Shown here piece by piece: positions 1 to 64,000 of a stretch of DNA of 64,000 bases. The number at the start of each line of letters is the position of its first letter. Positions within the stretch are counted from its first letter, which is position 1. Source of the DNA: Spongiibacter nanhainus (GTDB lineage Bacteria > Pseudomonadota > Gammaproteobacteria > Pseudomonadales > Spongiibacteraceae); contig NZ_CP066167.1 of the NCBI RefSeq assembly GCF_016132545.1, positions 3,346,001-3,410,000 on the forward strand, in the 5' to 3' direction. Under the pieces are notes generated by a model that saw only the letters and a list, made by a program, of their open reading frames with translations, was not told the DNA's origin and searched no databases. The translations under genes and the position numbers were made by a program.

Positions 1-84
1 CCAGCCGCAGTTGGGGCCACCGGGGGCAACGGCGAAGGCGCTTGAGCTAGCGATAAAAGCAGAAGCAATAAGCAATTTTTTCAT
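1..84 (-). CDS. Partial: N-terminus of a small exported protein (DUF3015-like)
   Basis: Only the first 28 codons lie in the window; the gene runs off the left edge. The start is a Lys-rich MKKLLIASAF followed by a hydrophobic stretch and an SAFA-type signal peptidase I site, so the product is predicted to be periplasmic. The mature protein begins with APGGPNCGW, which resembles the start of DUF3015 proteins (small periplasmic proteins of unknown function that begin with a PG..CGWG motif). Too little is visible to confirm the family. It lies downstream of pnp on the same strand but is separated by about 217 nt and a candidate terminator. Confidence 0.6.
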   Translation of the reverse strand, partial: MKKLLIASAFIASSSAFAVAPGGPNCGW

Positions 85-262
85 GGTGAATCCTCTTTCG
101 ATTGTTGTGATATTTCCTTAAACCGCAGGCTAAGACTACCACAAGCAAGTGACGTGTCTAGAGACGAAAACACCAGAGGGAAATGATAATTTTATGAAGG
201 CTGCGATCATTGTGAGCGCAGTTAACTACTAATAAGGAGGGATAATTCAGGAGGAGTGAAGA

Positions 263-292
263 CCCCACGCAGTGACGATACACCGCGTGGGG
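263..292 (-). terminator. Stem-loop after pnp, candidate terminator
   Basis: CCCCACGC and GCGTGGGG form a perfect 8-bp GC-rich stem with a 14-nt loop, 9 nt beyond the pnp stop codon. The following minus-strand sequence is pyrimidine-rich but has no clean U-run, so intrinsic termination is plausible rather than certain. Confidence 0.45.
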
Positions 293-301
293 GGGAAGCG
301 C

Positions 302-2428
302 TTATTCAGCCTCTGTGGCTGACGGCTCTTGATCAGCCGCTTCAGCAGCCGCTTCTTTCATGGACAGTTTGATCCGGCCGCGCTGATCGACATCCAGCAC
401 TTTGACCTTCACTTCCTGACCTTCTTTCAGGTAGTCGTTGACATTCTCGACCCGCTCTTCAGAGATCTGAGAGATGTGCACCAGACCGTCTTTGCCGGGG
501 AGAATGGTCACGAATGCACCGAAGTCGACGATGCGCGCCACAGTACCGGTATAGATCTCGCCTATTTCCGCCTCAGCAGTAATGGCAAGAATCCGGTCCA
601 CGGCGGCGTCGCGAGATTCGGCGCTGGCGCCGTAAACCCGCACAGTGCCATCGTCTTCAATATCAATTTGCGCTTCGGTTTCTTCGCAGATGCTGCGAAT
701 AGTCGCGCCGCCTTTACCGATAATGTCGCGAATCTTGTCGGCTTCCACCTTCATGATGTGCATGCTGGGTGCATTGTCCGACACGCCTTCACGGGATTGG
801 GCGAGAACCTGATTCATCTGACCGAGGATATGCAGTCGCGCCTGTTGCGCCTGCTCCAGAGCGATTTCCATGATCTTCTGGGTAATACCCTCGATTTTGA
901 TATCCATCTGCAGCGCAGTGATACCGTCGGCGGTACCGGCCACTTTAAAGTCCATATCGCCGAGGTGGTCTTCGTCACCCAGAATATCGGTCAACACGGC
1001 AAAGTTATCGCCGTCTTTCACCAGACCCATAGCGATACCGGCAACCGGTGCCTTCAGAGGCACACCCGCATCCATCAGCGACAGGCTACCCACGCAGACT
1101 GAGGCCATGGAGCTGGAACCGTTTGACTCAGTGATCTCAGAGACAACACGAATGGTGTAGGGGAACTCTTCAGCGCTGGGCAATACCGCAGCCAGACCGC
1201 GACGCGCCAGACGGCCGTGACCGATTTCACGACGCCCAGTGCCGCCCATACGACCACACTCGCCCACCGAGTAAGGGGGGAAATTGTAGTGCAGCATAAA
1301 GTTATCTTTGCGCTCGCCTTCCAGCGCGTCAATCAACTGCGCATCGCGAGTAGTACCCAAAGTGGCCACACCAATGGCCTGAGTCTCACCACGGGTAAAC
1401 AGCGCTGAACCGTGGGCGCTGTTAAGCATACCCACTTCTACAGCGATAGGGCGCACTGTACGGCTGTCGCGACCATCGATACGGGGCTCGCCGTTGAGAA
1501 TGCGCTGACGCACAATCTGCTTTTCCAGTTTGCCAAAGGCCGCTTTGACTTCGTCAGCGTCGAACTGCGGTGCATCGCCACTGGCCAACTGTGCCACAGC
1601 TTGCTCACGCAGCTCGCCAACTTTGGCGTAACGGGCCATTTTGTCAGTGATGCGATAGGCCTCACCCAGACCGTCTTTAATCTGTGCCGCTACCGCTTCA
1701 TTCAATGCGGTATTTTCCGGCTCGGGCTGCCATTCCCAAGCGGGTTTACTCGCCTCGGCAGCCAGCTCTTGGATGACCTTAACGACGGCTTGCATTTCCT
1801 GGTGGGCATACAACACCGCACCCAGCATTTGATCTTCGCTGAGCTGGTCCGCTTCGGACTCAACCATCAGTACCGCGTCCTGGGTACCGGCAACCACCAT
1901 ATCCAGCAGGCTGTCTTTCAACTGGGCGTAGCTGGGGTTAAGCAAATAGCCGTCCTGGGCGGTAAAGCCAACCCGAGCCGCGCCGATAGGACCGGCAAAG
2001 GGAATACCGGAAATCGCCAGCGCCGCTGAGGTACCAATCAAGGCGGCGATATCGGGGTCCACGTCCTTCTCGGAGGACATCACTGTGCAGACCACCTGGA
2101 CTTCATTTTTGAAGCCATTGGGGAACAGCGGGCGGATAGGACGGTCGATCAAACGCGAGGTCAGGGTTTCCTTCTCGGAGGGACGACCTTCACGCTTAAA
2201 GAAGCCGCCGGGAATTTTACCGGCAGAGTAGGTCCGCTCCTGGTAGTGGACGGACAACGGGAAAAAGTCTTGGTCGGGTTTTGCGCTCTTTGCACCGACG
2301 ACTGTACACAGCACTTGTGTTTTGCCGATGGTGACCAGAACAGCGCCGGTGGCCTGTCTGGCAATGCGACCCGTTTCCAGGGTGACGGTTTGCTCGCCCC
2401 ACTGGAACGTTTTAGTCACGGGATTCAC
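302..2428 (-). CDS. pnp: Polyribonucleotide nucleotidyltransferase (PNPase)
   Basis: 3'-5' phosphorolytic exoribonuclease of the RNA degradosome; it can also add 3' tails. The 708 residues match the usual length. Order: RNase PH domain 1 (about 12-145), helical linker, RNase PH domain 2 (about 320-480, with the [11 protein letters not shown] stretch), KH domain ([16 protein letters not shown], about 555-615) and an S1 domain to about 690, then a short acidic tail. It follows rpsO by 74 nt that contain a stem-loop, the arrangement in which E. coli pnp is autoregulated through RNase III cleavage of its leader. No truncation or unusual residues seen. Confidence 0.98.
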
Positions 2429-2465
2429 TGAAATTTCCTCCCTATACAGGGGTTTAAAAAGTACA

Positions 2466-2486
2466 AGGGGGCCTTTGGGGCCCCCT
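2466..2486 (-). terminator. Stem-loop between rpsO and pnp
   Basis: AGGGGGCC and GGCCCCCT pair perfectly around a 5-nt loop, 16 nt after the rpsO stop. On the minus strand it is followed by a discontinuous T-rich stretch (TTGTACTTTTT). It could be a leaky rpsO terminator or an RNA-processing/3'-protection hairpin, as in the E. coli rpsO-pnp spacer. Confidence 0.5.
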
Positions 2487-2502
2487 CAACTGATGCTCTT
2501 TA

Positions 2503-2772
2503 TTAGCGACGCAGGCCTAGACGTTTAATCAGATCGCTGTAGCGAGCCTGGTCTTTTTGCTTGAGGTAATCCAGCAGCTTGCGGCGTTGGTTTACCATGC
2601 GGATCAATCCGCGACGCGAGTGGTGATCTTTTTTGTGGCCAGAAAAGTGGCTCTGCAGCTTGTTGATGTTAACGGTCAACAGTGCCACCTGGACTTCCGG
2701 CGAGCCGGTGTCACCCTCAGCGGTCTGGTATTCTTTTACTACTTCTGCTTTTTCTGCAGCAGACAATGCCAT
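2503..2772 (-). CDS. rpsO: 30S ribosomal protein S15
   Basis: Primary 16S rRNA-binding protein of the 30S platform. 89 residues, the standard length, with family hallmarks [12 protein letters not shown] near residue 22 and the [16 protein letters not shown] block near 44-58 that contacts 16S rRNA. It lies between truB and pnp as in most gammaproteobacteria. A good AGAGGAAAA ribosome-binding site precedes the ATG. The 187-nt spacer to truB could hold its own promoter, but none is clear. Confidence 0.98.
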
Positions 2773-2959
2773 AGTCTTTTCCTCTTTATGTTATGCGGTT
2801 AACAACGAGCCTGCCCGCGCATAACTACAGACAGGTTCGGGGAAGAAAACTCGCGCTAGGCGCTGCTCTCCCCACTGTTGATTGCAAACGGAATTTGCAA
2901 ATTAGATACGGACGGCGCTACCGCCCGGCGGCGGATTATCACATATTTGCCAGCCGCTG

Positions 2960-3889
2960 TTAAGACGCAGCTGAAATCAAGCGCTTGGGAGCTACACGGC
3001 CATCGTCAAGAATATCGCCGATGCCCAAAAACACGCCATCCGGGCCCTGTAGTCGCACCGGCCCCTTGAGCGGTGCCGACGGCACCTGTACCGGCTGCCC
3101 CTGACTGAGGTAATGGGCCGCCGTCTCACCAAGCTCACAGAGGGAAAGGTGCTCCAGACCGGCATCCACTGGTAGCAATAGTTCATCCAGCTCGGCAAAG
3201 GCCTGTCGATCTCGCAGCGCCTGAATAGCGTCGATTGAATAGGCTTGATCCAGCGCAAATGGCCCGGCGGCACTGCGGCGTAACTGCCCAACGTAGGCCC
3301 CGGTTTCCAGGGTCGCCCCCAAGTCCTCGGCGAGACTGCGAATATAGGTGCCCTTGCTGCAATGCACCAACACATCGGCCTCAGCGCGGCGACCGGGGCG
3401 AAAATCGAGCAGTTCGAAACGACTGATCTCAACGTCGCGAGCCTTACGCTCCACTTCAATACCCTGGCGAGCCAGCTGGTAGAGGGGTTTGCCATCGCGC
3501 TTTAGAGCGGAGTACATGGGCGGCACTTGGGATATCCGCCCCCTGAGCCCCTGCATCGCCCCTTCAACATCGGCGGCTGTCAAGGCAGAGGCATCTCCTT
3601 CATCTACCACCTCGCCTTCGGCGTCGCCCGTACTGCGCCGCTCGCCAAAAACAAAAGTGCTGAGGTAACCCTTATCAGCATCGAGGAGAAACTGGGAAAA
3701 CTTGGTGGCTTCACCGAAGCAAATTGGCAACACCCCGGTAGCCAGCGGATCCAGTGCGCCGGTATGGCCGGCTTTACTGGCATTGTAGATCGCCCGGCAT
3801 ACCACCATGGCGCCATTTGAGGATTTGCCCGCAGGTTTGTCCAAAACAAGAATGCCGCTGACCGGGCGACCCTTTCGACGTCGAGCCAC
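2960..3889 (-). CDS. truB: tRNA pseudouridine(55) synthase
   Basis: Makes pseudouridine 55 in the T-loop of elongator tRNAs. 309 residues. The catalytic aspartate is Asp47 in GHTGALDPLATGVLP, the TruB signature. The RNA-binding stretch CSKGTYIRSLAEDLG follows in the middle, and the C-terminal part has a PUA-like domain (LKGPVRLQGPDGVFLGIG). The Lys/Arg-rich N-terminus MARRRKGRP is typical. Located between rbfA (67 nt upstream) and rpsO in the nusA-infB operon. Confidence 0.97.
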   Translation of the reverse strand: MARRRKGRPVSGILVLDKPAGKSSNGAMVVCRAIYNASKAGHTGALDPLATGVLPICFGEATKFSQFLLDADKGYLSTFVFGERRSTGDAEGEVVDEGDASALTAADVEGAMQGLRGRISQVPPMYSALKRDGKPLYQLARQGIEVERKARDVEISRFELLDFRPGRRAEADVLVHCSKGTYIRSLAEDLGATLETGAYVGQLRRSAAGPFALDQAYSIDAIQALRDRQAFAELDELLLPVDAGLEHLSLCELGETAAHYLSQGQPVQVPSAPLKGPVRLQGPDGVFLGIGDILDDGRVAPKRLISAAS

Positions 3890-3956
3890 TGCGTCTCTCT
3901 CTGATAGTGTTTTTAGGCGAAGTTAGGTTTGCTGGCAACAGGCGCCGAAGGGCGAC

Positions 3957-4340
3957 TTAGTCGTCGTTGTCGGCATTGCGACTGCGGTCGGACTCCACCG
4001 CGCGCTGGATCAGATTACTGAGATGCTGACCGCGACCGATGGAGGAATCAAAGTAAAACCGTAACTGGGGTGTGGTGCGGGCGTTGTTGACCCGGGCAAT
4101 CTGGCTGCGCAGAAAACCCGCCGCCTTATTGAGCGCTGCAATCGACTCTGCGGCAGACTCAGCGTCGTCTTTACCCATTACCGTAACGTAGATCTTGGCA
4201 TGACTGAGGTCGCGACTCACCTCGGCATCGGTGACAGACACCATGCCGATGCGGGGGTCGCGGAGTTCCATCTGAATCAGTGTACCCAACTCCCGCTTGA
4301 GAAAGTCACTAATACGATCGGTACGGCTAAATTCTTTCAC
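3957..4340 (-). CDS. rbfA: 30S ribosome-binding factor A
   Basis: Single KH-fold protein that binds immature 30S subunits and helps 16S rRNA 5'-end maturation and cold adaptation. 127 residues. Motifs: RTDRISDFLKRELGTLIQ at the N-terminus, DPRIGMVSVT, and LRFYFDSSIGRGQHLSNLI near the C-terminus, all standard for RbfA. It begins 29 nt after the infB stop, consistent with cotranscription and translational coupling in the rimP-nusA-infB-rbfA-truB operon. Confidence 0.96.
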   Translation of the reverse strand: MKEFSRTDRISDFLKRELGTLIQMELRDPRIGMVSVTDAEVSRDLSHAKIYVTVMGKDDAESAAESIAALNKAAGFLRSQIARVNNARTTPQLRFYFDSSIGRGQHLSNLIQRAVESDRSRNADNDD

Positions 4341-4369
4341 TGATTCGCTCCGGATGGCCGGCAGCCCTA

Positions 4370-7225
4370 TTACAGGCTGCGGGCAATCTCCTTGACCTCA
4401 AAGACTTCGATCTTATCGCCAGGCTTCACATCCTTGTAGTTTTTCACACCGATACCGCACTCCAGCCCGGACTTCACTTCGGTGGCGTCGTCTTTGAAGC
4501 GGCGCAGGGACTCGAGTTCACCCTCGTAAATCACCACATCCTCGCGCAAAACCCGGATCGGCTTGCTGCGGTAAACCGTGCCTTCCACCACCATACAACC
4601 GGCGATATCGCCAAACTTGGGTGAGCGGAATACATCGCGAACCTCGGCAACACCAACGATTTCCTCGCGCATTTCTGGGCTGAGCATACCACTCAGGGCC
4701 TGTTTTACATCGTCGATCAAGTCATAGATCACGCTGTAGTAACGCAGGTCTACACCTTCGTTTTCGGCGGTCTTACGCGCCGAACCGTCGGCCCGGACAT
4801 TGAAACCAAACATGACCGCACCGGCTGTAACCGCAAGGTTAACGTCAGTTTCGGTGATACCACCGACACCGCCAGAGACGATATTGACCTTCACTTCGTC
4901 GTTACCGATGTCCAAAAGTGCGCCCTGAATGGCCTCTAGAGACCCGCGCACATCAGCCTTGACCACGACATTCAAAGTCTTGCGTTCACCGGCCTCCATG
5001 CTCTCAAACATTTTGTCGAGCTTGGCGGCTTGCTGACGCTTCATTTTGTTATCGCGCTCCCGCTCCTGGCGGAAATCAGCCACTTCCCGGGCACGCTTGT
5101 CGTTCTCAACCACAACAAAGTTATCGCCGGCCTCGGGAGTGCCATCCAAACCGAGAATCTCTACCGGAATAGACGGACCTGCGGTTTTCACCGGCTTGCC
5201 GTTTTCGTCAAGCATGGCCCGCACGCGACCGTAGCACTGCCCAGCCAGCACGATGTCGCCCTGGTTCAGGGTACCGTTCTGGATCAGCAGCGAAGCCACT
5301 GCACCGCGGCCTTTGTCCAGGCGCGATTCGATAACCATGCCCTGGGCCGGCACATCGGCGGCCGCTTTCAATTCCAGCAATTCTGACTGCAGCAAAATGG
5401 CGTCCAGCAACTCGTCGATGCCGTCACCGGTATGTGCAGAGACATAACAGAACTGGGTATCGCCGCCCCACTCTTCGGGGATAACGTCTTTGGCGGCCAG
5501 CTCGTTCTTGACGCGATCGGGATCGACGCCTTCTTTATCCATCTTATTGACCGCCACCACGATGGGCACTTCAGCGGCACGAGCGTGGGCGATAGCTTCC
5601 TCGGTTTGCGGCATAACACCATCGTCAGCGGCAACAACCAGGATGACGATATCTGTACTCTTGGCACCCCGTGCACGCATCGCGGTAAAGGCGGCGTGAC
5701 CCGGAGTATCCAGGAAAGTAATCATGCCGTGACCGGTTTCAACGTGGTAGGCACCAATGTGCTGGGTAATACCGCCAGCTTCGCCACTGGCTACCTTGGC
5801 CTTGCGAATATGGTCAAGCAGTGAGGTCTTACCGTGGTCGACGTGACCCATCACGGTGACCACAGGTGCGCGTTGCTCCAGCGTACCCTCACTCTGAGAA
5901 ACCAATGTTTCTTCCAGTGCTTCCTCAACAGCGTCTTCGGAGACCAGTTTGACCTTGTGGCCCATCTCTTCGACGACCAGCTGCGCAGTTTCCTGATCAA
6001 TAGGCTGGTTGATGGTAACCATCATGCCCATTTTCATCAGTTCTTTAATCACTTCAGCCGCCTTGACCTTCATCTGCTGGCCGAGCTCACTGGCATCGGT
6101 AGTCTCGCCAATAGCGACTTCGTAGACGATTTTCTCAGTCGGCGCCTGGAAGCCGTGACGCTGGGCATCATCAGGTAATTTCAGCGTCTTCTTCTTACGG
6201 CGACCGCCGCCCTTACCGGCGAAATCATCGCCGAACTCATCGCGACCTTTGCCCTTACCTTTGCCGCGACGGCGCGGACGATCGTCGTCGTCTTTAGCCG
6301 GAGCATTGCGCAGGTGGCGCGGGCCTTTCGACTCGTTCTCTTTAGCCTTTTTCTTGCGCTCGGCTTCTCGCTCTTCCTCTTCCCGGCGCTTAGCCTCAAG
6401 AGCGGCAGCACGGCGCTCACGCTCGCGCTCCTCTTCTTCTTTACGGCGCAAAATGGCGCGCTGGCGAAGAATCTCAGGATCGATTTCCAGCGGGTCTTGG
6501 GGCGCGGGCTCAGCCTCTTTTTTCTCGGCTTCAGGCTCTGGCTGAGCGGCTTCAGATTCTGCCTGTTCGGCTGCCTCTTTTGATGCCTCCGATGCCTCGG
6601 CCGCCGATACTTCAGCAGCGGGCTCACTAGCCGCTTCTTCCTTCTCTGCCTGCTCGGCCTGTTGTTTGACTTCTTGCTCGTCGTCCTTGGCAGGCGCCTC
6701 TTCTGCTACCGGCTCTGCGGATTCTTCCGCGGCGCTTTCCTGCTCAGGTTCCGCAACCGGCTCAGGCTCTGCTGCTGCATCAGCTTCCGCGGTAACTTCA
6801 GCTGCTTCTGCCTCAACGGGAGCGCTGTCAGCCTCGGCGGCAACCTGCGGCGCCTCTGCAGTATCTTCTGCCTGCAGTTCTTCCTGCTGTGCTCTTTCGG
6901 CTTCTTCCTCAGCAGCCAGCTCAGCCGGGTCGCGCTTAACGTAGGTACGCTTTTTACGGACTTCAATATTGACGGTCTTTTTACCCGCACCCGACCCTGT
7001 CTTCAGCTTGCTGATGGTCTTGCGCTTGAGAGTAATCTTGCGGGGAGCCTCGGTGGATTCACCGTGGCTGCGCTTAAGAAAAGTCAGCAGGGTTTGTTTG
7101 TCTTCATCAGACACAGCCTGATCGGCCGAGCTGTGGGACAACCCCGCTTCCTTCATTTGCCGCAACAACCGGTCGACAGGTGCGCCCACGGTTTCGGCAA
7201 GCTGGCTCACGGTAACTTCAGCCAT
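4370..7225 (-). CDS. infB: Translation initiation factor IF-2
   Basis: GTPase that places fMet-tRNA on the 30S P site and promotes subunit joining. 951 residues, longer than E. coli IF2 (890) because the linker between N-terminal and G domains is expanded. Visible: IF2 N-terminal domain (residues 1-55), a long Glu/Ala/Lys-rich low-complexity region (about 85-330), a basic [14 protein letters not shown] stretch, G domain with GHVDHGKT near 460, DTPGH and NKMD, then the C-terminal tRNA-binding domains. The repetitive Ala/Glu codons create long spurious open frames on the other strand around 6.2-7.4 kb. Internal starts giving shorter IF2 forms are known in E. coli; this was not resolved here. 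Confidence 0.98.
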
Positions 7226-7255
7226 TCATCATTCTCCCTAAACTGTTTCTACGCT

Positions 7256-8758
7256 TCAGCTGGCCGATTCGTCTTCGTCGGCAAACCAGGGCGCCCGGGC
7301 GGTCATAATCAACTCTGCCGCCCGCTCTTCAGTTATTTCGTCGATGTCGAGAAGATCCTCTACAGCCTGTTCGGCGAGGTCTTCCATCGTGACAATGCCA
7401 CGGCTGGCAAGGATAAACGCTAAGTGTTTCTCCATGCCTTCCATGGTAAGCAAATCTTCTGCCGGCTCGGCGCTATCCAGTTGTTCCTCACTGGCAATCG
7501 CCTGGGTCAAAAGTGCATCTTTAGCCCGGGCGCGCAGCTCCTGGGCAATATCTTCGTCAAAGCCTTCAATCGTCACCATCTCTTCCATGGGAACGTAAGC
7601 CACTTCTTCAAGCGTGGTAAAGCCCTCTTCAACCAGCACTACCGCGACGTCTTCGTCGACATCCAGCGCATTCATGAAGGTTTCAACGATTTGCACGGAC
7701 TCCTGTTCGTGCTTCTCGGCCATCTCTTCAATGCTCATCACATTGATGGTCCAGCCGGTCAACTCACTGGCCAATCGCACATTCTGGCCTGCGCGACCAA
7801 TAGCCTGGGCCAGATTCTCTTCCACCACACCAACGTCCATAGTGTGGGTGTCTTCATCTACGACGATGGATTCGACTTCCGCCGGCGCCATGGCATTGAT
7901 CACCAATTGGGCGGGGTTGTCGTCCCACAGAATAATGTCGACGCGCTCATTGCCCAGCTCTCCGGACACGGCCTGCACCCGGGAGCCCCGCATACCGACA
8001 CAGGCACCCACGGGGTCAATGCGACCGTCGTTGGTTTTCACGGCAATTTTTGCCCGAGAACCTGGATCCCGCGCTGCGGCGCGAATTTCGATAACCTCTT
8101 CAGAGACTTCGGGCACTTCAATTTTGAACAGCTCGATCAGCATCTCAGAGCAGGCGCGGCTGAGGAACAGCTGGGGACCACGCGCCTCCGGACGGACATC
8201 TGCCAGGATTGCCCGAACCCGATCATTAATACGAAAAACTTCACGGCCGACCAACTCTTCCCGGGGCAACAGTGCTTCGGCATTGCCACCCAGATCGACA
8301 ATAATACTGTCCCGGGTCACTTTTTTAACCGTGCCGTTGACCAACTCGCCGACGCGATCCAGGTACTCTTCAACCACCTGGGCGCGCTCGGCTTCCCGGA
8401 CTTTCTGCACAATAACCTGCTTCGCGGTCTGGGCAGCAATACGGCCAAACTCGACATTTTCCACACGCTCTTCGTAGACGTCGCCAGCCTGCAGACTGGC
8501 GTCCACCTCGTGGGCCTCTTCCAGTGTGAACTGGGTGCCCAAAAGCGCCATTTCGTCATCGGGCATTACCAGCCAACGGCGATAGGTCTCGTAGTCGCCG
8601 GACTCGCGATCGATAACCACGCGGATATCGGAGTCTTCTTCGTAGCGCTTCTTGGTGGCAGTGGCCAAAGCTTGCTCCATAGCTTCAAAGATGATGTCTT
8701 TTGACACCCCCTTCTCGTTGGAAACCGCTTCTACTACCAGCAAAATTTCTTTGCTCAT
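7256..8758 (-). CDS. nusA: Transcription termination/antitermination factor NusA
   Basis: RNA polymerase-associated factor that modulates pausing, intrinsic termination and antitermination. 500 residues, the full gammaproteobacterial length. N-terminal RNAP-binding domain (1-130), S1 domain (about 135-200), two KH domains ([14 protein letters not shown] and [13 protein letters not shown]), and two acidic C-terminal repeats with helix-hairpin-helix-like EGF and EGM segments (about 350-495). Lies 71 nt after rimP. In E. coli NusA represses its own operon through terminators in the leader; the tandem terminators upstream of rimP here would allow the same. Confidence 0.98.
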
Positions 8759-8829
8759 TGTCCGCCTCTTACTCTTCGCCGGCCAAACTCATGTGCGTTA
8801 ACATTGCACCTCACACGCGCATCAATGCG

Positions 8830-9285
8830 CTAAAACTGAGGCACCACCTTTGCTTTGTCGATCTGGTCAAAGGGCAGCAGATACTCTTCGTCATCTACCC
8901 TTATCACTACATCATCGTTCTCTACCCCGACCAGACGCCCCTGAAATTTCCGGCGCCCCTCGAAGGCCATCCGCAAGCGGACACTGACATCACTGCCGAC
9001 GTACCGCGAAAACTGATCTAGCGAGTACAGTGGCCGGTCCATCCCCGGCGAAGACACCTCCAGGGTGTACTCACCCGCGATTGGATCTTCCACATCCAGC
9101 ACGCCACTCACCTGATGACTGACTTTGGCACAGTCATCCACGGTGACACCCTGCTCACCATCTATGTAGACTCGCAGCATGGCTTTACGACCGTGGGACT
9201 GGTAATCCACACCCCACAGCTCAAAACCCAGAGCCTCGACACCGGGTCGCAAAATACTTTCAAGACTGAGTGCTTTACTGCTCAA
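8830..9285 (-). CDS. rimP: Ribosome maturation factor RimP
   Basis: Assists late 30S subunit assembly. 151 residues, normal length. N-terminal alpha/beta domain with LGFELWGVDY and RVYIDGEQGVTVDDCAKVS; the linker EVSSPGMDRPL is the family signature; the C-terminal domain is SH3-like. First protein-coding gene of the nusA-infB operon. The upstream 588 nt to tRNA-Leu contain a strong sigma70 promoter and two intrinsic terminators, annotated separately, and no recognisable tRNA-Met (metY) gene, unlike E. coli. Confidence 0.96.
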   Translation of the reverse strand: MSSKALSLESILRPGVEALGFELWGVDYQSHGRKAMLRVYIDGEQGVTVDDCAKVSHQVSGVLDVEDPIAGEYTLEVSSPGMDRPLYSLDQFSRYVGSDVSVRLRMAFEGRRKFQGRLVGVENDDVVIRVDDEEYLLPFDQIDKAKVVPQF

Positions 9286-9315
9286 TCGTTCACCCTAGTT
9301 TGTCAGGCCCACCAA

Positions 9316-9337
9316 TAAAAAATGGGCCCAAGGCCCA
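9316..9337 (-). terminator. Leader terminator 2, just upstream of rimP
   Basis: TGGGCC-TTG-GGCCCA hairpin followed by seven T on the minus strand, 31 nt before the rimP start codon. Its position inside the leader suggests regulated termination (attenuation) rather than the end of an operon. Confidence 0.7.
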
Positions 9338-9410
9338 CCTTTGAAAATTCCTGTCGCAGGCCACTGTTGTCGCTGCCTCGAGAACCGGCAACAAACCCAA
9401 CATGGCGATA

Positions 9411-9440
9411 CGAAAAAGCCCCTGCGTAAGGGGCTTTTCG
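9411..9440 (-). terminator. Leader terminator 1 upstream of rimP
   Basis: CGAAAAGCCCC and GGGGCTTTTTCG form a stem of about 11 bp around TTACGCA, with T-rich arms so it can work in either direction. It lies roughly 85 nt downstream of the predicted transcription start and about 75 nt upstream of the second leader terminator. Confidence 0.75.
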
Positions 9441-9525
9441 AAAAATCCATCTGAATACCAAGCGGCGTCGCCCTACGCTAATTCGGCCAGCAGACCCTGC
9501 CGACATAACCGACCCGCTTTCAGGA
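9411..9525 (-). ncRNA. Candidate short leader RNA ending at terminator 1
   Basis: The predicted start (about 9525, 7 nt after a TATAAT box) and the first intrinsic terminator delimit an RNA of about 115 nt without a convincing ORF. It could be an independent small RNA or simply the attenuated leader of rimP-nusA-infB. No known RNA family was recognised. Confidence 0.3.
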
Positions 9526-9531
9526 GGCGAG

Positions 9532-9560
9532 ATTATAGGCATGAGGCCCAGTCAGGTCAA
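9532..9560 (-). promoter_or_regulatory. Strong sigma70 promoter of the rimP-nusA-infB operon
   Basis: TTGACC, 17-nt spacer, perfect TATAAT on the minus strand. This is the best sigma70 match noticed in the window and lies between tRNA-Leu and rimP, about 247 nt upstream of rimP. Confidence 0.75.
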
Positions 9561-9641
9561 GTTGAGACTGGCTGACAAGCGTTATGATCGCGCATAATTT
9601 CAGCGGCTCAACACGCCCCAGACACCTCCCGGCAATACCAC

Positions 9642-9740
9642 CCCGCAGGGCCGAGCGCCAGCGAGTCAACGGGGGACGCAGTCCCACCGTAGGCACATAA
9701 AAAAGGCAGCCATCAGGCTGCCCTCTTTGATTGGTGCCGA
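9642..9740 (-). repeat. Downstream copy of a tRNA-Leu 3'-end/terminator repeat
   Basis: About 99 nt, nearly identical (three visible differences) to 9784-9883. It starts with the last tRNA-Leu bases (TCGGCACCA), continues through the terminator hairpin and about 60 nt further. The repeat period is about 142 nt. The tRNA body is missing from this copy; 43 unrelated nt separate the copies. Confidence 0.85.
9699..9722 (-). terminator. Duplicated intrinsic terminator
   Basis: Same GGCAGCC-TGAT-GGCTGCC hairpin plus six T as the terminator directly behind tRNA-Leu, carried by the downstream repeat copy. Confidence 0.7.
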
Positions 9741-9783
9741 CAAGCGCCACAAGCGCTTGGATGGCGGAGCCCTGCGACGCCAG

Positions 9784-9883
9784 CCCGCAGGGCCGAACGC
9801 CAGTGAGTCAACGGGGGACGCAGTCCCACCGTAGGCACATAAAAAAAGGCAGCCATCAGGCTGCCCTCTTTGATTGGTGCCGA
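9784..9883 (-). repeat. Upstream repeat copy, includes the real tRNA-Leu 3' end
   Basis: The first nine bases on the minus strand belong to the tRNA-Leu acceptor stem/CCA end; the rest is the terminator and about 60 nt of flank, repeated at 9642-9740. Confidence 0.85.
9841..9865 (-). terminator. Intrinsic terminator of tpiA-secG-tRNA-Leu
   Basis: GGCAGCC-TGAT-GGCTGCC stem followed by seven T, 9 nt after the CCA end of tRNA-Leu on the minus strand. Confidence 0.85.
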
Positions 9884-9960
9884 AGGGGGGACTTGAACCC
9901 CCACGAGCTAGGCTCACTACCCCCTCAAGATAGCGTGTCTACCAATTCCACCACTTCGGC
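9875..9960 (-). tRNA. tRNA-Leu (anticodon GAG)
   Basis: 86 nt including an encoded CCA. The acceptor arms GCCGAAG and CTTCGGC pair perfectly, the D-arm is TGGTGGAATTGGTAGACAC-like, the anticodon loop is CTTGAGG (GAG), a long class II variable arm follows, and the T-arm holds GGTTCAAGTCC. It follows secG by 23 nt, so tpiA-secG-tRNA is probably one transcript, the arrangement seen in Pseudomonas. Confidence 0.95.
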
Positions 9961-9983
9961 AATTCTTTTAACCCCGATGTACA

Positions 9984-10415
9984 TCAGGGCATATCGCTGG
10001 CTGGCACGTCCTCGCTGTTTTCTGAGGGCATGGCGTCTCCACCAACCGAAGGCATATCAGTGTCAGCACTACTGCCACCGACAGCCGGCATATCGGCTGA
10101 ACCTGCACCCTCACTGGGGACCGGCGCGATGTCGCGACTTTCCTCTACAACCGGAATATCGATCAAATCGACATCTTCCACCGTCTTTTGTTTGGCCACA
10201 TAGGCCAGTGACAAACTAGTCAGGAAGAACAGGGTTGCAAGGATGGCTGTCGCGCGGGTGAGGACATTACCATTACCCGCGCTACCAAACAATGTTTGGG
10301 ATGCACCGGCACCAAAAGAGGCACCCATTTCGGCACCCTTACCCTGCTGAACCAGTATCAAACCGATAATAGCCAGGGCCGTGATCACATGTATGATGAG
10401 AATTAACTGTTCCAT
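9984..10415 (-). CDS. secG: Preprotein translocase subunit SecG
   Basis: Small inner-membrane subunit of the SecYEG channel. 143 residues. Two transmembrane helices (about 3-23 and 52-72) flank the conserved cytoplasmic loop QQGKGAEMGASFGAGASQTLFG. The C-terminal tail after residue 80 is acidic and Ser/Pro/Gly-rich with repeated DMPxVGG-like units, longer than in E. coli (110 residues) but usual for pseudomonad relatives. The start codon abuts the tpiA stop with no gap, indicating translational coupling. Confidence 0.95.
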   Translation of the reverse strand: MEQLILIIHVITALAIIGLILVQQGKGAEMGASFGAGASQTLFGSAGNGNVLTRATAILATLFFLTSLSLAYVAKQKTVEDVDLIDIPVVEESRDIAPVPSEGAGSADMPAVGGSSADTDMPSVGGDAMPSENSEDVPASDMP

Positions 10416-11171
10416 TTACTCCGCCGCTCTACAAATTGCGGAAAATTCACCGGCATCCAAGGATGCCCCGCCTACCAGCCCGCCATCGATATCGGGCTGG
10501 GCAAATAACTCACCGGCACTGCCGGCCTTGACGCTACCGCCGTACACAATACGCACCGTAGCCGCTATTTCTTCTGACTGCTTCGCCAGGCTAGCGCGAA
10601 TAAATGCGTGCACTTCCTGGGCCTGGGCCGGAGTCGCCGTCTTGCCAGTGCCAATGGCCCACACCGGCTCATACGCCACCACGATACTGCCAAGCTGCTG
10701 TGTCGACAAAACCTTGATCACCGCGGTGAGCTGCTCGCCAACCACATCCAAGGTATTACCAGCATCCCGCTGAGCTTCGTTCTCCCCCACGCACACCAGA
10801 GGAGTTAGGCCGGCCTCAATCGCGGCCTTGGCGCGCTGCGCCACCAGAGCACTGCTTTCACCATAAAGCTCACGGCGCTCAGAGTGACCCACTATGACAT
10901 AGCGGCAACCCATGTCCCGTAGCATTTCAGCAGAGACTTCGCCGGTAAAGGCGCCGTCTTTGCTTTGGTCGCAAACATTTTGCGCCCCCACCGCTACCGG
11001 TGCTCCCTGCAACTCCCGGCTGACCAAATCGATATAAATGGCCGGCGGAAAAACGGCAATATCTGCACCTGGCTCGGCGGGTAGCTGTGTTTTCAAACCG
11101 GCCAACAGCTCTACCACAGCGTCCCGACGCCCGTGCATTTTCCAGTTGCCGGCTATCAAATAGCTCCGCAT
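10416..11171 (-). CDS. tpiA: Triose-phosphate isomerase
   Basis: Interconverts dihydroxyacetone phosphate and glyceraldehyde 3-phosphate in glycolysis/gluconeogenesis. 251 residues, a single TIM barrel. Catalytic histidine in YVIVGHSERR (about residue 95), catalytic glutamate in VAYEPVWAIGTG (about 167), phosphate-binding loop YGGSVKAGSAGEL and GGASLDAGEF at the C-terminus, N-terminal GNWKMHG. 142 nt separate it from glmM, so it may have its own promoter. secG follows without a gap. Confidence 0.98.
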   Translation of the reverse strand: MRSYLIAGNWKMHGRRDAVVELLAGLKTQLPAEPGADIAVFPPAIYIDLVSRELQGAPVAVGAQNVCDQSKDGAFTGEVSAEMLRDMGCRYVIVGHSERRELYGESSALVAQRAKAAIEAGLTPLVCVGENEAQRDAGNTLDVVGEQLTAVIKVLSTQQLGSIVVAYEPVWAIGTGKTATPAQAQEVHAFIRASLAKQSEEIAATVRIVYGGSVKAGSAGELFAQPDIDGGLVGGASLDAGEFSAICRAAE

Positions 11172-11313
11172 GGCGTTTCCTTAAATCACAACTTAGATGA
11201 CAACGTGTGACGCCACTCGGCGCACCAGAAACAGGGCCAAGCGCAAAATGGGCGCCAATCTTACATAAAGCCCTGATCACATACAAGGCGAGACATGAAC
11301 AACGCAGTAAGCA

Positions 11314-12648
11314 TTAACCGGCCAGGGACTGCACCTGCTCTGCCAGTTGACGGCACAGCTCGGTAACTTGCTGACGATCGTCGCCTTCCACCATAACCCG
11401 AATCAGCGGCTCGGTTCCCGACGCCCGCAGCAAGACCCGGCCGCGCGCGCCCAACACCGACTCTACTTCGCGCACCTTCGCCTGCAAGGCCTGATCCTCC
11501 AGATCCAGCGGCGCAGCGATACGCACGTTTTCCATAACCTGCGGCAGTTTAGTGACCGGAACGCGCAGTGACGCCAGCGACGCATTGGCGCCAATGATCG
11601 CCCGGAGCACTTGCAATGCGGCGACGATGCCATCACCGGTGGAGCTAACATCGGCGCAGATAATATGGCCGGAATTTTCACCACCCAGCGCCCAGCCCCG
11701 CCGACTCATTTCCTCTTTAACGTAGCGATCGCCAACTTTGGCGCGACAAAAAGGCACATCCAGCTCGGCCAATGCCAGCTCGAGACCCAGGTTGGACATG
11801 AGTGTTCCAACGACGCCGGCACACTCGCCACGCCGCCGCAGCTGGTCTGCGGCAATGATGTATAGCAGCTCATCGCCGTCCACCAACGATCCGTCCGCAT
11901 CCACAAACAGTACCCGATCACCGTCGCCATCAAAGGCGATTCCCAAGTGGGCCTTTTCCGACAGCACCCGCTCGCGCAAGGCCTCGGTATGAGTAGAGCC
12001 AACATCGGCATTGATATTGAGGCCATTGGGGTTGGCGCCGAGCACCGCGACCTCCGCCCCCAGCTCGGCAAATACCGAGGGAGCAATGTGATACGTGGCA
12101 CCGTGGGCACAGTCCAGAACCAGCTTGAGGCCCTCCAGGGACAGCTCGGTATTGATGGTGGACTTGCAGTATTCAATATAGCGCCCGGCAGCGTCATCGA
12201 TACGGCTCACCTTACCCAACTGGGCGGACTCCACTGTGGTCATCGGCTTATCCAGAGCGGCCTCGATCGCCAACTCAACATTGTCGGCTAGCTTGTTACC
12301 CTCGGCGGAAAAAAACTTGATGCCATTGTCGTAAAACGGATTGTGACTGGCGCTAATCACAATGCCCGCCTTGGCTTTAAAGGTACGGGTCAGATACGCA
12401 ATGGCGGGAGTGGGCATCGGGCCCAGCAAGCGCACATCTACCCCGGCGGCCACCAAACCCGCCTCCAGCGCCGACTCAAACATATAGCCGGAGATGCGGG
12501 TATCCTTGCCGATCAATACTTTACTGCGCCCTTCCCGGGCCAACACTTGGCCTACGGCCCAGCCCAGCTTTAAGACAAAATCTGGGGTAATAGGCGCTTC
12601 ACCCACCCTCCCCCGGACACCGTCGGTGCCAAAATACTTTCTGGTCAT
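11314..12648 (-). CDS. glmM: Phosphoglucosamine mutase
   Basis: Converts glucosamine 6-phosphate to glucosamine 1-phosphate for UDP-GlcNAc synthesis (peptidoglycan, LPS). 444 residues, usual length. N-terminal [12 protein letters not shown], phosphoserine loop [17 protein letters not shown] (Ser about 101), metal-binding [12 protein letters not shown], sugar-binding GGENSGHI, and C-terminal phosphate-binding [12 protein letters not shown]. Overlaps the folP stop by four bases (ATGA), the conserved ftsH-folP-glmM order. Confidence 0.98.
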
Positions 12649-13526
12649 GCTTGATCTTTCTCTTTTTTCAGGGCGGCCACCATGGCCAGCGCATCGGCGG
12701 TTTCGCGCACATCGTGGACCCGCAATATCGCAGCACCGCGCTCCGCCGCCAGCGCCGCCATCGTCACACTGGCCGCCATGCGCTGATCAACATCGCGCCC
12801 GGTTACGGCACCCAGCATGGACTTTCTCGACACCCCCACCAGCAGGGGGTAGCCGGTTTCAGCCAAGTGCGGCAGTGCATTAAACAGCTGCAGATTGTGG
12901 CTAAGGCTTTTGCCAAAGCCAAACCCCGGGTCCCATAGAATGTGATTATCCAGCAGCCCCGCCTCTCGACATGCCGCACTGCGCTCGGCCAGAAAAGCCT
13001 TAACTTCGGCGACAATATCGCGGTATTCCGGTTTCTGCTGCATGGATGCAGGCTCTCCCTGCATATGCATCAAGCAGACCGGCACGCCGCAGTCAGCGGC
13101 GGCGGCGAGGGCTCCGTCGCGTCGCAGAGCCCGCACATCATTCAGCATGCCGGCCCCCAAATCGACTGCCCCGCGCATCACCTCGGGGGAGCTGGTATCC
13201 ACCGAAATCACCACATCAAAGCGGGCGGCGACCGCTTCAACCACCGGCAGCACACGATCGCACTCTTCCTGCTGGCTGACCGGACTGGCGCCTGGCCGGG
13301 TGGACTCACCACCGATATCGATCAGCGTCGCGCCATCGGCAAGCGCGCCTTCAACAGCGGCAAGGATTGAGTCGAGGTTGAGGGACGTGCCGGCGTAGAA
13401 CTGCCCACCATCAGAAAAGGAGTCGGGAGTGACATTCATCACCGCCATAACCTGCGGCGATGAGATATCCAAAACGCGACCGCCACAGCGAAGCTGTGGC
13501 GGTGGGGAAGATTTGTGATGAGCCAT
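12645..13526 (-). CDS. folP: Dihydropteroate synthase
   Basis: Condenses p-aminobenzoate with dihydropterin pyrophosphate in folate synthesis; the sulfonamide target. 293 residues from the ATG at 13526 (MAHHKSSPP). An in-frame open extension of 61 codons exists upstream but would run into ftsH, so it was not used. Motifs: [12 protein letters not shown] (PABA/pterin loop), [22 protein letters not shown], and the barrel end [10 protein letters not shown]. The eight bases between ftsH stop and folP start and the ATGA overlap with glmM show tight coupling. Confidence 0.96.
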
Positions 13527-13533
13527 ACTGGGG

Positions 13534-15486
<1,953 letters not shown>

Positions 15487-15611
15487 ATCGTTCAAAAAAC
15501 CGATCCTCTCGAAGCCTGGAATAACGGGGCGAGTCGCCAGTGACGCCATTGCCAGAAAATTAGACCCACTCTACTACAGAAAAGTCCCCCCCACCATGAC
15601 AGCGGCGGGGC

Positions 15612-15881
15612 TAGGGCCTGCTCGCACTAATAGCGTTTCGCCTGCTGGCGGTCATTTTTGCCTCCAGCTAGGCGGAGGAAGCGCAGTTTGGTCATTCCAA
15701 ATAAGCGACCGACAACAACGCTGGGGGCAAAAATGGCCCCAGCCCTTCGGGTTGTGGCTAAAAACCCACCACTCTTCGTTGTTCGTCGTTCATTTGGAAT
15801 GACCAAACTTCTCTTCTCACGCCTTGATTGGCGGATTTTTAGCCACAACAGGCACAACGCTATTAGTGCGAGCAGGCCCTA
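15612..15881. mobile_element. MITE-like foldback element between rlmE and ftsH
   Basis: Perfect 24-bp terminal inverted repeats start TAGGGCCTGCTCGCACTAAT at 15612 and end at 15881. A second perfect 18-bp inverted pair lies inside (15689-15706 and 15792-15809, AGTTTGGTCATTCCAAAT), and the arms between them are imperfectly complementary, so nearly the whole 270 bp can fold into one hairpin. There is no transposase. The outer TA at each end could be a TA target duplication, as for IS630/Tc1-type MITEs (inference). It ends 2 nt before the last base of the rlmE stop codon. Confidence 0.75.
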
Positions 15882-15883
15882 TT

Positions 15884-16507
15884 TCACCCCTTCAGGCCAC
15901 GGCCCAAGAGGTACACTTCCCGCGAGCGGGGCCGCGAAGCAGCGGGTTTGCGGGTGATTACCTTGTCAAAGTGCGCCTTTAGAGTGCGAAAGTACTCGTC
16001 AAAGCCCTCCCCTTGAAAAATCTTGGTGACAAAATCACCGCCGGGGCGCAGCACTTGCTGGGCCATATCCAGTGCCAGCTCGCAGAGGTACATAGAGCGC
16101 GGCTGATCCACATCCTTCATACCACTCATATTGGGGGCCATATCGGAAATAACAAGGTCAACCGGCTGCCCGCCCAGTGCCGCCATCAAGCTGTCGAAGA
16201 CAGCCTGTTCGGTAAAATCCCCCTGAATAAATTCCACATCTGCCAGAGTATCCATAGGCAGAATGTCTGAGGCCACCACCCGGCCCCGAGTCCCGACGAT
16301 CTGCGCGGTCACCTGGGACCACCCACCCGGTGCCGACCCTAAGTCTACGACGCACATCCCCGGCTTGATCAGGCGATCTTTTTCCTGAATTTCCAGCAAC
16401 TTATAGCATGCACGGGAGCGGTAGCCCTCTTTTTGAGCGCGCTTTACGTACTGGTCGTCAAAATGTTCTTTTAACCAGGCGCCGCTGGATGATGAGCGCT
16501 TTGCCAA
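15884..16507 (-). CDS. rlmE: 23S rRNA 2'-O-ribose U2552 methyltransferase
   Basis: Heat-shock methyltransferase (RrmJ/FtsJ) that methylates U2552 in the ribosomal A-loop. 207 residues, standard length. SAM-binding motif [14 protein letters not shown] (about residues 50-63), DILPMD, catalytic-region [11 protein letters not shown] with the K-D-K-E tetrad partners visible (Lys in [11 protein letters not shown], Asp in SDMAPN, Lys in FVTKIFQG, Glu in SREVYLL). The neighbour ftsH is usual, but the two are separated by the foldback element, which may change cotranscription. Confidence 0.97.
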
Positions 16508-16576
16508 TTCGGGTCTCCTAATCGATATTCAGTGCGCGTTGCCCGTTGCGGGCGTTTGCTGTCGTATCTCGCGCCC

Positions 16577-16597
16577 ATTATACCTTTCCCGTACAAT
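16577..16597. promoter_or_regulatory. Facing -10 elements of rlmE (-) and yhbY (+)
   Basis: A perfect TATAAT on the minus strand (16577-16582) and TACAAT on the plus strand (16592-16597) lie 9 nt apart in the 132-nt divergent spacer. Neither has a good -35, so they are candidates only. If both are used the two promoters overlap and would compete. Confidence 0.35.
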
Positions 16598-16639
16598 AGC
16601 GCGCCCATTGGACCTTAGACGAACCAGAGACGCCCCATC

Positions 16640-16951
16640 ATGCCTCCATTGACCGCCAGCGACAAAAAGCAACTGCGCAGTATCGGCCACAAGCTGCACC
16701 CCATCGTCACCCTAGGCGACAAAGGGCTCAGCGAAGGCGTGGCTCAAGAACTGGAGCGGGCGCTGGAGGATCATGAATTGATCAAAGTCAAGGTCAATGC
16801 GGGCGATCCCGGCGAGCGGCGGGAATTGATTGACGCGCTGTGCGAGGGCGCCGGCGCTGAGCTGGTGCAGGCCATCGGTAAAATCGCCCTGCTTTACCGC
16901 CCGGCCAAAAAGCCGGACCCCAGACTGTCCAACCTGCTGCGACCCCTGTAA
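16640..16951 (+). CDS. yhbY: Ribosome assembly RNA-binding protein YhbY (CRM domain)
   Basis: Small CRM-domain protein that associates with pre-50S ribosomal particles. 103 residues, one CRM fold. LTASDKKQLRSIGHKLHPIV and the GDKG loop (the CRM GxxG motif, about residue 29) followed by IKVKVN are typical; the C-terminal ELVQAIGKIALLYRPAKKP is the conserved end. It is divergent from rlmE and convergent with greA, the conserved gammaproteobacterial neighbourhood. Confidence 0.95.
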   Translation: MPPLTASDKKQLRSIGHKLHPIVTLGDKGLSEGVAQELERALEDHELIKVKVNAGDPGERRELIDALCEGAGAELVQAIGKIALLYRPAKKPDPRLSNLLRPL

Positions 16952-16979
16952 TGCGGCGTCGCTGCAGGCTGCCTGGACA

Positions 16980-17465
16980 CTACTCTTCCAGGTGTTGCAC
17001 CTGATCGATTTCGTACTCGATATTACCGCCGGGCGCCGCCACCAGCGCCACATCGCCCTCTTCTTTGCCGATCAAGGCGCGGGCAATGGGTGAGGTAACG
17101 GAGATTTTGCCGGCTTTCACATCGGCTTCATCTTCGCCGACGATGCGATAGGTCACTTCCTCGTCAGACTCGCAATTGATCAGAGTCACGGTGGCCCCAA
17201 AAATCACTTTGCCGGTACAGGGGATCTTGGTGACGTCGATCACCCGCACATTGGCGAGTTTGGATTCAATTTCCTGAATCCGTCCCTCGCAAAAGCCCTG
17301 TTGTTCCCGGGCGGCGTGGTATTCGGCGTTTTCCTTTAAATCTCCGTGCTCCCGGGCCTCGGCAATCGCCTGAGTGATACGGGGTCGCTCCACGGATTTC
17401 AGTTGTTTCAGCTCGGCCCGCAAGGCTTGCTCGCCGGCCACAGTCATCGGTGTTTGGTCGCTCAT
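16980..17465 (-). CDS. greA: Transcription elongation factor GreA
   Basis: Stimulates RNA polymerase to cleave backtracked transcripts. 161 residues. The N-terminal coiled-coil (residues 1-75; [34 protein letters not shown] with the acidic tip) and C-terminal FKBP-like domain ([20 protein letters not shown]) are complete. Its start overlaps the carB stop by four bases, so greA is the last gene of a carA-carB-greA unit, as described for Pseudomonas. Confidence 0.97.
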
Positions 17466-20400
17466 TGCACTAAATCCTCATGCACGTCCTGCAAACGACG
17501 TACCGTTTTTTCTTCTCCGAATGTGAGGGCCTGACAGATTGCTTCGGCGCCAGCCAGGGTGGTGGTGTAGCTGACTTTGCTGGCCAAGGCACTGCGGCGG
17601 ATCAGGGACGAGTCCGCGATGGCCTGCTTGCCCTCGGTGGTGTTGACGATGAGGTCGATCTCGCCGTTTTTTACCATATCAACGATATGGGGGCGACCCT
17701 CTAAGACCTTGTTAACACGCTGACATTTCAGGCCGGCCTCGGTCAAGACCTTATGGGTACCGCGGGTCGCGCAGAGCTCAAAGCCCAACGCGGTTAACTG
17801 CCTCGCCACATCCACCGCACCGGCCTTGTCGGGGTCACGCACACTGAGGAAGGCTTTCCCGCTGGTTGGGAAGACCTCACCCGCGCCCCGGGCGGCTTTG
17901 GAGAAGGCCTCGGCAAAGCTTTCGCCCAAGCCCATCACCTCACCAGTGGATTTCATTTCCGGGCCGAGAATCGGGTCGACACCGGGGAATTTATTGAAGG
18001 GGAAGACCGCCTCCTTGACCGAAAAGAACTTGGGAATACGCTCTTCGGTAAAGTTTTGCTCCGCGAGGCTGGTGCCAGCCATACAGCGGGCCGCCACTTT
18101 GGCCAGGGACGTGCCGATACATTTGGACACAAAAGGCACGGTGCGGGACGCCCTGGGATTAACCTCGATGACGTAAATCTCGCCATCCTGAACCGCCAGC
18201 TGGACGTTCATCAGCCCCACAACACCCAGCTCCAGCGCCATGCGACGAACCATCTCCCGCATGCGGTCCTGCACGTCGGCATCCAGCGAATAGGGCGGCA
18301 GAGAACACGCCGAGTCCCCGGAGTGAACCCCGGCCTGCTCAATGTGCTGCATGATGGCGCCAATCACCACATTCTTGCCGTCCGACACAGCATCGAGGTC
18401 CACCTCTACAGCCGCGCTGAGGAAGTGGTCGAGCAGCACCGGCGACTCGTTGGAGACCTTGACGGCTTCGCGCATATAGCGCTCCAGTTCTTCCTCTTTG
18501 TAGACAATCTCCATGGCCCGGCCACCCAACACATAGGAGGGCCGCACCACCAGCGGATAGCCAATGCGGGCTGCGGCTGCCAGTGCTGCCTCTTCGCTGC
18601 GCACGGTGGTATTGGGGGGCTGCTTGAGGTCCAGGCGCTCAATCATCTGCTGGAAGCGCTCCCGGTCCTCAGCCCGGTCAATGGCCTCTGGGCTGGTGCC
18701 GATAATGGGTACACCAGCGGCCTCCAAATCTCGCGCCAGCTTCAGCGGCGTCTGCCCACCAAACTGCACAATGACGCCCTTGGGCTTTTCTTTGTCGACG
18801 ATTTCAAACACGTCTTCCAGGGTTACCGGCTCAAAATAGAGGCGGTCAGAGATATCGTAATCGGTGGACACGGTCTCCGGGTTACAGTTGACCATGATGG
18901 TCTCGTAGCCGTCTTCACGCATTGCCAGGGCGGCGTGCACACAGCAGTAGTCAAACTCGATGCCCTGACCAATCCGGTTGGGGCCACCGCCGATCACCAG
19001 AATCTTCTGCTTATCTGAAGGCTGGGCTTCGCACTCCTCCTCGTAGGTGGAGTACATGTAAGCGGTAGAGGTCGCAAACTCCGCCGCACAAGTATCGACC
19101 CGCTTGTACACCGGGCGCACTCCCAGTTCGTGGCGACGGCGGCGCAACTGACGCTCGCTGACCGCCAGCAACACTGCCAGGCGCTGATCAGAGAAGCCTT
19201 TGCGCTTGAGGCGCCACATCATGTCCCGGTCGATTTCCGACAGGGCCAGGGTTTTCAGGGAGTTTTCCGACTTAATAATGTCTTCAATCTGCACCAGGAA
19301 CCAGCGGTCAATCTTGCTGTGCTCAAATACGTCGTCCACAGACATACCGGCGCGGAAAGCGTCAGCCACATACCAGATGCGCTCGGGGCCCGGGTTGGTC
19401 AACTCACCGATCAACACATCCCGGGCATCGCTGCGATCAGTATCGATTTTGTGCTCAAAGCCAGCCGAGCCCACTTCCAGGCCCCGCAGCGCTTTTTGCA
19501 TCGACTCTTGGAAGGTGCGGCCAATGGCCATCACTTCACCGACGGACTTCATCTGGGTGTGGAGCTTGGTCTGGGCCTCGCCAAACTTTTCGAAAGTGAA
19601 GCGCGGCACCTTGGTGACCACGTAGTCGATGCTGGGCTCAAACGACGCGGGCGTGGCGCCGCCAGTAATGTCGTTTTGCAACTCATCCAGGGTATAACCT
19701 ACCGCCAGCTTGGCGGCGACTTTGGCAATGGGAAAACCGGTGGCCTTGGAGGCCAGTGCCGATGACCGGGATACCCGGGGGTTCATCTCGATCACCACCA
19801 AACGACCATCGTCGGGGTTCATACCAAACTGCACATTGGAGCCACCGGTCTCTACACCGATCTCACGCAGGACTGCACAAGAGGCGTCCCGCATGATTTG
19901 GTATTCCTTGTCGGTCAGGGTCTGGGCCGGAGCAACTGTGATGGAGTCGCCGGTGTGAACCCCCATCGGGTCAAAGTTCTCAATGGCGCAAATGATGATG
20001 CAGTTGTCGTTTTTGTCCCGCACCACTTCCATCTCGAACTCTTTCCAGCCGATCAGGCTTTCGTCGATCAGCAGTTCGTTAGTGGGGGACAGGTCGAGAC
20101 CCCGGGTACAGATCTCGACAAACTCTTCCTTGTTGTAGGCAATACCGCCACCGGAGCCGCCCATGGTGAACGAGGGGCGGATAATCGCGGGGAAGCCAAT
20201 GGAGTCCAGCACCTGCAGCGCCTCTTCCATGCTGTGGGCAATGGCAGCGCGGGGTGTTTCCAAGCCGATGCGTTTCATGGCCTGGTCGAACAGATGGCGG
20301 TCTTCGGCTTTATCGATGGCCTCTTTGTTGGCGCCGATCATCTCCACGCCGTATTTGGCCAACACCCCTTCCCGATCCAGATCCAGCGCGCAGTTCAGTG

Positions 20401-20683
20401 CGGTCTGCCCGCCCATGGTGGGCAGCAGTGCATCGGGGCGCTCTTTCTCAATGATCTTGGCCACGGTCTCCCATGCCACCGGCTCGATATAGGTGGCATC
20501 CGCCATCGCCGGATCGGTCATGATGGTGGCGGGGTTGGAGTTGACCAGGATGACCCGGAAGCCCTCCTCGCGCAGCGCCTTACAGGCCTGGGCGCCAGAG
20601 TAGTCAAACTCACAGGCCTGACCGATCACAATGGGGCCGGCGCCGAGGATAAGAATGGATTGGATGTCGGTTCTTTTTGGCAT
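17462..20683 (-). CDS. carB: Carbamoyl-phosphate synthase large subunit
   Basis: Makes carbamoyl phosphate from ammonia (delivered by CarA), bicarbonate and two ATP, for arginine and pyrimidine synthesis. 1073 residues, the full length. Two homologous ATP-grasp halves (about 1-400 and 553-935; [10 protein letters not shown] and [13 protein letters not shown] mark the two ATP sites), an oligomerisation domain between, and a C-terminal MGS-like allosteric domain (about 937-1073, site of UMP/ornithine control). [19 protein letters not shown] opens the first half and [16 protein letters not shown] the second. Overlaps greA by 4 nt. Confidence 0.99.
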
Positions 20684-20796
20684 AACTAAGTGGTAACCGT
20701 CGAAATCTATACTTCGTTAGTGTTGGACCCAGTACAGGCCGCAGCCTGCGTGTTTTGAGCCTGTGTCACGTCTGGCGCGCGAGGCACCCGACATCC

Positions 20797-20817
20797 CACC
20801 GGCCGCAATGGCCGGTG
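20797..20817 (-). other. GC-rich hairpin between carA and carB
   Basis: CACCGGCC and GGCCGGTG pair perfectly around a 5-nt loop, 14 nt after the carA stop on the minus strand. There is no T-run, so it is more likely an mRNA processing or stability structure than a terminator. Confidence 0.4.
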
Positions 20818-20831
20818 CTGTAGCAATACAA

Positions 20832-21977
20832 CTACGCCGCGCCTTTGCGGGCGTCGATCAGCTCTATAAAGTGATCGAACAGCGGGGCAATATCATGGGG
20901 GCCGGGGCTGGCCTCCGGGTGCCCCTGAAAACCAAAAGCCGGGCGATCGCTGCGATGTACGCCCTGCAGGGAACCGTCGAACAGCGACTTGTGGGTCACC
21001 GTCAGCGTCTCTGGCAGCGTCGCCTCGTCCACCGCAAAGCCGTGGTTTTGGCTGGTGATATGCACCACCTTGGTGGTCAAATCCTGCACCGGGTGGTTGG
21101 CACCGTGGTGGCCGAATTTCATCTTCATGGATTGGGCGCCGGAGGCCAGCGACAACAGCTGATGCCCCAGGCAAATACCGAATACCGGTACACCGCTGTC
21201 GACAATCTCTTTGATCGCCGCAATCGCATAGTCACAGGGCTCCGGATCACCGGGGCCATTGGAGAGGAAAACGCCGTCGGGGTTCATCGCCAACACTTCG
21301 CTGGCCGGGGTTTGCGCTGGCACCACGGTCAGGTCACAGCCGCGGTCCGCCAACATGCGCAGAATATTGCGCTTAACGCCAAAGTCGTAGGCCACCACTT
21401 TGTGGGGCAGTGACGCCGGGTCGTTCTGGCGGTGGCCTTGCCCCAACTCCCAGCTTCCCTCGCTCCAGCGATAGGCTTGCTGGGTCGTGACTTCTTTCGC
21501 CAAATCCATTCCCTTCAGACCGGCAAAGTCCCGGGCCAGCTCGAGGGCTTTGGCCTCGTCGATGTCCCCGGCCATCAGGCAGCCGTTTTGGGCTCCTTTG
21601 TCCCGCAGGATACGGGTCAGGCGGCGGGTATCGATATCGGCAATGCCAATCACGCCCCGAGCCTTGAGGTAGTCGGACAGACTTTGCTCATTGCGGAAGC
21701 TGCTGGCTAATAGAGGCAGATCGCGAATCACCAGGCCGGCGGACCAGATCTCTGCCGCCTCTTCGTCCTCGCTATTGGTGCCGGTGTTGCCGATATGGGG
21801 ATAGGTCAGCGTGACGATCTGACGGGCGTAAGAGGGATCGGTGAGGATCTCCTGATAGCCGGTCATGGCGGTGTTGAAAACCACCTCGCCCACCGAGCTG
21901 CCCTCAGCACCAATGGCAATACCCCTAAAAATGCTGCCGTCTTCAAGGGCAAGGATGGCTGGAACGGTCAAGAGCAC
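20832..21977 (-). CDS. carA: Carbamoyl-phosphate synthase small subunit (glutamine amidotransferase)
   Basis: Hydrolyses glutamine and channels ammonia to CarB. 381 residues. The N-terminal CarA domain ([31 protein letters not shown]) is followed by a class I amidotransferase domain with nucleophile Cys in [11 protein letters not shown] (about 267) and the His/Glu pair in [12 protein letters not shown] (about 350). A GGAGGTG ribosome-binding site precedes the start. The 5' leader has a promoter, small ORF and intrinsic terminator, listed separately. Confidence 0.98.
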
Positions 21978-22004
21978 CTCCTGGATCAGACTTGCGGCCG
22001 AGAG

Positions 22005-22091
22005 TCACCGCCGGCATGAGATCCGGAAACAGCAACTAAGGAACCACTGAGGAAAATACGCGTGCAAAAAAGCGAGATGAAATTGCTTCAC
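22005..22091 (-). CDS. Candidate carA leader peptide (28 codons)
   Basis: Small GTG-initiated frame (MKQFHLAFLHAYF...CRR) preceded by AGGAG four bases upstream and ending 28 nt before carA. It starts inside the 5' arm of the leader terminator and reads across it. It is rich in U-containing Phe, Leu and Tyr codons near the terminator and has Arg codons at its end. Coding status is inferred from position and the ribosome-binding site only. A second 14-codon GTG frame just upstream ends where this one starts. Confidence 0.4.
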   Translation of the reverse strand: MKQFHLAFLHAYFPQWFLSCCFRISCRR

Positions 22092-22097
22092 CTCGCT
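22066..22097 (-). terminator. Intrinsic terminator in the carA leader (attenuator candidate)
   Basis: AGCGAGGTGAA and TTCATCTCGCT form an 11-bp stem (one G-U pair) with loop GCAAT, followed by six T on the minus strand. It lies downstream of a promoter-like sequence and upstream of carA, so it would terminate carA transcripts unless prevented. Confidence 0.75.
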
Positions 22098-22148
22098 CCT
22101 TGCGGGGTTGCGGGGCAGATGACGCCCGGCACCCAAATCTGAGGCGGA

Positions 22149-22178
22149 ATTTTACGCAAAGGTGCCGGGTAAAGTCCA
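22149..22178 (-). promoter_or_regulatory. Candidate sigma70 promoter of carA
   Basis: TGGACT, 18-nt spacer, TAAAAT on the minus strand, just after the end of the thioesterase gene and about 55 nt before the leader terminator. Confidence 0.5.
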
Positions 22179-22221
22179 CCTGATATGAGGGCCAGCTGGC
22201 ATTATTTACCCTCTGCGCCCC

Positions 22222-22653
22222 TCACGCCCCCTGAAGGGCGACCCGGACAGCCTCCGGCATGTCGGCAGCCCGCTTGGCCAGGGGATCAATAACCAAGTGA
22301 GCCGTCTTGGCAATCGCGACAACGCGGCCGCTCTCCACCTCACTGAGTCGGTAGACCAGATCAAAGCCGCAGCGGTGAAAGGAGGTGGCGCTCACCTCCA
22401 TACCAATGGACTCGCCGTAGAACGCCTCGCTGAGGTAGTTGACCGCCAGGTCGGCGTTGACGATGGTCAGCCCCGGTGCCGGCACTGACTCGGACACCTG
22501 ACGCGACACCAGAAACCGGGCCCGGGCCTCGTTAAGCAGGGTGATCACCGAGTCGTTACCCAAATGGTTGCCGGCATTAATGTGACTGACCAGCAACGGC
22601 GTCTCAGAAACAAAATCGAAATTTTCAGGCAGATCGATGCTAACGCGGGCCAA
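22222..22653 (-). CDS. Acyl-CoA thioesterase-like hotdog protein (4HBT family)
   Basis: 143 residues predicted to form one hotdog fold. LLVSHINAGNHLGNDSVITLLNEARARFL resembles the 4-hydroxybenzoyl-CoA thioesterase motif (H-x-N-AGNHLGND in place of the usual V.y.DtD..GHvnN), followed by NADLAVNYLSEAFYGESIGMEVSATSFHRCGFDLVY. A catalytic Asp/Glu is not certain. Probably hydrolyses an acyl-CoA or acyl-ACP; the substrate is unknown. It starts 3 nt after the dapB stop and is therefore cotranscribed with dapB. In Pseudomonas dapB and carA are direct neighbours, so this gene is an insertion into that order. Confidence 0.8.
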   Translation of the reverse strand: MARVSIDLPENFDFVSETPLLVSHINAGNHLGNDSVITLLNEARARFLVSRQVSESVPAPGLTIVNADLAVNYLSEAFYGESIGMEVSATSFHRCGFDLVYRLSEVESGRVVAIAKTAHLVIDPLAKRAADMPEAVRVALQGA

Positions 22654-22656
22654 AAC

Positions 22657-23484
<828 letters not shown>

Positions 23485-23517
23485 CTACTTCTTTACTTGT
23501 GTAGATCGGTTGTCATT

Positions 23518-24885
23518 TTACTGGCTTGCGGCGCTGTTCGGCCGCTCCTCATCCTTGCCCAAGGCCAGGTCCCGCACGCTGGTGCCCTCCAGCGCCGACG
23601 CGATGGCGCGATCGATATTTTCGCGAATCTCCTTCACACCACTCACACCGGGTCGCGGTCGGCGGCGCACCAGCGCTGCCGATGCGCCCTCGCTGCGCAC
23701 CGCGTCCAACACCTGCTTGAGATTGACGTTCTCCAGCGGTGCATTGGGCAGATAGCGCGGCGGCTCACTGGCATCCTCAACCACCAGACCAGCCAGCCTC
23801 AGCGCCCGCAAAACCCGTGTCACGCCCTGAATCTGCACCCGCAAACGCGCCACATACTCGGTGGAGGTCATGGGCCGCTTGCCCTCGTAATAGCGCTGGG
23901 CCATCAAAGCCATAATTTGCAGCGCCAAATCCTCCTGCTGGGAGATGCTGAGATCACCGCTGCGCCGGGCGGGGACGACATACTCCGGGTGCTGCACATA
24001 AAAAGCAATACTGGAGCCCACCAGCAGAATCAGCCAGCTGATATACATCCACATCATAAATAGAATGAGAATGGCAAAGCCCGAGTAGATGACATAGGGC
24101 CCGCTGTCGGTGGCCGACACCACCACGCTGCCAAAGCCCCAGCCCAAGCTCTGAAACAGCACCCCGGAAACCAGCCCTGCCACCATACCGGCCCGCAGCT
24201 TGACCTGGGTGTTGGGGATAAACATATAGAAAAAGGTGAAGGCCGCGACGATCATTAGATAGGGGGTCAGTTTGGCGGCCAACTCCCGCAGATGCGCCAA
24301 GAAAGGCACCATAGTGGTCATCTCATCAGCCAGACCGCCACTGAGGACCCGAGCCGACAGACCAATGGCGGTGAACACCAGCAGCGGACCAATCAGCATA
24401 ACGCTGCCATAATCAGCAAAGCGCCGGCCGATGCTGCGATGCTGATCCAGCCGCCAAATATAGTTAAAGGTGGATTCGATTTTCTGAATCAGGGAAATTG
24501 CGGTGTAAAACAGCAGCGCGATACCGAAGCTCCCCAGCACGCTGATTTTAACGTTGTCGATAAAACCGATGACCTGACTGGTGATCTCCACACCTTTCTC
24601 GCCCATCGGCGCCAAAAACTGCAGCAGCACCGGCTCCAACTGCTTGTTGTGCATACCAAAGGCCTTGAGCACCGAAAAGCTCACCGCCATCAGTGGCACC
24701 AGCGACAACAACGAGGTATACACCAGGCTCATGGCCCGCAGGGTCAGCTCGCCCTTGGCCAAGTCATCCAGCACCACGTAGAGGTAGCGCGCCGCAATAA
24801 TCAGGTAGCGCCGCCACCAGGGGTAGTCCAGTACCGCTTCGGACCACAGGTGTTGGGCAACAAATTTATTAAGTGTTTTATCCAT
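23518..24885 (-). CDS. YihY/BrkB family inner-membrane protein
   Basis: 455 residues. About residues 25-290 form six transmembrane helices typical of the YihY (formerly 'RNase BN'/BrkB) family: LTLRAMSLVYTSLLSLVPLMAVSFS, the QKIESTFNYIWR motif after helix 2-3, and FIPNTQVKLRAGMVAGLVSGVLF. The C-terminal 160 residues are cytoplasmic and include a winged-helix-like segment (SISQQEDLALQIMALMAQRYYEGKRPM). Function is unsettled in the family. It lies between dapB and dnaJ, separated from dapB by 42 nt and from dnaJ by a terminator. Confidence 0.9.
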   Translation of the reverse strand: MDKTLNKFVAQHLWSEAVLDYPWWRRYLIIAARYLYVVLDDLAKGELTLRAMSLVYTSLLSLVPLMAVSFSVLKAFGMHNKQLEPVLLQFLAPMGEKGVEITSQVIGFIDNVKISVLGSFGIALLFYTAISLIQKIESTFNYIWRLDQHRSIGRRFADYGSVMLIGPLLVFTAIGLSARVLSGGLADEMTTMVPFLAHLRELAAKLTPYLMIVAAFTFFYMFIPNTQVKLRAGMVAGLVSGVLFQSLGWGFGSVVVSATDSGPYVIYSGFAILILFMMWMYISWLILLVGSSIAFYVQHPEYVVPARRSGDLSISQQEDLALQIMALMAQRYYEGKRPMTSTEYVARLRVQIQGVTRVLRALRLAGLVVEDASEPPRYLPNAPLENVNLKQVLDAVRSEGASAALVRRRPRPGVSGVKEIRENIDRAIASALEGTSVRDLALGKDEERPNSAASQ

Positions 24886-24929
24886 GAAAGGCTCGCTTCA
24901 ACCGGAACGGTGGCGAGATAAAGGATGGA

Positions 24930-24960
24930 GAAAAACCGCCGCCAAGTCGAGGCGGCGGTT
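24930..24960 (-). terminator. Intrinsic terminator of the dnaK-dnaJ operon
   Basis: AACCGCCGCC and GGCGGCGGTT form a perfect 10-bp stem with a 7-nt loop, followed by TTTTTCTCC on the minus strand, 8 nt after the dnaJ stop. Confidence 0.9.
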
Positions 24961-24968
24961 GCGCGTCC

Positions 24969-26087
24969 TTACAATTTCATCTCATCAAAGAAGGACTTCA
25001 CCCCATCGAACCAGGTTTTCTTACGGGGTGATTGCTTGTCGTCGCCAGCCAGGGTGGACTGGAACTCTTCCAGCAATTCTTTCTGGCGCTTGTTAAGCGA
25101 TACCGGCGTTTCCACCACTACTTTGCAGATCAGGTCGCCGGTACTGCCGCCCCGCACCGGGGTAATGCCCTTGCCGCGCAGGCGGAAGGCCTTACCGGTC
25201 TGGGTTTCGGCGGGAATCTTCAATTTGACCCGGCCGTCCAGAGTGGGCACATCCAACTCGCCGCCCAGTGCCGCCTCGGTAAAGCCGATGGGCACTTCGC
25301 AGTGCAGGTGCTTGCCATCGCGCTTAAAGATCGGATGGGGGCGCACTGCCAACTGCACATAGAGATCGCCGGCGGGGCCGCCATTGGGGCTGGCTTCGCC
25401 TTCGCCGCTAAGACGGATACGATCGCCGGTGTCGACACCCGGTGGCACCTTCACCGACAGGGTTTTGGTCTCTTCCACCCGGCCGCGACCGTGGCAGCTC
25501 TTACAGGGGTCGGAGATAATCTGTCCCTTGCCCCGGCAATTGGGACAGGTCTGCTGCACAGCAAAAAAGCCCTGCTGCATCCGTACCTGGCCAACACCAT
25601 TACAGGTGCCACAGGTCAGGGGTGTGCTGCCTTTCTTGGCACCACTGCCCTCACAGGTGTTGCACTCCACCAGGGTGGGAATACGAATCTTGGCGGTAGT
25701 GCCCCGCACCGCCTGCTCCAGGTCGATTTCCAGGGTGTACTGCAGGTCTGAACCCGGAGCCGGACCGCGCTGCCGGCCACCGCCGCCAAAGATGTCGCCA
25801 AAGACATCGCCAAAAATATCGCTGAAGCCGCCACCGCCGCCGCCAAAGCCGCCGGCACCGGCGTTAACGCCCTCGTGGCCAAAGCGGTCGTAGGCCGCGC
25901 GTTTTTCTTTGTCGGCCAGCACCTCGTAGGCTTCGGTGGCCTCTTTGAAGATATCTTCTGCCTTGGGGTCATCCGGATTGCGGTCCGGGTGATTTTTCAT
26001 GGCGATGCGACGGTAGGCCTTTTTAATGTCCTTCTCGTCAGCGCCTTTCTCGACACCCAAAATTTCGTAGTAATCGCGTTTCGCCAT
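24969..26087 (-). CDS. dnaJ: Chaperone protein DnaJ
   Basis: Hsp40 co-chaperone that stimulates DnaK ATPase and delivers substrates. 372 residues from [11 protein letters not shown] at 26087; nine upstream in-frame codons were excluded because MAKRDYYE is the conserved start. J domain with HPD (residues about 33-35), Gly/Phe-rich linker (about 75-120), four zinc-binding repeats [24 protein letters not shown] and CKSCHGRG (about 145-215), then the C-terminal substrate domains. A strong terminator follows directly. Confidence 0.98.
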
Positions 26088-26116
26088 AATCTGTGTAGCC
26101 TGTTCTACCAGCAAGA

Positions 26117-26204
26117 ACGCCGGGCAATGGCCCGGCGTCTCAACCTAGCGTCCTCGTTTGGAGCGCTTAGCCAGGCCTTTTCAAACCTGGCGCCGCCTCC
26201 AAAC
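26117..26204 (-). other. Two stem-loops in the dnaK-dnaJ spacer
   Basis: The first (26117-26138) is a 9-bp perfect stem ACGCCGGGC/GCCCGGCGT. The second (26156-26204) has an outer 8-bp pairing GTTTGGAG/CTCCAAAC and an inner 6-bp pairing GCCAGG/CCTGGC. Neither has a T-run. They may lower dnaJ relative to dnaK expression or act in mRNA processing (inference). Confidence 0.55.
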
Positions 26205-26223
26205 GCGACTGACGCCGCGTGTT

Positions 26224-28155
26224 TTACTTCTTGTCGTCGTCTTTGACTTCCTCAAACTCAGCGTCAACGACATCGTCACCGGCGTTGCTGGCGCCGCCTT
26301 CCGGCTGCTCGCCACCCTCGCCTTCGGCCTGGGCCGCCTGCTCAGCATACATCTTCTGTGCCAGGCCGCCGGACGCCTCGGTGAGTTTCTGGGTCGCCGC
26401 CTCGATGGCGTCGACGTCATCACCCTTGATGGCTTCGTCAACTTCGGTCAGCGCCGCCTCAATGGCAGACTTCTCGTCGTCGGTGGCCTTGTCGCCCGCC
26501 TCTTCCAGCGTTTTGCGGGTGGCATTGGCCAGACCTTCCGCCGTGTTGCGGGCGGTCACCAGAGCCTCGAACTTCTTGTCCGCTTCGGCGTTGGCTTCAG
26601 CGTCCTGAACCATTTTTTCGATCTCATCCTCATTCAAACCGCTGGAGGCGGTGATGCGGATGGACTGCTCTTTGCCAGTGGCCTTGTCTTTGGCCGACAC
26701 GTGCAGAATACCGTTGGCGTCGATATCGAAGGTCACCTCGATCTGCGGCAGACCCCGGGGCGCCGGCGGGATATCCGCCAGGTCGAAACGACCCAGTGAC
26801 TTGTTGGCCGCCGCCTGCTTGCGTTCACCCTGAACCACGTGGATGGTCACCGCGGTCTGGTTGTCTTCAGCGGTCGAGAACACCTGAGATTTCTTGGTAG
26901 GAATCGTGGTGTTTTTCTCGATCAGCGGCGTAGCGACACCACCCATGGTTTCGATACCCAGGGTCAGCGGCGTCACGTCCAGCAGCAGTACGTCTTTGAC
27001 GTCACCGGCCAATACCGCGCCTTGAATCGCTGCGCCCATAGCTACCGCTTCGTCGGGGTTGACGTCTTTGCGGGGATCTTTACCGAAGAACTCCGCCACT
27101 TTGCTTTGCACCATCGGCATGCGGGTCTGACCGCCTACCAGGATCACCTCGTCCACTTCGCTGGATGACAGGCCGGCATCGTCCAGGGCGATTTTCATCG
27201 GCTCCAACGAGCGGGTTACCAGCTCTTCCACCAGCGACTCCAGCTTGGCGCGGCTCATTTTCACCACCAAGTGCTTGGGACCGGTGCTGTCTGCGGTGAT
27301 GTAAGGCAGGTTCACCTCAGTTTGCTGACTGGATGACAGCTCGATTTTGGCCTTCTCCGCCGCCTCTTTAAGGCGCTGCATCGCCAGGGAGTCGCCCTTG
27401 AGGTCGATGCCGTTCTCTTTCTTGAACTCTTCCGCCAGGTAGTCGATCAGGCGCAGGTCAAAGTCCTCACCACCGAGGAAGGTGTCACCGTTAGTGGCCA
27501 ACACTTCAAACTGGTGCTCGCCGTCCACTTCGGCAATCTCGATGATGGAGATATCGAAGGTACCGCCACCCAGGTCGTACACGGCAACGGTGCGATCGCC
27601 CTTGGACTTGTCCATGCCGTAGGCCAGGGCCGCCGCCGTGGGCTCGTTGATAATCCGCTTTACTTCCAGGCCGGCAATACGACCGGCGTCTTTGGTGGCC
27701 TGACGCTGAGAATCGTTAAAGTACGCCGGCACGGTGATGACCGCCTCGGTGATTTTCTCACCCAGGTAGTCTTCGGCGGTTTTCTTCATTTTCTTCAGCA
27801 CTTCGGCAGAGATCTGCGGGGGCGCCATTTTTTCGCCCTTGACCTCGACCCAGGCATCGCCGTTGTCAGCCTTGCAGATGCCGTAGGGCACCATTTTGAT
27901 GTCTTTTTGCACCACGTCGTCTTCAAACCGGCGACCGATCAGTCGCTTGACGGCGTAGAGCGTATTGTTGGGGTTGGTTACCGCCTGACGCTTGGCGCTC
28001 TGTCCCACCAGGATTTCATTGTCTTCGGTGTAGGCGACAATGGACGGGGTGGTCCGCGTACCTTCGGCGTTCTCGATGACTTTGACCTTGTCGCCGTCCA
28101 TTACGGCAACACAGGAGTTGGTGGTCCCCAGGTCGATTCCGATAATTTTGCCCAT
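26224..28155 (-). CDS. dnaK: Molecular chaperone DnaK (Hsp70)
   Basis: ATP-dependent cytosolic chaperone. 643 residues. The N-terminal ATPase domain opens with [13 protein letters not shown] and contains the phosphate loop [10 protein letters not shown] and [11 protein letters not shown]; the substrate-binding domain begins near 390 ([14 protein letters not shown]), and the tail ends EEVKDDDKK, the DnaK-type C-terminus. It is in the grpE-dnaK-dnaJ order, with a sigma32-like promoter in the spacer after grpE. Confidence 0.99.
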
Positions 28156-28230
28156 GTTAAATCTCCGTGTCGTTCAGTCTCGGCGTCCGCTGTCCGGAGC
28201 CACCGAGGGGTGTCATTCTGTCTGTGTCAG

Positions 28231-28258
28231 ATATTGGCCCGGTTTGCCAAACTTCAAG
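28231..28258 (-). promoter_or_regulatory. Candidate sigma32 promoter of dnaK
   Basis: CTTGAAG, 13 nt, GCCAATAT on the minus strand, about 75 nt upstream of dnaK. The -35 differs by one base and the -10 by two from the heat-shock consensus CTTGAAA/CCCCATNT. Confidence 0.6.
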
Positions 28259-28303
28259 GCGGGGCCGTACTTTTACCTACGCTTGCAATACTGTCGGCGG
28301 TGT

Positions 28304-28897
28304 CTATTGCGGCGCTTTAGCCACCACCACCATCGCGGCCCGCAGCAACCGACCGTTCAGCGTGTAACCGCGCTGCATGACCTCGATCACTGTGTTGGGC
28401 TCCACATCGGGGTTGGGCACCATCGCCATGGCCTCGTGGAACTGGGGATCGAAGGGCTCACCCACCGGGTCGATCTGCTCGACATTGTGGCGATTCAGCG
28501 CATCGATCAGGGTTTTGCGGGTCAGCTCCACCCCTTCCAGGATCGGCTTTAGGGCTTCATCGCTGTCATCCGCCGCAGCCAGCGCGCGATCCAGGTTGTC
28601 GGCCACTTCCAGCAGGTCGCCGGCAAAGCGCTCCAAGGCAAACTTGCGCGCGCTTTCGGCGTCTTTCTCCGCCCGGCGGCGCACATTTTGGGACTCGGCG
28701 ACGGCGCGCAGAGCCTGTTCTTTTGCATCGGCGGCTTCCTGCTTGGCCGCTTCCAGCTGCTGCTCCAGGCTAGCGCCCTCTCCCGACTCAGGTGCCGCCT
28801 GGGCAGACTCCCCTTGAAGGTTCTCAGCAGTAGCCTGCTCATCGCCCCCAGGCGCCGGCTGCTCGGGCGTTGCGTCTTTTTGTTGCTCGTCTGCCAC
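28304..28897 (-). CDS. grpE: Nucleotide exchange factor GrpE
   Basis: Releases ADP from DnaK. 197 residues from a GTG at 28897 ([13 protein letters not shown]), chosen because GGAGA lies 9 nt upstream and because longer in-frame starts would run through the sigma32 promoter into recN. An acidic N-terminal tail, a long coiled coil (about 50-120, [23 protein letters not shown] then [24 protein letters not shown]), and the C-terminal beta domain ([41 protein letters not shown]) are complete. Confidence 0.96.
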
Positions 28898-28957
28898 GAT
28901 GACTGTCTCCGTGAATCTGGTGAATATTGGCGGGCCCAACGGGCCAGGCTGTTGGCG

Positions 28958-28985
28958 ATATGGGGTTAACCGACCGGTTTTCAAG
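28958..28985 (-). promoter_or_regulatory. Consensus sigma32 heat-shock promoter of grpE
   Basis: CTTGAAA, 13 nt, CCCCATAT on the minus strand: a full match to the sigma32 (RpoH) consensus, about 60 nt upstream of the grpE GTG. Confidence 0.85.
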
Positions 28986-29044
28986 GCGGGCGCAAAAAAA
29001 TCCTTGCCGCGAACAGGGCGAGCACTTGTCGAGCCCTGGCAAAC

Positions 29045-29064
29045 TACTGTATAAAAACCCATAT
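29045..29064 (+). promoter_or_regulatory. LexA-box-like site overlapping the recN -10 region
   Basis: TACTGTATAAAAACCCATAT matches the left half and AT-rich centre of the SOS box (CTGT-N8-ACAG) but the right half reads CCAT instead of ACAG. It lies 20 nt before recN, a known SOS gene, and overlaps the likely -10 (TGTATA). Degenerate, so a candidate only. Confidence 0.4.
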
Positions 29065-29084
29065 ATACCAACGGGAGCCAGTCC

Positions 29085-30752
29085 ATGCTGACCCACCTCA
29101 GTATCAGTAACTTTGCTATCACCGAATCGCTGGAAATCGACCTCAACGCCGGCATGACGGTGCTCACCGGCGAAACCGGTGCCGGCAAGTCCATCATGCT
29201 GGACGCCCTGGGCTTGACGCTGGGGGACCGCGCCGACAACTCGGTGGTTCGCCCCGGCGCCGAGCGCGCCGACATTCACGCCAGCTTTGATCTCAGCAAC
29301 CTGAAGGCAGCCCGGGAGTGGCTGGCCGAACGGGATCTGGACAACGGCGACGAGTGCCTGCTGCGCCGGGTGATCACCCAGGAGGGGCGCTCCCGGGCCT
29401 ACATCAACGGTAGTCCCGCTACGGTGCAGGCAGTGCGGGAGCTGGGCGGACTACTCATCGACATCCACAGCCAACACGCCCATCAGTCCTTGCTTAAAAA
29501 ACACCACCAGCGGCAACTGCTGGATGCCTTTGGTGGCTGTAGCGAACTAGCCGCAGGCGTCGCTCGCTTATGCCGAGAGTACGACACTCTCAACCACCAG
29601 CTGGACACCCTCACCAGCCAGGCAGCCGAACAAAACGCCCAAGAGCAACTGCTGCGCTACCAGCTGGACGAGCTGGAGCGACTCGACGTGCAGCCCGGTG
29701 AGGTGGAAGAACTGGAGAGAAAGCAGCAACAGTTGGCCAATGCCGAGCAGATACTGGCCGCCAACCACCACGCCCTGCAGCTATGCCGCGAGGGCGAAGT
29801 TAACGCCATGGGCGTGCTCCACCAGGCGCTGTCCTCTCTGTATGGCAGCCAACACGGCAGTGAGCAGGAGCACGCGGCGGCGCAAATGCTGGAGAATGCC
29901 CGCATCCAGATCGAAGAAGCGGCCCGGGAAATTCAAAGTCAGGTCGACAGCATCGATCTCGACCCGGAGCGCCTGCACGAAGTGGAAGAGCGCCTCGATG
30001 CCATCTACCAGACCGCCCGCAAACATAAAATCAAACCGGAAGCCCTGCCCGACCTGCAGGCGGAGCTCAGCGATAAACTCGGCGACCTCGATGCCACTGA
30101 CGAAAAACTCGATGAATTGCGCCAGCAACGGGACCAGGCCGAGGCTCGCTACCAGCGCGACGCCGCCAAGCTGAGCAGCCAGCGAACCAGCGCCGCCAAG
30201 AAGCTCAAAAAGGCGATAGAAGCCAAGCTTAAGGCCCTGGCCATGAAGCACTGCGAAATCGACTTTGCCCTCACTCCCCGTGAGAACGACCGCCCTCACG
30301 TCCAGGGCCGGGAAGAGGTCGAGATCCTGATTCGCAGCAACCCCGGCGCGCCCATGGGGCCACTGAGCAAAATTGCTTCGGGAGGCGAGCTGTCCCGAAT
30401 CAGCCTGGCCATTCAAGTGGTCACCGCGCAGGTTGCCGCCGTCCCGACGGTGGTCTTTGATGAGGTGGATGTCGGCATCGGCGGCGCCACCGCAGAAATT
30501 GTCGGCCAAATGCTGCGAGAGCTGGGCCAACGCAGTCAGGTCTTGTGTGTCACCCACCAGGCCCAGGTTGCCAGCCAGGGCCACCACCATATCCAAGTGA
30601 AAAAAGTGGGCAACAGCAAGGCGGTGCGCACCGAGCTGACACTGCTCAGCGAGGACCACAAAATCGACGAAATCGCCCGTATGCTGGGGGGCATCGCCAT
30701 CACCGAGAACACCCTGGCCCACGCCAAGGAGATGCTGGGGACACGGCACTGA
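29085..30752 (+). CDS. recN: DNA repair protein RecN
   Basis: SMC-like ATPase that supports double-strand break repair by recombination. 555 residues. N-terminal Walker [15 protein letters not shown] (about residues 30-43), a long central coiled coil (about 150-365, rich in Glu/Gln/Leu heptads), then the ABC signature ISLAIQ in the [11 protein letters not shown] stretch, and Walker [18 protein letters not shown] is 8 nt before the ATG. Divergent from grpE, as in many gammaproteobacteria. Confidence 0.97.
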
Positions 30753-30847
30753 CGACGAATCGCCGGACATCGGCACAGGGAGCTTCGCGTCGGCGCGGGG
30801 ATTGCGCTATCATCCCCGCCTCATTTGTCGCGATTGGAACCCGAAGC

Positions 30848-31243
30848 ATGACCTTGCGAATCGCCGCAGCCACCCTTGTCGCCGCGCTGACCCTTGCACT
30901 GGGCGCCTGTAGCTCGCTGGAATTTCCCGGCGTATACCGGATTGATATCGACCAGGGCAACGTCATCACCCAGGATATGGTGGATCAACTGGAAGTCGGC
31001 ATGAGCCGCAGTCAGGTGGAATTTATTATGGGCACGCCCCTGGTCCAGGATCCCTTTAGCCCGAACCGCTGGGACTATATTTACACCATGGCCGAGGAAG
31101 GCGGCCCCGCCAAACGCAAACAGCTGACTGTGTTGTTTGACGGCGACTCATTGGCCGAGATCCGCACCACCATTCCCCGCAGCGAAAACGACAGCGAAGC
31201 CGCCCAGGCTCCCCAGGCCGACGCGGCTCAGTCGGCGCGCTGA
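30848..31243 (+). CDS. bamE: Outer membrane protein assembly factor BamE
   Basis: Lipoprotein subunit of the BAM complex (SmpA/OmlA). 131 residues. Type II signal peptide with lipobox LGAC (Cys about 21), then the conserved core YRIDIDQGNVITQDMVDQLEVGMSRSQV and FIMGTPLVQDPFSPNRWDYIY. The C-terminal 25 residues are Ala/Gln/Ser-rich. Start chosen at the ATG giving a proper signal peptide. In many relatives fur lies between recN and bamE; here only 95 nt separate them and fur is absent. The 3' end overlaps the convergent rnfH by 16 nt. Confidence 0.95.
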   Translation: MTLRIAAATLVAALTLALGACSSLEFPGVYRIDIDQGNVITQDMVDQLEVGMSRSQVEFIMGTPLVQDPFSPNRWDYIYTMAEEGGPAKRKQLTVLFDGDSLAEIRTTIPRSENDSEAAQAPQADAAQSAR

Positions 31244-31548
31244 CGAGCTGCTTTGGCCTTAGCCGCGCGCTGCTTGCGGACTTCTTTGGGATCGGCAATC
31301 AGCGGGCGGTAGATTTCTACCCGCTCACCTTCATTCAGGGCTTGAGTCTCTGGCTTGGCCACCGCTTTGCCAAAGATACCCACATCCGCCGTGGTCAGAT
31401 CCAGATCCGGAAATTGAGTATCCAGCCCAGACTGCAATACTGCCTCACGAACGGTTGTTCCCACCGGCACATCCAGGGCCACTATGCGCTGCTTGTCGGG
31501 CAGGGCGTAAGCCACCTCCACCCGCATGGTGTTTTCACTGCTATCCAT
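31228..31548 (-). CDS. rnfH: RnfH family ubiquitin-like-fold protein
   Basis: 106 residues. MRVEVAYALPDKQRIVALDVPVGTTVREAVLQSG, VGIFGKAV and LNEGERVEIYRPLIADPKEVRKQRA are the RnfH (UPF0125) hallmarks; the basic Ala/Lys/Arg tail is common. Function unknown; it has a beta-grasp fold and is conserved beside ratA. A start at Met8 is also possible. It overlaps ratA by 8 nt upstream and bamE by 16 nt at the convergent 3' ends. Confidence 0.93.
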   Translation of the reverse strand: MDSSENTMRVEVAYALPDKQRIVALDVPVGTTVREAVLQSGLDTQFPDLDLTTADVGIFGKAVAKPETQALNEGERVEIYRPLIADPKEVRKQRAAKAKAARQRAD

Positions 31549-31972
31549 ACAAATCCTTCGCTCTCGTACTCACTGCATCCACCAGATTGTTGGCCACCGA
31601 GTTAAACAGGGTGCGGGTAGCGGCGCCCACTAAACGGCTGCGCAGGGCAAAGCGCAACTCCAGACTGACCTTACACGCCTCATCACTGAGGGCTTTGACA
31701 TGCCACTCCCCCTGCAGGGTTTCAAAGGGTCCGTCCACCAAGCTCAGCGCTACCCGCTCACCGGCAATCAATTCATTGCGGGTCACAAAACTCAATTGAA
31801 TCCCCGCCTTGGACAAATCCAAGCGCGCCTCTACTACGTCACCCTGATGATCCAGCACCTCAGCACCGACGCAACCCTCCATATAATTGGGGTAGGCTTC
31901 GATATCATTGATTAGCTGATAAACCGCTACCGCGGAATAGGGCAACAGCGCGCTGCGTCGAATCTCGTGCAC
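31541..31972 (-). CDS. ratA: RatA-family START-fold protein
   Basis: 143 residues. START/SRPBCC fold with EIRRSALLPYSAVAVYQLINDIEAYPNYM at the N-terminus and the C-terminal helix GAATRTLFNSVANNLVDAVSTRAKDLYG. Family members include E. coli RatA (reported to bind the 50S subunit and block subunit association) and mitochondrial Coq10 (ubiquinone binding), so a role in ubiquinone handling is an equal alternative. Conserved partner of rnfH and, in most gammaproteobacteria, divergent from smpB; here a transporter gene is inserted between them. Confidence 0.93.
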   Translation of the reverse strand: MHEIRRSALLPYSAVAVYQLINDIEAYPNYMEGCVGAEVLDHQGDVVEARLDLSKAGIQLSFVTRNELIAGERVALSLVDGPFETLQGEWHVKALSDEACKVSLELRFALRSRLVGAATRTLFNSVANNLVDAVSTRAKDLYG

Positions 31973-31981
31973 CGCCTCTCC

Positions 31982-33352
31982 TCAAGTCTGCATTCGAAAG
32001 TAAACGCCGACCACCAGTAACAGCAGCAGCGCCGGCGGAGCAATATACCGCAACAAGCAGCGCGATAACCAAAAAACGGCCCTGTCCAGAACATCCATAT
32101 TGCCGGTAAACACCACCGCCGGAATTCGCCAACCAGCGAACAGTGCGAGGCAAAATGCCCCCATCGGCAACAGCATGCTCACCACAACAATGTCCAACCA
32201 CTCCATAAAGCTGCGGCCGTATAGCCGCAGCGAAGAGCCGTCTTGCAGAGAGGAGGCCGCCAAGTGACTCAAGGCCACCAGCAACAGCCCCACCAGTCCG
32301 GCAGCAAACCATCGCTTCAGCCCCCAGGTTTCCACCAAATAGGACACCGCTGGCTCCATCATTGCCACCAGGCTGATCATCATCAACAACGATAGCATGA
32401 CAAAAAACGCCACCCCGACAACATCCCCCAAAACCAGGTTGCCAAAGGTGTAGGGTAGGCTGACAAAGAGCAGTGCGGCGCCGCGTCCGGGAACAATATG
32501 CTGGTCTGAGACCAGGGCAATAATGGCCAGGCCAGCCAGCAGCATGGCGGCAACGTCCAATAACGCCACCGCACCTACCTGCCGGGCCACCGAGCGGCCT
32601 GTGGGAAAATACGCGCCGTAGGCCATCCACACGCCGGCACCAATACTGAGGGAGTAAAAGGCCTGCTGAAAAGCGGAGAACAAGGATCGCAAATCAAGGT
32701 TCTGGGGTTGCCACTGAAACAGCGCTTCCTGAGCTGTGCCAAAGCTACCCAGAGAGCGGGCATAAAACACCACCGCCACCAGCAACACCAGCAGCAGAGG
32801 TATAAGCACTCTAAGCAACATCGCATAGCCCCGAGCCACACTCAGAGAACTCAATGCCACCGCGCCACCTATCCCCAGCAAAATCCCGCCCTGCGTCACA
32901 GCCGGCAAGGCCAGCACCTCGCGATACTGAGCCGCCACAGACTCCAGGCTAGCGGCATCCAGCTCCGGCGAGGCCATTTTAACGACATATACCAGCAGCC
33001 ACCCCAGCACCACCGCAAAATTCACTGCCAATAGCAGCGCCGTCACGCTGAACATTTGCCCCACCAGGCCCCAGTGAGGGCTGGCACTGGAAAAATCTGC
33101 CACCTGATGCATGGTATGAATTGGGTTGGAACGGGCGCGAAGCCCCAGGCGCACCTCAGCCCCAGCCACCGGCAGCACCACCGCCAGCAGCCAAAACAGG
33201 TAGGCCAACAGGTAATTGGCACCGCCCCGGGCCGCGACATCCAGGGGGGTATGCCAAAAGTTTCCCAGACTGATTGACAGCCCTGTGGCCGCCGCCAGAA
33301 AGGTCCAGCGACTGGCCCAGATGCCTTGTACTACTTTCTTCCTGTACTTCAT
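31982..33352 (-). CDS. Sodium-dependent transporter (NSS/SNF family)
   Basis: 456 residues with 11-12 predicted transmembrane helices. The first helix, TGLSISLGNFWHTPLDVAARGGANYLLAYLF, corresponds to the NSS signature (GLGNIWRFP..a.enGGgaFl..Y), with deviations in the Na+/substrate-binding GN..R.P part (here His-Thr-Pro). Predicted Na+-coupled uptake of an amino acid or related amine; substrate cannot be read. It sits between ratA (9 nt downstream) and smpB, where related genomes usually have no gene. Confidence 0.85.
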   Translation of the reverse strand: MKYRKKVVQGIWASRWTFLAAATGLSISLGNFWHTPLDVAARGGANYLLAYLFWLLAVVLPVAGAEVRLGLRARSNPIHTMHQVADFSSASPHWGLVGQMFSVTALLLAVNFAVVLGWLLVYVVKMASPELDAASLESVAAQYREVLALPAVTQGGILLGIGGAVALSSLSVARGYAMLLRVLIPLLLVLLVAVVFYARSLGSFGTAQEALFQWQPQNLDLRSLFSAFQQAFYSLSIGAGVWMAYGAYFPTGRSVARQVGAVALLDVAAMLLAGLAIIALVSDQHIVPGRGAALLFVSLPYTFGNLVLGDVVGVAFFVMLSLLMMISLVAMMEPAVSYLVETWGLKRWFAAGLVGLLLVALSHLAASSLQDGSSLRLYGRSFMEWLDIVVVSMLLPMGAFCLALFAGWRIPAVVFTGNMDVLDRAVFWLSRCLLRYIAPPALLLLLVVGVYFRMQT

Positions 33353-33422
33353 TCAGTCATGGTACCCCGGTCAGCAGCGGTCTTTTTACCCGAGTGGCAT
33401 AGGTTTTGCCAACAACTGGCCC

Positions 33423-33428
33423 TATAAT
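33423..33428 (+). promoter_or_regulatory. TATAAT box 7 nt before the smpB start
   Basis: A perfect -10 hexamer ends 7 nt before the smpB ATG, and no Shine-Dalgarno sequence lies in between. If used, the transcript would begin at or next to the A of the start codon. No good -35 is present. Confidence 0.4.
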
Positions 33429-33435
33429 CCCCGCC

Positions 33436-33912
33436 ATGAGTAAGAAGAAACCTAAACCTAGCGGCAATACCATTGCCCTTAACAAGCGCGCGCGTCACGA
33501 CTATCACTTGACCGACAAGTTCGAGGCCGGCCTGGCTTTGCAGGGCTGGGAGGTCAAAAGTCTACGTCAGGGTAAAGTGCAAATCACCGATACCTATGTG
33601 CTGCTCAAGGACGGTGAGGCCTTTCTGATTGGCGGGCATATCACGCCCTTGGCAACGGTCTCGACCCACTATGTCACCGACCCAACCCGAACCCGCAAGC
33701 TCTTGCTTCACGCAAAAGAACTGAGCAAACTGGTTGAAGCCACCCAACAAAAGGGCTACACCTGTGTGTGCACAGCGCTCTACTGGAAGAAGCATTTGGT
33801 CAAAGCTGAAATTGCCTTGGCCAAGGGCAAGCAGGAGCACGATAAGCGGCATACCGAAAAAGCCCGGGACTGGGACCGCCAGAAGCAGCGAATTTTGCGG
33901 CAACACAACTAA
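33436..33912 (+). CDS. smpB: SsrA-binding protein SmpB
   Basis: Binds tmRNA and delivers it to stalled ribosomes (trans-translation). 158 residues from [12 protein letters not shown]-fold core with [67 protein letters not shown] and the basic tail [14 protein letters not shown] that reads the decoding centre. An upstream TTG start adding 10 residues is possible but unconserved. ssrA lies 5 kb downstream on the same strand. Confidence 0.98.
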
Positions 33913-33934
33913 CCACGACTGATGCCATAACGAC

Positions 33935-34432
33935 ATGAAAACCCTTTACTTGTTGCGGCACGCCAAATCCAGCTGGGACGATGAGTCTCTAGACGACGAA
34001 GACCGACCGTTAACCAAACGCGGCAAACGGGACTGCCAGCTGGTCTCTAACGAGCTGGCGCGCAGCGGCCGGAGCTTTAAGCAAGTGTTTTGCAGCAGCG
34101 CCCGCCGCACTCAGGATACCCTCAGGCGCTTCAAAGCCGAGTCATCGGTCTTCGACAGCAGCCAAATTACAGTCGACGAAGGCCTATATACCTTCGATAT
34201 GCAGACACTGCTGGACTGGCTAAAAAACCTCCCCCACGACATCGACCAGGCCCTCATCATCGGGCACAACCCCGCCTTGATTGACCTGGCCAACTTCCTC
34301 TACGACGGCAAGATCGGCCATTTCGGCACCTGCACCTTCGTCGAGCTGGAAGTGAACGTGGAATACTGGGATCAACTGCGATCAGACAGCGCCAAACTGA
34401 TCGAAATTGTCCGCCCCAAACAACTCCGCTAA
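33935..34432 (+). CDS. sixA: SixA-type phosphohistidine phosphatase
   Basis: 165 residues, histidine phosphatase superfamily. Catalytic LLRHAKSSWDD at the N-terminus (RHxK is the SixA form), RPLTKRGKRDC, and the second His in LIIGHNPALIDLANFL. In E. coli SixA dephosphorylates phosphohistidine proteins, notably NPr of the nitrogen PTS; the target here is inferred only. Starts 22 nt after smpB. A second, different histidine phosphatase is found at 53.1 kb. Confidence 0.88.
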   Translation: MKTLYLLRHAKSSWDDESLDDEDRPLTKRGKRDCQLVSNELARSGRSFKQVFCSSARRTQDTLRRFKAESSVFDSSQITVDEGLYTFDMQTLLDWLKNLPHDIDQALIIGHNPALIDLANFLYDGKIGHFGTCTFVELEVNVEYWDQLRSDSAKLIEIVRPKQLR

Positions 34433-34460
34433 CCCCAACCTCACAGGACACCACTACTGC

Positions 34461-35102
34461 ATGGACGGAACAGCCTCGGACCACCCGGCACTGCGGGATA
34501 TCCAAATCGTCAACGACATCCTGATTCTGAAAAAACGCCACAAGTTGATCCGTCGCATGCAGCGCAAGCTGGACGAGCCCGAAATACACGGCTATCAAGT
34601 GTGGGGCTCGTCCTACCTGATCATGGACTACCTCAAGCAACACCCACCCGGTAAGAATGCCAAGGTCACCGAGATCGGCTCCGGCTGGGGGATACTGGGT
34701 ATTTTTTGCGCTCATCACTTTGGCGCCAAGGTCACCGCAGTGGATGCCGACAGCCATGTATTCCCCTATCTGGAAGCCCATGCCCTACTGAACGATGTCA
34801 AAATCAAGGGCCAAGTTGCCAAGTACCAGGACCTCACCAAGAAGGACTTTCGCGGTCAAAGCTTAGTGTTAGGGGGAGACATCTGCTTTTGGGACAACCT
34901 GGTCGACCCGCTCTACCAGGCGGTCAAAACCGCCGTCAATGCCGGCGTTAAGCAAATCATTATTGCCGACCCCGGTCGCTCACCCTTTCACAAACTCGCT
35001 AAGCGCTGTTGCAAGCAATTTAACGCTGAACACCTCGACTGGAGCGTCAGCGAGCCCAAAACCATTCACGGCGAGCTGCTGATTGTACGGGGCGGCAAGT
35101 AG
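34461..35102 (+). CDS. Class I SAM-dependent methyltransferase, substrate unknown
   Basis: 213 residues from the ATG at 34461 (MDGTASDHPAL), with AGGA 12 nt upstream; a longer frame starting in sixA is less likely. SAM-binding motif VTEIGSGWGILGIFCAHHFGAKVTAVDAD (about 72-100) and LVLGGDICFWDNL (motif IV-like). It resembles the METTL21/ETFB-lysine methyltransferase group of protein methyltransferases, which is a weak family-level impression. It lies 28 nt after sixA and is convergent with ppk1. Confidence 0.75.
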   Translation: MDGTASDHPALRDIQIVNDILILKKRHKLIRRMQRKLDEPEIHGYQVWGSSYLIMDYLKQHPPGKNAKVTEIGSGWGILGIFCAHHFGAKVTAVDADSHVFPYLEAHALLNDVKIKGQVAKYQDLTKKDFRGQSLVLGGDICFWDNLVDPLYQAVKTAVNAGVKQIIIADPGRSPFHKLAKRCCKQFNAEHLDWSVSEPKTIHGELLIVRGGK

Positions 35103-35110
35103 CCACCAGC

Positions 35111-37240
35111 TTACTTTTTCTTTTTACTGGCCTTGTCGTCTACCGTACTGCGAGGCCGGTAATCCAACTGTGGTAAGCGCGGCTTTTTACCGGTGCTGAG
35201 GTAGTCGTGGATGACGTGCTGAGAGCGTATCCGCGCCGTGCCAGGCTTGCGCTCCCGGAACATATTACTCTGGGTGGCGTCGATGATCCGCGCCTTGTCG
35301 TTATCCGCCCACTGTATATCGATGATGGTCTGAATCATCTTCTGGAGCTTTTTGTCGTAGATCGGACAGGTCACCTCGACTCTGTAATCGATGTTGCGGG
35401 TCATTAAATCTGCCGAGGAAATATAGTACTGGGGGTTGCCGCCATTGCGACCAATGTACACCCGGGGGTGCTCCAAAAAACCGTCGACGATACTAATCGC
35501 TTCGATGTTCTCACTTAAGCCCGGCAAGCCCGGCACCAGCGAACACATGCCGCGTACAATCAGCCGCACCGGCACGCCAGCCTGGCTGGCCTCATACAGT
35601 TTGTCGACAATTTCCCGGTCAACCAGGTTGTTGCATTTAAGAGTAAGACCACAGGTTTTGCCCTTGTTGGCAAAGTGGATTTCGTTGTCTATCAGCGCAA
35701 CCAGTCGCTCACGGCTGTTAAGCGGCGACACGGCCAAATGCTTGAACTCGTGACGCTTGTAGGTAAAGGCAATAAAGTCAAAAACCTTGGCGACCTCTTC
35801 GCCAATACCTTGATCGTAGGTAAAGAGGCTGAAGTCAGTATAGACCGAGGCGGTTTTCTCGTTGAAGTTACCGGTCCCCACGTGGGTGTAGTAACGCTGA
35901 ACGTTGTTCTCCTGGCGGGTTATCGAGATCAACTTGCTATGTACCTTGAGGCCCGGCACACCCAGGATCACATTCACCCCGCCATCAGTCAGGCGCTGGG
36001 ACAATTGAATGTTGGCTTCTTCATCAAAGCGCGCCTGAAGCTCGACCACTACCGTCACTTCTTTGTGGTTGGCTACGGCGTTGAGTAGCGCATCCACCAC
36101 GTGGGAGTTAGACGCTACCCGGTAGAGGCTGATTTTGATCTCTTTCACCGCCGGATCGATGGCTGCTGTTTTCAGGAAATCTGTCAGGTAGTCAAAGCTG
36201 TGGTAGGGATAGAACAGCAAAATATCCTGCTCACGCATACAGCTGAGAATGTTGGCGGCGGCGTTGATCTCTGCGCTGGGGATTTTCGGTAAGGCCTTCA
36301 TATCCAGATAGGCCGGCCCCAGGTTCGGGAACTTCATGAAATCTTTGGAGTTGTGATACCGCCCGCCGGGAATCATCGAGTCGAGTCGCCCCAGGCCCAG
36401 CCGGCGAACCAGGTAGTCCTGCAAGTCGTTGGGCATCTCGCTGTCGTAGACAAAACGCACCGGATCGCCTTTCTTGCGGCGCTTGAGGCTCTGAGCCATC
36501 TTTTCCACAAAGGTCTGGGTGACCTCCTCGCCCAGCTCTAGCTCCGCATCCCGGGTCAGCTTAATGGTATAGGCATCGGCGCTATCCAGCGGAAAAATAC
36601 CTCGGAACACCTCATTGAGGCAGACCCGGATAATGTTCTCCAGGGTAATCAATACCTTGGCTTTTTTACCTTTGCGCCCAGGTATGCGAATAAAACGATC
36701 AACCCGGGTAGTCGGGACCTCGAGCAGAGCAAAACGGGTTTGGTTCTCGTAGCTGAGGCGAATGGCCAGATAAATGGAGGCATCGTTCAGCTCCGGCATC
36801 GGGTTCGCGTCATCCAAAATGATTGGCACCAGCTCCTGCTGGATGTGGTTATGGAACACATCCTTTACGTAAGCGGTCTGCGCCTCGTCCAGCTGCTTCT
36901 CATTGATCACGTAGATTTTGCGACGAGCCAGTTCTTTGAGATTCTCCCGGTAGGTCGCATCAAAACGGCGCTGTAGCTTTAATACTGTCTGCCGAATCTC
37001 CTCCAGCAGTGCCTTGTACTCCTCCTGTTTGGAGGGCGTAGAGAAGGCTGCCAGGCGACGCACATCCGCCACTCTCACCCGAAAAAACTCATCCAGGTTA
37101 TTGGAGAAAATACCCAGATAACGAATGCGTTGAATCACAGGCACATCGGGGTCGGCAGCCTCCTGCAGAACACGCTCATTGAAGGATAACCAGCTTAGTT
37201 CTTTCGCTACCCAGGCCTGCTCGGCTATATGCTCTGTCAT
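35111..37240 (-). CDS. ppk1: Polyphosphate kinase 1
   Basis: Reversibly polymerises the ATP gamma-phosphate into polyphosphate. 709 residues with the four PPK1 domains: N (WVAKELSWLSFNERVLQEA), head, C1 and C2. Catalytic autophosphorylated His in VHSKLISITR region of C1 (about 437) and the conserved YYTHVGTGNFNEKTASVYTDFSL; second His in C2 RPxV/IGRNGGNPQYYISSADLMTRNID. Divergent from ppx with a 185-nt spacer containing a Pho-box-like palindrome. Tail is Lys-rich. Confidence 0.98.
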   Translation of the reverse strand: MTEHIAEQAWVAKELSWLSFNERVLQEAADPDVPVIQRIRYLGIFSNNLDEFFRVRVADVRRLAAFSTPSKQEEYKALLEEIRQTVLKLQRRFDATYRENLKELARRKIYVINEKQLDEAQTAYVKDVFHNHIQQELVPIILDDANPMPELNDASIYLAIRLSYENQTRFALLEVPTTRVDRFIRIPGRKGKKAKVLITLENIIRVCLNEVFRGIFPLDSADAYTIKLTRDAELELGEEVTQTFVEKMAQSLKRRKKGDPVRFVYDSEMPNDLQDYLVRRLGLGRLDSMIPGGRYHNSKDFMKFPNLGPAYLDMKALPKIPSAEINAAANILSCMREQDILLFYPYHSFDYLTDFLKTAAIDPAVKEIKISLYRVASNSHVVDALLNAVANHKEVTVVVELQARFDEEANIQLSQRLTDGGVNVILGVPGLKVHSKLISITRQENNVQRYYTHVGTGNFNEKTASVYTDFSLFTYDQGIGEEVAKVFDFIAFTYKRHEFKHLAVSPLNSRERLVALIDNEIHFANKGKTCGLTLKCNNLVDREIVDKLYEASQAGVPVRLIVRGMCSLVPGLPGLSENIEAISIVDGFLEHPRVYIGRNGGNPQYYISSADLMTRNIDYRVEVTCPIYDKKLQKMIQTIIDIQWADNDKARIIDATQSNMFRERKPGTARIRSQHVIHDYLSTGKKPRLPQLDYRPRSTVDDKASKKKK

Positions 37241-37337
37241 TCAATACTGTCCTTTTACACACATCAGGCACCGCTCACTGCCCCCGCATGGGGCGACGGC
37301 TTCATACAAAAAACGCTCGTCAGACTACCTGTTATTA

Positions 37338-37355
37338 ATGTCACTATAATGACAC
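37338..37355. promoter_or_regulatory. Palindromic Pho-box-like site between ppk1 and ppx
   Basis: On the minus strand it reads GTGTCAT-TATA-GTGACAT, a 7-4-7 direct-repeat layout like the PhoB consensus CTGTCAT-N4-CTGTCAT (11 of 14 repeat bases match). Ten bases downstream lies TAGTCT, a weak -10 for ppk1. Because the site is nearly palindromic it also reads ATGTCAC-TATA-ATGACAC toward ppx. A TATAAT for ppx lies inside it (37345-37350). Confidence 0.5.
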
Positions 37356-37425
37356 AATTCTCGAGTCGATTTTGACGCCCCCTGCCGATAAAATTGTAGC
37401 GCAACCCAGCATGTAAAGGCCCACA

Positions 37426-38946
37426 ATGGCACAGAACAGCGAGTCCTACGCCGCCCTCGACCTGGGCTCAAACAGCTTTCACTTGGTCATCGCCAGCTTT
37501 CACGAAGACAAGCTGCGCATTATTGACCGCCACAAGGATATGGTGCGCTTGGCCGCCGGCCTGGATGACGATGGCAAACTGAGTGAAGACGCCCAACAAC
37601 GCGCCCTGGATAGCCTGGCCAAAATCGCTAACCGTCTGGTGGATGTGCCGCCCCACCAAATTCGCGTGGTGGGTACCAACACCTTGCGCGCCGCCAGCAA
37701 CGCCACGGAGTTTATGCGCAAGGCCGAGTCCATCCTCGGCGCACCGATCAATATCATCTCCGGTACCGAAGAGGCCCGCCTGGTCTACCTCGGGGTTGCC
37801 AATGATCTATCCCCGGAGCAGCGCTCCCGCCTGGTTATCGATATTGGCGGTGGTTCCACCGAGCTGGTCGCCGGCAACCAGAACCCCAAACGGCTGGAAA
37901 GCCTGCCCATGGGCTGCGTCAGCTTTAGCATTCGCTTCTTCCCCAACGGCGAGATTAACGAAAAGAACTTCAAGCGTGCTGTCAGCGCCGCCCGGCAGCT
38001 GATCGCCCCCTATGTCGAGCAGTTTCGCGGCTACTGGGAAGAGGTTATTGGCTCCTCCGGCACCATACGCAGCGTCAGCAAAATCCTCGACCTACAACAG
38101 CTCTGCGATACCGGTCATGTCACCCGCGACGGAATGGAAACGCTGCGCAAGCAACTCCTCACTGCCAAGCACGTCAGCGAGCTCAATATCAAAGGCCTCA
38201 GTGACGAGCGGCGAGACGTCTTCCCCGGCGGCTTCTCGGTACTTTATGCCCTGTTTGAGGAAATGGGCTTCAATGCCTTGCACGTCTCTGGCTACGCGGT
38301 CAGAGAGGGCATCCTCTACGACCTGGCCGGTCGTTTTCGCCACCGGGACAAACGCGATGAGACCATACGTCAATTGGTCGCCCAATACGCTATCGATCAG
38401 GATCAAGGCGAGCGGGTGGCAGAATTGTGCCAACGCTGGCTGCCCGCCGTGGCCGAGCACCTGGTCACCCCCGCCGAAGAGGCTGAAGATTTACTGCGCT
38501 GGGCAGCGCAGCTACATGAGCTTGGGCTGGCCATCGCCCACGGCGGTTATCACAAACACGGCGCCTACATCCTTAGCAATGCCGATATGTCCGGCTTCTC
38601 CCGGCAGGAACAGGCTCGACTGAGCCTGTTGGTGCTCAACCACCGCCGCAAGCCCAAGACCACCGACACAGCCAGTTACGGCGTCGTCCCCGACTGGTTG
38701 CTGGTGTGCTTGCTACGCTTGGCCTGCATATTCTATCGCCGGCGCCAGGCCATCACCCTGCCGAATACCGTCACCCTCAGTTGCACCGCCCCAGACCAAT
38801 TGCAGCTCTCGCTACCTCAACAGTGGTACGACGCTAACCCCCTCACCGCCGCCGACCTCAGCGACGAAGCCGACCTACTGCAGAAATCACTGGGCATTAG
38901 CCTGGCTATCCAGTCGATAGACGATGACGCCGTAGCCAACGCTTGA
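37426..38946 (+). CDS. ppx: Exopolyphosphatase (Ppx/GppA family)
   Basis: Releases phosphate from the ends of polyphosphate; relatives hydrolyse pppGpp. 506 residues, typical of Ppx. Actin-like ATPase fold with YAALDLGSNSFHLVIA, SGTEEARLVYLGV, VIDIGGGSTELVAG (about 140-155) and the IGSSGTIRSV motif; the C-terminal HD-like domain (about 310-506; WAAQLHELGLAIAHGGYHKHGAYIL) is complete. Paired divergently with ppk1, so polymer synthesis and breakdown can be controlled from one spacer. Confidence 0.96.
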   Translation: MAQNSESYAALDLGSNSFHLVIASFHEDKLRIIDRHKDMVRLAAGLDDDGKLSEDAQQRALDSLAKIANRLVDVPPHQIRVVGTNTLRAASNATEFMRKAESILGAPINIISGTEEARLVYLGVANDLSPEQRSRLVIDIGGGSTELVAGNQNPKRLESLPMGCVSFSIRFFPNGEINEKNFKRAVSAARQLIAPYVEQFRGYWEEVIGSSGTIRSVSKILDLQQLCDTGHVTRDGMETLRKQLLTAKHVSELNIKGLSDERRDVFPGGFSVLYALFEEMGFNALHVSGYAVREGILYDLAGRFRHRDKRDETIRQLVAQYAIDQDQGERVAELCQRWLPAVAEHLVTPAEEAEDLLRWAAQLHELGLAIAHGGYHKHGAYILSNADMSGFSRQEQARLSLLVLNHRRKPKTTDTASYGVVPDWLLVCLLRLACIFYRRRQAITLPNTVTLSCTAPDQLQLSLPQQWYDANPLTAADLSDEADLLQKSLGISLAIQSIDDDAVANA

Positions 38947-38989
38947 ATACCCCGTGGCCAACCCCAATTGAGTAAGCATAATTCAGTAC

Positions 38990-39019
38990 TTAACACGGAG
39001 ATTGCATTTCAGTTACACT
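38990..39019 (+). promoter_or_regulatory. Candidate promoter of ssrA
   Basis: TTAACA, 18-nt spacer, TACACT. The -10 ends 16 nt before the mature tmRNA 5' end, leaving room for a short 5' leader. Confidence 0.55.
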
Positions 39020-39035
39020 AGCTAGTCAGCTTTAC

Positions 39036-39394
39036 GGGGCCGATTTGGATTCGACGCCGGTAACAAAGCTCTGCGGTGCATGCCGTGATGGCAGCCAATC
39101 ACGTTAATCCAAAGCTGTAACTTAAATAGTTGCCAACGACGACAACTACGCTCTAGCGGCTTAAACCCCGCTAGCAGTCTTTAACAAGGTGCCCGTACCG
39201 CGTTAACGACTGTCATATAGAACGGGATCGCAGCAACGCTCGCCCTGGGCCGCGCTGTTAAACTTTTACAGGGATCGCCAAGCACGTCCTGACCGTTGGG
39301 CTGTGTGCGGCTAAATCAATAAACGGAACCTAAGCATGTAGAGCCCTGAGTGGCGGACTGGCGGACGCGGGTTCAATTCCCGCCGGCTCCACCA
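39036..39394 (+). ncRNA. ssrA: Transfer-messenger RNA (tmRNA)
   Basis: 359 nt one-piece tmRNA that rescues stalled ribosomes with SmpB. The 5' end GGGGCCGATTTGGATTCGAC and the 3' end GGTTCAATTCCCGCCGGCTCCACCA form the alanine tRNA-like domain with an encoded CCA. The tag reading frame is 39132-39164 and encodes ANDDNYALAA followed by TAA; the resume codon is GCC preceded by the usual A-rich TAAATAGTT. The tag ends in ALAA as in E. coli, the form recognised by ClpXP. Confidence 0.98.
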
Positions 39395-39443
39395 ACACCC
39401 AGTAAAAAGGCCACCCTAGCGGTGGCCTTTTTACTGGGTGTTG
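39393..39443. terminator. Perfect 23-bp hairpin terminator after ssrA
   Basis: A 51-nt perfect inverted repeat (arms of 23 bp starting CAACACCCAGTAAAAAGGCC, loop CTAGC) begins in the last bases of the tmRNA. The arms contain runs of five A/T so it can terminate transcription in both directions. Confidence 0.9.
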
Positions 39444-39626
39444 ACTGTACGGCTGCGTCCATTGGCTGCGAACTTCATCACATATTGCCCCACTACCTCC
39501 CCCATAGAGATGGCAGAGCTCGGTCGCACAAAACTCACCAACCAATTGATTTAAAAGCACTTCGTTCACCTTGCTCCCTCTTTTCTCTGTCCCAGATGGG
39601 TAGTAGTCCCTATATGGGGCGCCCGC

Positions 39627-39657
39627 GCAGTATTGCATATTGCCTCGACAATACTGC
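39627..39657. repeat. Inverted repeat upstream of the BLUF-fold gene
   Basis: GCAGTATTG and CAATACTGC, perfect 9-bp arms separated by 13 nt, about 66 nt upstream of the BLUF-fold gene. Could be an operator for a dimeric regulator; no known consensus was recognised. Confidence 0.5.
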
Positions 39658-39722
39658 ACTAACGCACCTGGTGTGCCGTCAGCGCAGACGCCCCACACAC
39701 CACACGTGAGTGCCAGAAGGTT

Positions 39723-40562
39723 ATGAAAAGGATTACGTGCCTCAGCACCCTTCGCTCTGACATTGGCAATGAGCCGCTCTCACCGGGAAACCTGGTTGAG
39801 ATCTACAACACCAGCCGCGTACTCAATCGCCGCCACGGCATCACCGGCGTATTTTTGGTCTCTGGACGGTATCTTCTGCACGTCATTGAGGGGCGGGGCG
39901 AGCATTTGTCGAAGTTGATCTACCTTCTCAACCGCAACGACGATGTTATCGACACCAGTGTCATCGCCGACCAGGCTATACAGCAGCCCGCGTTTTCGGG
40001 GTGGACACTCCGCGTTCTCGATAACCTGGAAGATAACCGTCAGGCGCTGCTCGAAAAAATTGCCCAGCTTCTCATTGCGGATATCAAGCTTCACTCGGAT
40101 CGGGATGAGCTGCGGATAAACCATTTTTTTGACTTGAGGAAAGCGCTGAGCACCCTGGTGTCGCAAACACCGTCGCCATGCTCAAAGACGCAGGGCAAGC
40201 TTTCGGATATTGATTTTCGCTTTACAACCCTCAGCTTGTCCCGCTGGCCAAAGCCCGGCCAAATCGGCTATACAGCAGAGCTTATAAACCTGTGTACCCA
40301 GTTGGTTGGCAGGACCGTCAGCTACCAAGCGCTGAATAATCAGGGCATCTTTAAATCAGAAGCGGATTTATACGCCAACATCATCAAACTCTATAGACTT
40401 GGCAAGCTGACTGTCTGGGAGACTAGCGAATACGACCAGGACAGAATAACTAAAAACAATGTGACGCCGTTGACTCAGCGCACGGGCCAATACCCCGAGA
40501 AAAGCAGCAAACGCTTCCAGCGAATTTTAAAGCACATTACCGACCGAGCCTCGCAACAGTAG
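39723..40562 (+). CDS. Degenerate BLUF-domain protein with unknown C-terminal domain
   Basis: 279 residues. Residues 1-100 align with the BLUF blue-light sensor fold: RITCLSTL, NTSRVLNRRHGITGVFLVSGRYLLHVIEG, PAFSGWTLRVLD. Asn35, position 53 and Trp94 keep exactly the spacing of the flavin-site Asn/Gln/Trp (18 and 41 residues), but the photoactive Tyr is Cys6, the Gln is His53, and the Met is Leu96. It may therefore bind flavin without a normal photocycle, or have lost light sensing. Residues about 150-240 (PGQIGYTAELINLCTQLVGR, YANIIKLYRLGKLTVWE) could be a small helical or winged-helix domain; unidentified. Stands alone between ssrA and an Omp85-like gene. Confidence 0.75.
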   Translation: MKRITCLSTLRSDIGNEPLSPGNLVEIYNTSRVLNRRHGITGVFLVSGRYLLHVIEGRGEHLSKLIYLLNRNDDVIDTSVIADQAIQQPAFSGWTLRVLDNLEDNRQALLEKIAQLLIADIKLHSDRDELRINHFFDLRKALSTLVSQTPSPCSKTQGKLSDIDFRFTTLSLSRWPKPGQIGYTAELINLCTQLVGRTVSYQALNNQGIFKSEADLYANIIKLYRLGKLTVWETSEYDQDRITKNNVTPLTQRTGQYPEKSSKRFQRILKHITDRASQQ

Positions 40563-40827
40563 TGTAAATAGCCGAAAAACCGCGCAACACCCCGTTCAAC
40601 CCTGCCACTTGATTGCGGCTCACCTAACGCAACACGCCCTTGTCCATGTCAGCATGGCCCTATGCAAAAACGGGGGCATATCACCACTGTCACACGGCGA
40701 CGCTAGTCTACCCAAAGGCGCTACAGCCTCACGGGGTCCGCTTAGCAGACCCAGGCGCCATTGCAATCACTAATTTTTACACTTCTGCGGATGGTCTGAG
40801 GCCCAAAACCTCCCATAGAATGCAAGA

Positions 40828-42534
40828 ATGACAACATTGTTGAGGCCAAATCCGGCCGGGCTTTCACGCTGGGTTGCAGCGGCCTTGTTAGGCCTCGCGC
40901 CCGCTCTGGTCAGAGCGGACACCTCCTCTTGCGAGACACTTTACCAGCCCGGTGATCCAGCGTTATTCAAATTTGTGGAAACCCGCAAGGCCCTCGATTA
41001 TCAGCAGTATGCCGGGCGCCCGATTCGCAATATCGACTACCAGGTGTTGCCGGTCTTCAACGAAAACAACCCCAATGAGGACAACTGGGTCTACCGCAGT
41101 CTCAACGTACTCCACATCGACACCCGCCACAGCACACTCAAACAGCAAATGATTGTCCAGTCGGGCGAAGCCCTGGACCCCTCCCGGATCCGGGAGAACG
41201 AGCGCCTGCTGCGGCGCCGGGAGTACCTGATTGACGCGATGATTGTGCCGACACAAGTGTGCGACGACGGCATCGACTTACTGGTGGTAGTTAGGGACGT
41301 TTGGACCTTCTACCCTCGAACATCGGCGTCCCGCTCTGGCGGCGAAAATAGTGTCGGCGCCGGCGTGACAGAGCTAAACCTGTTGGGCACCGGGCAAAAC
41401 TTATCCCTTCGCTACAGCAAAGACGATGAGCGCAGCGGTTATGGAGTGTCCTACCGGGTCCCGGAGCTGTTTCTCCCTCATCTCGCACTGGGACTGGACT
41501 ACTACGACAACTCAGACGGCCAGCTGGTCTCCGGCAGCCTGGCCAAACCCTTCTTTGAGCTGGACAGTCGCTGGGCCGCCGGCATGTACTACACCCAGAC
41601 CCAGCTCGATCAAACCGTCGACCGCAACGACAAAGTCATTAACCGTTACCAGCAGGAGTCTCTGTTTCAGGAGGTGTTCGGCGGTTGGTCCACCGGCCGT
41701 CGAGACGGCGTAGTTCACCGCTGGAAGGTCGGTTATACCGAGGATCGCAATGAGTTCTCAGCCGCCGACCGCGACCCCAGCATGCCTCCCAGCGACGTCA
41801 CACTGCGCTATCCCTGGGCGAGCTGGCAGTTTCTGGAAGACCGCTACTGGACCACCTCCAACATCAGCCGCAGCCATCGCCAGGAGGACATTCTGCTGGG
41901 GCTACAATCCAACCTAAAGTTGGGCTACAGCGATACCGGGCTGGGTGCCAGCCGTAATGCGGTGGTATACAACGCCTTTGCCTCCCACACCGCCAGCGCC
42001 GGCGACCACCACCTGCTGCGCAGCTCCGTGGATGTAAGTGGTCACTACGACACCGACGACCACACAGCGCAGGAAACCCTCTACGGCATCGCATTTCGCT
42101 ATTACAATTTTATCGACAACCGCAACCGCTGGTATGCCCGCGTACATTTTCGCGGCACCCACAACGCTCGTGACGATCAGCTGCTCAGTGGCGGCGGCAA
42201 CGAAACCCTGCGCGGCTACCCCACCGATATCCAACGCGGTAACCGCCAGTGGCTGCTCACGGTCGAACGCCGGCACTTTACCAACATCCATTTGTTTAAC
42301 CTGGCCTGGTTGGGCGGGGCCGCCTATGTGGATACCGGACGCACCTGGGACAGCAAAACCGACAGCCCCGATGCCGACAACCGGGTGCTCACCAATGTTG
42401 GCCTGGGACTGCGCTTCAGCCCATCTAAGTTTCGGGTAGACCGGGTCGGCCATGTGGATATTGCCTGGCCAATGAACGAAGGGGACAATATCGAGAACTA
42501 TCAGATTATTCTCAGAGGTAGCGTCGACTTCTAG
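40828..42534 (+). CDS. Omp85/BamA-superfamily outer-membrane protein with one POTRA-like domain
   Basis: 568 residues. Signal peptide to about residue 30 (ALLGLAPALVRA). Residues about 65-150 form a POTRA-like unit (IRNIDYQVLP, QSGEALDPSRIRENERLLRRREYLIDAMIVP, DLLVVVRDVWTF). The remaining 400 residues are a predicted 16-strand barrel with alternating Tyr/Trp-rich strands and the late motif GGGNETLRGYPTD (the RGY-type lid-loop motif of Omp85 proteins), ending in Phe. BAM/TAM subunits have more POTRAs, so this is a divergent short member of unknown substrate. The next gene, a membrane protein, begins 17 nt later. Confidence 0.8.
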   Translation: MTTLLRPNPAGLSRWVAAALLGLAPALVRADTSSCETLYQPGDPALFKFVETRKALDYQQYAGRPIRNIDYQVLPVFNENNPNEDNWVYRSLNVLHIDTRHSTLKQQMIVQSGEALDPSRIRENERLLRRREYLIDAMIVPTQVCDDGIDLLVVVRDVWTFYPRTSASRSGGENSVGAGVTELNLLGTGQNLSLRYSKDDERSGYGVSYRVPELFLPHLALGLDYYDNSDGQLVSGSLAKPFFELDSRWAAGMYYTQTQLDQTVDRNDKVINRYQQESLFQEVFGGWSTGRRDGVVHRWKVGYTEDRNEFSAADRDPSMPPSDVTLRYPWASWQFLEDRYWTTSNISRSHRQEDILLGLQSNLKLGYSDTGLGASRNAVVYNAFASHTASAGDHHLLRSSVDVSGHYDTDDHTAQETLYGIAFRYYNFIDNRNRWYARVHFRGTHNARDDQLLSGGGNETLRGYPTDIQRGNRQWLLTVERRHFTNIHLFNLAWLGGAAYVDTGRTWDSKTDSPDADNRVLTNVGLGLRFSPSKFRVDRVGHVDIAWPMNEGDNIENYQIILRGSVDF

Positions 42535-42551
42535 GCCCAGGATATACCGCC

Positions 42552-43238
42552 ATGCCAGGTCAGCCCACTCCATCACCAGCCCTGTCCCTGAGCCCACTAG
42601 TTTGGTTTACGGCAATACTGCCGCTGGTCACCATGCACCTATCGTGGCTACTGGCATCCTGGGAGGGCTATATCCACTGGTGCCTGCCCTACTGGGCGGA
42701 CTGCACCAGCATCAGTAAAACCGGCCGCAACGGCCTCGCCTACTTTGTGTTTAAGGGCGGTATGATTGCCACCGCCACACAGCTGGTCGCGTTGTGGATA
42801 CTGAACCGACATTGGCTGCGCAGCCTGGGCGCAGAACCCAGCCGTTTGATGCCGGTACTGGGTGCCATAGCCAGTGTGGCACTGCTTATCTACACCCTGT
42901 CACTGGGTCACGCTGGCGACACCTTCCGACTGCTGCGACGCTTCGGGGTGGTGGCCTACCTGGGGCTGTCTTTCATCCTGTTGGCGCTCACCGCCCATCA
43001 CTTACTGGATACCCGGCTGCGCAGCAGTGGCGAGAAAATGCTGGCTTACAGTGCCGCTCTGCTGGCCATCGCGTTGTTTTCACTGGTATTGGATGCTTGG
43101 CTGGGTAAGGCCTACGACCGAATTGAAGACGCTTTTGAATGGTGGTTAATTCTGCTGCTAAACATCCAGCTATTCTGGCTGGCCCGGTTGTGGAAAAGGT
43201 CTGGACTTGCCATCAGCATAAAACCCGGAACAGAATGA
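42552..43238 (+). CDS. Polytopic membrane protein, possibly Frag1/DRAM/Sfk1-like
   Basis: 228 residues with about six transmembrane helices (near 15-33, 65-85, 100-118, 130-150, 165-185, 195-213). YWADCTSISKTGRNGLAYFVFKGGMI between helices 1 and 2 resembles the yIS-x-TG motif of Frag1/DRAM/Sfk1 proteins; this is a weak match. Function unknown. It follows the Omp85-like gene by 17 nt and likely shares its transcript. Confidence 0.65.
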   Translation: MPGQPTPSPALSLSPLVWFTAILPLVTMHLSWLLASWEGYIHWCLPYWADCTSISKTGRNGLAYFVFKGGMIATATQLVALWILNRHWLRSLGAEPSRLMPVLGAIASVALLIYTLSLGHAGDTFRLLRRFGVVAYLGLSFILLALTAHHLLDTRLRSSGEKMLAYSAALLAIALFSLVLDAWLGKAYDRIEDAFEWWLILLLNIQLFWLARLWKRSGLAISIKPGTE

Positions 43239-43459
43239 GAGCAACAAGCCAGAAATAAACTTTTCGGCTCCGAACAGCAGTTCACGACGTAGTAAAAACT
43301 GGAAATAAAGCAGCAGGAATTAAAAACCACCAGTAATACCAGCCAATCAGCAGGTTGCGGTTTATGGCGGCAGACACTTACAACAACTTTCCCTGCAATA
43401 GCCAGGGGCAGCTACGGACTCCGATCATGGGTCGGTGGGCGCAGATTGTGAGGCTTACT

Positions 43460-44854
43460 ATGCTGCGTCGTATGAACAGTCCAGTGCTGCTGTTAATCTC
43501 TTTGTTAGTGCTGGCGCACTCGACTTTGACATGGGGTGCCAGTAACAAAAATGGCGATGTGCCCAGGGGTGTGATCGTCGATATTGCCGGCCCCATTGGC
43601 CCGGCGATCAGCGATCACGTGGTTCGCAGCATCCACCGGGCCGAGTCTGAGGGTGCCGCGCTGCTGGTGCTGCGTATGGATACCCCGGGCGGCCTAGACA
43701 GCGCCATGCGGGATATTATCCGCGCCATCCTCAACGCCGACGTGCCGGTGGCCAGCTATGTCGCACCCAGCGGTGCCCGGGCGGCCAGTGCCGGCACCTA
43801 TATCCTTTATGCCTCCCACATCGCCGCGATGGCACCGGCCACCAATCTGGGCGCGGCCACCCCAATACCGTTAGGCACGCCCTCACCACCCTCCCTGCCC
43901 AGCCCCGGTGACGGCGAGAGCGACAAGACCGACCCACCCAGCGACCCTGCCCAGCGCAAGATGGTCAACGACGCCGTCGCCTACATCCGCAGCCTCGCCG
44001 AACGGCGGGACCGCAATGCCGACTGGGCGGAAAAAGCGGTCCGCAGCGGGGTCAGCCTTACCGCAGAGAAAGCCTTGGAAAACAAGGTCATCGATATCGT
44101 CGCAGCGGATATGCAAAGCCTGTTGGCACAAATCGACGGCCGCAGGGTGGAGTTGGCGAAGGGCACGGTGACATTGAGCACGGCTAATATGTCACTCGAC
44201 CTCCTCTCACCGGACTGGCGCACCGAGTTGTTGGCCATCATCACCAATCCTTCGGTGGCGTATATTCTGATGATGATCGGCATTTACGGCTTGCTGCTGG
44301 AGGGCTATAACCCCGGCGCCATCGTGCCGGGTGTCACCGGTGCCATCTGCCTGCTGCTGGCCTTATTCGCCTTCCAGATTCTGCCGGTGAACTTCGCCGG
44401 CCTGGCGCTGATTGCCCTGGGCATCGCGCTGATTCTGGCAGAGGCCTTTGTTCCCAGCTTTGGCGTCTTGGGCCTCGGTGGCCTGGCCGCCTTTGTATTT
44501 GGTTCCATCATGCTGATGGACACCGGTGTGCCAGGCTATCAGGTGCCAGTGGCGATGATCGCCGCCACCGCCACGGCGGGAGCACTGGCCATTGGCGCCA
44601 CCGTTTACTTACTGATGCGGGCCCGGCGACGCGCTGTCGTCACCGGCAGTGAGGCACTGATTGGTGCCCACGCCGAGGCGGTGGAGGACTTTGTTACCGG
44701 CGATGGCGAATTTAGCGGTCGGGTGTGGCTGGCCGGCGAGCAGTGGCACGCCATTAGCGACCGAGCCGTGACCAAGGGGCAACATTTACAGGTCACTGAC
44801 CGAGAGGGCCTGACGGTTACCGTGGCCCTGGATCCACAGCACTACAACTCATAA
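43460..44854 (+). CDS. NfeD-family membrane serine protease (long form)
   Basis: 464 residues from the ATG at 43460 ([11 protein letters not shown]), with GAGG six bases upstream; an in-frame upstream extension lacks a signal peptide. Signal peptide, then a ClpP-like protease domain (about 35-220) with catalytic Ser in [11 protein letters not shown] and a downstream Lys; an inserted Pro/Ser-rich loop near 150-180; five transmembrane helices (about 245-390); and a C-terminal OB-fold NfeD domain (about 405-464). Partner of the slipin gene 11 nt downstream: NfeD-type proteases are known to cleave the C-terminus of stomatin-like proteins. Confidence 0.92.
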
Positions 44855-44865
44855 GGAGAGGCACA

Positions 44866-45636
44866 ATGATTCTCAGCTTCTGGAGTTTTCTCATCGGCTT
44901 GGCGGTCCTGTTCCTATTTGCCGCCATTAAAATTCTACCCGAGTACGAGCGGGGCGTAGTGTTTACTCTGGGGCGCTACACCGGCGTTAAGGGCCCCGGC
45001 CTGATCATTCTGATCCCGGTAATCCAAAAACTGGTCCGCGTGGATTTACGGGTCATCGTTATGGACGTCCCCACCCAGGACGTGATCTCCAAGGACAACG
45101 TCTCAGTCAAAGTCAATGCAGTGGTGTACTTTCGGGTGGTGGAACCGGACAAGGCCATCATTCAGGTGGAACAGTTTTACGACGCCGTCAGCCAGTTGGC
45201 CCAGACCACCCTGCGCTCGGTACTGGGCCAGCACGAGCTGGACGATATGCTGGGGGAACGAGACAAGCTCAACAGCGACATCCAGACCATTCTCGATAAA
45301 CAAACCGATGCCTGGGGCGTCAAGGTCAACAATGTGGAAATTAAACACGTCGACCTGGACGAGAGCATGATTCGGGCCATTGCCCGGCAGGCCGAAGCCG
45401 AACGCTCCCGGCGCGCCAAGGTGATCCACGCCGAAGGGGAAAAACAGGCCTCGGTAAAATTGCGGGAAGCTGCCGAGGAATTGTCTCAGCAACCCCAAGC
45501 AATTCAGCTGCGCTATATGCAGACTCTGATCGACATCGCCGGCGATAACAACTCCACCATTGTCTTCCCGCTGCCGCTGGATATGATTGAGTCACTGCTC
45601 AAATCGGCGCAGAACAAACAAGACGGCACGTCTTAG
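44866..45636 (+). CDS. Slipin (SPFH/stomatin-like membrane protein)
   Basis: 256 residues. One N-terminal membrane hairpin (about 3-22), the SPFH/band 7 domain ([31 protein letters not shown] to about 180), and a coiled-coil/Ala-Glu-rich part with [26 protein letters not shown], ending in a hydrophobic patch cleaved in relatives. Likely organises membrane microdomains with the upstream NfeD protease (AAGGAGAGG ribosome-binding site, spacing 11 nt between genes). Confidence 0.95.
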
Positions 45637-45744
45637 GGTAACGCCACTCCGCAAGCGGAGCGGTGGTGGGCCAGCCGCCTAGAAGCTTGTTGATGCCCGT
45701 TTTCAACGCCGCAGGAGCAGCGTCGATGGGGAATCAATAGCCTG

Positions 45745-46539
45745 CTAGCGGTTGTCCCCGTCGAGGAAGCGCCCCAGGCCACCCAGCACTGAACCCTCAC
45801 CTTTGTCATCGCCACCGGAAGACGGCGCGTGGGCAATAATGCGATCGGCCATGCGGGAAAACGGCAAGCTCTGTAGCCACACCGTGCCATGGCCTTTCAG
45901 TGAGGCCAAAAACAAGCCCTCACCGCCAAACACCATGGACTTCAAACCGCCGGCGCGCTGAATGTCGTAGTCGATACCTTCGGTAAAGCCCACCAGGCAG
46001 CCGGTATCCACCCGCAGGGTTTCACCGTTGAGTTTCTTCTCCACCACCGTGCCACCGGCCTGTATGAAGGCCATGCCGTCGCCTTCCAGCGATTGAAGAA
46101 TAAAGCCCTCACCACCAAAGAAGCCGCTGCCTAGGCGCTTGTTAAAGCTGATATCCACCTTAGTTCCCAGCGCCGCGCAGAGAAAGGCATCCTTCTGGCA
46201 GATAATTTTTTCGCCCAATGCCGCCATGTTCAGCGCCACGATATTGCCGGGATAGGGCGCCGCAAAGGCTACCCGTTTTTTGCCCTGGCCCTCGTTGGTA
46301 AAGTGGGTGGTGAACACCGACTCGCCGGTAAACATGCGCTTACCTGCTGAAAACAGCTTGCCAAACATGCCCTGATCGGGATCAGAACCGTCACCCATTT
46401 TGGCCTGAAAATTGATGCCCTCTTCCATGTAGGTCATTGCCCCCGCTTCAGCAATTACCGTCTCACCCGGGTCCAGCTCCACTTCCACCAGCTGCATTTC
46501 CGAACCGAGAATGTCGTAGTCCACCTCGTGACAACGCAT
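45745..46539 (-). CDS. AIM24/TIGR00266-family protein
   Basis: 264 residues. The family's beta-rich fold (tryptophan-RNA-binding attenuator-like) is recognised by [60 protein letters not shown] and [29 protein letters not shown]. Function is unknown in bacteria; the mitochondrial relative Aim24 affects inner membrane structure. Convergent with the slipin gene and 63 nt from the CofD-like gene, with a hairpin in between. Confidence 0.92.
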
Positions 46540-46550
46540 GTTTTACCTCC

Positions 46551-46580
46551 TTATTAAAACCATGCGCGCGGCATGGTTCG
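46551..46580 (-). terminator. Hairpin with short T-run between the CofD-like and AIM24 genes
   Basis: AACCATGC and GCATGGTT pair perfectly around a 5-nt loop and are followed by TTTTAATAAGGAGG on the minus strand, where GGAGG is the AIM24 ribosome-binding site. It may be a weak terminator of the upstream gene or control AIM24 translation. Confidence 0.5.
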
Positions 46581-46602
46581 ACAACGTTTATCGTGCTCTA
46601 TT

Positions 46603-47796
46603 TCACACCAATGACATCAGCGCCGATACCAGTAACTCATTGTCGTAATAGGGCGCGCTGCGTTTACTGACTAGCTTGGTGTCTATGATTTCAATACCCA
46701 GCCGGCGAATATGATCCAGTGACAGGTCGCTGGGGTATTCGCCATTGCGGCTATCCAGCAGAATAAAATTTAACAACTGGTCAGTCGCGACAGTCTCGCC
46801 ACAGTCTCGCCGCAACAGTGCCAACAGCCGATCTATCGACAGCGCCAGGTCCATCCCGATTTGCTCGGGATCATAACCGAGGTTGGGAATGTAGATTTTG
46901 GGGTTGTGATTGTCTGCTATGGCCTTGCCCACCCCCGCCGGCATCAGGTTGGCCAGCAGGCTAGAATAAAAGCTACCGGGCGGATAGCAAATCAACTCGG
47001 CAGCGGCAATGAGTTTGCGATTTTTCTTGCGCAGCGCCGTGGTGGTTTCTTGCCAGGATTCCAACTCACTGGACAACACCATGGTCTCCACCGCCGAGGT
47101 CAATGGCGGCTGTTCTTTGCCAGTAAGGCGATGCTGGCCGATCAAACGGCTGCCGTCTTCTAACTCCGCCGCCAAGTGCAGGTTCTCGTCGACGATTGCC
47201 CGCACCGTGCCCTGCACATTGATCAGTTTGGAAAACAGAAAGATGATCGGGTCCAGCTCCCGGTGGTTGTTAAGATAGCCCCCGGTCAAAATCAGGTTGC
47301 CGATACTGGCGCCGCGCAGATCGAAATCCTCGGGCATGGCGTCGATAAAATAGCCCAGCAGATTACAAATCAAGCGGCGCATGGGGTTGGCGATCTCAGC
47401 AACGCGACGAGATTTTCCCCGGGCCATTTTCTCCAGCTCGCTCCTCAACTCGGCCTGACTGGCTTTGCTGGGCAGGCGGTAGTGAAACAGCTCGTAAATT
47501 TCCGGATGCCCCAGCACGGTCTCGTCGGCCAGTGCCATCAGCCGGCTGCGTAAGTCACCGATGGAGGGCATGGCAAAGGCCCGCCGCAACTCCGCTGAAC
47601 TGCCCCCGGAGTCAAAAGCAGTCACCAAGTGAATGGAATTGTGAGTGTAATTCTTGAGGGTTTTACACAGCGTGTTTAAGGCCGAGCCACCGCTAAAGAA
47701 CAGGATTCTCGGCCCTAACTCCGGGTTTTTATGGTAGCGGCTGATGCGCAGTGGATCGGGAATATCGGCACTGCGACTGACGCGAATCTGGGCCAT
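46603..47796 (-). CDS. CofD/YvcK-like protein of the GAK system
   Basis: 397 residues. CofD (2-phospho-L-lactate transferase)/YvcK fold: nucleotide-binding ILFFSGGSALNTLCKTL (about 30-46), LVTAFDSGGSSAELRRAFAMPSIGDLRSRL (about 58-88), LILTGGYL and CYPPGSFYSSLLANLMPAGVGKAIADNHNPKIYIPNLG. The length and the DSGGSSAELRR...PSIGDLR motif fit a YvcK-like binding site. Its presence next to the ATP-grasp/HprK genes at 51-53 kb identifies it as the CofD-related member of GAK loci (recalled as TIGR04357; not searched). True substrate unknown; no F420 pathway is visible here. Confidence 0.85.
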   Translation of the reverse strand: MAQIRVSRSADIPDPLRISRYHKNPELGPRILFFSGGSALNTLCKTLKNYTHNSIHLVTAFDSGGSSAELRRAFAMPSIGDLRSRLMALADETVLGHPEIYELFHYRLPSKASQAELRSELEKMARGKSRRVAEIANPMRRLICNLLGYFIDAMPEDFDLRGASIGNLILTGGYLNNHRELDPIIFLFSKLINVQGTVRAIVDENLHLAAELEDGSRLIGQHRLTGKEQPPLTSAVETMVLSSELESWQETTTALRKKNRKLIAAAELICYPPGSFYSSLLANLMPAGVGKAIADNHNPKIYIPNLGYDPEQIGMDLALSIDRLLALLRRDCGETVATDQLLNFILLDSRNGEYPSDLSLDHIRRLGIEIIDTKLVSKRSAPYYDNELLVSALMSLV

Positions 47797-47872
47797 GGGG
47801 ACTCAAGTTAGAATGGAGCGCCGGGATAATCCAACGTAGAAGAAAGGGGGCGGCGCAGCGCCCCGTTTCAGA

Positions 47873-48736
47873 TTATTTACCAAACAGCTTATTGAAGGCC
47901 TTATCCAAGGCCTTGTCGACGACGTTGTCGGTCTGTTGGTCCACTTCAGCATCGGTGCGCTCTTCAACACGGTCTTGTTGACGCTCCGCCTTTTGGCCAA
48001 ACAGTTTACCCAGGCTGAATCCACCACCGGCACTGGCCTCGGCGCCATCGGCAGAGGCACCGGCTTCGGCATTGGCACTACCGCTAAAAATATTACCCAT
48101 ATTGGGCATCGTGGTCGGTTCCGCAGGTAACTCAAAGCGGCTTTTGCTGACATTCTCGTCACTGATACTGACAACCTTCATTTCGTTGCCAAAACGCAAG
48201 TAGCCCTTGTCTTTTTCTCTGAGGGCATTGAACACCGCATCCACTTGGCTGGCATCTTTTCCAGAGGCCTTCAACATGGTTTTTGAGAAACCCATCATCG
48301 CGTCACGCAGCTCAATAACGCGCTTGTCGCCTGACAGCACCACTTCGTCGGTTTTTTCACGGCCTTTGTGGTCAGTGTAAGTTACCATCCACACCCGGCC
48401 ACGGATTCCGGCAACAGTTTCGTGACGGCCCGTTTTTTCCATCGATTTAATGGCGGTTGCCTGGGGGCCAGAATCTGGAACCATGCCACTGAACATCTTC
48501 ATGGTGGCGCCAGCATCAATCACCATACCGTCGGTGACCATGTACAGCTTGTCATCCCGCTGCAGCATATAACCCTGTTGCCCCTCGCTGGACATGCGCA
48601 GGTAGTTATCGCCGCGATACTCTACTGTGCTGACCTGATTACCGTTTTGCATCTGCACGACACCGGCTAGCGCGCTGCCGGCCATCCCGATAGCCAGGCC
48701 CGCACCGGCAAGCCACTTCATCGTAGGTGAATTCAT
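47873..48736 (-). CDS. Exported protein, possibly DUF4412-like
   Basis: 287 residues from MNSPTMKWLAGAG at 48736, chosen because GGAGAGGAAA precedes it and a proper signal peptide follows (cleavage near GSALA). Residues 25-200 contain GVVQMQNGNQVSTVEYRGDNYLRM, KLYMVTDGMVIDAG and GRHETVAGIRGRVWMVTYTDHKGREKT, which resemble DUF4412-type periplasmic domains. The C-terminus is an Ala/Glu/Ser low-complexity region followed by an amphipathic helix (DKALDKAFNKLFGK). Function unknown. Same strand as the CofD-like gene (76-nt gap), divergent from the NUDIX gene. Confidence 0.6.
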   Translation of the reverse strand: MNSPTMKWLAGAGLAIGMAGSALAGVVQMQNGNQVSTVEYRGDNYLRMSSEGQQGYMLQRDDKLYMVTDGMVIDAGATMKMFSGMVPDSGPQATAIKSMEKTGRHETVAGIRGRVWMVTYTDHKGREKTDEVVLSGDKRVIELRDAMMGFSKTMLKASGKDASQVDAVFNALREKDKGYLRFGNEMKVVSISDENVSKSRFELPAEPTTMPNMGNIFSGSANAEAGASADGAEASAGGGFSLGKLFGQKAERQQDRVEERTDAEVDQQTDNVVDKALDKAFNKLFGK

Positions 48737-48929
48737 TTTCCTCTCCCTTGGAATTAGCTGTATAACTCTGGTATTTGTTGTTGGCAGTGGTACCCGCGAC
48801 CGTTCATCCACTGCGGGTGACCGTAATGTAACCACCACAGCCGGCTAATACCAGACTCTGTAACAGACTTTTTCCGCCAAATTCGTCAAACTAATGGATC
48901 GTCACCCTACATCAAGAATCCGGCTTTAA

Positions 48930-49412
48930 ATGAGTGAGCTGTCCCCCCCAATTCGTAACGCCGCCCGCGCCCTGATCGTGCGCAATCAATCCGTGCTTGC
49001 CCTGCGCAAAACCGAGGGTCGCTACGCACTGCCTGGCGGTGGCCAGGCCCCCGGCGAGAACCTTCACCAGGCATTGCAGCGCGAGTGCCGCGAGGAGATA
49101 GGCTGCCAAGTCAGCATCGACACTCTGCTGACCGTGGCCGACTATCTCAAACCCCGCAATAGTAAACCCGGTTACCACCGCCATGTGGTGGAATTCCTGT
49201 TTCTCTGCCGCGTCGATGATGACTATCAAGCCCACAACGGCCCCAAGCCGGATAAGCGGCAACTGGATGTGGAATGGCTGTGTTTGGACAAGGTGTCCGA
49301 GGTCGACCTCTCGCCGGGCTTTCTCAAAGCCGTACTGCCACACTATCGCCGCTACCAACACCAGGAGGCCACCTATTTGGGCCAGTTTGACGACACCGAG
49401 GGCGCCACGTGA
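48930..49412 (+). CDS. NUDIX hydrolase
   Basis: 160 residues. The Nudix box GGGQAPGENLHQALQRECREEIG (about residues 36-58) fits GX5EX7REUXEEXGU. N-terminal ARALIVRNQSVLALRKTEGRYALPG is the usual entry strand; the His-rich loop GYHRHVVEFLFLCRV follows. Likely hydrolyses a nucleoside diphosphate linked to another moiety. First gene of the plus-strand cluster; the next gene overlaps by 4 nt (its GTG start within the Nudix stop). No ideal promoter was recognised upstream. Confidence 0.9.
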   Translation: MSELSPPIRNAARALIVRNQSVLALRKTEGRYALPGGGQAPGENLHQALQRECREEIGCQVSIDTLLTVADYLKPRNSKPGYHRHVVEFLFLCRVDDDYQAHNGPKPDKRQLDVEWLCLDKVSEVDLSPGFLKAVLPHYRRYQHQEATYLGQFDDTEGAT

Positions 49413-51058
49413 TCAGGGTAGCCAAGGGTATTCGCGACAACCTGCGTTTTCTGTGCGTGGAGGTGGATTCTCAACTGGAGAACCTGCAGTCCTATTTCGA
49501 CGATCCGAGCCGTGCCCTGGCGCGGCGGATCTTTGACCGCGCCGGTTACGTTTACAACCTCAAAGCCCGCATCCACGACGGTACACTGCGGCAGCTGTGG
49601 GAGCACAAAGACAGCGATAGCGTCACCATCATCCTGCGCAGCATAGAGTTTATTGCCACAGAGCTGGAGCGCATTGCCGAGTTGTGCCGGGAGTGCGTCA
49701 AACAGGCCCAGCACATCGACGAGTTCAGTTTGTTAAAACCGGCCGCCTACGGCGATATGCTGCAACAGGTGCGCGATGGCATCGCTTATTTGGGGCCCGC
49801 CATTGCCGACAACGACAGCAAGCTGGCACTGGAGATTGGCAAGATCGAAAGCCGCCTGGACCGGCACTACAACAAATTGCTTAAGCGTTATATCAGTGGC
49901 CTGAAAGAGAAAAAAGAAAAACACACCGAAGATTTGGCCACGGCCCTATTCATTGCTCACAACGTAGAACAGATGGGCGATGCGCTGCTCACTATCAGTG
50001 AGTCCATTATCTCCGCCAACCTCGGTCAACCGGTTAACCTGGAGAGTTTCCAAGCCCTCCAGGCCTCGGTAAAAAAACTGGAAAAGGACGAAGCCCTTGA
50101 GGAGATGCAGGTTCGCGCTATTGCCGAGACCCGTTCAGGCAGCGCCATCTCCGCCATCAGCTATGGCGACGGCGATGACGACGACTATTTAGCCATCTAC
50201 AAAGAGGGCCAAAAGCGCAAACTCAAGGAAGAGCGACAGAGCGTGGAAAGCTGGCACGAAATCTACCCGGGCCTGGCACCCAAAATCCTGTCGTACAAAA
50301 AGCGGGGCCAATCCGCCTCCCTGCTGATCGAGCACTTGCCCGGGATGACCTTTGAACAGATTCTGCTCAGCGCCCCCGACGATCTGCTTGCCGAGACCCT
50401 GCAGCAACTCGGCGAGACACTGCAGTCAGTGTGGCGTGAAACCCGCACTGACGAACCGGTTAAGTCGGGCTTTATGCGCCAACTCAACAAGCGGCTCAAT
50501 GAGGTTTACAAGGTGCACCCGGAGTTCGATCTCAGCGACTGCCAAATGTGCGGTTTTGACGTCGCCTCCTTCGACAGCTTGCTGGCGGCAGTCGCAGACT
50601 ATGAGCAGTCTGTAAAAGCGCCCTTCTCGGTCTATATTCACGGCGACTTCAACGTCGACAATATCATCTACGACCCGATGGAAAAGCGCATCAATTTCAT
50701 TGATTTACACCGCTCTCGCTACATGGATTACGTCCAGGACGTCTCGGTGTTTATGGTATCCAACTACCGCCTGCAAATTCTGGATAGCGCCACCCGGCGG
50801 CGCATCAATGAGGTGGCCCGAGAGTTTTACCGCCTCGCGCTCAGCTTTGCCCGCGAAACTGACGACCGCAGCTTTGACCTGCGCCTGGCTCTGGGACTGG
50901 CCCGCAGCTTTGCCAGTTCAACCCGCTTCATCCTCGACAAAAGCCACGCCCGCCGCATGTTTCTGCGGGCCCGCTACCTGATGGAAAAAGTATTGGCGAC
51001 ACCAAAGGACCAAATCTACACTTTTGAGTTGCCGGTAGAGGAGATTTTCAGTGCCTGA
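49409..51058 (+). CDS. PhoU-like domain fused to an aminoglycoside-phosphotransferase-type kinase
   Basis: 549 residues from a GTG. Residues about 1-235 are all-helical with PhoU-like repeats (IFDRAGYVYNLKARIHDG, LERIAELCRECVKQAQHIDEF, ALFIAHNVEQMGDALLTISESII). An acidic linker (GDGDDDDY) leads to a kinase-like domain (about 275-545) with Brenner motif IHGDFNVDNIIYD (about 409-420) and INFIDLHRSRYMD, the expected catalytic Asp and metal Asp. Predicted to phosphorylate a small molecule, with the PhoU part sensing or binding a phosphate system. Overlaps its neighbours on both sides (4 and 8 nt). Substrate unknown. Confidence 0.85.
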   Translation: MIRVAKGIRDNLRFLCVEVDSQLENLQSYFDDPSRALARRIFDRAGYVYNLKARIHDGTLRQLWEHKDSDSVTIILRSIEFIATELERIAELCRECVKQAQHIDEFSLLKPAAYGDMLQQVRDGIAYLGPAIADNDSKLALEIGKIESRLDRHYNKLLKRYISGLKEKKEKHTEDLATALFIAHNVEQMGDALLTISESIISANLGQPVNLESFQALQASVKKLEKDEALEEMQVRAIAETRSGSAISAISYGDGDDDDYLAIYKEGQKRKLKEERQSVESWHEIYPGLAPKILSYKKRGQSASLLIEHLPGMTFEQILLSAPDDLLAETLQQLGETLQSVWRETRTDEPVKSGFMRQLNKRLNEVYKVHPEFDLSDCQMCGFDVASFDSLLAAVADYEQSVKAPFSVYIHGDFNVDNIIYDPMEKRINFIDLHRSRYMDYVQDVSVFMVSNYRLQILDSATRRRINEVAREFYRLALSFARETDDRSFDLRLALGLARSFASSTRFILDKSHARRMFLRARYLMEKVLATPKDQIYTFELPVEEIFSA

Positions 51059-51971
51059 CAGACACAGCAAGCCCCCCAGAATCGCGGTGGTGGGCATTCC
51101 CGGCAAGTGGTCCACCGAGGTACTGGCCGACGCGCTGGAGGCCCGCACCGGCTTCCGCGCTGTGGTGGACATGGCCGAGGTGTCCCTGGACCTGAGCCGG
51201 GGTGCGCTGATTTGTAGCCCCCCCGGCTACGGAGAACTGAATCTCTGTGACCTGGACGGCATCATCGTCAAGAAAATCTCCGCCCAGTACAGCCCCAACA
51301 CCCTGGACCGCCTGGCCCTGCTGCGCACGGCCGAGCAGGCCGGTGTGCGGGTGTTTAGCCCGGTGGCCAGCATGGAAGGGCTGGTGAACAGATTGCATTG
51401 CACACTGGCCCTACAGCACGCCGCCATTCCCATGCCTGAGACCTTCATTACCGAGAGTATCGACGCGGCGCTGGACGCGGTGACCCGCTTTGGCGGCGCG
51501 GTATTTAAACCCCTGTTTTCCACCAAGGCCAGAGGCATGCTGTTGCTGGACAGCAGCGATGACCCCACCGCGCTTCGTAATACGATTGAAACATTCCGGT
51601 CGGACAATCCCCTGATGTACATCCAGCGCAAGGTCGAGCTCCCAGGCCGGGATCTTGGCATGGTGTTTTTAGGCGGCCGCTATCTCGGCACCTACGCCCG
51701 GGTCAATCAAGGCGACAGCTGGAATACCACGATCAACAGCGGCGGGCGTTACGCCGAGGTTCAGCCCGACCCGGCGCTGATAGAGCTGGGGCAACGGGCA
51801 CAGGCGCCCTTCAACATGGATTTCACCACGGTGGATATCGCGGAAACCGACTGCGGCCCCATAGTTTTTGAAGTCTCGGCCTTTGGCGGCTTTCGCGGCG
51901 CCCTTGAAGGGGCCGGCGTCGACGCCGCCGCCCACTACGCCGACTACGCACTAGAGCAACTTACGCGGTAA
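51051..51971 (+). CDS. ATP-grasp enzyme of the GAK system
   Basis: 306 residues from a GTG. RimK-like ATP-grasp: IAVVGIPGKWSTEVLADALEARTG, GGAVFKPLFSTKARGMLLL (ATP-binding), VELPGRDLGMVFLGGRYLGTYARVNQGDSWNTTINSGG (acceptor/metal region) and IVFEVSAFGGFRGALEGAG. ATP-grasp ligases join a carboxylate to an amine or thiol via an acyl-phosphate; which substrate is unknown. Recalled as TIGR04356-like (GAK ATP-grasp). Starts 8 nt inside the previous gene, so strictly coupled; HprK-like gene follows 14 nt later. Confidence 0.88.
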   Translation: MPDRHSKPPRIAVVGIPGKWSTEVLADALEARTGFRAVVDMAEVSLDLSRGALICSPPGYGELNLCDLDGIIVKKISAQYSPNTLDRLALLRTAEQAGVRVFSPVASMEGLVNRLHCTLALQHAAIPMPETFITESIDAALDAVTRFGGAVFKPLFSTKARGMLLLDSSDDPTALRNTIETFRSDNPLMYIQRKVELPGRDLGMVFLGGRYLGTYARVNQGDSWNTTINSGGRYAEVQPDPALIELGQRAQAPFNMDFTTVDIAETDCGPIVFEVSAFGGFRGALEGAGVDAAAHYADYALEQLTR

Positions 51972-51985
51972 ACCTTAAGGACAGC

Positions 51986-53092
51986 ATGAAGCCCAGCAGC
52001 GACGACATCAGCAAACAGTTACTGGCCGACTACCCGCTGACCGGCACGCCGCTGACGCTGCGCCTGGGAGACCAACTGTTGGCACTGCACACCAACTCCC
52101 CCGCGCTGCTAACCACCATCGCCAACTACTTTTCTCATATCGTCGTTCACACCAAGACCCAACAAGCCGATATTGAAGTGATCGCCATCGACGGCCCCAA
52201 CCCCACTCTGGACTTAACATTTCAAGACTGGCCACGGGAACAGGGTAAACATGGGCGCAAGGATGCCGTCATCGATCTGGACGGCGGCCGACTGGTCCAC
52301 AAAGTACGCACGGGGGTGATGTTTTTGCAGCGCCAGCGGCGCCCCATTGCGGCGGGGGCGCTGAGCAGCCACCCCAACCAGTTGATCAACTTCATCAACT
52401 CCCAGCACATGAACCACCTGCAGCAGCGGGGTTGGCTGATCTGCCATGCTGCCGGTCTAACTGCGGGTGACCACGGCCTGGCTATTGCGGGTTTTTCCGG
52501 CGGCGGAAAATCCACCCTGTTGCTGCATCTGATGGAGGCCGAACACGCCTGTTACGTCACCAATGACAGGTTGTTCGTTCGTCAACAGGGAGACGGTGTG
52601 GCAATGACCGGGATTCCCAAGTTGCCCCGCATCAATCCGGGCACCATTGTGCACAACCCGCGTCTGCGCAAACTGCTAAGTCAGTGCGAACTCGACCACC
52701 TGCAATCGCTTCCAAAGGCCGAGCTATGGCATCTGGAACAGAAATACGACGCCCACATCAACGACTTGTACGGGCCGCAGCGCATTGTTGAGGGCGGCAA
52801 GCTGCAAGACCTGATTATTCTTAACTGGAGCCACGATCGGGAAGAGGGCACTGAACTCAAGGCAGTGTCGCTATCGGAACGGCGCGAGCTGTTGCACGCC
52901 ATCATGAAGTCCCCCGGCCCCTTTTATCAAAATCGGCAAGGCGAATTTCTGACTGGCCGGGAGCAACCCAAACCCCCCGACTACCTGGCCGCGCTGGAAG
53001 GCGTCCAAGTGTGGGAGTTAACCGGCGGTATCGACTTTGATCAGGCGGTCGCCGCCGTACATCGCAACATCCTTGCATCATGCCACGCCTAA
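51986..53092 (+). CDS. HprK-related kinase of the GAK system
   Basis: 368 residues. C-terminal HPr-kinase-like domain: P-loop GFSGGGKST at 169-177, followed by ACYVTNDRLFV (the HprK-like DD/ND-R strand). The N-terminal 150 residues carry LLRLGDQLLALHTNSPALLTTIANYF, matching the HprK-related kinase B family (recalled TIGR04355). HprK phosphorylates serine of HPr; no hpr gene is visible here, so the substrate is probably another protein or small molecule. Overlaps the phosphatase gene by 13 nt. Confidence 0.87.
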   Translation: MKPSSDDISKQLLADYPLTGTPLTLRLGDQLLALHTNSPALLTTIANYFSHIVVHTKTQQADIEVIAIDGPNPTLDLTFQDWPREQGKHGRKDAVIDLDGGRLVHKVRTGVMFLQRQRRPIAAGALSSHPNQLINFINSQHMNHLQQRGWLICHAAGLTAGDHGLAIAGFSGGGKSTLLLHLMEAEHACYVTNDRLFVRQQGDGVAMTGIPKLPRINPGTIVHNPRLRKLLSQCELDHLQSLPKAELWHLEQKYDAHINDLYGPQRIVEGGKLQDLIILNWSHDREEGTELKAVSLSERRELLHAIMKSPGPFYQNRQGEFLTGREQPKPPDYLAALEGVQVWELTGGIDFDQAVAAVHRNILASCHA

Positions 53093-53763
53093 TCGTCGCC
53101 CTGATCCGCCACGGCGATTATCAACAGCGCCCCGATACCCCTAGCGCCCACCAACCCTTTCCGCTAAGCCCCCTGGGTGAGCAACAAGCCCGTCAGGCGG
53201 GCGTTGAGATTGCCGAATTTGCTGCCGATCTCGGTTTGACGCTGTGCCCCAGCCTCGATTGTTCCAGCTTGCTGCGCGCCTGGCAGACCGCACACATACT
53301 GGCTGACTCGCTCCCCGGCAATACGGACTACACCCTGCACAGCACCATGGCCTTGGCTGAACGCAGTGTCGGAATCGCCGCCAACCTGACTACTGCCGAC
53401 ATCGAGTCGCTGTTGGCGCAGGACCCCCGTTGCGATACGCCGCCGGAAAACTGGAAGTCCAACAGCCACTACTGCCTGCCCCTCCCTGGGGCGGAATCGC
53501 TGATGACCGCCGGCCAGCGGGTGGCTCAACACCTTCGACAGCGCACGGCTGAACCGGTGGCCACCGACACCCTCAAGGTATTTGTCGGCCACGGCGCCGC
53601 CCTGCGCCACGCCGCCTTTCACCTCGGTGTTCTCAGCGAGGCGCAAATCCCCCAACTGAGTATGTTTCACGCGCGGCCAATATATCTGGAGAAAACCGAG
53701 CGGGGCTGGCAACATATCGCCGGTGATTGGAAGCAACGGGGTGGCGAGGCGTACAACGACTAA
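53080..53763 (+). CDS. Histidine phosphatase family protein in the GAK cluster
   Basis: 227 residues. Catalytic LIRHGDYQQ (RHG), CSSLLRAWQTAHILADSL and the second-His motif VGHGAALRHAAFHLG of the histidine phosphatase superfamily. Longer than SixA. Coupled to the HprK-like kinase by a 13-nt overlap, so it may reverse that kinase's product (inference). It ends the first transcription unit; 164 nt separate it from the next gene. Confidence 0.9.
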   Translation: MPRLIVALIRHGDYQQRPDTPSAHQPFPLSPLGEQQARQAGVEIAEFAADLGLTLCPSLDCSSLLRAWQTAHILADSLPGNTDYTLHSTMALAERSVGIAANLTTADIESLLAQDPRCDTPPENWKSNSHYCLPLPGAESLMTAGQRVAQHLRQRTAEPVATDTLKVFVGHGAALRHAAFHLGVLSEAQIPQLSMFHARPIYLEKTERGWQHIAGDWKQRGGEAYND

Positions 53764-53858
53764 GCCGCCGCTAAGCAAGCGCCAAACAAGACTAAGCAAG
53801 CAAAACGGCGCGACGTTTCTCCCGCTAAGGTGCTCCCTATGTCAACACGCGCTTGACG

Positions 53859-53892
53859 CTGTCACTAAACTGCAACAGCAATGCAATATAAC
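53859..53892 (+). promoter_or_regulatory. PhoB-type promoter (Pho box + -10)
   Basis: CTGTCAC-TAAA-CTGCAAC (53859-53876) is a 7-4-7 direct repeat matching 12 of 14 positions of the PhoB consensus halves, with an AT-rich spacer. Exactly 10 bp later is TATAAC (53887-53892), the spacing expected for PhoB-activated promoters. Predicted start near 53899, 29 nt before the metallophosphatase ATG. Confidence 0.75.
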
Positions 53893-53927
53893 GTGACAAA
53901 ACACCGCGATCGGATAGAGGTCCGCTC

Positions 53928-55295
53928 ATGACACAACTCACCAGCGCACTTCCCAACTGGCAGCTGCCGGTGGCCGGGCCCGCCGGTGAGTGGGCCGATG
54001 ACCAGCTGCCGCTGCGCACTGAGACCTGGCTGCTGGGCAAGCCCAACCACAGCGACGATGAAACCCAGCGGGTGCAGGAACTGCGGGAAGCCGTGCAACG
54101 GGCCGCCTCCCACCAGCCCTGGCAGTGGCCCAAGCGCCGCACCCTGTTTATCTCTGACCCCCACGCCGATGCTGATGCCTTTGTCGCCTCACTGCGGGCC
54201 GCCGGCGCCATTAGCCCTGGCAAAGACCACAGCAAAAAGAAAAAGACTCTCGCCACCACCTTCAAATTAAACCGCGCCGGCCGCCGGGCGCGCTTTATCA
54301 TCGGTGGAGACTGCCTGGACAAGGGCCCCAGCAATTTAAGCCTACTGCGCAGTCTGAAACACCTGATCGATACCGGTGCCGACGTCAAACTGCTGGCCGG
54401 CAACCACGATATGCGACTGCTGGTGGGCTTGCGCTCTCTGGACGAGGAGCCCAATGCGCTGACTGAACACCTGTTCGTGCGCATGAGCCCCAAGGCGATG
54501 CCCTTGTTACAGGAGGTCTATGAGGAATATGTCGCCCACCGGCCCAAGGCCCTCAAAGGCATCCCCGATGAGGCCGAGTGCCGGCGCCGACTGCTGCCCC
54601 GAGCCAGTTGGTACAAGGCGTTTCCCAAGCAGGCCGCCGGCTTGCTGTCCGAAGAGGCTCTGACGCGGGAGGTGGTGCGCCTCCACAAAAAAGCCAGCCA
54701 TTTTGAAAAACACTGCCACGACGCCGGTATGGGGATGCGGGAGGTGTATGCCACGGCCAAGGCCTGCCAACGGCTGTTCCTTCACCCCAAGGGCGAGTTC
54801 TTCTGGTTTTTTGACAGTATGAAACTGGCCCACAAGTCCGGTTCGTTTCTGTTCGTCCACGCGGGCCTGGACGACAGTATTGCAGCACTGATTGCCGAAA
54901 AAGGTATTGGCTGCCTGAACAAGCTCTATCGCAAACAGATTCGCAAAGACTTGTTCACCTTCTACTACGGCACCGTGGCCAACACCATGCGCACCAAATA
55001 CCGCAACGTGGATATGCCGCTGAGTGACATTGGCGTGGCAAGAGTGCATCGCAAAGGCATTCACGCAGTGGTGCACGGCCACCGCAATCGCCACGATGGG
55101 CAGCGCCTTATGCTTCGTCAGGGGCTGCTACACGTCGAAGGTGACACCACGCTGGACCGCCACTCCCGTCACAAAGAGGGACTTAGCGGCATCGGCGCCG
55201 CGGTCACGGTCATTGAGCCCAGTGGCCGGGTCATCGGCATCAGTAACGACTACCCCTTCGCCAAAGTCTTCGAACCTGGGGAATATCTTCGCTGA
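53928..55295 (+). CDS. Metallophosphatase (calcineurin-like), GAK cluster
   Basis: 455 residues. Binuclear-metal motifs in order: LFISDPHADADAF (D-x-H), IIGGDCLDKGPSN (GD-x-x-DKG), LLAGNHDMRLL (GNHD), LFVHAGLDDSI and AVVHGHRNRH (GHR). Fold class as in PPP-type and class III FBPase-like phosphatases; substrate unknown, cytoplasmic (no signal peptide). It has its own PhoB-type promoter, AGAGG at 7 nt, and is followed 56 nt later by the amphi-Trp gene. Confidence 0.88.
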   Translation: MTQLTSALPNWQLPVAGPAGEWADDQLPLRTETWLLGKPNHSDDETQRVQELREAVQRAASHQPWQWPKRRTLFISDPHADADAFVASLRAAGAISPGKDHSKKKKTLATTFKLNRAGRRARFIIGGDCLDKGPSNLSLLRSLKHLIDTGADVKLLAGNHDMRLLVGLRSLDEEPNALTEHLFVRMSPKAMPLLQEVYEEYVAHRPKALKGIPDEAECRRRLLPRASWYKAFPKQAAGLLSEEALTREVVRLHKKASHFEKHCHDAGMGMREVYATAKACQRLFLHPKGEFFWFFDSMKLAHKSGSFLFVHAGLDDSIAALIAEKGIGCLNKLYRKQIRKDLFTFYYGTVANTMRTKYRNVDMPLSDIGVARVHRKGIHAVVHGHRNRHDGQRLMLRQGLLHVEGDTTLDRHSRHKEGLSGIGAAVTVIEPSGRVIGISNDYPFAKVFEPGEYLR

Positions 55296-55351
55296 CCGGC
55301 GTCGCGCTATAATAAGCGTACCGAAGTTCAACACAGCCATAGCGACGCAAC

Positions 55352-55624
55352 ATGCGACAGCCCAAAACAACCTTCCGCCACGATTCTCTCCAGGATCGCG
55401 AGACCATTCAGGAGTTCCTCAACGCGCTGATCAAGGGCCTGGACAAGGGCGAGCTACTGTTCAGCGATGAAGATGGCAAAATTGAGATGCACCCCGAGGG
55501 CCTGCTCAATCTCAAGGTCACGGCCAGCCAGGACGATAACCGACATCGGGTGGACGTGCGCATCAGCTGGCAGGTCGCCGGCGACACTGAGCACAAGTCC
55601 ATTGTCAAGGTTAACGGCGACTAG
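55352..55624 (+). CDS. Amphi-Trp domain protein
   Basis: 90 residues. KTTFRHDSLQDRETIQEFLNALIKGLDKGELLFSDEDGKIEMHPEGLLNLKV then DVRISWQV: an amphipathic pattern and a single Trp (RISW) typical of the small amphi-Trp family (recalled TIGR04354), which accompanies GAK loci. Possibly a carrier or target of the kinases; no enzymatic motif. Convergent with the purple acid phosphatase gene (21 nt gap). Confidence 0.8.
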   Translation: MRQPKTTFRHDSLQDRETIQEFLNALIKGLDKGELLFSDEDGKIEMHPEGLLNLKVTASQDDNRHRVDVRISWQVAGDTEHKSIVKVNGD

Positions 55625-55645
55625 ACGCCGCCTCCAGCAACTGCG

Positions 55646-57133
55646 CTAACCGCAGTGTTCCAGGGCATGTTTGTTGCGGGCCACAGTATGGGCGGCAATT
55701 GCCGGATAATCCTTTAGCAGTTCATGGGACGAGCGCGCCGGTTGAGCGCACTGTAAACAGGCCACCGACTCTTTGGCGGTGATCTCAAAACTATCCCGCA
55801 GTGCAAACTGGCCATCACTCAAGCGGCGCCCCTCTTCACTCATATCCATCGGCTCAGCGCCGTAGTATTCCACCGCGATCTTGCCCGGGCTGACCAAGTA
55901 CTTGGCAAAACCGATACCCACAAAGGTGCTCGCCGACCAGCGCTGAGGACCATTGTCATCAAAGATACGAATCGATGCGCCACCGGTGCCCACCATCACC
56001 TGGACATAGCCCAGGGGATTCGGCAAACCAAAGGCCATCGGCACGGAGCGCTGGTAGACGTGATCGTGACCCACCAACAGCAAATCGACGCCGTAGCGAA
56101 CGATAATGTTCTCCTCCAGCGCCACCAGGGTGGGATTGGCCGGGCTGCGCCCGTCCTGATCTGTCCAGATCGTGAAATGCTGCATCACCACGATGAAATC
56201 GATCTCTCCACGCAGCCGGCGCAGGGCGGCCTGGGCCAGGTCCGCCTCGATATTGAGAATCTCCTCAATCAGGGTGCCATCGTTAATTAAGGCCCCGGCG
56301 GTGGTCACCAGAAAGTGCACCCGGTTGTAGTCAAAGGAATAGTAGGAGCTGCCCGGGCTGCCGGTACCCAGCAGATCCCCCAAGGGTTTGCCGGGGTGGG
56401 TAAAGCGATTTTTAAAGGTATCGCCGCCAAAATCTTTTTGCTCGTGATTGCCCGGCGCGGTCATGGTGATGCGCTGACTCATCAGCGGCTGCATCTGATC
56501 AAACCACAGGTCCCAGATCGGCTGATCGCCATTGGCGTAGGACAAGTCCCCCGCCAGCAACAGCAGATCTGAGGGTGTGCGCATAACGGCATCGGTCACC
56601 ATTTGCGCTAGCTCGCCCACGCCGTGGTCGCCAAAGTGAATAAAACTCCACTGCTCCGCTGGCGACGGGGGCACCACATAGACTGACGACCAGCCCCCCT
56701 CATCAGACCCCACCCGGTAACGAAGGGGCCGCTCAGGATCAATGCCAGTGACGGTGGCCCGGTGGGTAAAGGCCTCCACCCCTGGGGTGGCATCAGTGCT
56801 GGCCTCCACGGTATGGGCAAAGACTTTAAACGCGATATCGTCAGCGCTCATCGTCTCCTCCACCACGTCCCACTCCAGCCGCGACGCGGGCGCATCCACG
56901 CCATCGGTGAACCAGGTCAGGCTACGGCTGCTGCGACTGTCTTCACCCAGGCTAACGTGCAGGCCTCGAGGCATCATCGGGCCCGGTTCGCTGCTATCTG
57001 GCAGCGGGTTGCCAGTGGGGTTGCCATTCCCAGAAGAAGCCCCGGTCGAGCCACCACCACAGGCACTCAACATAAGGGTCGCTGCGGACCCCGCCAAAAA
57101 CCGACGGCGGGTAAAGGGGAAAGACTGGGACAT
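55646..57133 (-). CDS. Purple acid phosphatase-like lipoprotein (Tat substrate)
   Basis: 495 residues. Tat motif TRRRFLAGSA plus lipobox LSAC (Cys about 25) predict an exported lipoprotein. N-terminal fibronectin-like domain (about 55-155), then a metallophosphatase domain with FGDHG, LLAGDLSYANG (GD-x-x-Y), APGNHEQ, VVMQHF and LVGHDHVYQRS, the full purple acid phosphatase metal set. Releases phosphate from external organic phosphate (inference). Six Cys at the end, including a CLQC pair, are unusual. Convergent with the GAK cluster. Confidence 0.9.
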   Translation of the reverse strand: MSQSFPFTRRRFLAGSAATLMLSACGGGSTGASSGNGNPTGNPLPDSSEPGPMMPRGLHVSLGEDSRSSRSLTWFTDGVDAPASRLEWDVVEETMSADDIAFKVFAHTVEASTDATPGVEAFTHRATVTGIDPERPLRYRVGSDEGGWSSVYVVPPSPAEQWSFIHFGDHGVGELAQMVTDAVMRTPSDLLLLAGDLSYANGDQPIWDLWFDQMQPLMSQRITMTAPGNHEQKDFGGDTFKNRFTHPGKPLGDLLGTGSPGSSYYSFDYNRVHFLVTTAGALINDGTLIEEILNIEADLAQAALRRLRGEIDFIVVMQHFTIWTDQDGRSPANPTLVALEENIIVRYGVDLLLVGHDHVYQRSVPMAFGLPNPLGYVQVMVGTGGASIRIFDDNGPQRWSASTFVGIGFAKYLVSPGKIAVEYYGAEPMDMSEEGRRLSDGQFALRDSFEITAKESVACLQCAQPARSSHELLKDYPAIAAHTVARNKHALEHCG

Positions 57134-57224
57134 AGAAAACTCCGGGAAGGCTTACGACGATCCCGGAGAATAAGACAGCGATATTAAACGATGATGACGA
57201 TCGGCGATGCCGCGCCAATTCGCC

Positions 57225-59084
57225 CTAGTCGGGCTGATTAGTATAGAGACTGTAGCTGCCGGCACCCGAATACGAGCGCACACGCCAGCGATACGTGCCC
57301 GGCGATGCTGTGAAGCGGATACTCTCTTCACTGGAGGCCCCCACTGAACGGGCCACCACCGTCCAACTTTGCAGGAACAACACCCCGTCCAGCCGCTCGA
57401 GATAGAGATCAAAATCGGCACTCACCGGCCCGCTCAACACCCCGATCAACTCGCCACCGCCACTGCTGAACCCTGCGGTGCCGGGCACATAGTGTTGGGC
57501 ACCGTCACCACTCAGGCTGCCCGAGGTAGCCGAGCAGCCGTCGCAGGGCGCACTGCCTGGCTGACGGAGAGTGATAACCTGCTGCACGCTATCCTGCTGG
57601 CCACTGCCATCGGTAACGGTCAGCTGCACCGTCACCACACCGTAGTCACTGTAGTTGTGGGCCACTTGCTGACCGCTGCCACTCTGGCCATCGCCAAACT
57701 GCCATTGATAGCGCTGAATACCCTGGTCGTCGCTGGACCCGGAGGCGTCAAAGCTGCAGTACAAGGCTGTGCACTGAGCGTCAAAATCGGCCAATGGCGC
57801 TCTGTCGCCGCCGCCTTCGGTGCTAATCTGCAGCAGCCGGTTAGGGCTGTTACGGGTATCCAGCACCCGCCCGCGGACCGCATCCGCCGCAAGAATATCG
57901 GCGACTTTGGCCGGAGAGGCACCGGGCCGCTCTGCCAGAATAAGCGCCGCCGCCCCGGCAACATGAGGCGCCGCCATGGAAGTGCCACTGAGCGCCGCTG
58001 AACTGCGATCGTGGCTGTACCAGGCGGAGCTGATCGACGATCCCGGAGCGAATATATCGACACAGTCCCCCCAGTTGGAAAACGAAGAGCGCTCATCCGC
58101 CTGGGTAGTCGACGCCACCGTCAACGCCGGCCCCACCCGGTTGGGGGACCCATTACAGGCATCAGTATCGTCATTGCCCGCGGCGATTACCATGGTGACA
58201 CCGGCGTTAATCGCCCCCTGAACCGCCGCATCCAGCGCGTTGCTGGGCCCACCACCGATACTGAGATTGGCGACTGCCGGGGCACGGTGATTGGCTGTCA
58301 CCCAGTCGATACCGGCAATCACCGCCGAGTTGGGGCCGCTGCCAGCGCAGCCCAGTACCCGCACAGGATGCAGGGTAGCCCCCTTGGCCACCCCCCAGGT
58401 CTGACCAGCGGCTACACCGGCAACATGGGTGCCGTGACCGTTACAGTCTTCGGTATCGTCGGGGCGGACGGAGGTGAACAAAAAGCCCGATTCAACAAAG
58501 TTTCGCCCCGCACCCATGCGCCCCTCAAACTCACTGTGCGTCGTGCGAATACCGGTATCGACGATATAGATATTCACCCCGGCGCCAGTGCCGGCGTAGT
58601 CGTAACGGTTATCCAAGGGCAGCGTCGGCTGATCGATGCGATCCAGGCCCCAGGGAGCGTCATTTTGCACAGCGGCCACGCTCACCATACGATCCTGCTC
58701 TACCAGAGCAACCAAAGGATTCTGCCGCAGCAGGTCTGCCGCTTCGGGGCTAAGCTGCGCCACAAAGCCAGTCACCGCATGTTGAAAGGTGATCAGCAAT
58801 TCACCACCCACGCTGTTCAACAATGCTTCCACCTGTCCCAACAGCGGTAAGGCACTCAAATCTGTGCCTAATAAGGGCTCCAGGGGTTTGTTGAGCAACA
58901 CAATGTACCGGCCGTCGATGAGTTCGCTGTTGGCGCTGCTGGCCTTGCTGAACTCAGCGCTGAATTGCTCATTGTCCGCGCCGGCGGGAGACGACGACGC
59001 CGAGACCGTAGTCGAGCCGCCACCCCCACAAGCAACAAGCAGCAGCGCCACCATGCTTACCACAATTGCTGGAATTTGTTTCAT
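57225..59084 (-). CDS. S8 subtilisin-like lipoprotein protease with PKD and C-terminal PPC-type domain
   Basis: 619 residues from the ATG at 59084 with GGGGAG upstream. Lipoprotein signal ending LLVAC. Inhibitor I9-type propeptide (about 40-135, [11 protein letters not shown]...), catalytic domain with [11 protein letters not shown] (Asp), [11 protein letters not shown] (His) and [13 protein letters not shown] (Ser), then a PKD domain ([29 protein letters not shown], about 410-500) and a C-terminal PPC-like beta domain (to 619). Proteinase K-like group. Predicted to sit on the outer membrane or be released. 91 nt upstream of the purple acid phosphatase gene, same strand. Confidence 0.93.
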
Positions 59085-59345
59085 TCGTCTCCCCACTACT
59101 CACCCTCTTTTTCACCGAGCTGTTGTCTCGGCGACACCCGGACCCGCGATGACACGCAAAAAGTCGTCGGTTGAGAGTGATACGTTCTTATTAAATTGGT
59201 GAGTCAATACTAGCGATGCCAACAAGCCCATTGCCAGTCCCACCACAGGCAATATTACCCCCCCGGCCAGCTGCCACCTTGTATCCCGGCTAATCCAATT
59301 CCCCCCCGGCCCCTTATAAGCACTGGGTACACAAGGGGTTTTACG

Positions 59346-60662
59346 GTGGCTGTCGGTTTATTTCTCTTTCAACAGGATCTGCGTCTTCACGACCAGCGCG
59401 CACTTATGGCCCTCGCGGGGCGGGTTGACGCTCTGCTGTGCGTGTATTGCCGAGACCCCGCCTCGACCCGCCCCGGGCGCTACGGCATTGCCGCTATGGG
59501 ACCGCTGCGCCGCCGTTTCGAGGATCAGAGCCTCGCCGAGCTGCACCGCTCACTGCTGGCGCTGGGGCAATCTCTGCACGTTACTGAAGGCGAACCATTG
59601 GCGGCATTGGAGCAGCTGATCCGCACCTTCAAGGTCAGTGTCATTGGCCAAAGTCGGCAGAGTGGTTTTAACGAAAACCGGCGCTGGCAAACCCTACAGG
59701 CACGCTGGCCATCGCTAACCTTTATCGAGACCGACAATCACACCCTGTTCACCAAAGACCAACTGCCCTTTGCGCTGGATGCGTTGCCGCCAAGCTTTAC
59801 GCCCTTTAGAAAGCGGGTCGAAGCACTGGATATAGACGCCCCTCTGCCGTCACCACAAACCCTCCCTCCCAGCCCCAGTGAGATCGCCGCTCTGCAAGCC
59901 CCTGACACTCGCGCAAGGGCGGACGAGCTATTCCGAGGCGGTGAGCCCCACGGGCTCACCCAACTGGCGGATTACTTTGGCAGTGAGGCGCCCAGCTATT
60001 ACAAATCGGTGCGCAACGCCCTGCAGGGCTGGGATTGCTCGACCAAATTCTCTCCCTGGCTGGCCAATGGCAACCTGTCGCCACGGGAGATTTTGCGCCG
60101 TTTGCGCGACTACGAGAACCAACACGGCGCCAACGAATCCACCTACTGGATCTACTTTGAGCTGCTGTGGCGGGAGTACTTTCACTGGTATGCCCGGCGC
60201 CATGGCGCACGACTCTTCGCGTTCTCCGGTGTGAAACGGCGCAGCCCTCTGACCAGTTTCTACCCCCAGCGCTTCCAAGCCTGGACCATGGGTTCCACCC
60301 CCTACCCCATCGTTAACGCCTGTATGAACGAACTCCGGGAAACCGGCTACCTGTCCAACCGCGGTCGTCAGATCGTCGCCAGTTGCCTGGTTCACGAACT
60401 GGCGGTGGACTGGCGCTATGGCGCCGCTTGGTTTGAACACTGCCTGCTGGACTACGACGTCGCCAGCAACTGGGGCAACTGGCAGTATCTCGCCGGCGTC
60501 GGCGCCGATCCTCGGGGGCATCGCCACTTCGACCTGGACAAACAGACCCGCCAGTTCGACCCCGACGGCAGCTATATAGCCCGCTGGCAGGGCCACGTCA
60601 CCGGGCCGCTGGATCACGTCGATGCCGCTGACTGGCCCTTATCTACCTCGAGTCGGCACTAG
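59346..60662 (+). CDS. Cryptochrome DASH
   Basis: 438 residues from a GTG with AAGGGG 7 nt upstream. Photolyase-related domain ([17 protein letters not shown]) and C-terminal FAD-binding domain with [36 protein letters not shown], the signature of the Cry-DASH subfamily. Cry-DASH proteins repair cyclobutane dimers in single-stranded DNA and may signal. First gene of a three-photolyase unit; the next starts 4 nt later. Confidence 0.93.
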
Positions 60663-60666
60663 TCCT

Positions 60667-62157
60667 ATGAATGTCGTCTGGTTTAAACGGGACCTGCGCC
60701 TCAGCGACCACCCTCCTCTGGCCGATGCCATTGAACGTGGTGACTGCCTGTTGCTCTACCTGTTTGAGCCGGAGCTACTCAAAGACCCCCATTACGAGCG
60801 CCGACATTGGCGTTTCGTCTGGCAATCCTTACAGGCCATGAACGCGCAACTGGCGCAGTTCGGTACTCGCGTACACTGCCTGACCGGTAATGCGCTGGAT
60901 TGTCTGCAAGCCATCCACCAACACACACCGATCTCAGGGCTGTATAGCCACCAGGAAACCGGTCTCGACATCACCTTTCAACGAGATCTCGCGGTGGCAA
61001 AGTGGTGCGACAGTCAGGGCATCCCCTGGCAGCAATCTCCCAGCGGGGCGGTGCGCCGCGGCGCTCTGAATCGCCAGGGCTGGGACCGGCACTGGCAGCA
61101 GGTCATGCGGGCACCGCTGGTACAGCCCGATCTAGACCGCGCCCACTTTGTCACCTTGCCAGGACTGCCGGAAACCACCCCCCAACCCGATTGGCTTTGC
61201 GGCGGCGAGGAAATGCAGCGCGGTGGCAGTCCCACCGCGTGGCGAACTCTGTCGAGTTTTTATCAGGGCCGGGGCCAGGACTATTACCGGTCGCTGTCTT
61301 CACCCATCGCCAGCCGACGAGCGTGCTCACGGATGTCCCCCTATCTGGCCTGGGGCAATATCAGTCTCAGAGAGATGTACCAAAGCCTGCTTAGCCAGTG
61401 GCAGCGCCCCGGCTGGCGCCGCTCGCTGTCGGCACTCTCATCTCGGCTACACTGGCATTGTCACTTTATCCAAAAATTTGAGAGTGAGTGCGAGATGGAA
61501 TTTCGGCCGGTGAATCGCGCTTATCAGGCCTTTCCCTACCGCGACGACAGCGAGGTGGACCGAGACCTGCTGGCCTGGCAGCAGGGCAATACCGGCCTAC
61601 CGCTGGTGGATGCCTGCATGCGCTGTTTGCAAGCCACCGGTTATATCAATTTTCGAATGCGGGCAATGCTGGTCAGCGTGCTGTGTCACCACCTCAATAT
61701 CGATTGGCAACGCGGCGCAACCCACTTAGCCCGGCTGTTTCTAGACTTCGAGCCCGGCATTCACTACCCGCAAATTCAGATGCAGGCCGGGGTCACCGGC
61801 ACCAATACCATCCGCCTCTACAACCCTGTCAAGCAATCCCAGGAGCAGGACCCCAAGGGCGAGTTTATTCGCCGCTGGGTGCCCGAGCTAAGGGCACTAC
61901 CCGACAGCCAGATTCACTGCCCCTGGCAGGTTCCACCCCTGGAGGCGGCCATGCTGGGATTTGAGCTGGGTCGAGACTACCCGGAACCCATTATCGACAT
62001 TACCAGCGCGGCAAAGGCCGCCAGAGAGCGCCTGTGGTCCTGGCGCGGTCGCAGCGACGTTAAACAGGAAGCCCGCCGCATTCTCGCCCGCCATGTGCGG
62101 CCGGACAGCCACAGCACACCGCGCTCCAAGACCACAGAGAGGCGCCGCCGCGCATGA
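60667..62157 (+). CDS. FAD-binding cryptochrome/photolyase family protein
   Basis: 496 residues from the ATG at 60667, 4 nt after the Cry-DASH stop; an in-frame upstream extension was excluded. N-terminal [19 protein letters not shown] domain with [21 protein letters not shown] and [27 protein letters not shown]. Belongs to the class I-like photolyase/cryptochrome superfamily; the subclass (CPD photolyase or a proteobacterial cryptochrome) was not settled. Ends with a basic Arg-rich tail. Its stop overlaps the next start by four bases (ATGA). Confidence 0.9.
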
Positions 62158-63704
62158 GCCATCCACAGCGTCTGCGACTGATCCTCGGGGATCAGCTCAA
62201 CCCCCGTCACAGCTGGTACCGACAGCAAGATAGCTCCGTCATCTACCTGCTGGCCGAACTCCGCCAGGAAACCGACTACACCCGCCACCATGTGCAAAAA
62301 GTGTGTGCCTTTTTTGCCGCCATGGCGGGCTTTGCCACAGCGCTAAAAAAAGCCGGGCACCGGGTTCTGCACCTGACTTTGGACGACACCGCCGACGACG
62401 CCGACCTCCCTGCGCTGTTGAGGCGGCTGTGTCAGGACCTGGAGATTCAGCAGCTGGACTATCAGCGCCCCGACGAGTACCGCCTACTGCAGCAACTGCG
62501 GGCGCTGAGCATTGACGGCGTCACCCTTGTCGAGGCCGACACGGAACACTTCCTGCTGCCCTTCGACGACATTGCCCAACAGTTCAAGCCCGGCAAGCAC
62601 CGCAAGATGGAGTTTTTCTACCGGGATATGCGGCGACGCTTCCAGGTACTGATGGATGGCGATCAACCCCGGGGCGGCAAGTGGAATTTCGATGCCGATA
62701 ACCGCAACCGCCTCAGCACGGAAGATATCGACGCGCTGCCCCAAGCGCTGTGCTTCAGCAACAAGGTCGACAGTATTCTCCAGCGTCTGCAACGCCACGG
62801 CGTGGACACCTTTGGTACGGCAAGCAAAGAACTGCTGTGGCCGGTCAACCGGCGCCAGGCGGAAGAGCTGCTGGCCTTTTTCTGCGACGCGCTGCTACCC
62901 CTGTTCGGACGCTTTCAGGACGCCATGACCGGCAACAGCCCCCACGCCTGGAGCCTTTACCACTCCCGACTGTCCTTTGCCCTCAACGCCAAACTGCTGC
63001 ACCCGATGCAGGTCATCGACGCGGCACTGCGCGCCTTTGAGAACCACCCGGAGGCCATTGATATCGCTCAAATCGAAGGCTTTGTCAGGCAGATTCTCGG
63101 CTGGCGGGAGTATGTACGAGGGGTGTACTGGGCCAATATGCCGGACTACCAGAGCCGCAACGCCCTGGGCGCCACTCGAGCACTGCCTCGCTGGTTTTGG
63201 GATGGCAATACCCGCATGCGCTGCCAGCAACAAGCCATTGGCCAGTCACTGGAGTTCGCCTACGCCCACCATATTCAGCGCCTGATGGTCACCGGTAACT
63301 TCTGCCTGCTGGCCGGTATTGACCCCGATGAAGTCGATCAGTGGTACCTGGGAATTTACGTGGATGCGATTGAGTGGGTGGAGCTGCCCAACACCCGGGG
63401 CATGAGCCAGTTCGCCGACGGTGGCATTGTCGCCACCAAGGCCTACTCCGCCAGCGGCAATTACCTGAACAAGATGAGCGACTACTGCGGCGACTGCCAT
63501 TACAACGTCAAGCAAAAAACCGGCGAGCGGGCCTGTCCGCTAAATAGTCTGTATTGGGATTTTATGCTCCGTCATCGGGCCCAGTTTGAGCGCAACCCCC
63601 GGGTGGGCATGGTTTACAGAAATTGGGACCGCATGAGTAAGGACAAGCGCGAGGCCGTGCTCGATCATGCCGGCGGCTTGTTGGCAAAACTCGATGAACT
63701 TTAA
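62154..63704 (+). CDS. Iron-sulfur bacterial cryptochrome/(6-4) photolyase (PhrB/CryB-like)
   Basis: 516 residues. [15 protein letters not shown] opens the FeS-BCP group, whose members include Agrobacterium PhrB, a (6-4) photolyase. Four cysteines, Cys357, Cys445, Cys448 and Cys461, have exactly the relative spacing of the PhrB [4Fe-4S] ligands (88, 3, 13). [48 protein letters not shown] and MVYRNWDRM are family motifs. Overlaps the previous gene by 4 nt; third photolyase of the unit. Confidence 0.95.
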
Positions 63705-63743
63705 GGGCTGGTGACCATCGATGGCTCTAATCAGTGGCCGTGA

Positions 63744-64000
63744 TCAATGACCATAATCACCGGCGCTACCGATAAACCAGTCCGGCTCGCCCAGGGCCTC
63801 AGCGGCCCGCTCCAGGGACTCGGCAATATTTGCCGACAGCGGCGTAAAGTCTTCTCGCAGCAAGCTGGCGCTCACACAATTGCTCAAGCGGATGACAAAA
63901 TCCTGTAACTGGCTGACCACCAGCTGAGTCTCGCTGGGGAAACGCCGGGCCAGCTCGCAGCAACGCTGCTCTATCATTAACCAGGCGTTACCGGTGTAGT
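63744..64000 (-). CDS. Partial: C-terminal fragment of an unrecognised protein
   Basis: The minus-strand frame is open from the stop at 63744-63746 to the window edge; an internal ATG exists at 63977 but upstream codons (YTGNAWL...) continue in frame, so this is probably the C-terminal part of a longer gene. At least 84 residues, alpha-helical in appearance, with VVSQLQDFVIRLSNCVSASLL and NIAESLERAAEALGEPDWF. No family recognised. Convergent with the photolyase unit. Confidence 0.6.
   Translation of the reverse strand, partial: YTGNAWLMIEQRCCELARRFPSETQLVVSQLQDFVIRLSNCVSASLLREDFTPLSANIAESLERAAEALGEPDWFIGSAGDYGH

Follow-up and report, generated by a model that had tools for sequence, protein, structure and literature searches.

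Core composition, predicted structures and genomic neighborhood of a GAK operon

Gene content and family assignment

The window analyzed here is a stretch of 64,000 nucleotides from a gammaproteobacterium. The locus under study is a compact group of genes within it, which are designated below by single letters.

46603..47796, minus strand: C, CofD/YvcK-like protein of the GAK type (TIGR04357, PF01933); optional, divergently transcribed
47873-48838, minus strand: extra open reading frame between C and N
48930..49412, plus strand: N, small NUDIX hydrolase (PF00293, 57 bits); frequent but optional
49409..51058, plus strand: P, PhoU domain fused to an APH-type kinase (PF01895 and PF01636); core
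51051..51971, plus strand: G, GAK ATP-grasp enzyme, RimK/LysX/MptN-like (TIGR04356); core
51986..53092, plus strand: K, HprK-related kinase B (TIGR04355); core
53080..53763, plus strand: H, histidine phosphatase (His_Phos_1, PF00300, 63 bits); core
53928..55295, plus strand: M, calcineurin-type metallophosphatase (Metallophos, PF00149); core
55352..55624, plus strand: T, amphi-Trp protein (TIGR04354; Pfam Amphi-Trp); core

The plus-strand genes are tightly coupled: N and P overlap by 4 nt, P and G by 8 nt, and K and H by 13 nt, exactly as the earlier note had read them, and the gap between G and K is 14 nt. That note had also identified the region as a GAK locus, and neither of the two outcomes that it named as refuting, namely failure to place the CofD-like, ATP-grasp, and HprK-like proteins in the GAK families and lack of conserved co-localization in other genomes, was observed. 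Profile searches bear the assignment out, as all four NCBIfam models score well above the NCBI cut-offs: TIGR04357 for C (551 bits, cut-off 340), TIGR04356 for G (429 bits, cut-off 300), TIGR04355 for K (349 bits, cut-off 200), and TIGR04354 for T (67 bits, cut-off 31). The enzymes of the locus retain their catalytic motifs. The XXXCH-domain protein (TIGR04358), which we take to be GAK-associated, had no match in the window's own genome, in a search that gave no control match either.

Core and optional genes across genomes

Gene content was compared in two independent sets of loci, 81 anchored on the kinase K and 12 anchored on the ATP-grasp enzyme G. The genes for the PhoU-kinase, histidine phosphatase, and metallophosphatase are found in 66-73 of the 81 K-anchored loci and in 11-12 of the 12 G-anchored ones (P itself in 73 and 12, respectively), and every G-anchored locus contains P, K, and M, so that the co-localization expected in other genomes is observed. 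The CofD-like gene C occurs in only 35 of the K-anchored loci. The NUDIX gene N occurs in 54 and is absent from the six same-genus loci examined. The core of the operon is P-G-K-H-M-T, and its frequent extras are C, N, and a SixA-NUDIX fusion, X, described below. By the same counts, the PhoU-kinase and the phosphatases, which had been regarded as additions to a GAK locus, belong to the core, and the CofD-like protein, listed among the core parts, is optional.

An overlap of precisely 8 nt between P and G recurs in 48 of 92 loci, and among 274 gammaproteobacterial genomes G and K occur together in 8 of 9 positive ones (Fisher p = 1e-14). This arrangement is therefore not due to chance, and the locus is, with very high confidence, a real, conserved operon. 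Many weak TIGR04355 matches in the genome sample are generic P-loop matches and were left out. The GAK ATP-grasp enzyme was detected in 9 of the 274 gammaproteobacteria and in 14 of 398 genomes of the phylum, that is, in about 3-4% of the sampled genomes. Divergence of five of the enzymes is correlated (r 0.69-0.84), a correlation that shared ancestry alone also yields.

Within the window's genus the distribution is patchy (7 of 18 genomes). Two copies of K occur in one genome of the wider sample. Both observations would suit a patchily carried anti-phage or conflict system. However, PADLOC returned only a match to the NUDIX protein (37 bits) and a marginal one to T (14.8 bits), and the operon keeps its layout from class to class, making such a function highly improbable.

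K is 45-47% identical to K of the same genus and up to 56% identical to K of other lineages, a hint toward horizontal acquisition. A separate horizontal acquisition of the window's GAK operon was considered and rejected, as in the tree of five enzymes the window falls together with loci of the same genus and with Spongiibacter.

In most loci, a gene for X, a fusion of a SixA phosphatase and a DIPP-type NUDIX domain, lies between the kinase and the histidine phosphatase genes. This conserved partner is absent from the window's clade and did not appear in the earlier note. The best matches of its NUDIX part are DIPP-type enzymes (DIPP1, E 3.5e-13). The NUDIX part retains the Ser loop, the Nudix glutamates, and the PKG lysine, and residues S213, K222, E238, E241, and E242 are invariant in 10 sequences. 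Yeast DDP1 binds phosphates through a similar Ser loop and PKG lysine (PMC8064635). In the window's clade, the role of X may be taken by N together with the SixA-like protein encoded on the chromosome. The absence of X, the most telling partner, from the window runs counter to a polyphosphate model.

Predicted structures and conserved residues

The predicted model of K (pLDDT 95.5) aligns with PEP carboxykinase (PEPCK) over 303 residues (K 2-366; Z 17.2, rmsd 4.1) and with HPr kinase/phosphorylase (HprK/P) over 141 residues (K 148-368; Z 14.7, rmsd 2.7). The whole chain is thus predicted to adopt a PEPCK-like fold, which had been overlooked when the kinase was described as HprK-like; the P-loop kinase domain fold itself would be common to K and HprK/P. 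It was the fold search that was informative, as a sequence-profile search of the PDB yielded P-loop noise only. The PEPCK family profile gave 14.5 bits against a cut-off of 369, and a profile alignment with PEPCK spanned only 42 columns. The P-loop and His154 of K align with PEPCK, whereas the metal-site lysine pair of PEPCK corresponds, by eye, to Asn-Gln in K. In P, the HGDxxxxN motif and D432 are invariant. The PhoU domain belongs to a phosphate-signaling family.

The amphi-Trp protein T is modeled as one helix and four strands (pLDDT 87). A fold search of the PDB with this model gave nothing at E <= 0.001 (Z at most 2.7), which does not imply a new fold, and no credible match was found with the sequence profile. 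All 62 GAK amphi-Trp proteins compared carry, without exception, an N-terminal F-x-H-x-S motif (F8, H10, S12), which the model places in the N-terminal coil. The eight stand-alone family members examined all lack it, and their loci have no obviously recurring neighbors.

Such a motif would fit a protein phospho-switch, in which K, as an HprK-type kinase, phosphorylates Ser12 of T, or K and P act on His10; H, X, or M would reverse the modification, G would modify T further, and polyphosphate would be incidental. The P-loop half that K shares with HprK/P and the membership of SixA in a phosphohistidine phosphatase family point in the same direction. On the other hand, the whole chain of K fits PEPCK, a small-molecule enzyme, over more residues than HprK/P, invariance of the motif may mean binding rather than modification, and the DIPP-type NUDIX and CHAD neighbors are left unexplained. 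We regard this switch as rather doubtful.

G aligns with LysX/ArgX-type enzymes and keeps the fold family and most motifs. Its best NCBIfam match after its own family is MptN (134 bits). The metal ligands of the RimK/LysX/ArgX/MptN ligases are not complete in G: E274 of the E-x-N motif is kept, whereas the Asn is replaced by Ser276 (Ser in 99% of GAK members). C contains a CofD domain (PF01933, 129.6 bits). Its only NCBIfam matches are TIGR04357 and YvcK TIGR01826 (123 bits, cut-off 196, versus 551 for its own family), with no match to the F420 CofD equivalog model, and its nearest solved structures in the PDB are UDP-GlcNAc-binding proteins of the YvcK/UPF0052 type.

The CofD domain and the affinity of G to MptN might reflect a pathway that builds a small molecule bearing a phosphodiester and an amino-acid tail, analogous to the CofD and alpha-glutamate-ligase steps that form the side chains of F420 and tetrahydromethanopterin. 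This is quite unlikely, since C is wanting in most loci and is nearer to YvcK than to true CofD, G has lost the Asn ligand, and clustering of the neighbors brought up no other biosynthetic or export genes that are conserved. In polyphosphate chemistry, too, there is no obvious role for an ATP-grasp enzyme resembling glutamate ligases or for a CofD-like protein, an observation that counts against a polyphosphate model.

The Nudix box of N is intact; R10, H11, R66, E94, and H171 of H are invariant in 69 sequences; and D77, H79, D128, N159, H311, and H385 of M are conserved at 100%. The nearest solved structures to M include ApaH, with weak scores (profile against PDB, E 7e-4). Given that DIPP-type enzymes also cleave dinucleoside polyphosphates (ApnA; PMC8064635) and that N is present in two-thirds of the K-anchored loci, the NUDIX enzymes and an ApaH-like metallophosphatase could serve in nucleotide house-cleaning or ApnA alarmone metabolism, clearing unusual nucleotides made under stress. 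However, this explanation leaves out two kinases, a ligase, the amphi-Trp protein, and CHAD, and we consider it unlikely.

Polyphosphate-related neighborhood

Polyphosphate is a polymer in which phosphate is stored. CHAD proteins bind polyphosphate granules, and their genes cluster with ppk and parA (PMC10892726). CHAD genes lie near GAK at 13 of 92 loci, seven of them within 1 kb, against about 0.09 expected; these counts, like those for PPK1, include related lineages, and Poisson values overstate the case. The CHAD-adjacent loci come from gammaproteobacteria, alphaproteobacteria, and Planctomycetes, and at 79 of the 92 loci no CHAD gene is in view. At the genome level, CHAD is present in 8 of 9 GAK genomes and in 79 of 265 others (p = 5e-4), a co-occurrence that may reflect lineage. 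A PPK1 gene is located 2-5 kb from GAK in locus L086 and in the related loci L051, L069, and L073. In the window, PPK1 and PPX lie 8-9 kb from GAK; this proximity may be due to chance, because PPK1 is far from GAK in the other genomes of the same genus. The CHAD and PPK1 neighborhood in other genomes, which the earlier note did not mention, links GAK to polyphosphate with moderate confidence.

Possible function and comparison with known systems

In agreement with the earlier note, no paper on GAK-system function was found in open-access full text, nor was one on the PhoU-APH fusion; as far as the literature found goes, GAK is catalogued but functionally blank. The proposal that one metabolite or protein modification is synthesized, phosphorylated, and turned over is reasonable but unproven. 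More specifically, we tentatively suggest, at somewhat less than even chances, that GAK forms and removes, in a cycle, a phosphorylated or pyrophosphorylated species, and that this turnover is linked to polyphosphate or to phosphate status. In such a cycle, P would sense phosphate via its PhoU domain, P and K would install phosphate, and G would form an amide-type link, for example by attaching an amino acid. H, M, and X or N would remove phosphate or cut phosphate anhydrides, and T would act as a receptor or substrate via its N-terminal His/Ser motif. Confidence in this chemistry is low. The true core, the SixA-NUDIX partner, and the CHAD tie narrow GAK down to a few assays, with polyphosphate, ApnA, and pyrophosphorylated species, and to a few mutants.

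The window matches the NCBIfam "GAK system" in the co-location of all four families (TIGR04354-TIGR04357), whereas P, H, M, and X, each either core or frequent in the loci considered here, fall outside these models. A broader comparison is with eukaryotic inositol-pyrophosphate signaling. GAK would be its prokaryotic counterpart if G and the two kinases, the PhoU fusion and the PEPCK-fold enzyme, made a dedicated messenger of phosphate status, histidine phosphatases and the DIPP-type NUDIX destroyed it, and the amphi-Trp protein read it, with CHAD proteins providing the tie to polyphosphate granules. We consider this very unlikely. The ATP-grasp enzyme of the eukaryotic system is a kinase, whereas G resembles an amino-acid ligase, and the conserved GAK neighbors include no inositol enzyme. 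The likeness is an analogy of working parts only, in that eukaryotic inositol-pyrophosphate and polyphosphate turnover combines the same classes of enzyme: ATP-grasp, histidine phosphatase, and DIPP NUDIX.

Composition of the GAK locus

All nine open reading frames claimed by the earlier note for the GAK locus (46603-55624) were found at the positions given there, and their assignment was borne out: the CofD/YvcK-like protein (C; 551 bits), the ATP-grasp enzyme (G; 429), HprK-related kinase B (K; 349) and the amphi-Trp protein (T; 67) score well above the NCBIfam cut-offs. Pfam domains are NUDIX in the NUDIX hydrolase (N), PhoU and APH in the PhoU-APH kinase (P), His_Phos_1 in the histidine phosphatase (H) and Metallophos in the metallophosphatase (M). 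The gene overlaps of 4, 8 and 13 nt were also confirmed; that between P and G is exactly 8 nt in 48 of 92 loci. The remaining ORF of the nine and two genes beside the locus are:

47873-48838, minus strand: extra ORF between C and the NUDIX gene, with a likely signal peptide
45745-46539, minus strand: AIM24/TIGR00266 protein, directly downstream of C on the same strand
55646-57133, minus strand: purple-acid-phosphatase-like protein with a Tat-like leader, convergent with the amphi-Trp gene

The first matches no family in NCBIfam or Pfam; the loci searched yielded no homologue of it, and it is left out of the GAK system. Homologues of the other two were not found beside GAK in other loci.

Core gene set across genomes

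P, H and M, previously described as additions to the GAK type, proved to be core. Among 81 K-anchored loci (80 from named genomes, plus the window), P and G occur in 73 each, H in 69, M in 66, T in 65, N in 54 and C in 35, with missing genes partly reflecting contig ends. In 12 G-anchored loci from a phylum sample, P, K and M are always present and H and T occur in 11 each. These results establish both the operon and its extended core. The CofD-like gene, counted earlier as a core part, is optional; biosynthesis of the CofD/MptN-like kind is one rival reading of the system. The genes usually run N P G K X H M T, preceded by C in reverse orientation; X joins a SixA-type phosphatase to a NUDIX domain (~323 residues; near full length in 61 loci). 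Reduced forms occur; locus L138, for example, has T P G K.

Some loci show other arrangements. In L035, one ORF (2188-3621, plus strand) seems to join K to the NUDIX end of X; this may be an assembly artefact, because G and P are also split there. One genome (G153) carries K twice, on two contigs (L071, L072), with a CHAD gene adjoining one copy. An additional NUDIX protein of ~187 residues is found in L045, L050, L053, L057, L089, L090 and L097, also in L069 and L072; in most of these loci its gene overlaps K or sits <50 nt upstream of it, and K stands apart from G.

Absence of the SixA-NUDIX fusion

A genome search did not find X in the window's own genome. The best matches were a weaker partial one elsewhere and the following gene, possibly a substitute:

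33935-34432, plus strand: stand-alone SixA-like phosphatase, scoring 60.5 bits where the SixA cut-off is 74.5

C was found in 7 of 18 genomes of the genus, including this one; the other six loci each contain C, P, G, K, H, M and T and lack N and X. In a five-enzyme tree, the window groups with these six and Spongiibacter L037. Loss of X was probably a single lineage event, because no member of this clade shows X in its locus.

Enzymes and the amphi-Trp protein

Judged by their motifs, the GAK enzymes look active. Invariant or nearly so among relatives are R10, H11, R66, E94 and H171 of H; D77, H79, D128, N159, H311 and H385 of M; the Nudix box of N; HGDxxxxN and D432 of P; and the P-loop, H154 and D194 of K. 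G has one departure: Ser276, in 99% of members, replaces the Asn that LysX, ArgX and similar enzymes have in the metal-binding E-x-N.

The predicted structure of K (mean pLDDT 95.5) matches PEP carboxykinase over almost the entire chain (Z 17.2, rmsd 4.1, 303 residues); its P-loop half also matches HPr kinase/phosphorylase (Z 14.7, rmsd 2.7, 141 residues). NCBIfam and profile comparison ruled out K as a PEP carboxykinase by sequence; where that enzyme has the lysine pair of its metal site, K appears by eye to have Asn131-Gln132.

Another rival reading is a protein phospho-switch acting on T. T is predicted to form four strands and one helix, for which a structure search found no PDB match. Across 62 sequences, the F-x-H-x-S motif near the N-terminus of T does not vary. 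Amphi-Trp proteins without K occur in 16 of 274 gammaproteobacterial genomes and score below the GAK type; all eight read from genomes without K lack F-x-H-x-S. The final 12 residues carry a net basic charge in 87% of the aligned GAK proteins; those of the window's own T do not.

Proposed link to polyphosphate

We infer, with support, that GAK is linked to polyphosphate or pyrophosphate. CHAD genes occur in 13 of 92 loci, seven of them ≤1 kb from a GAK gene, where ~0.09 would be expected from the class-wide CHAD frequency and an assumed 3.5-Mb genome. By our count these loci represent about seven lineages: besides gammaproteobacteria, they include an alphaproteobacterium (L103), Rhodopirellula (L081, L105) and further proteobacteria (L156, L158). 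Among the neighbouring genes, Pfam confirmed six CHAD proteins, making this the commonest family, tied with CBS. CHAD is present in 8 of 9 GAK genomes versus 79 of 265 others (p = 5e-4, kinship ignored). In L086 and three related loci, PPK1 and GAK are 2-5 kb apart. The window also contains:

35111-37240, minus strand: polyphosphate kinase 1 (TIGR03705, 768 bits), ~9 kb from the GAK locus
37426-38946, plus strand: exopolyphosphatase/GppA-type protein (PPX), ~8 kb from the GAK locus

This proximity may be due to chance, because PPK1 and GAK lie far apart in same-genus genomes.

The NUDIX domain of X best matches diphosphoinositol polyphosphate phosphohydrolases and retains a Ser loop and a PKG lysine resembling those in yeast DDP1, whose substrates are PP-InsPs, dinucleotides and polyphosphate (PMC8064635). 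ApnA or house-cleaning metabolism is a further rival to the polyphosphate or pyrophosphate link; a defence system is the least likely reading. CHAD proteins bind to polyphosphate granules, and in Acidithiobacillus their genes cluster with ppk and parA (PMC10892726). In L068, a ParA-like ATPase adjoins CHAD beside GAK (3191-5505, minus strand), a pair reminiscent of the folD-ppk-parA-CHAD group described in Acidithiobacillus.
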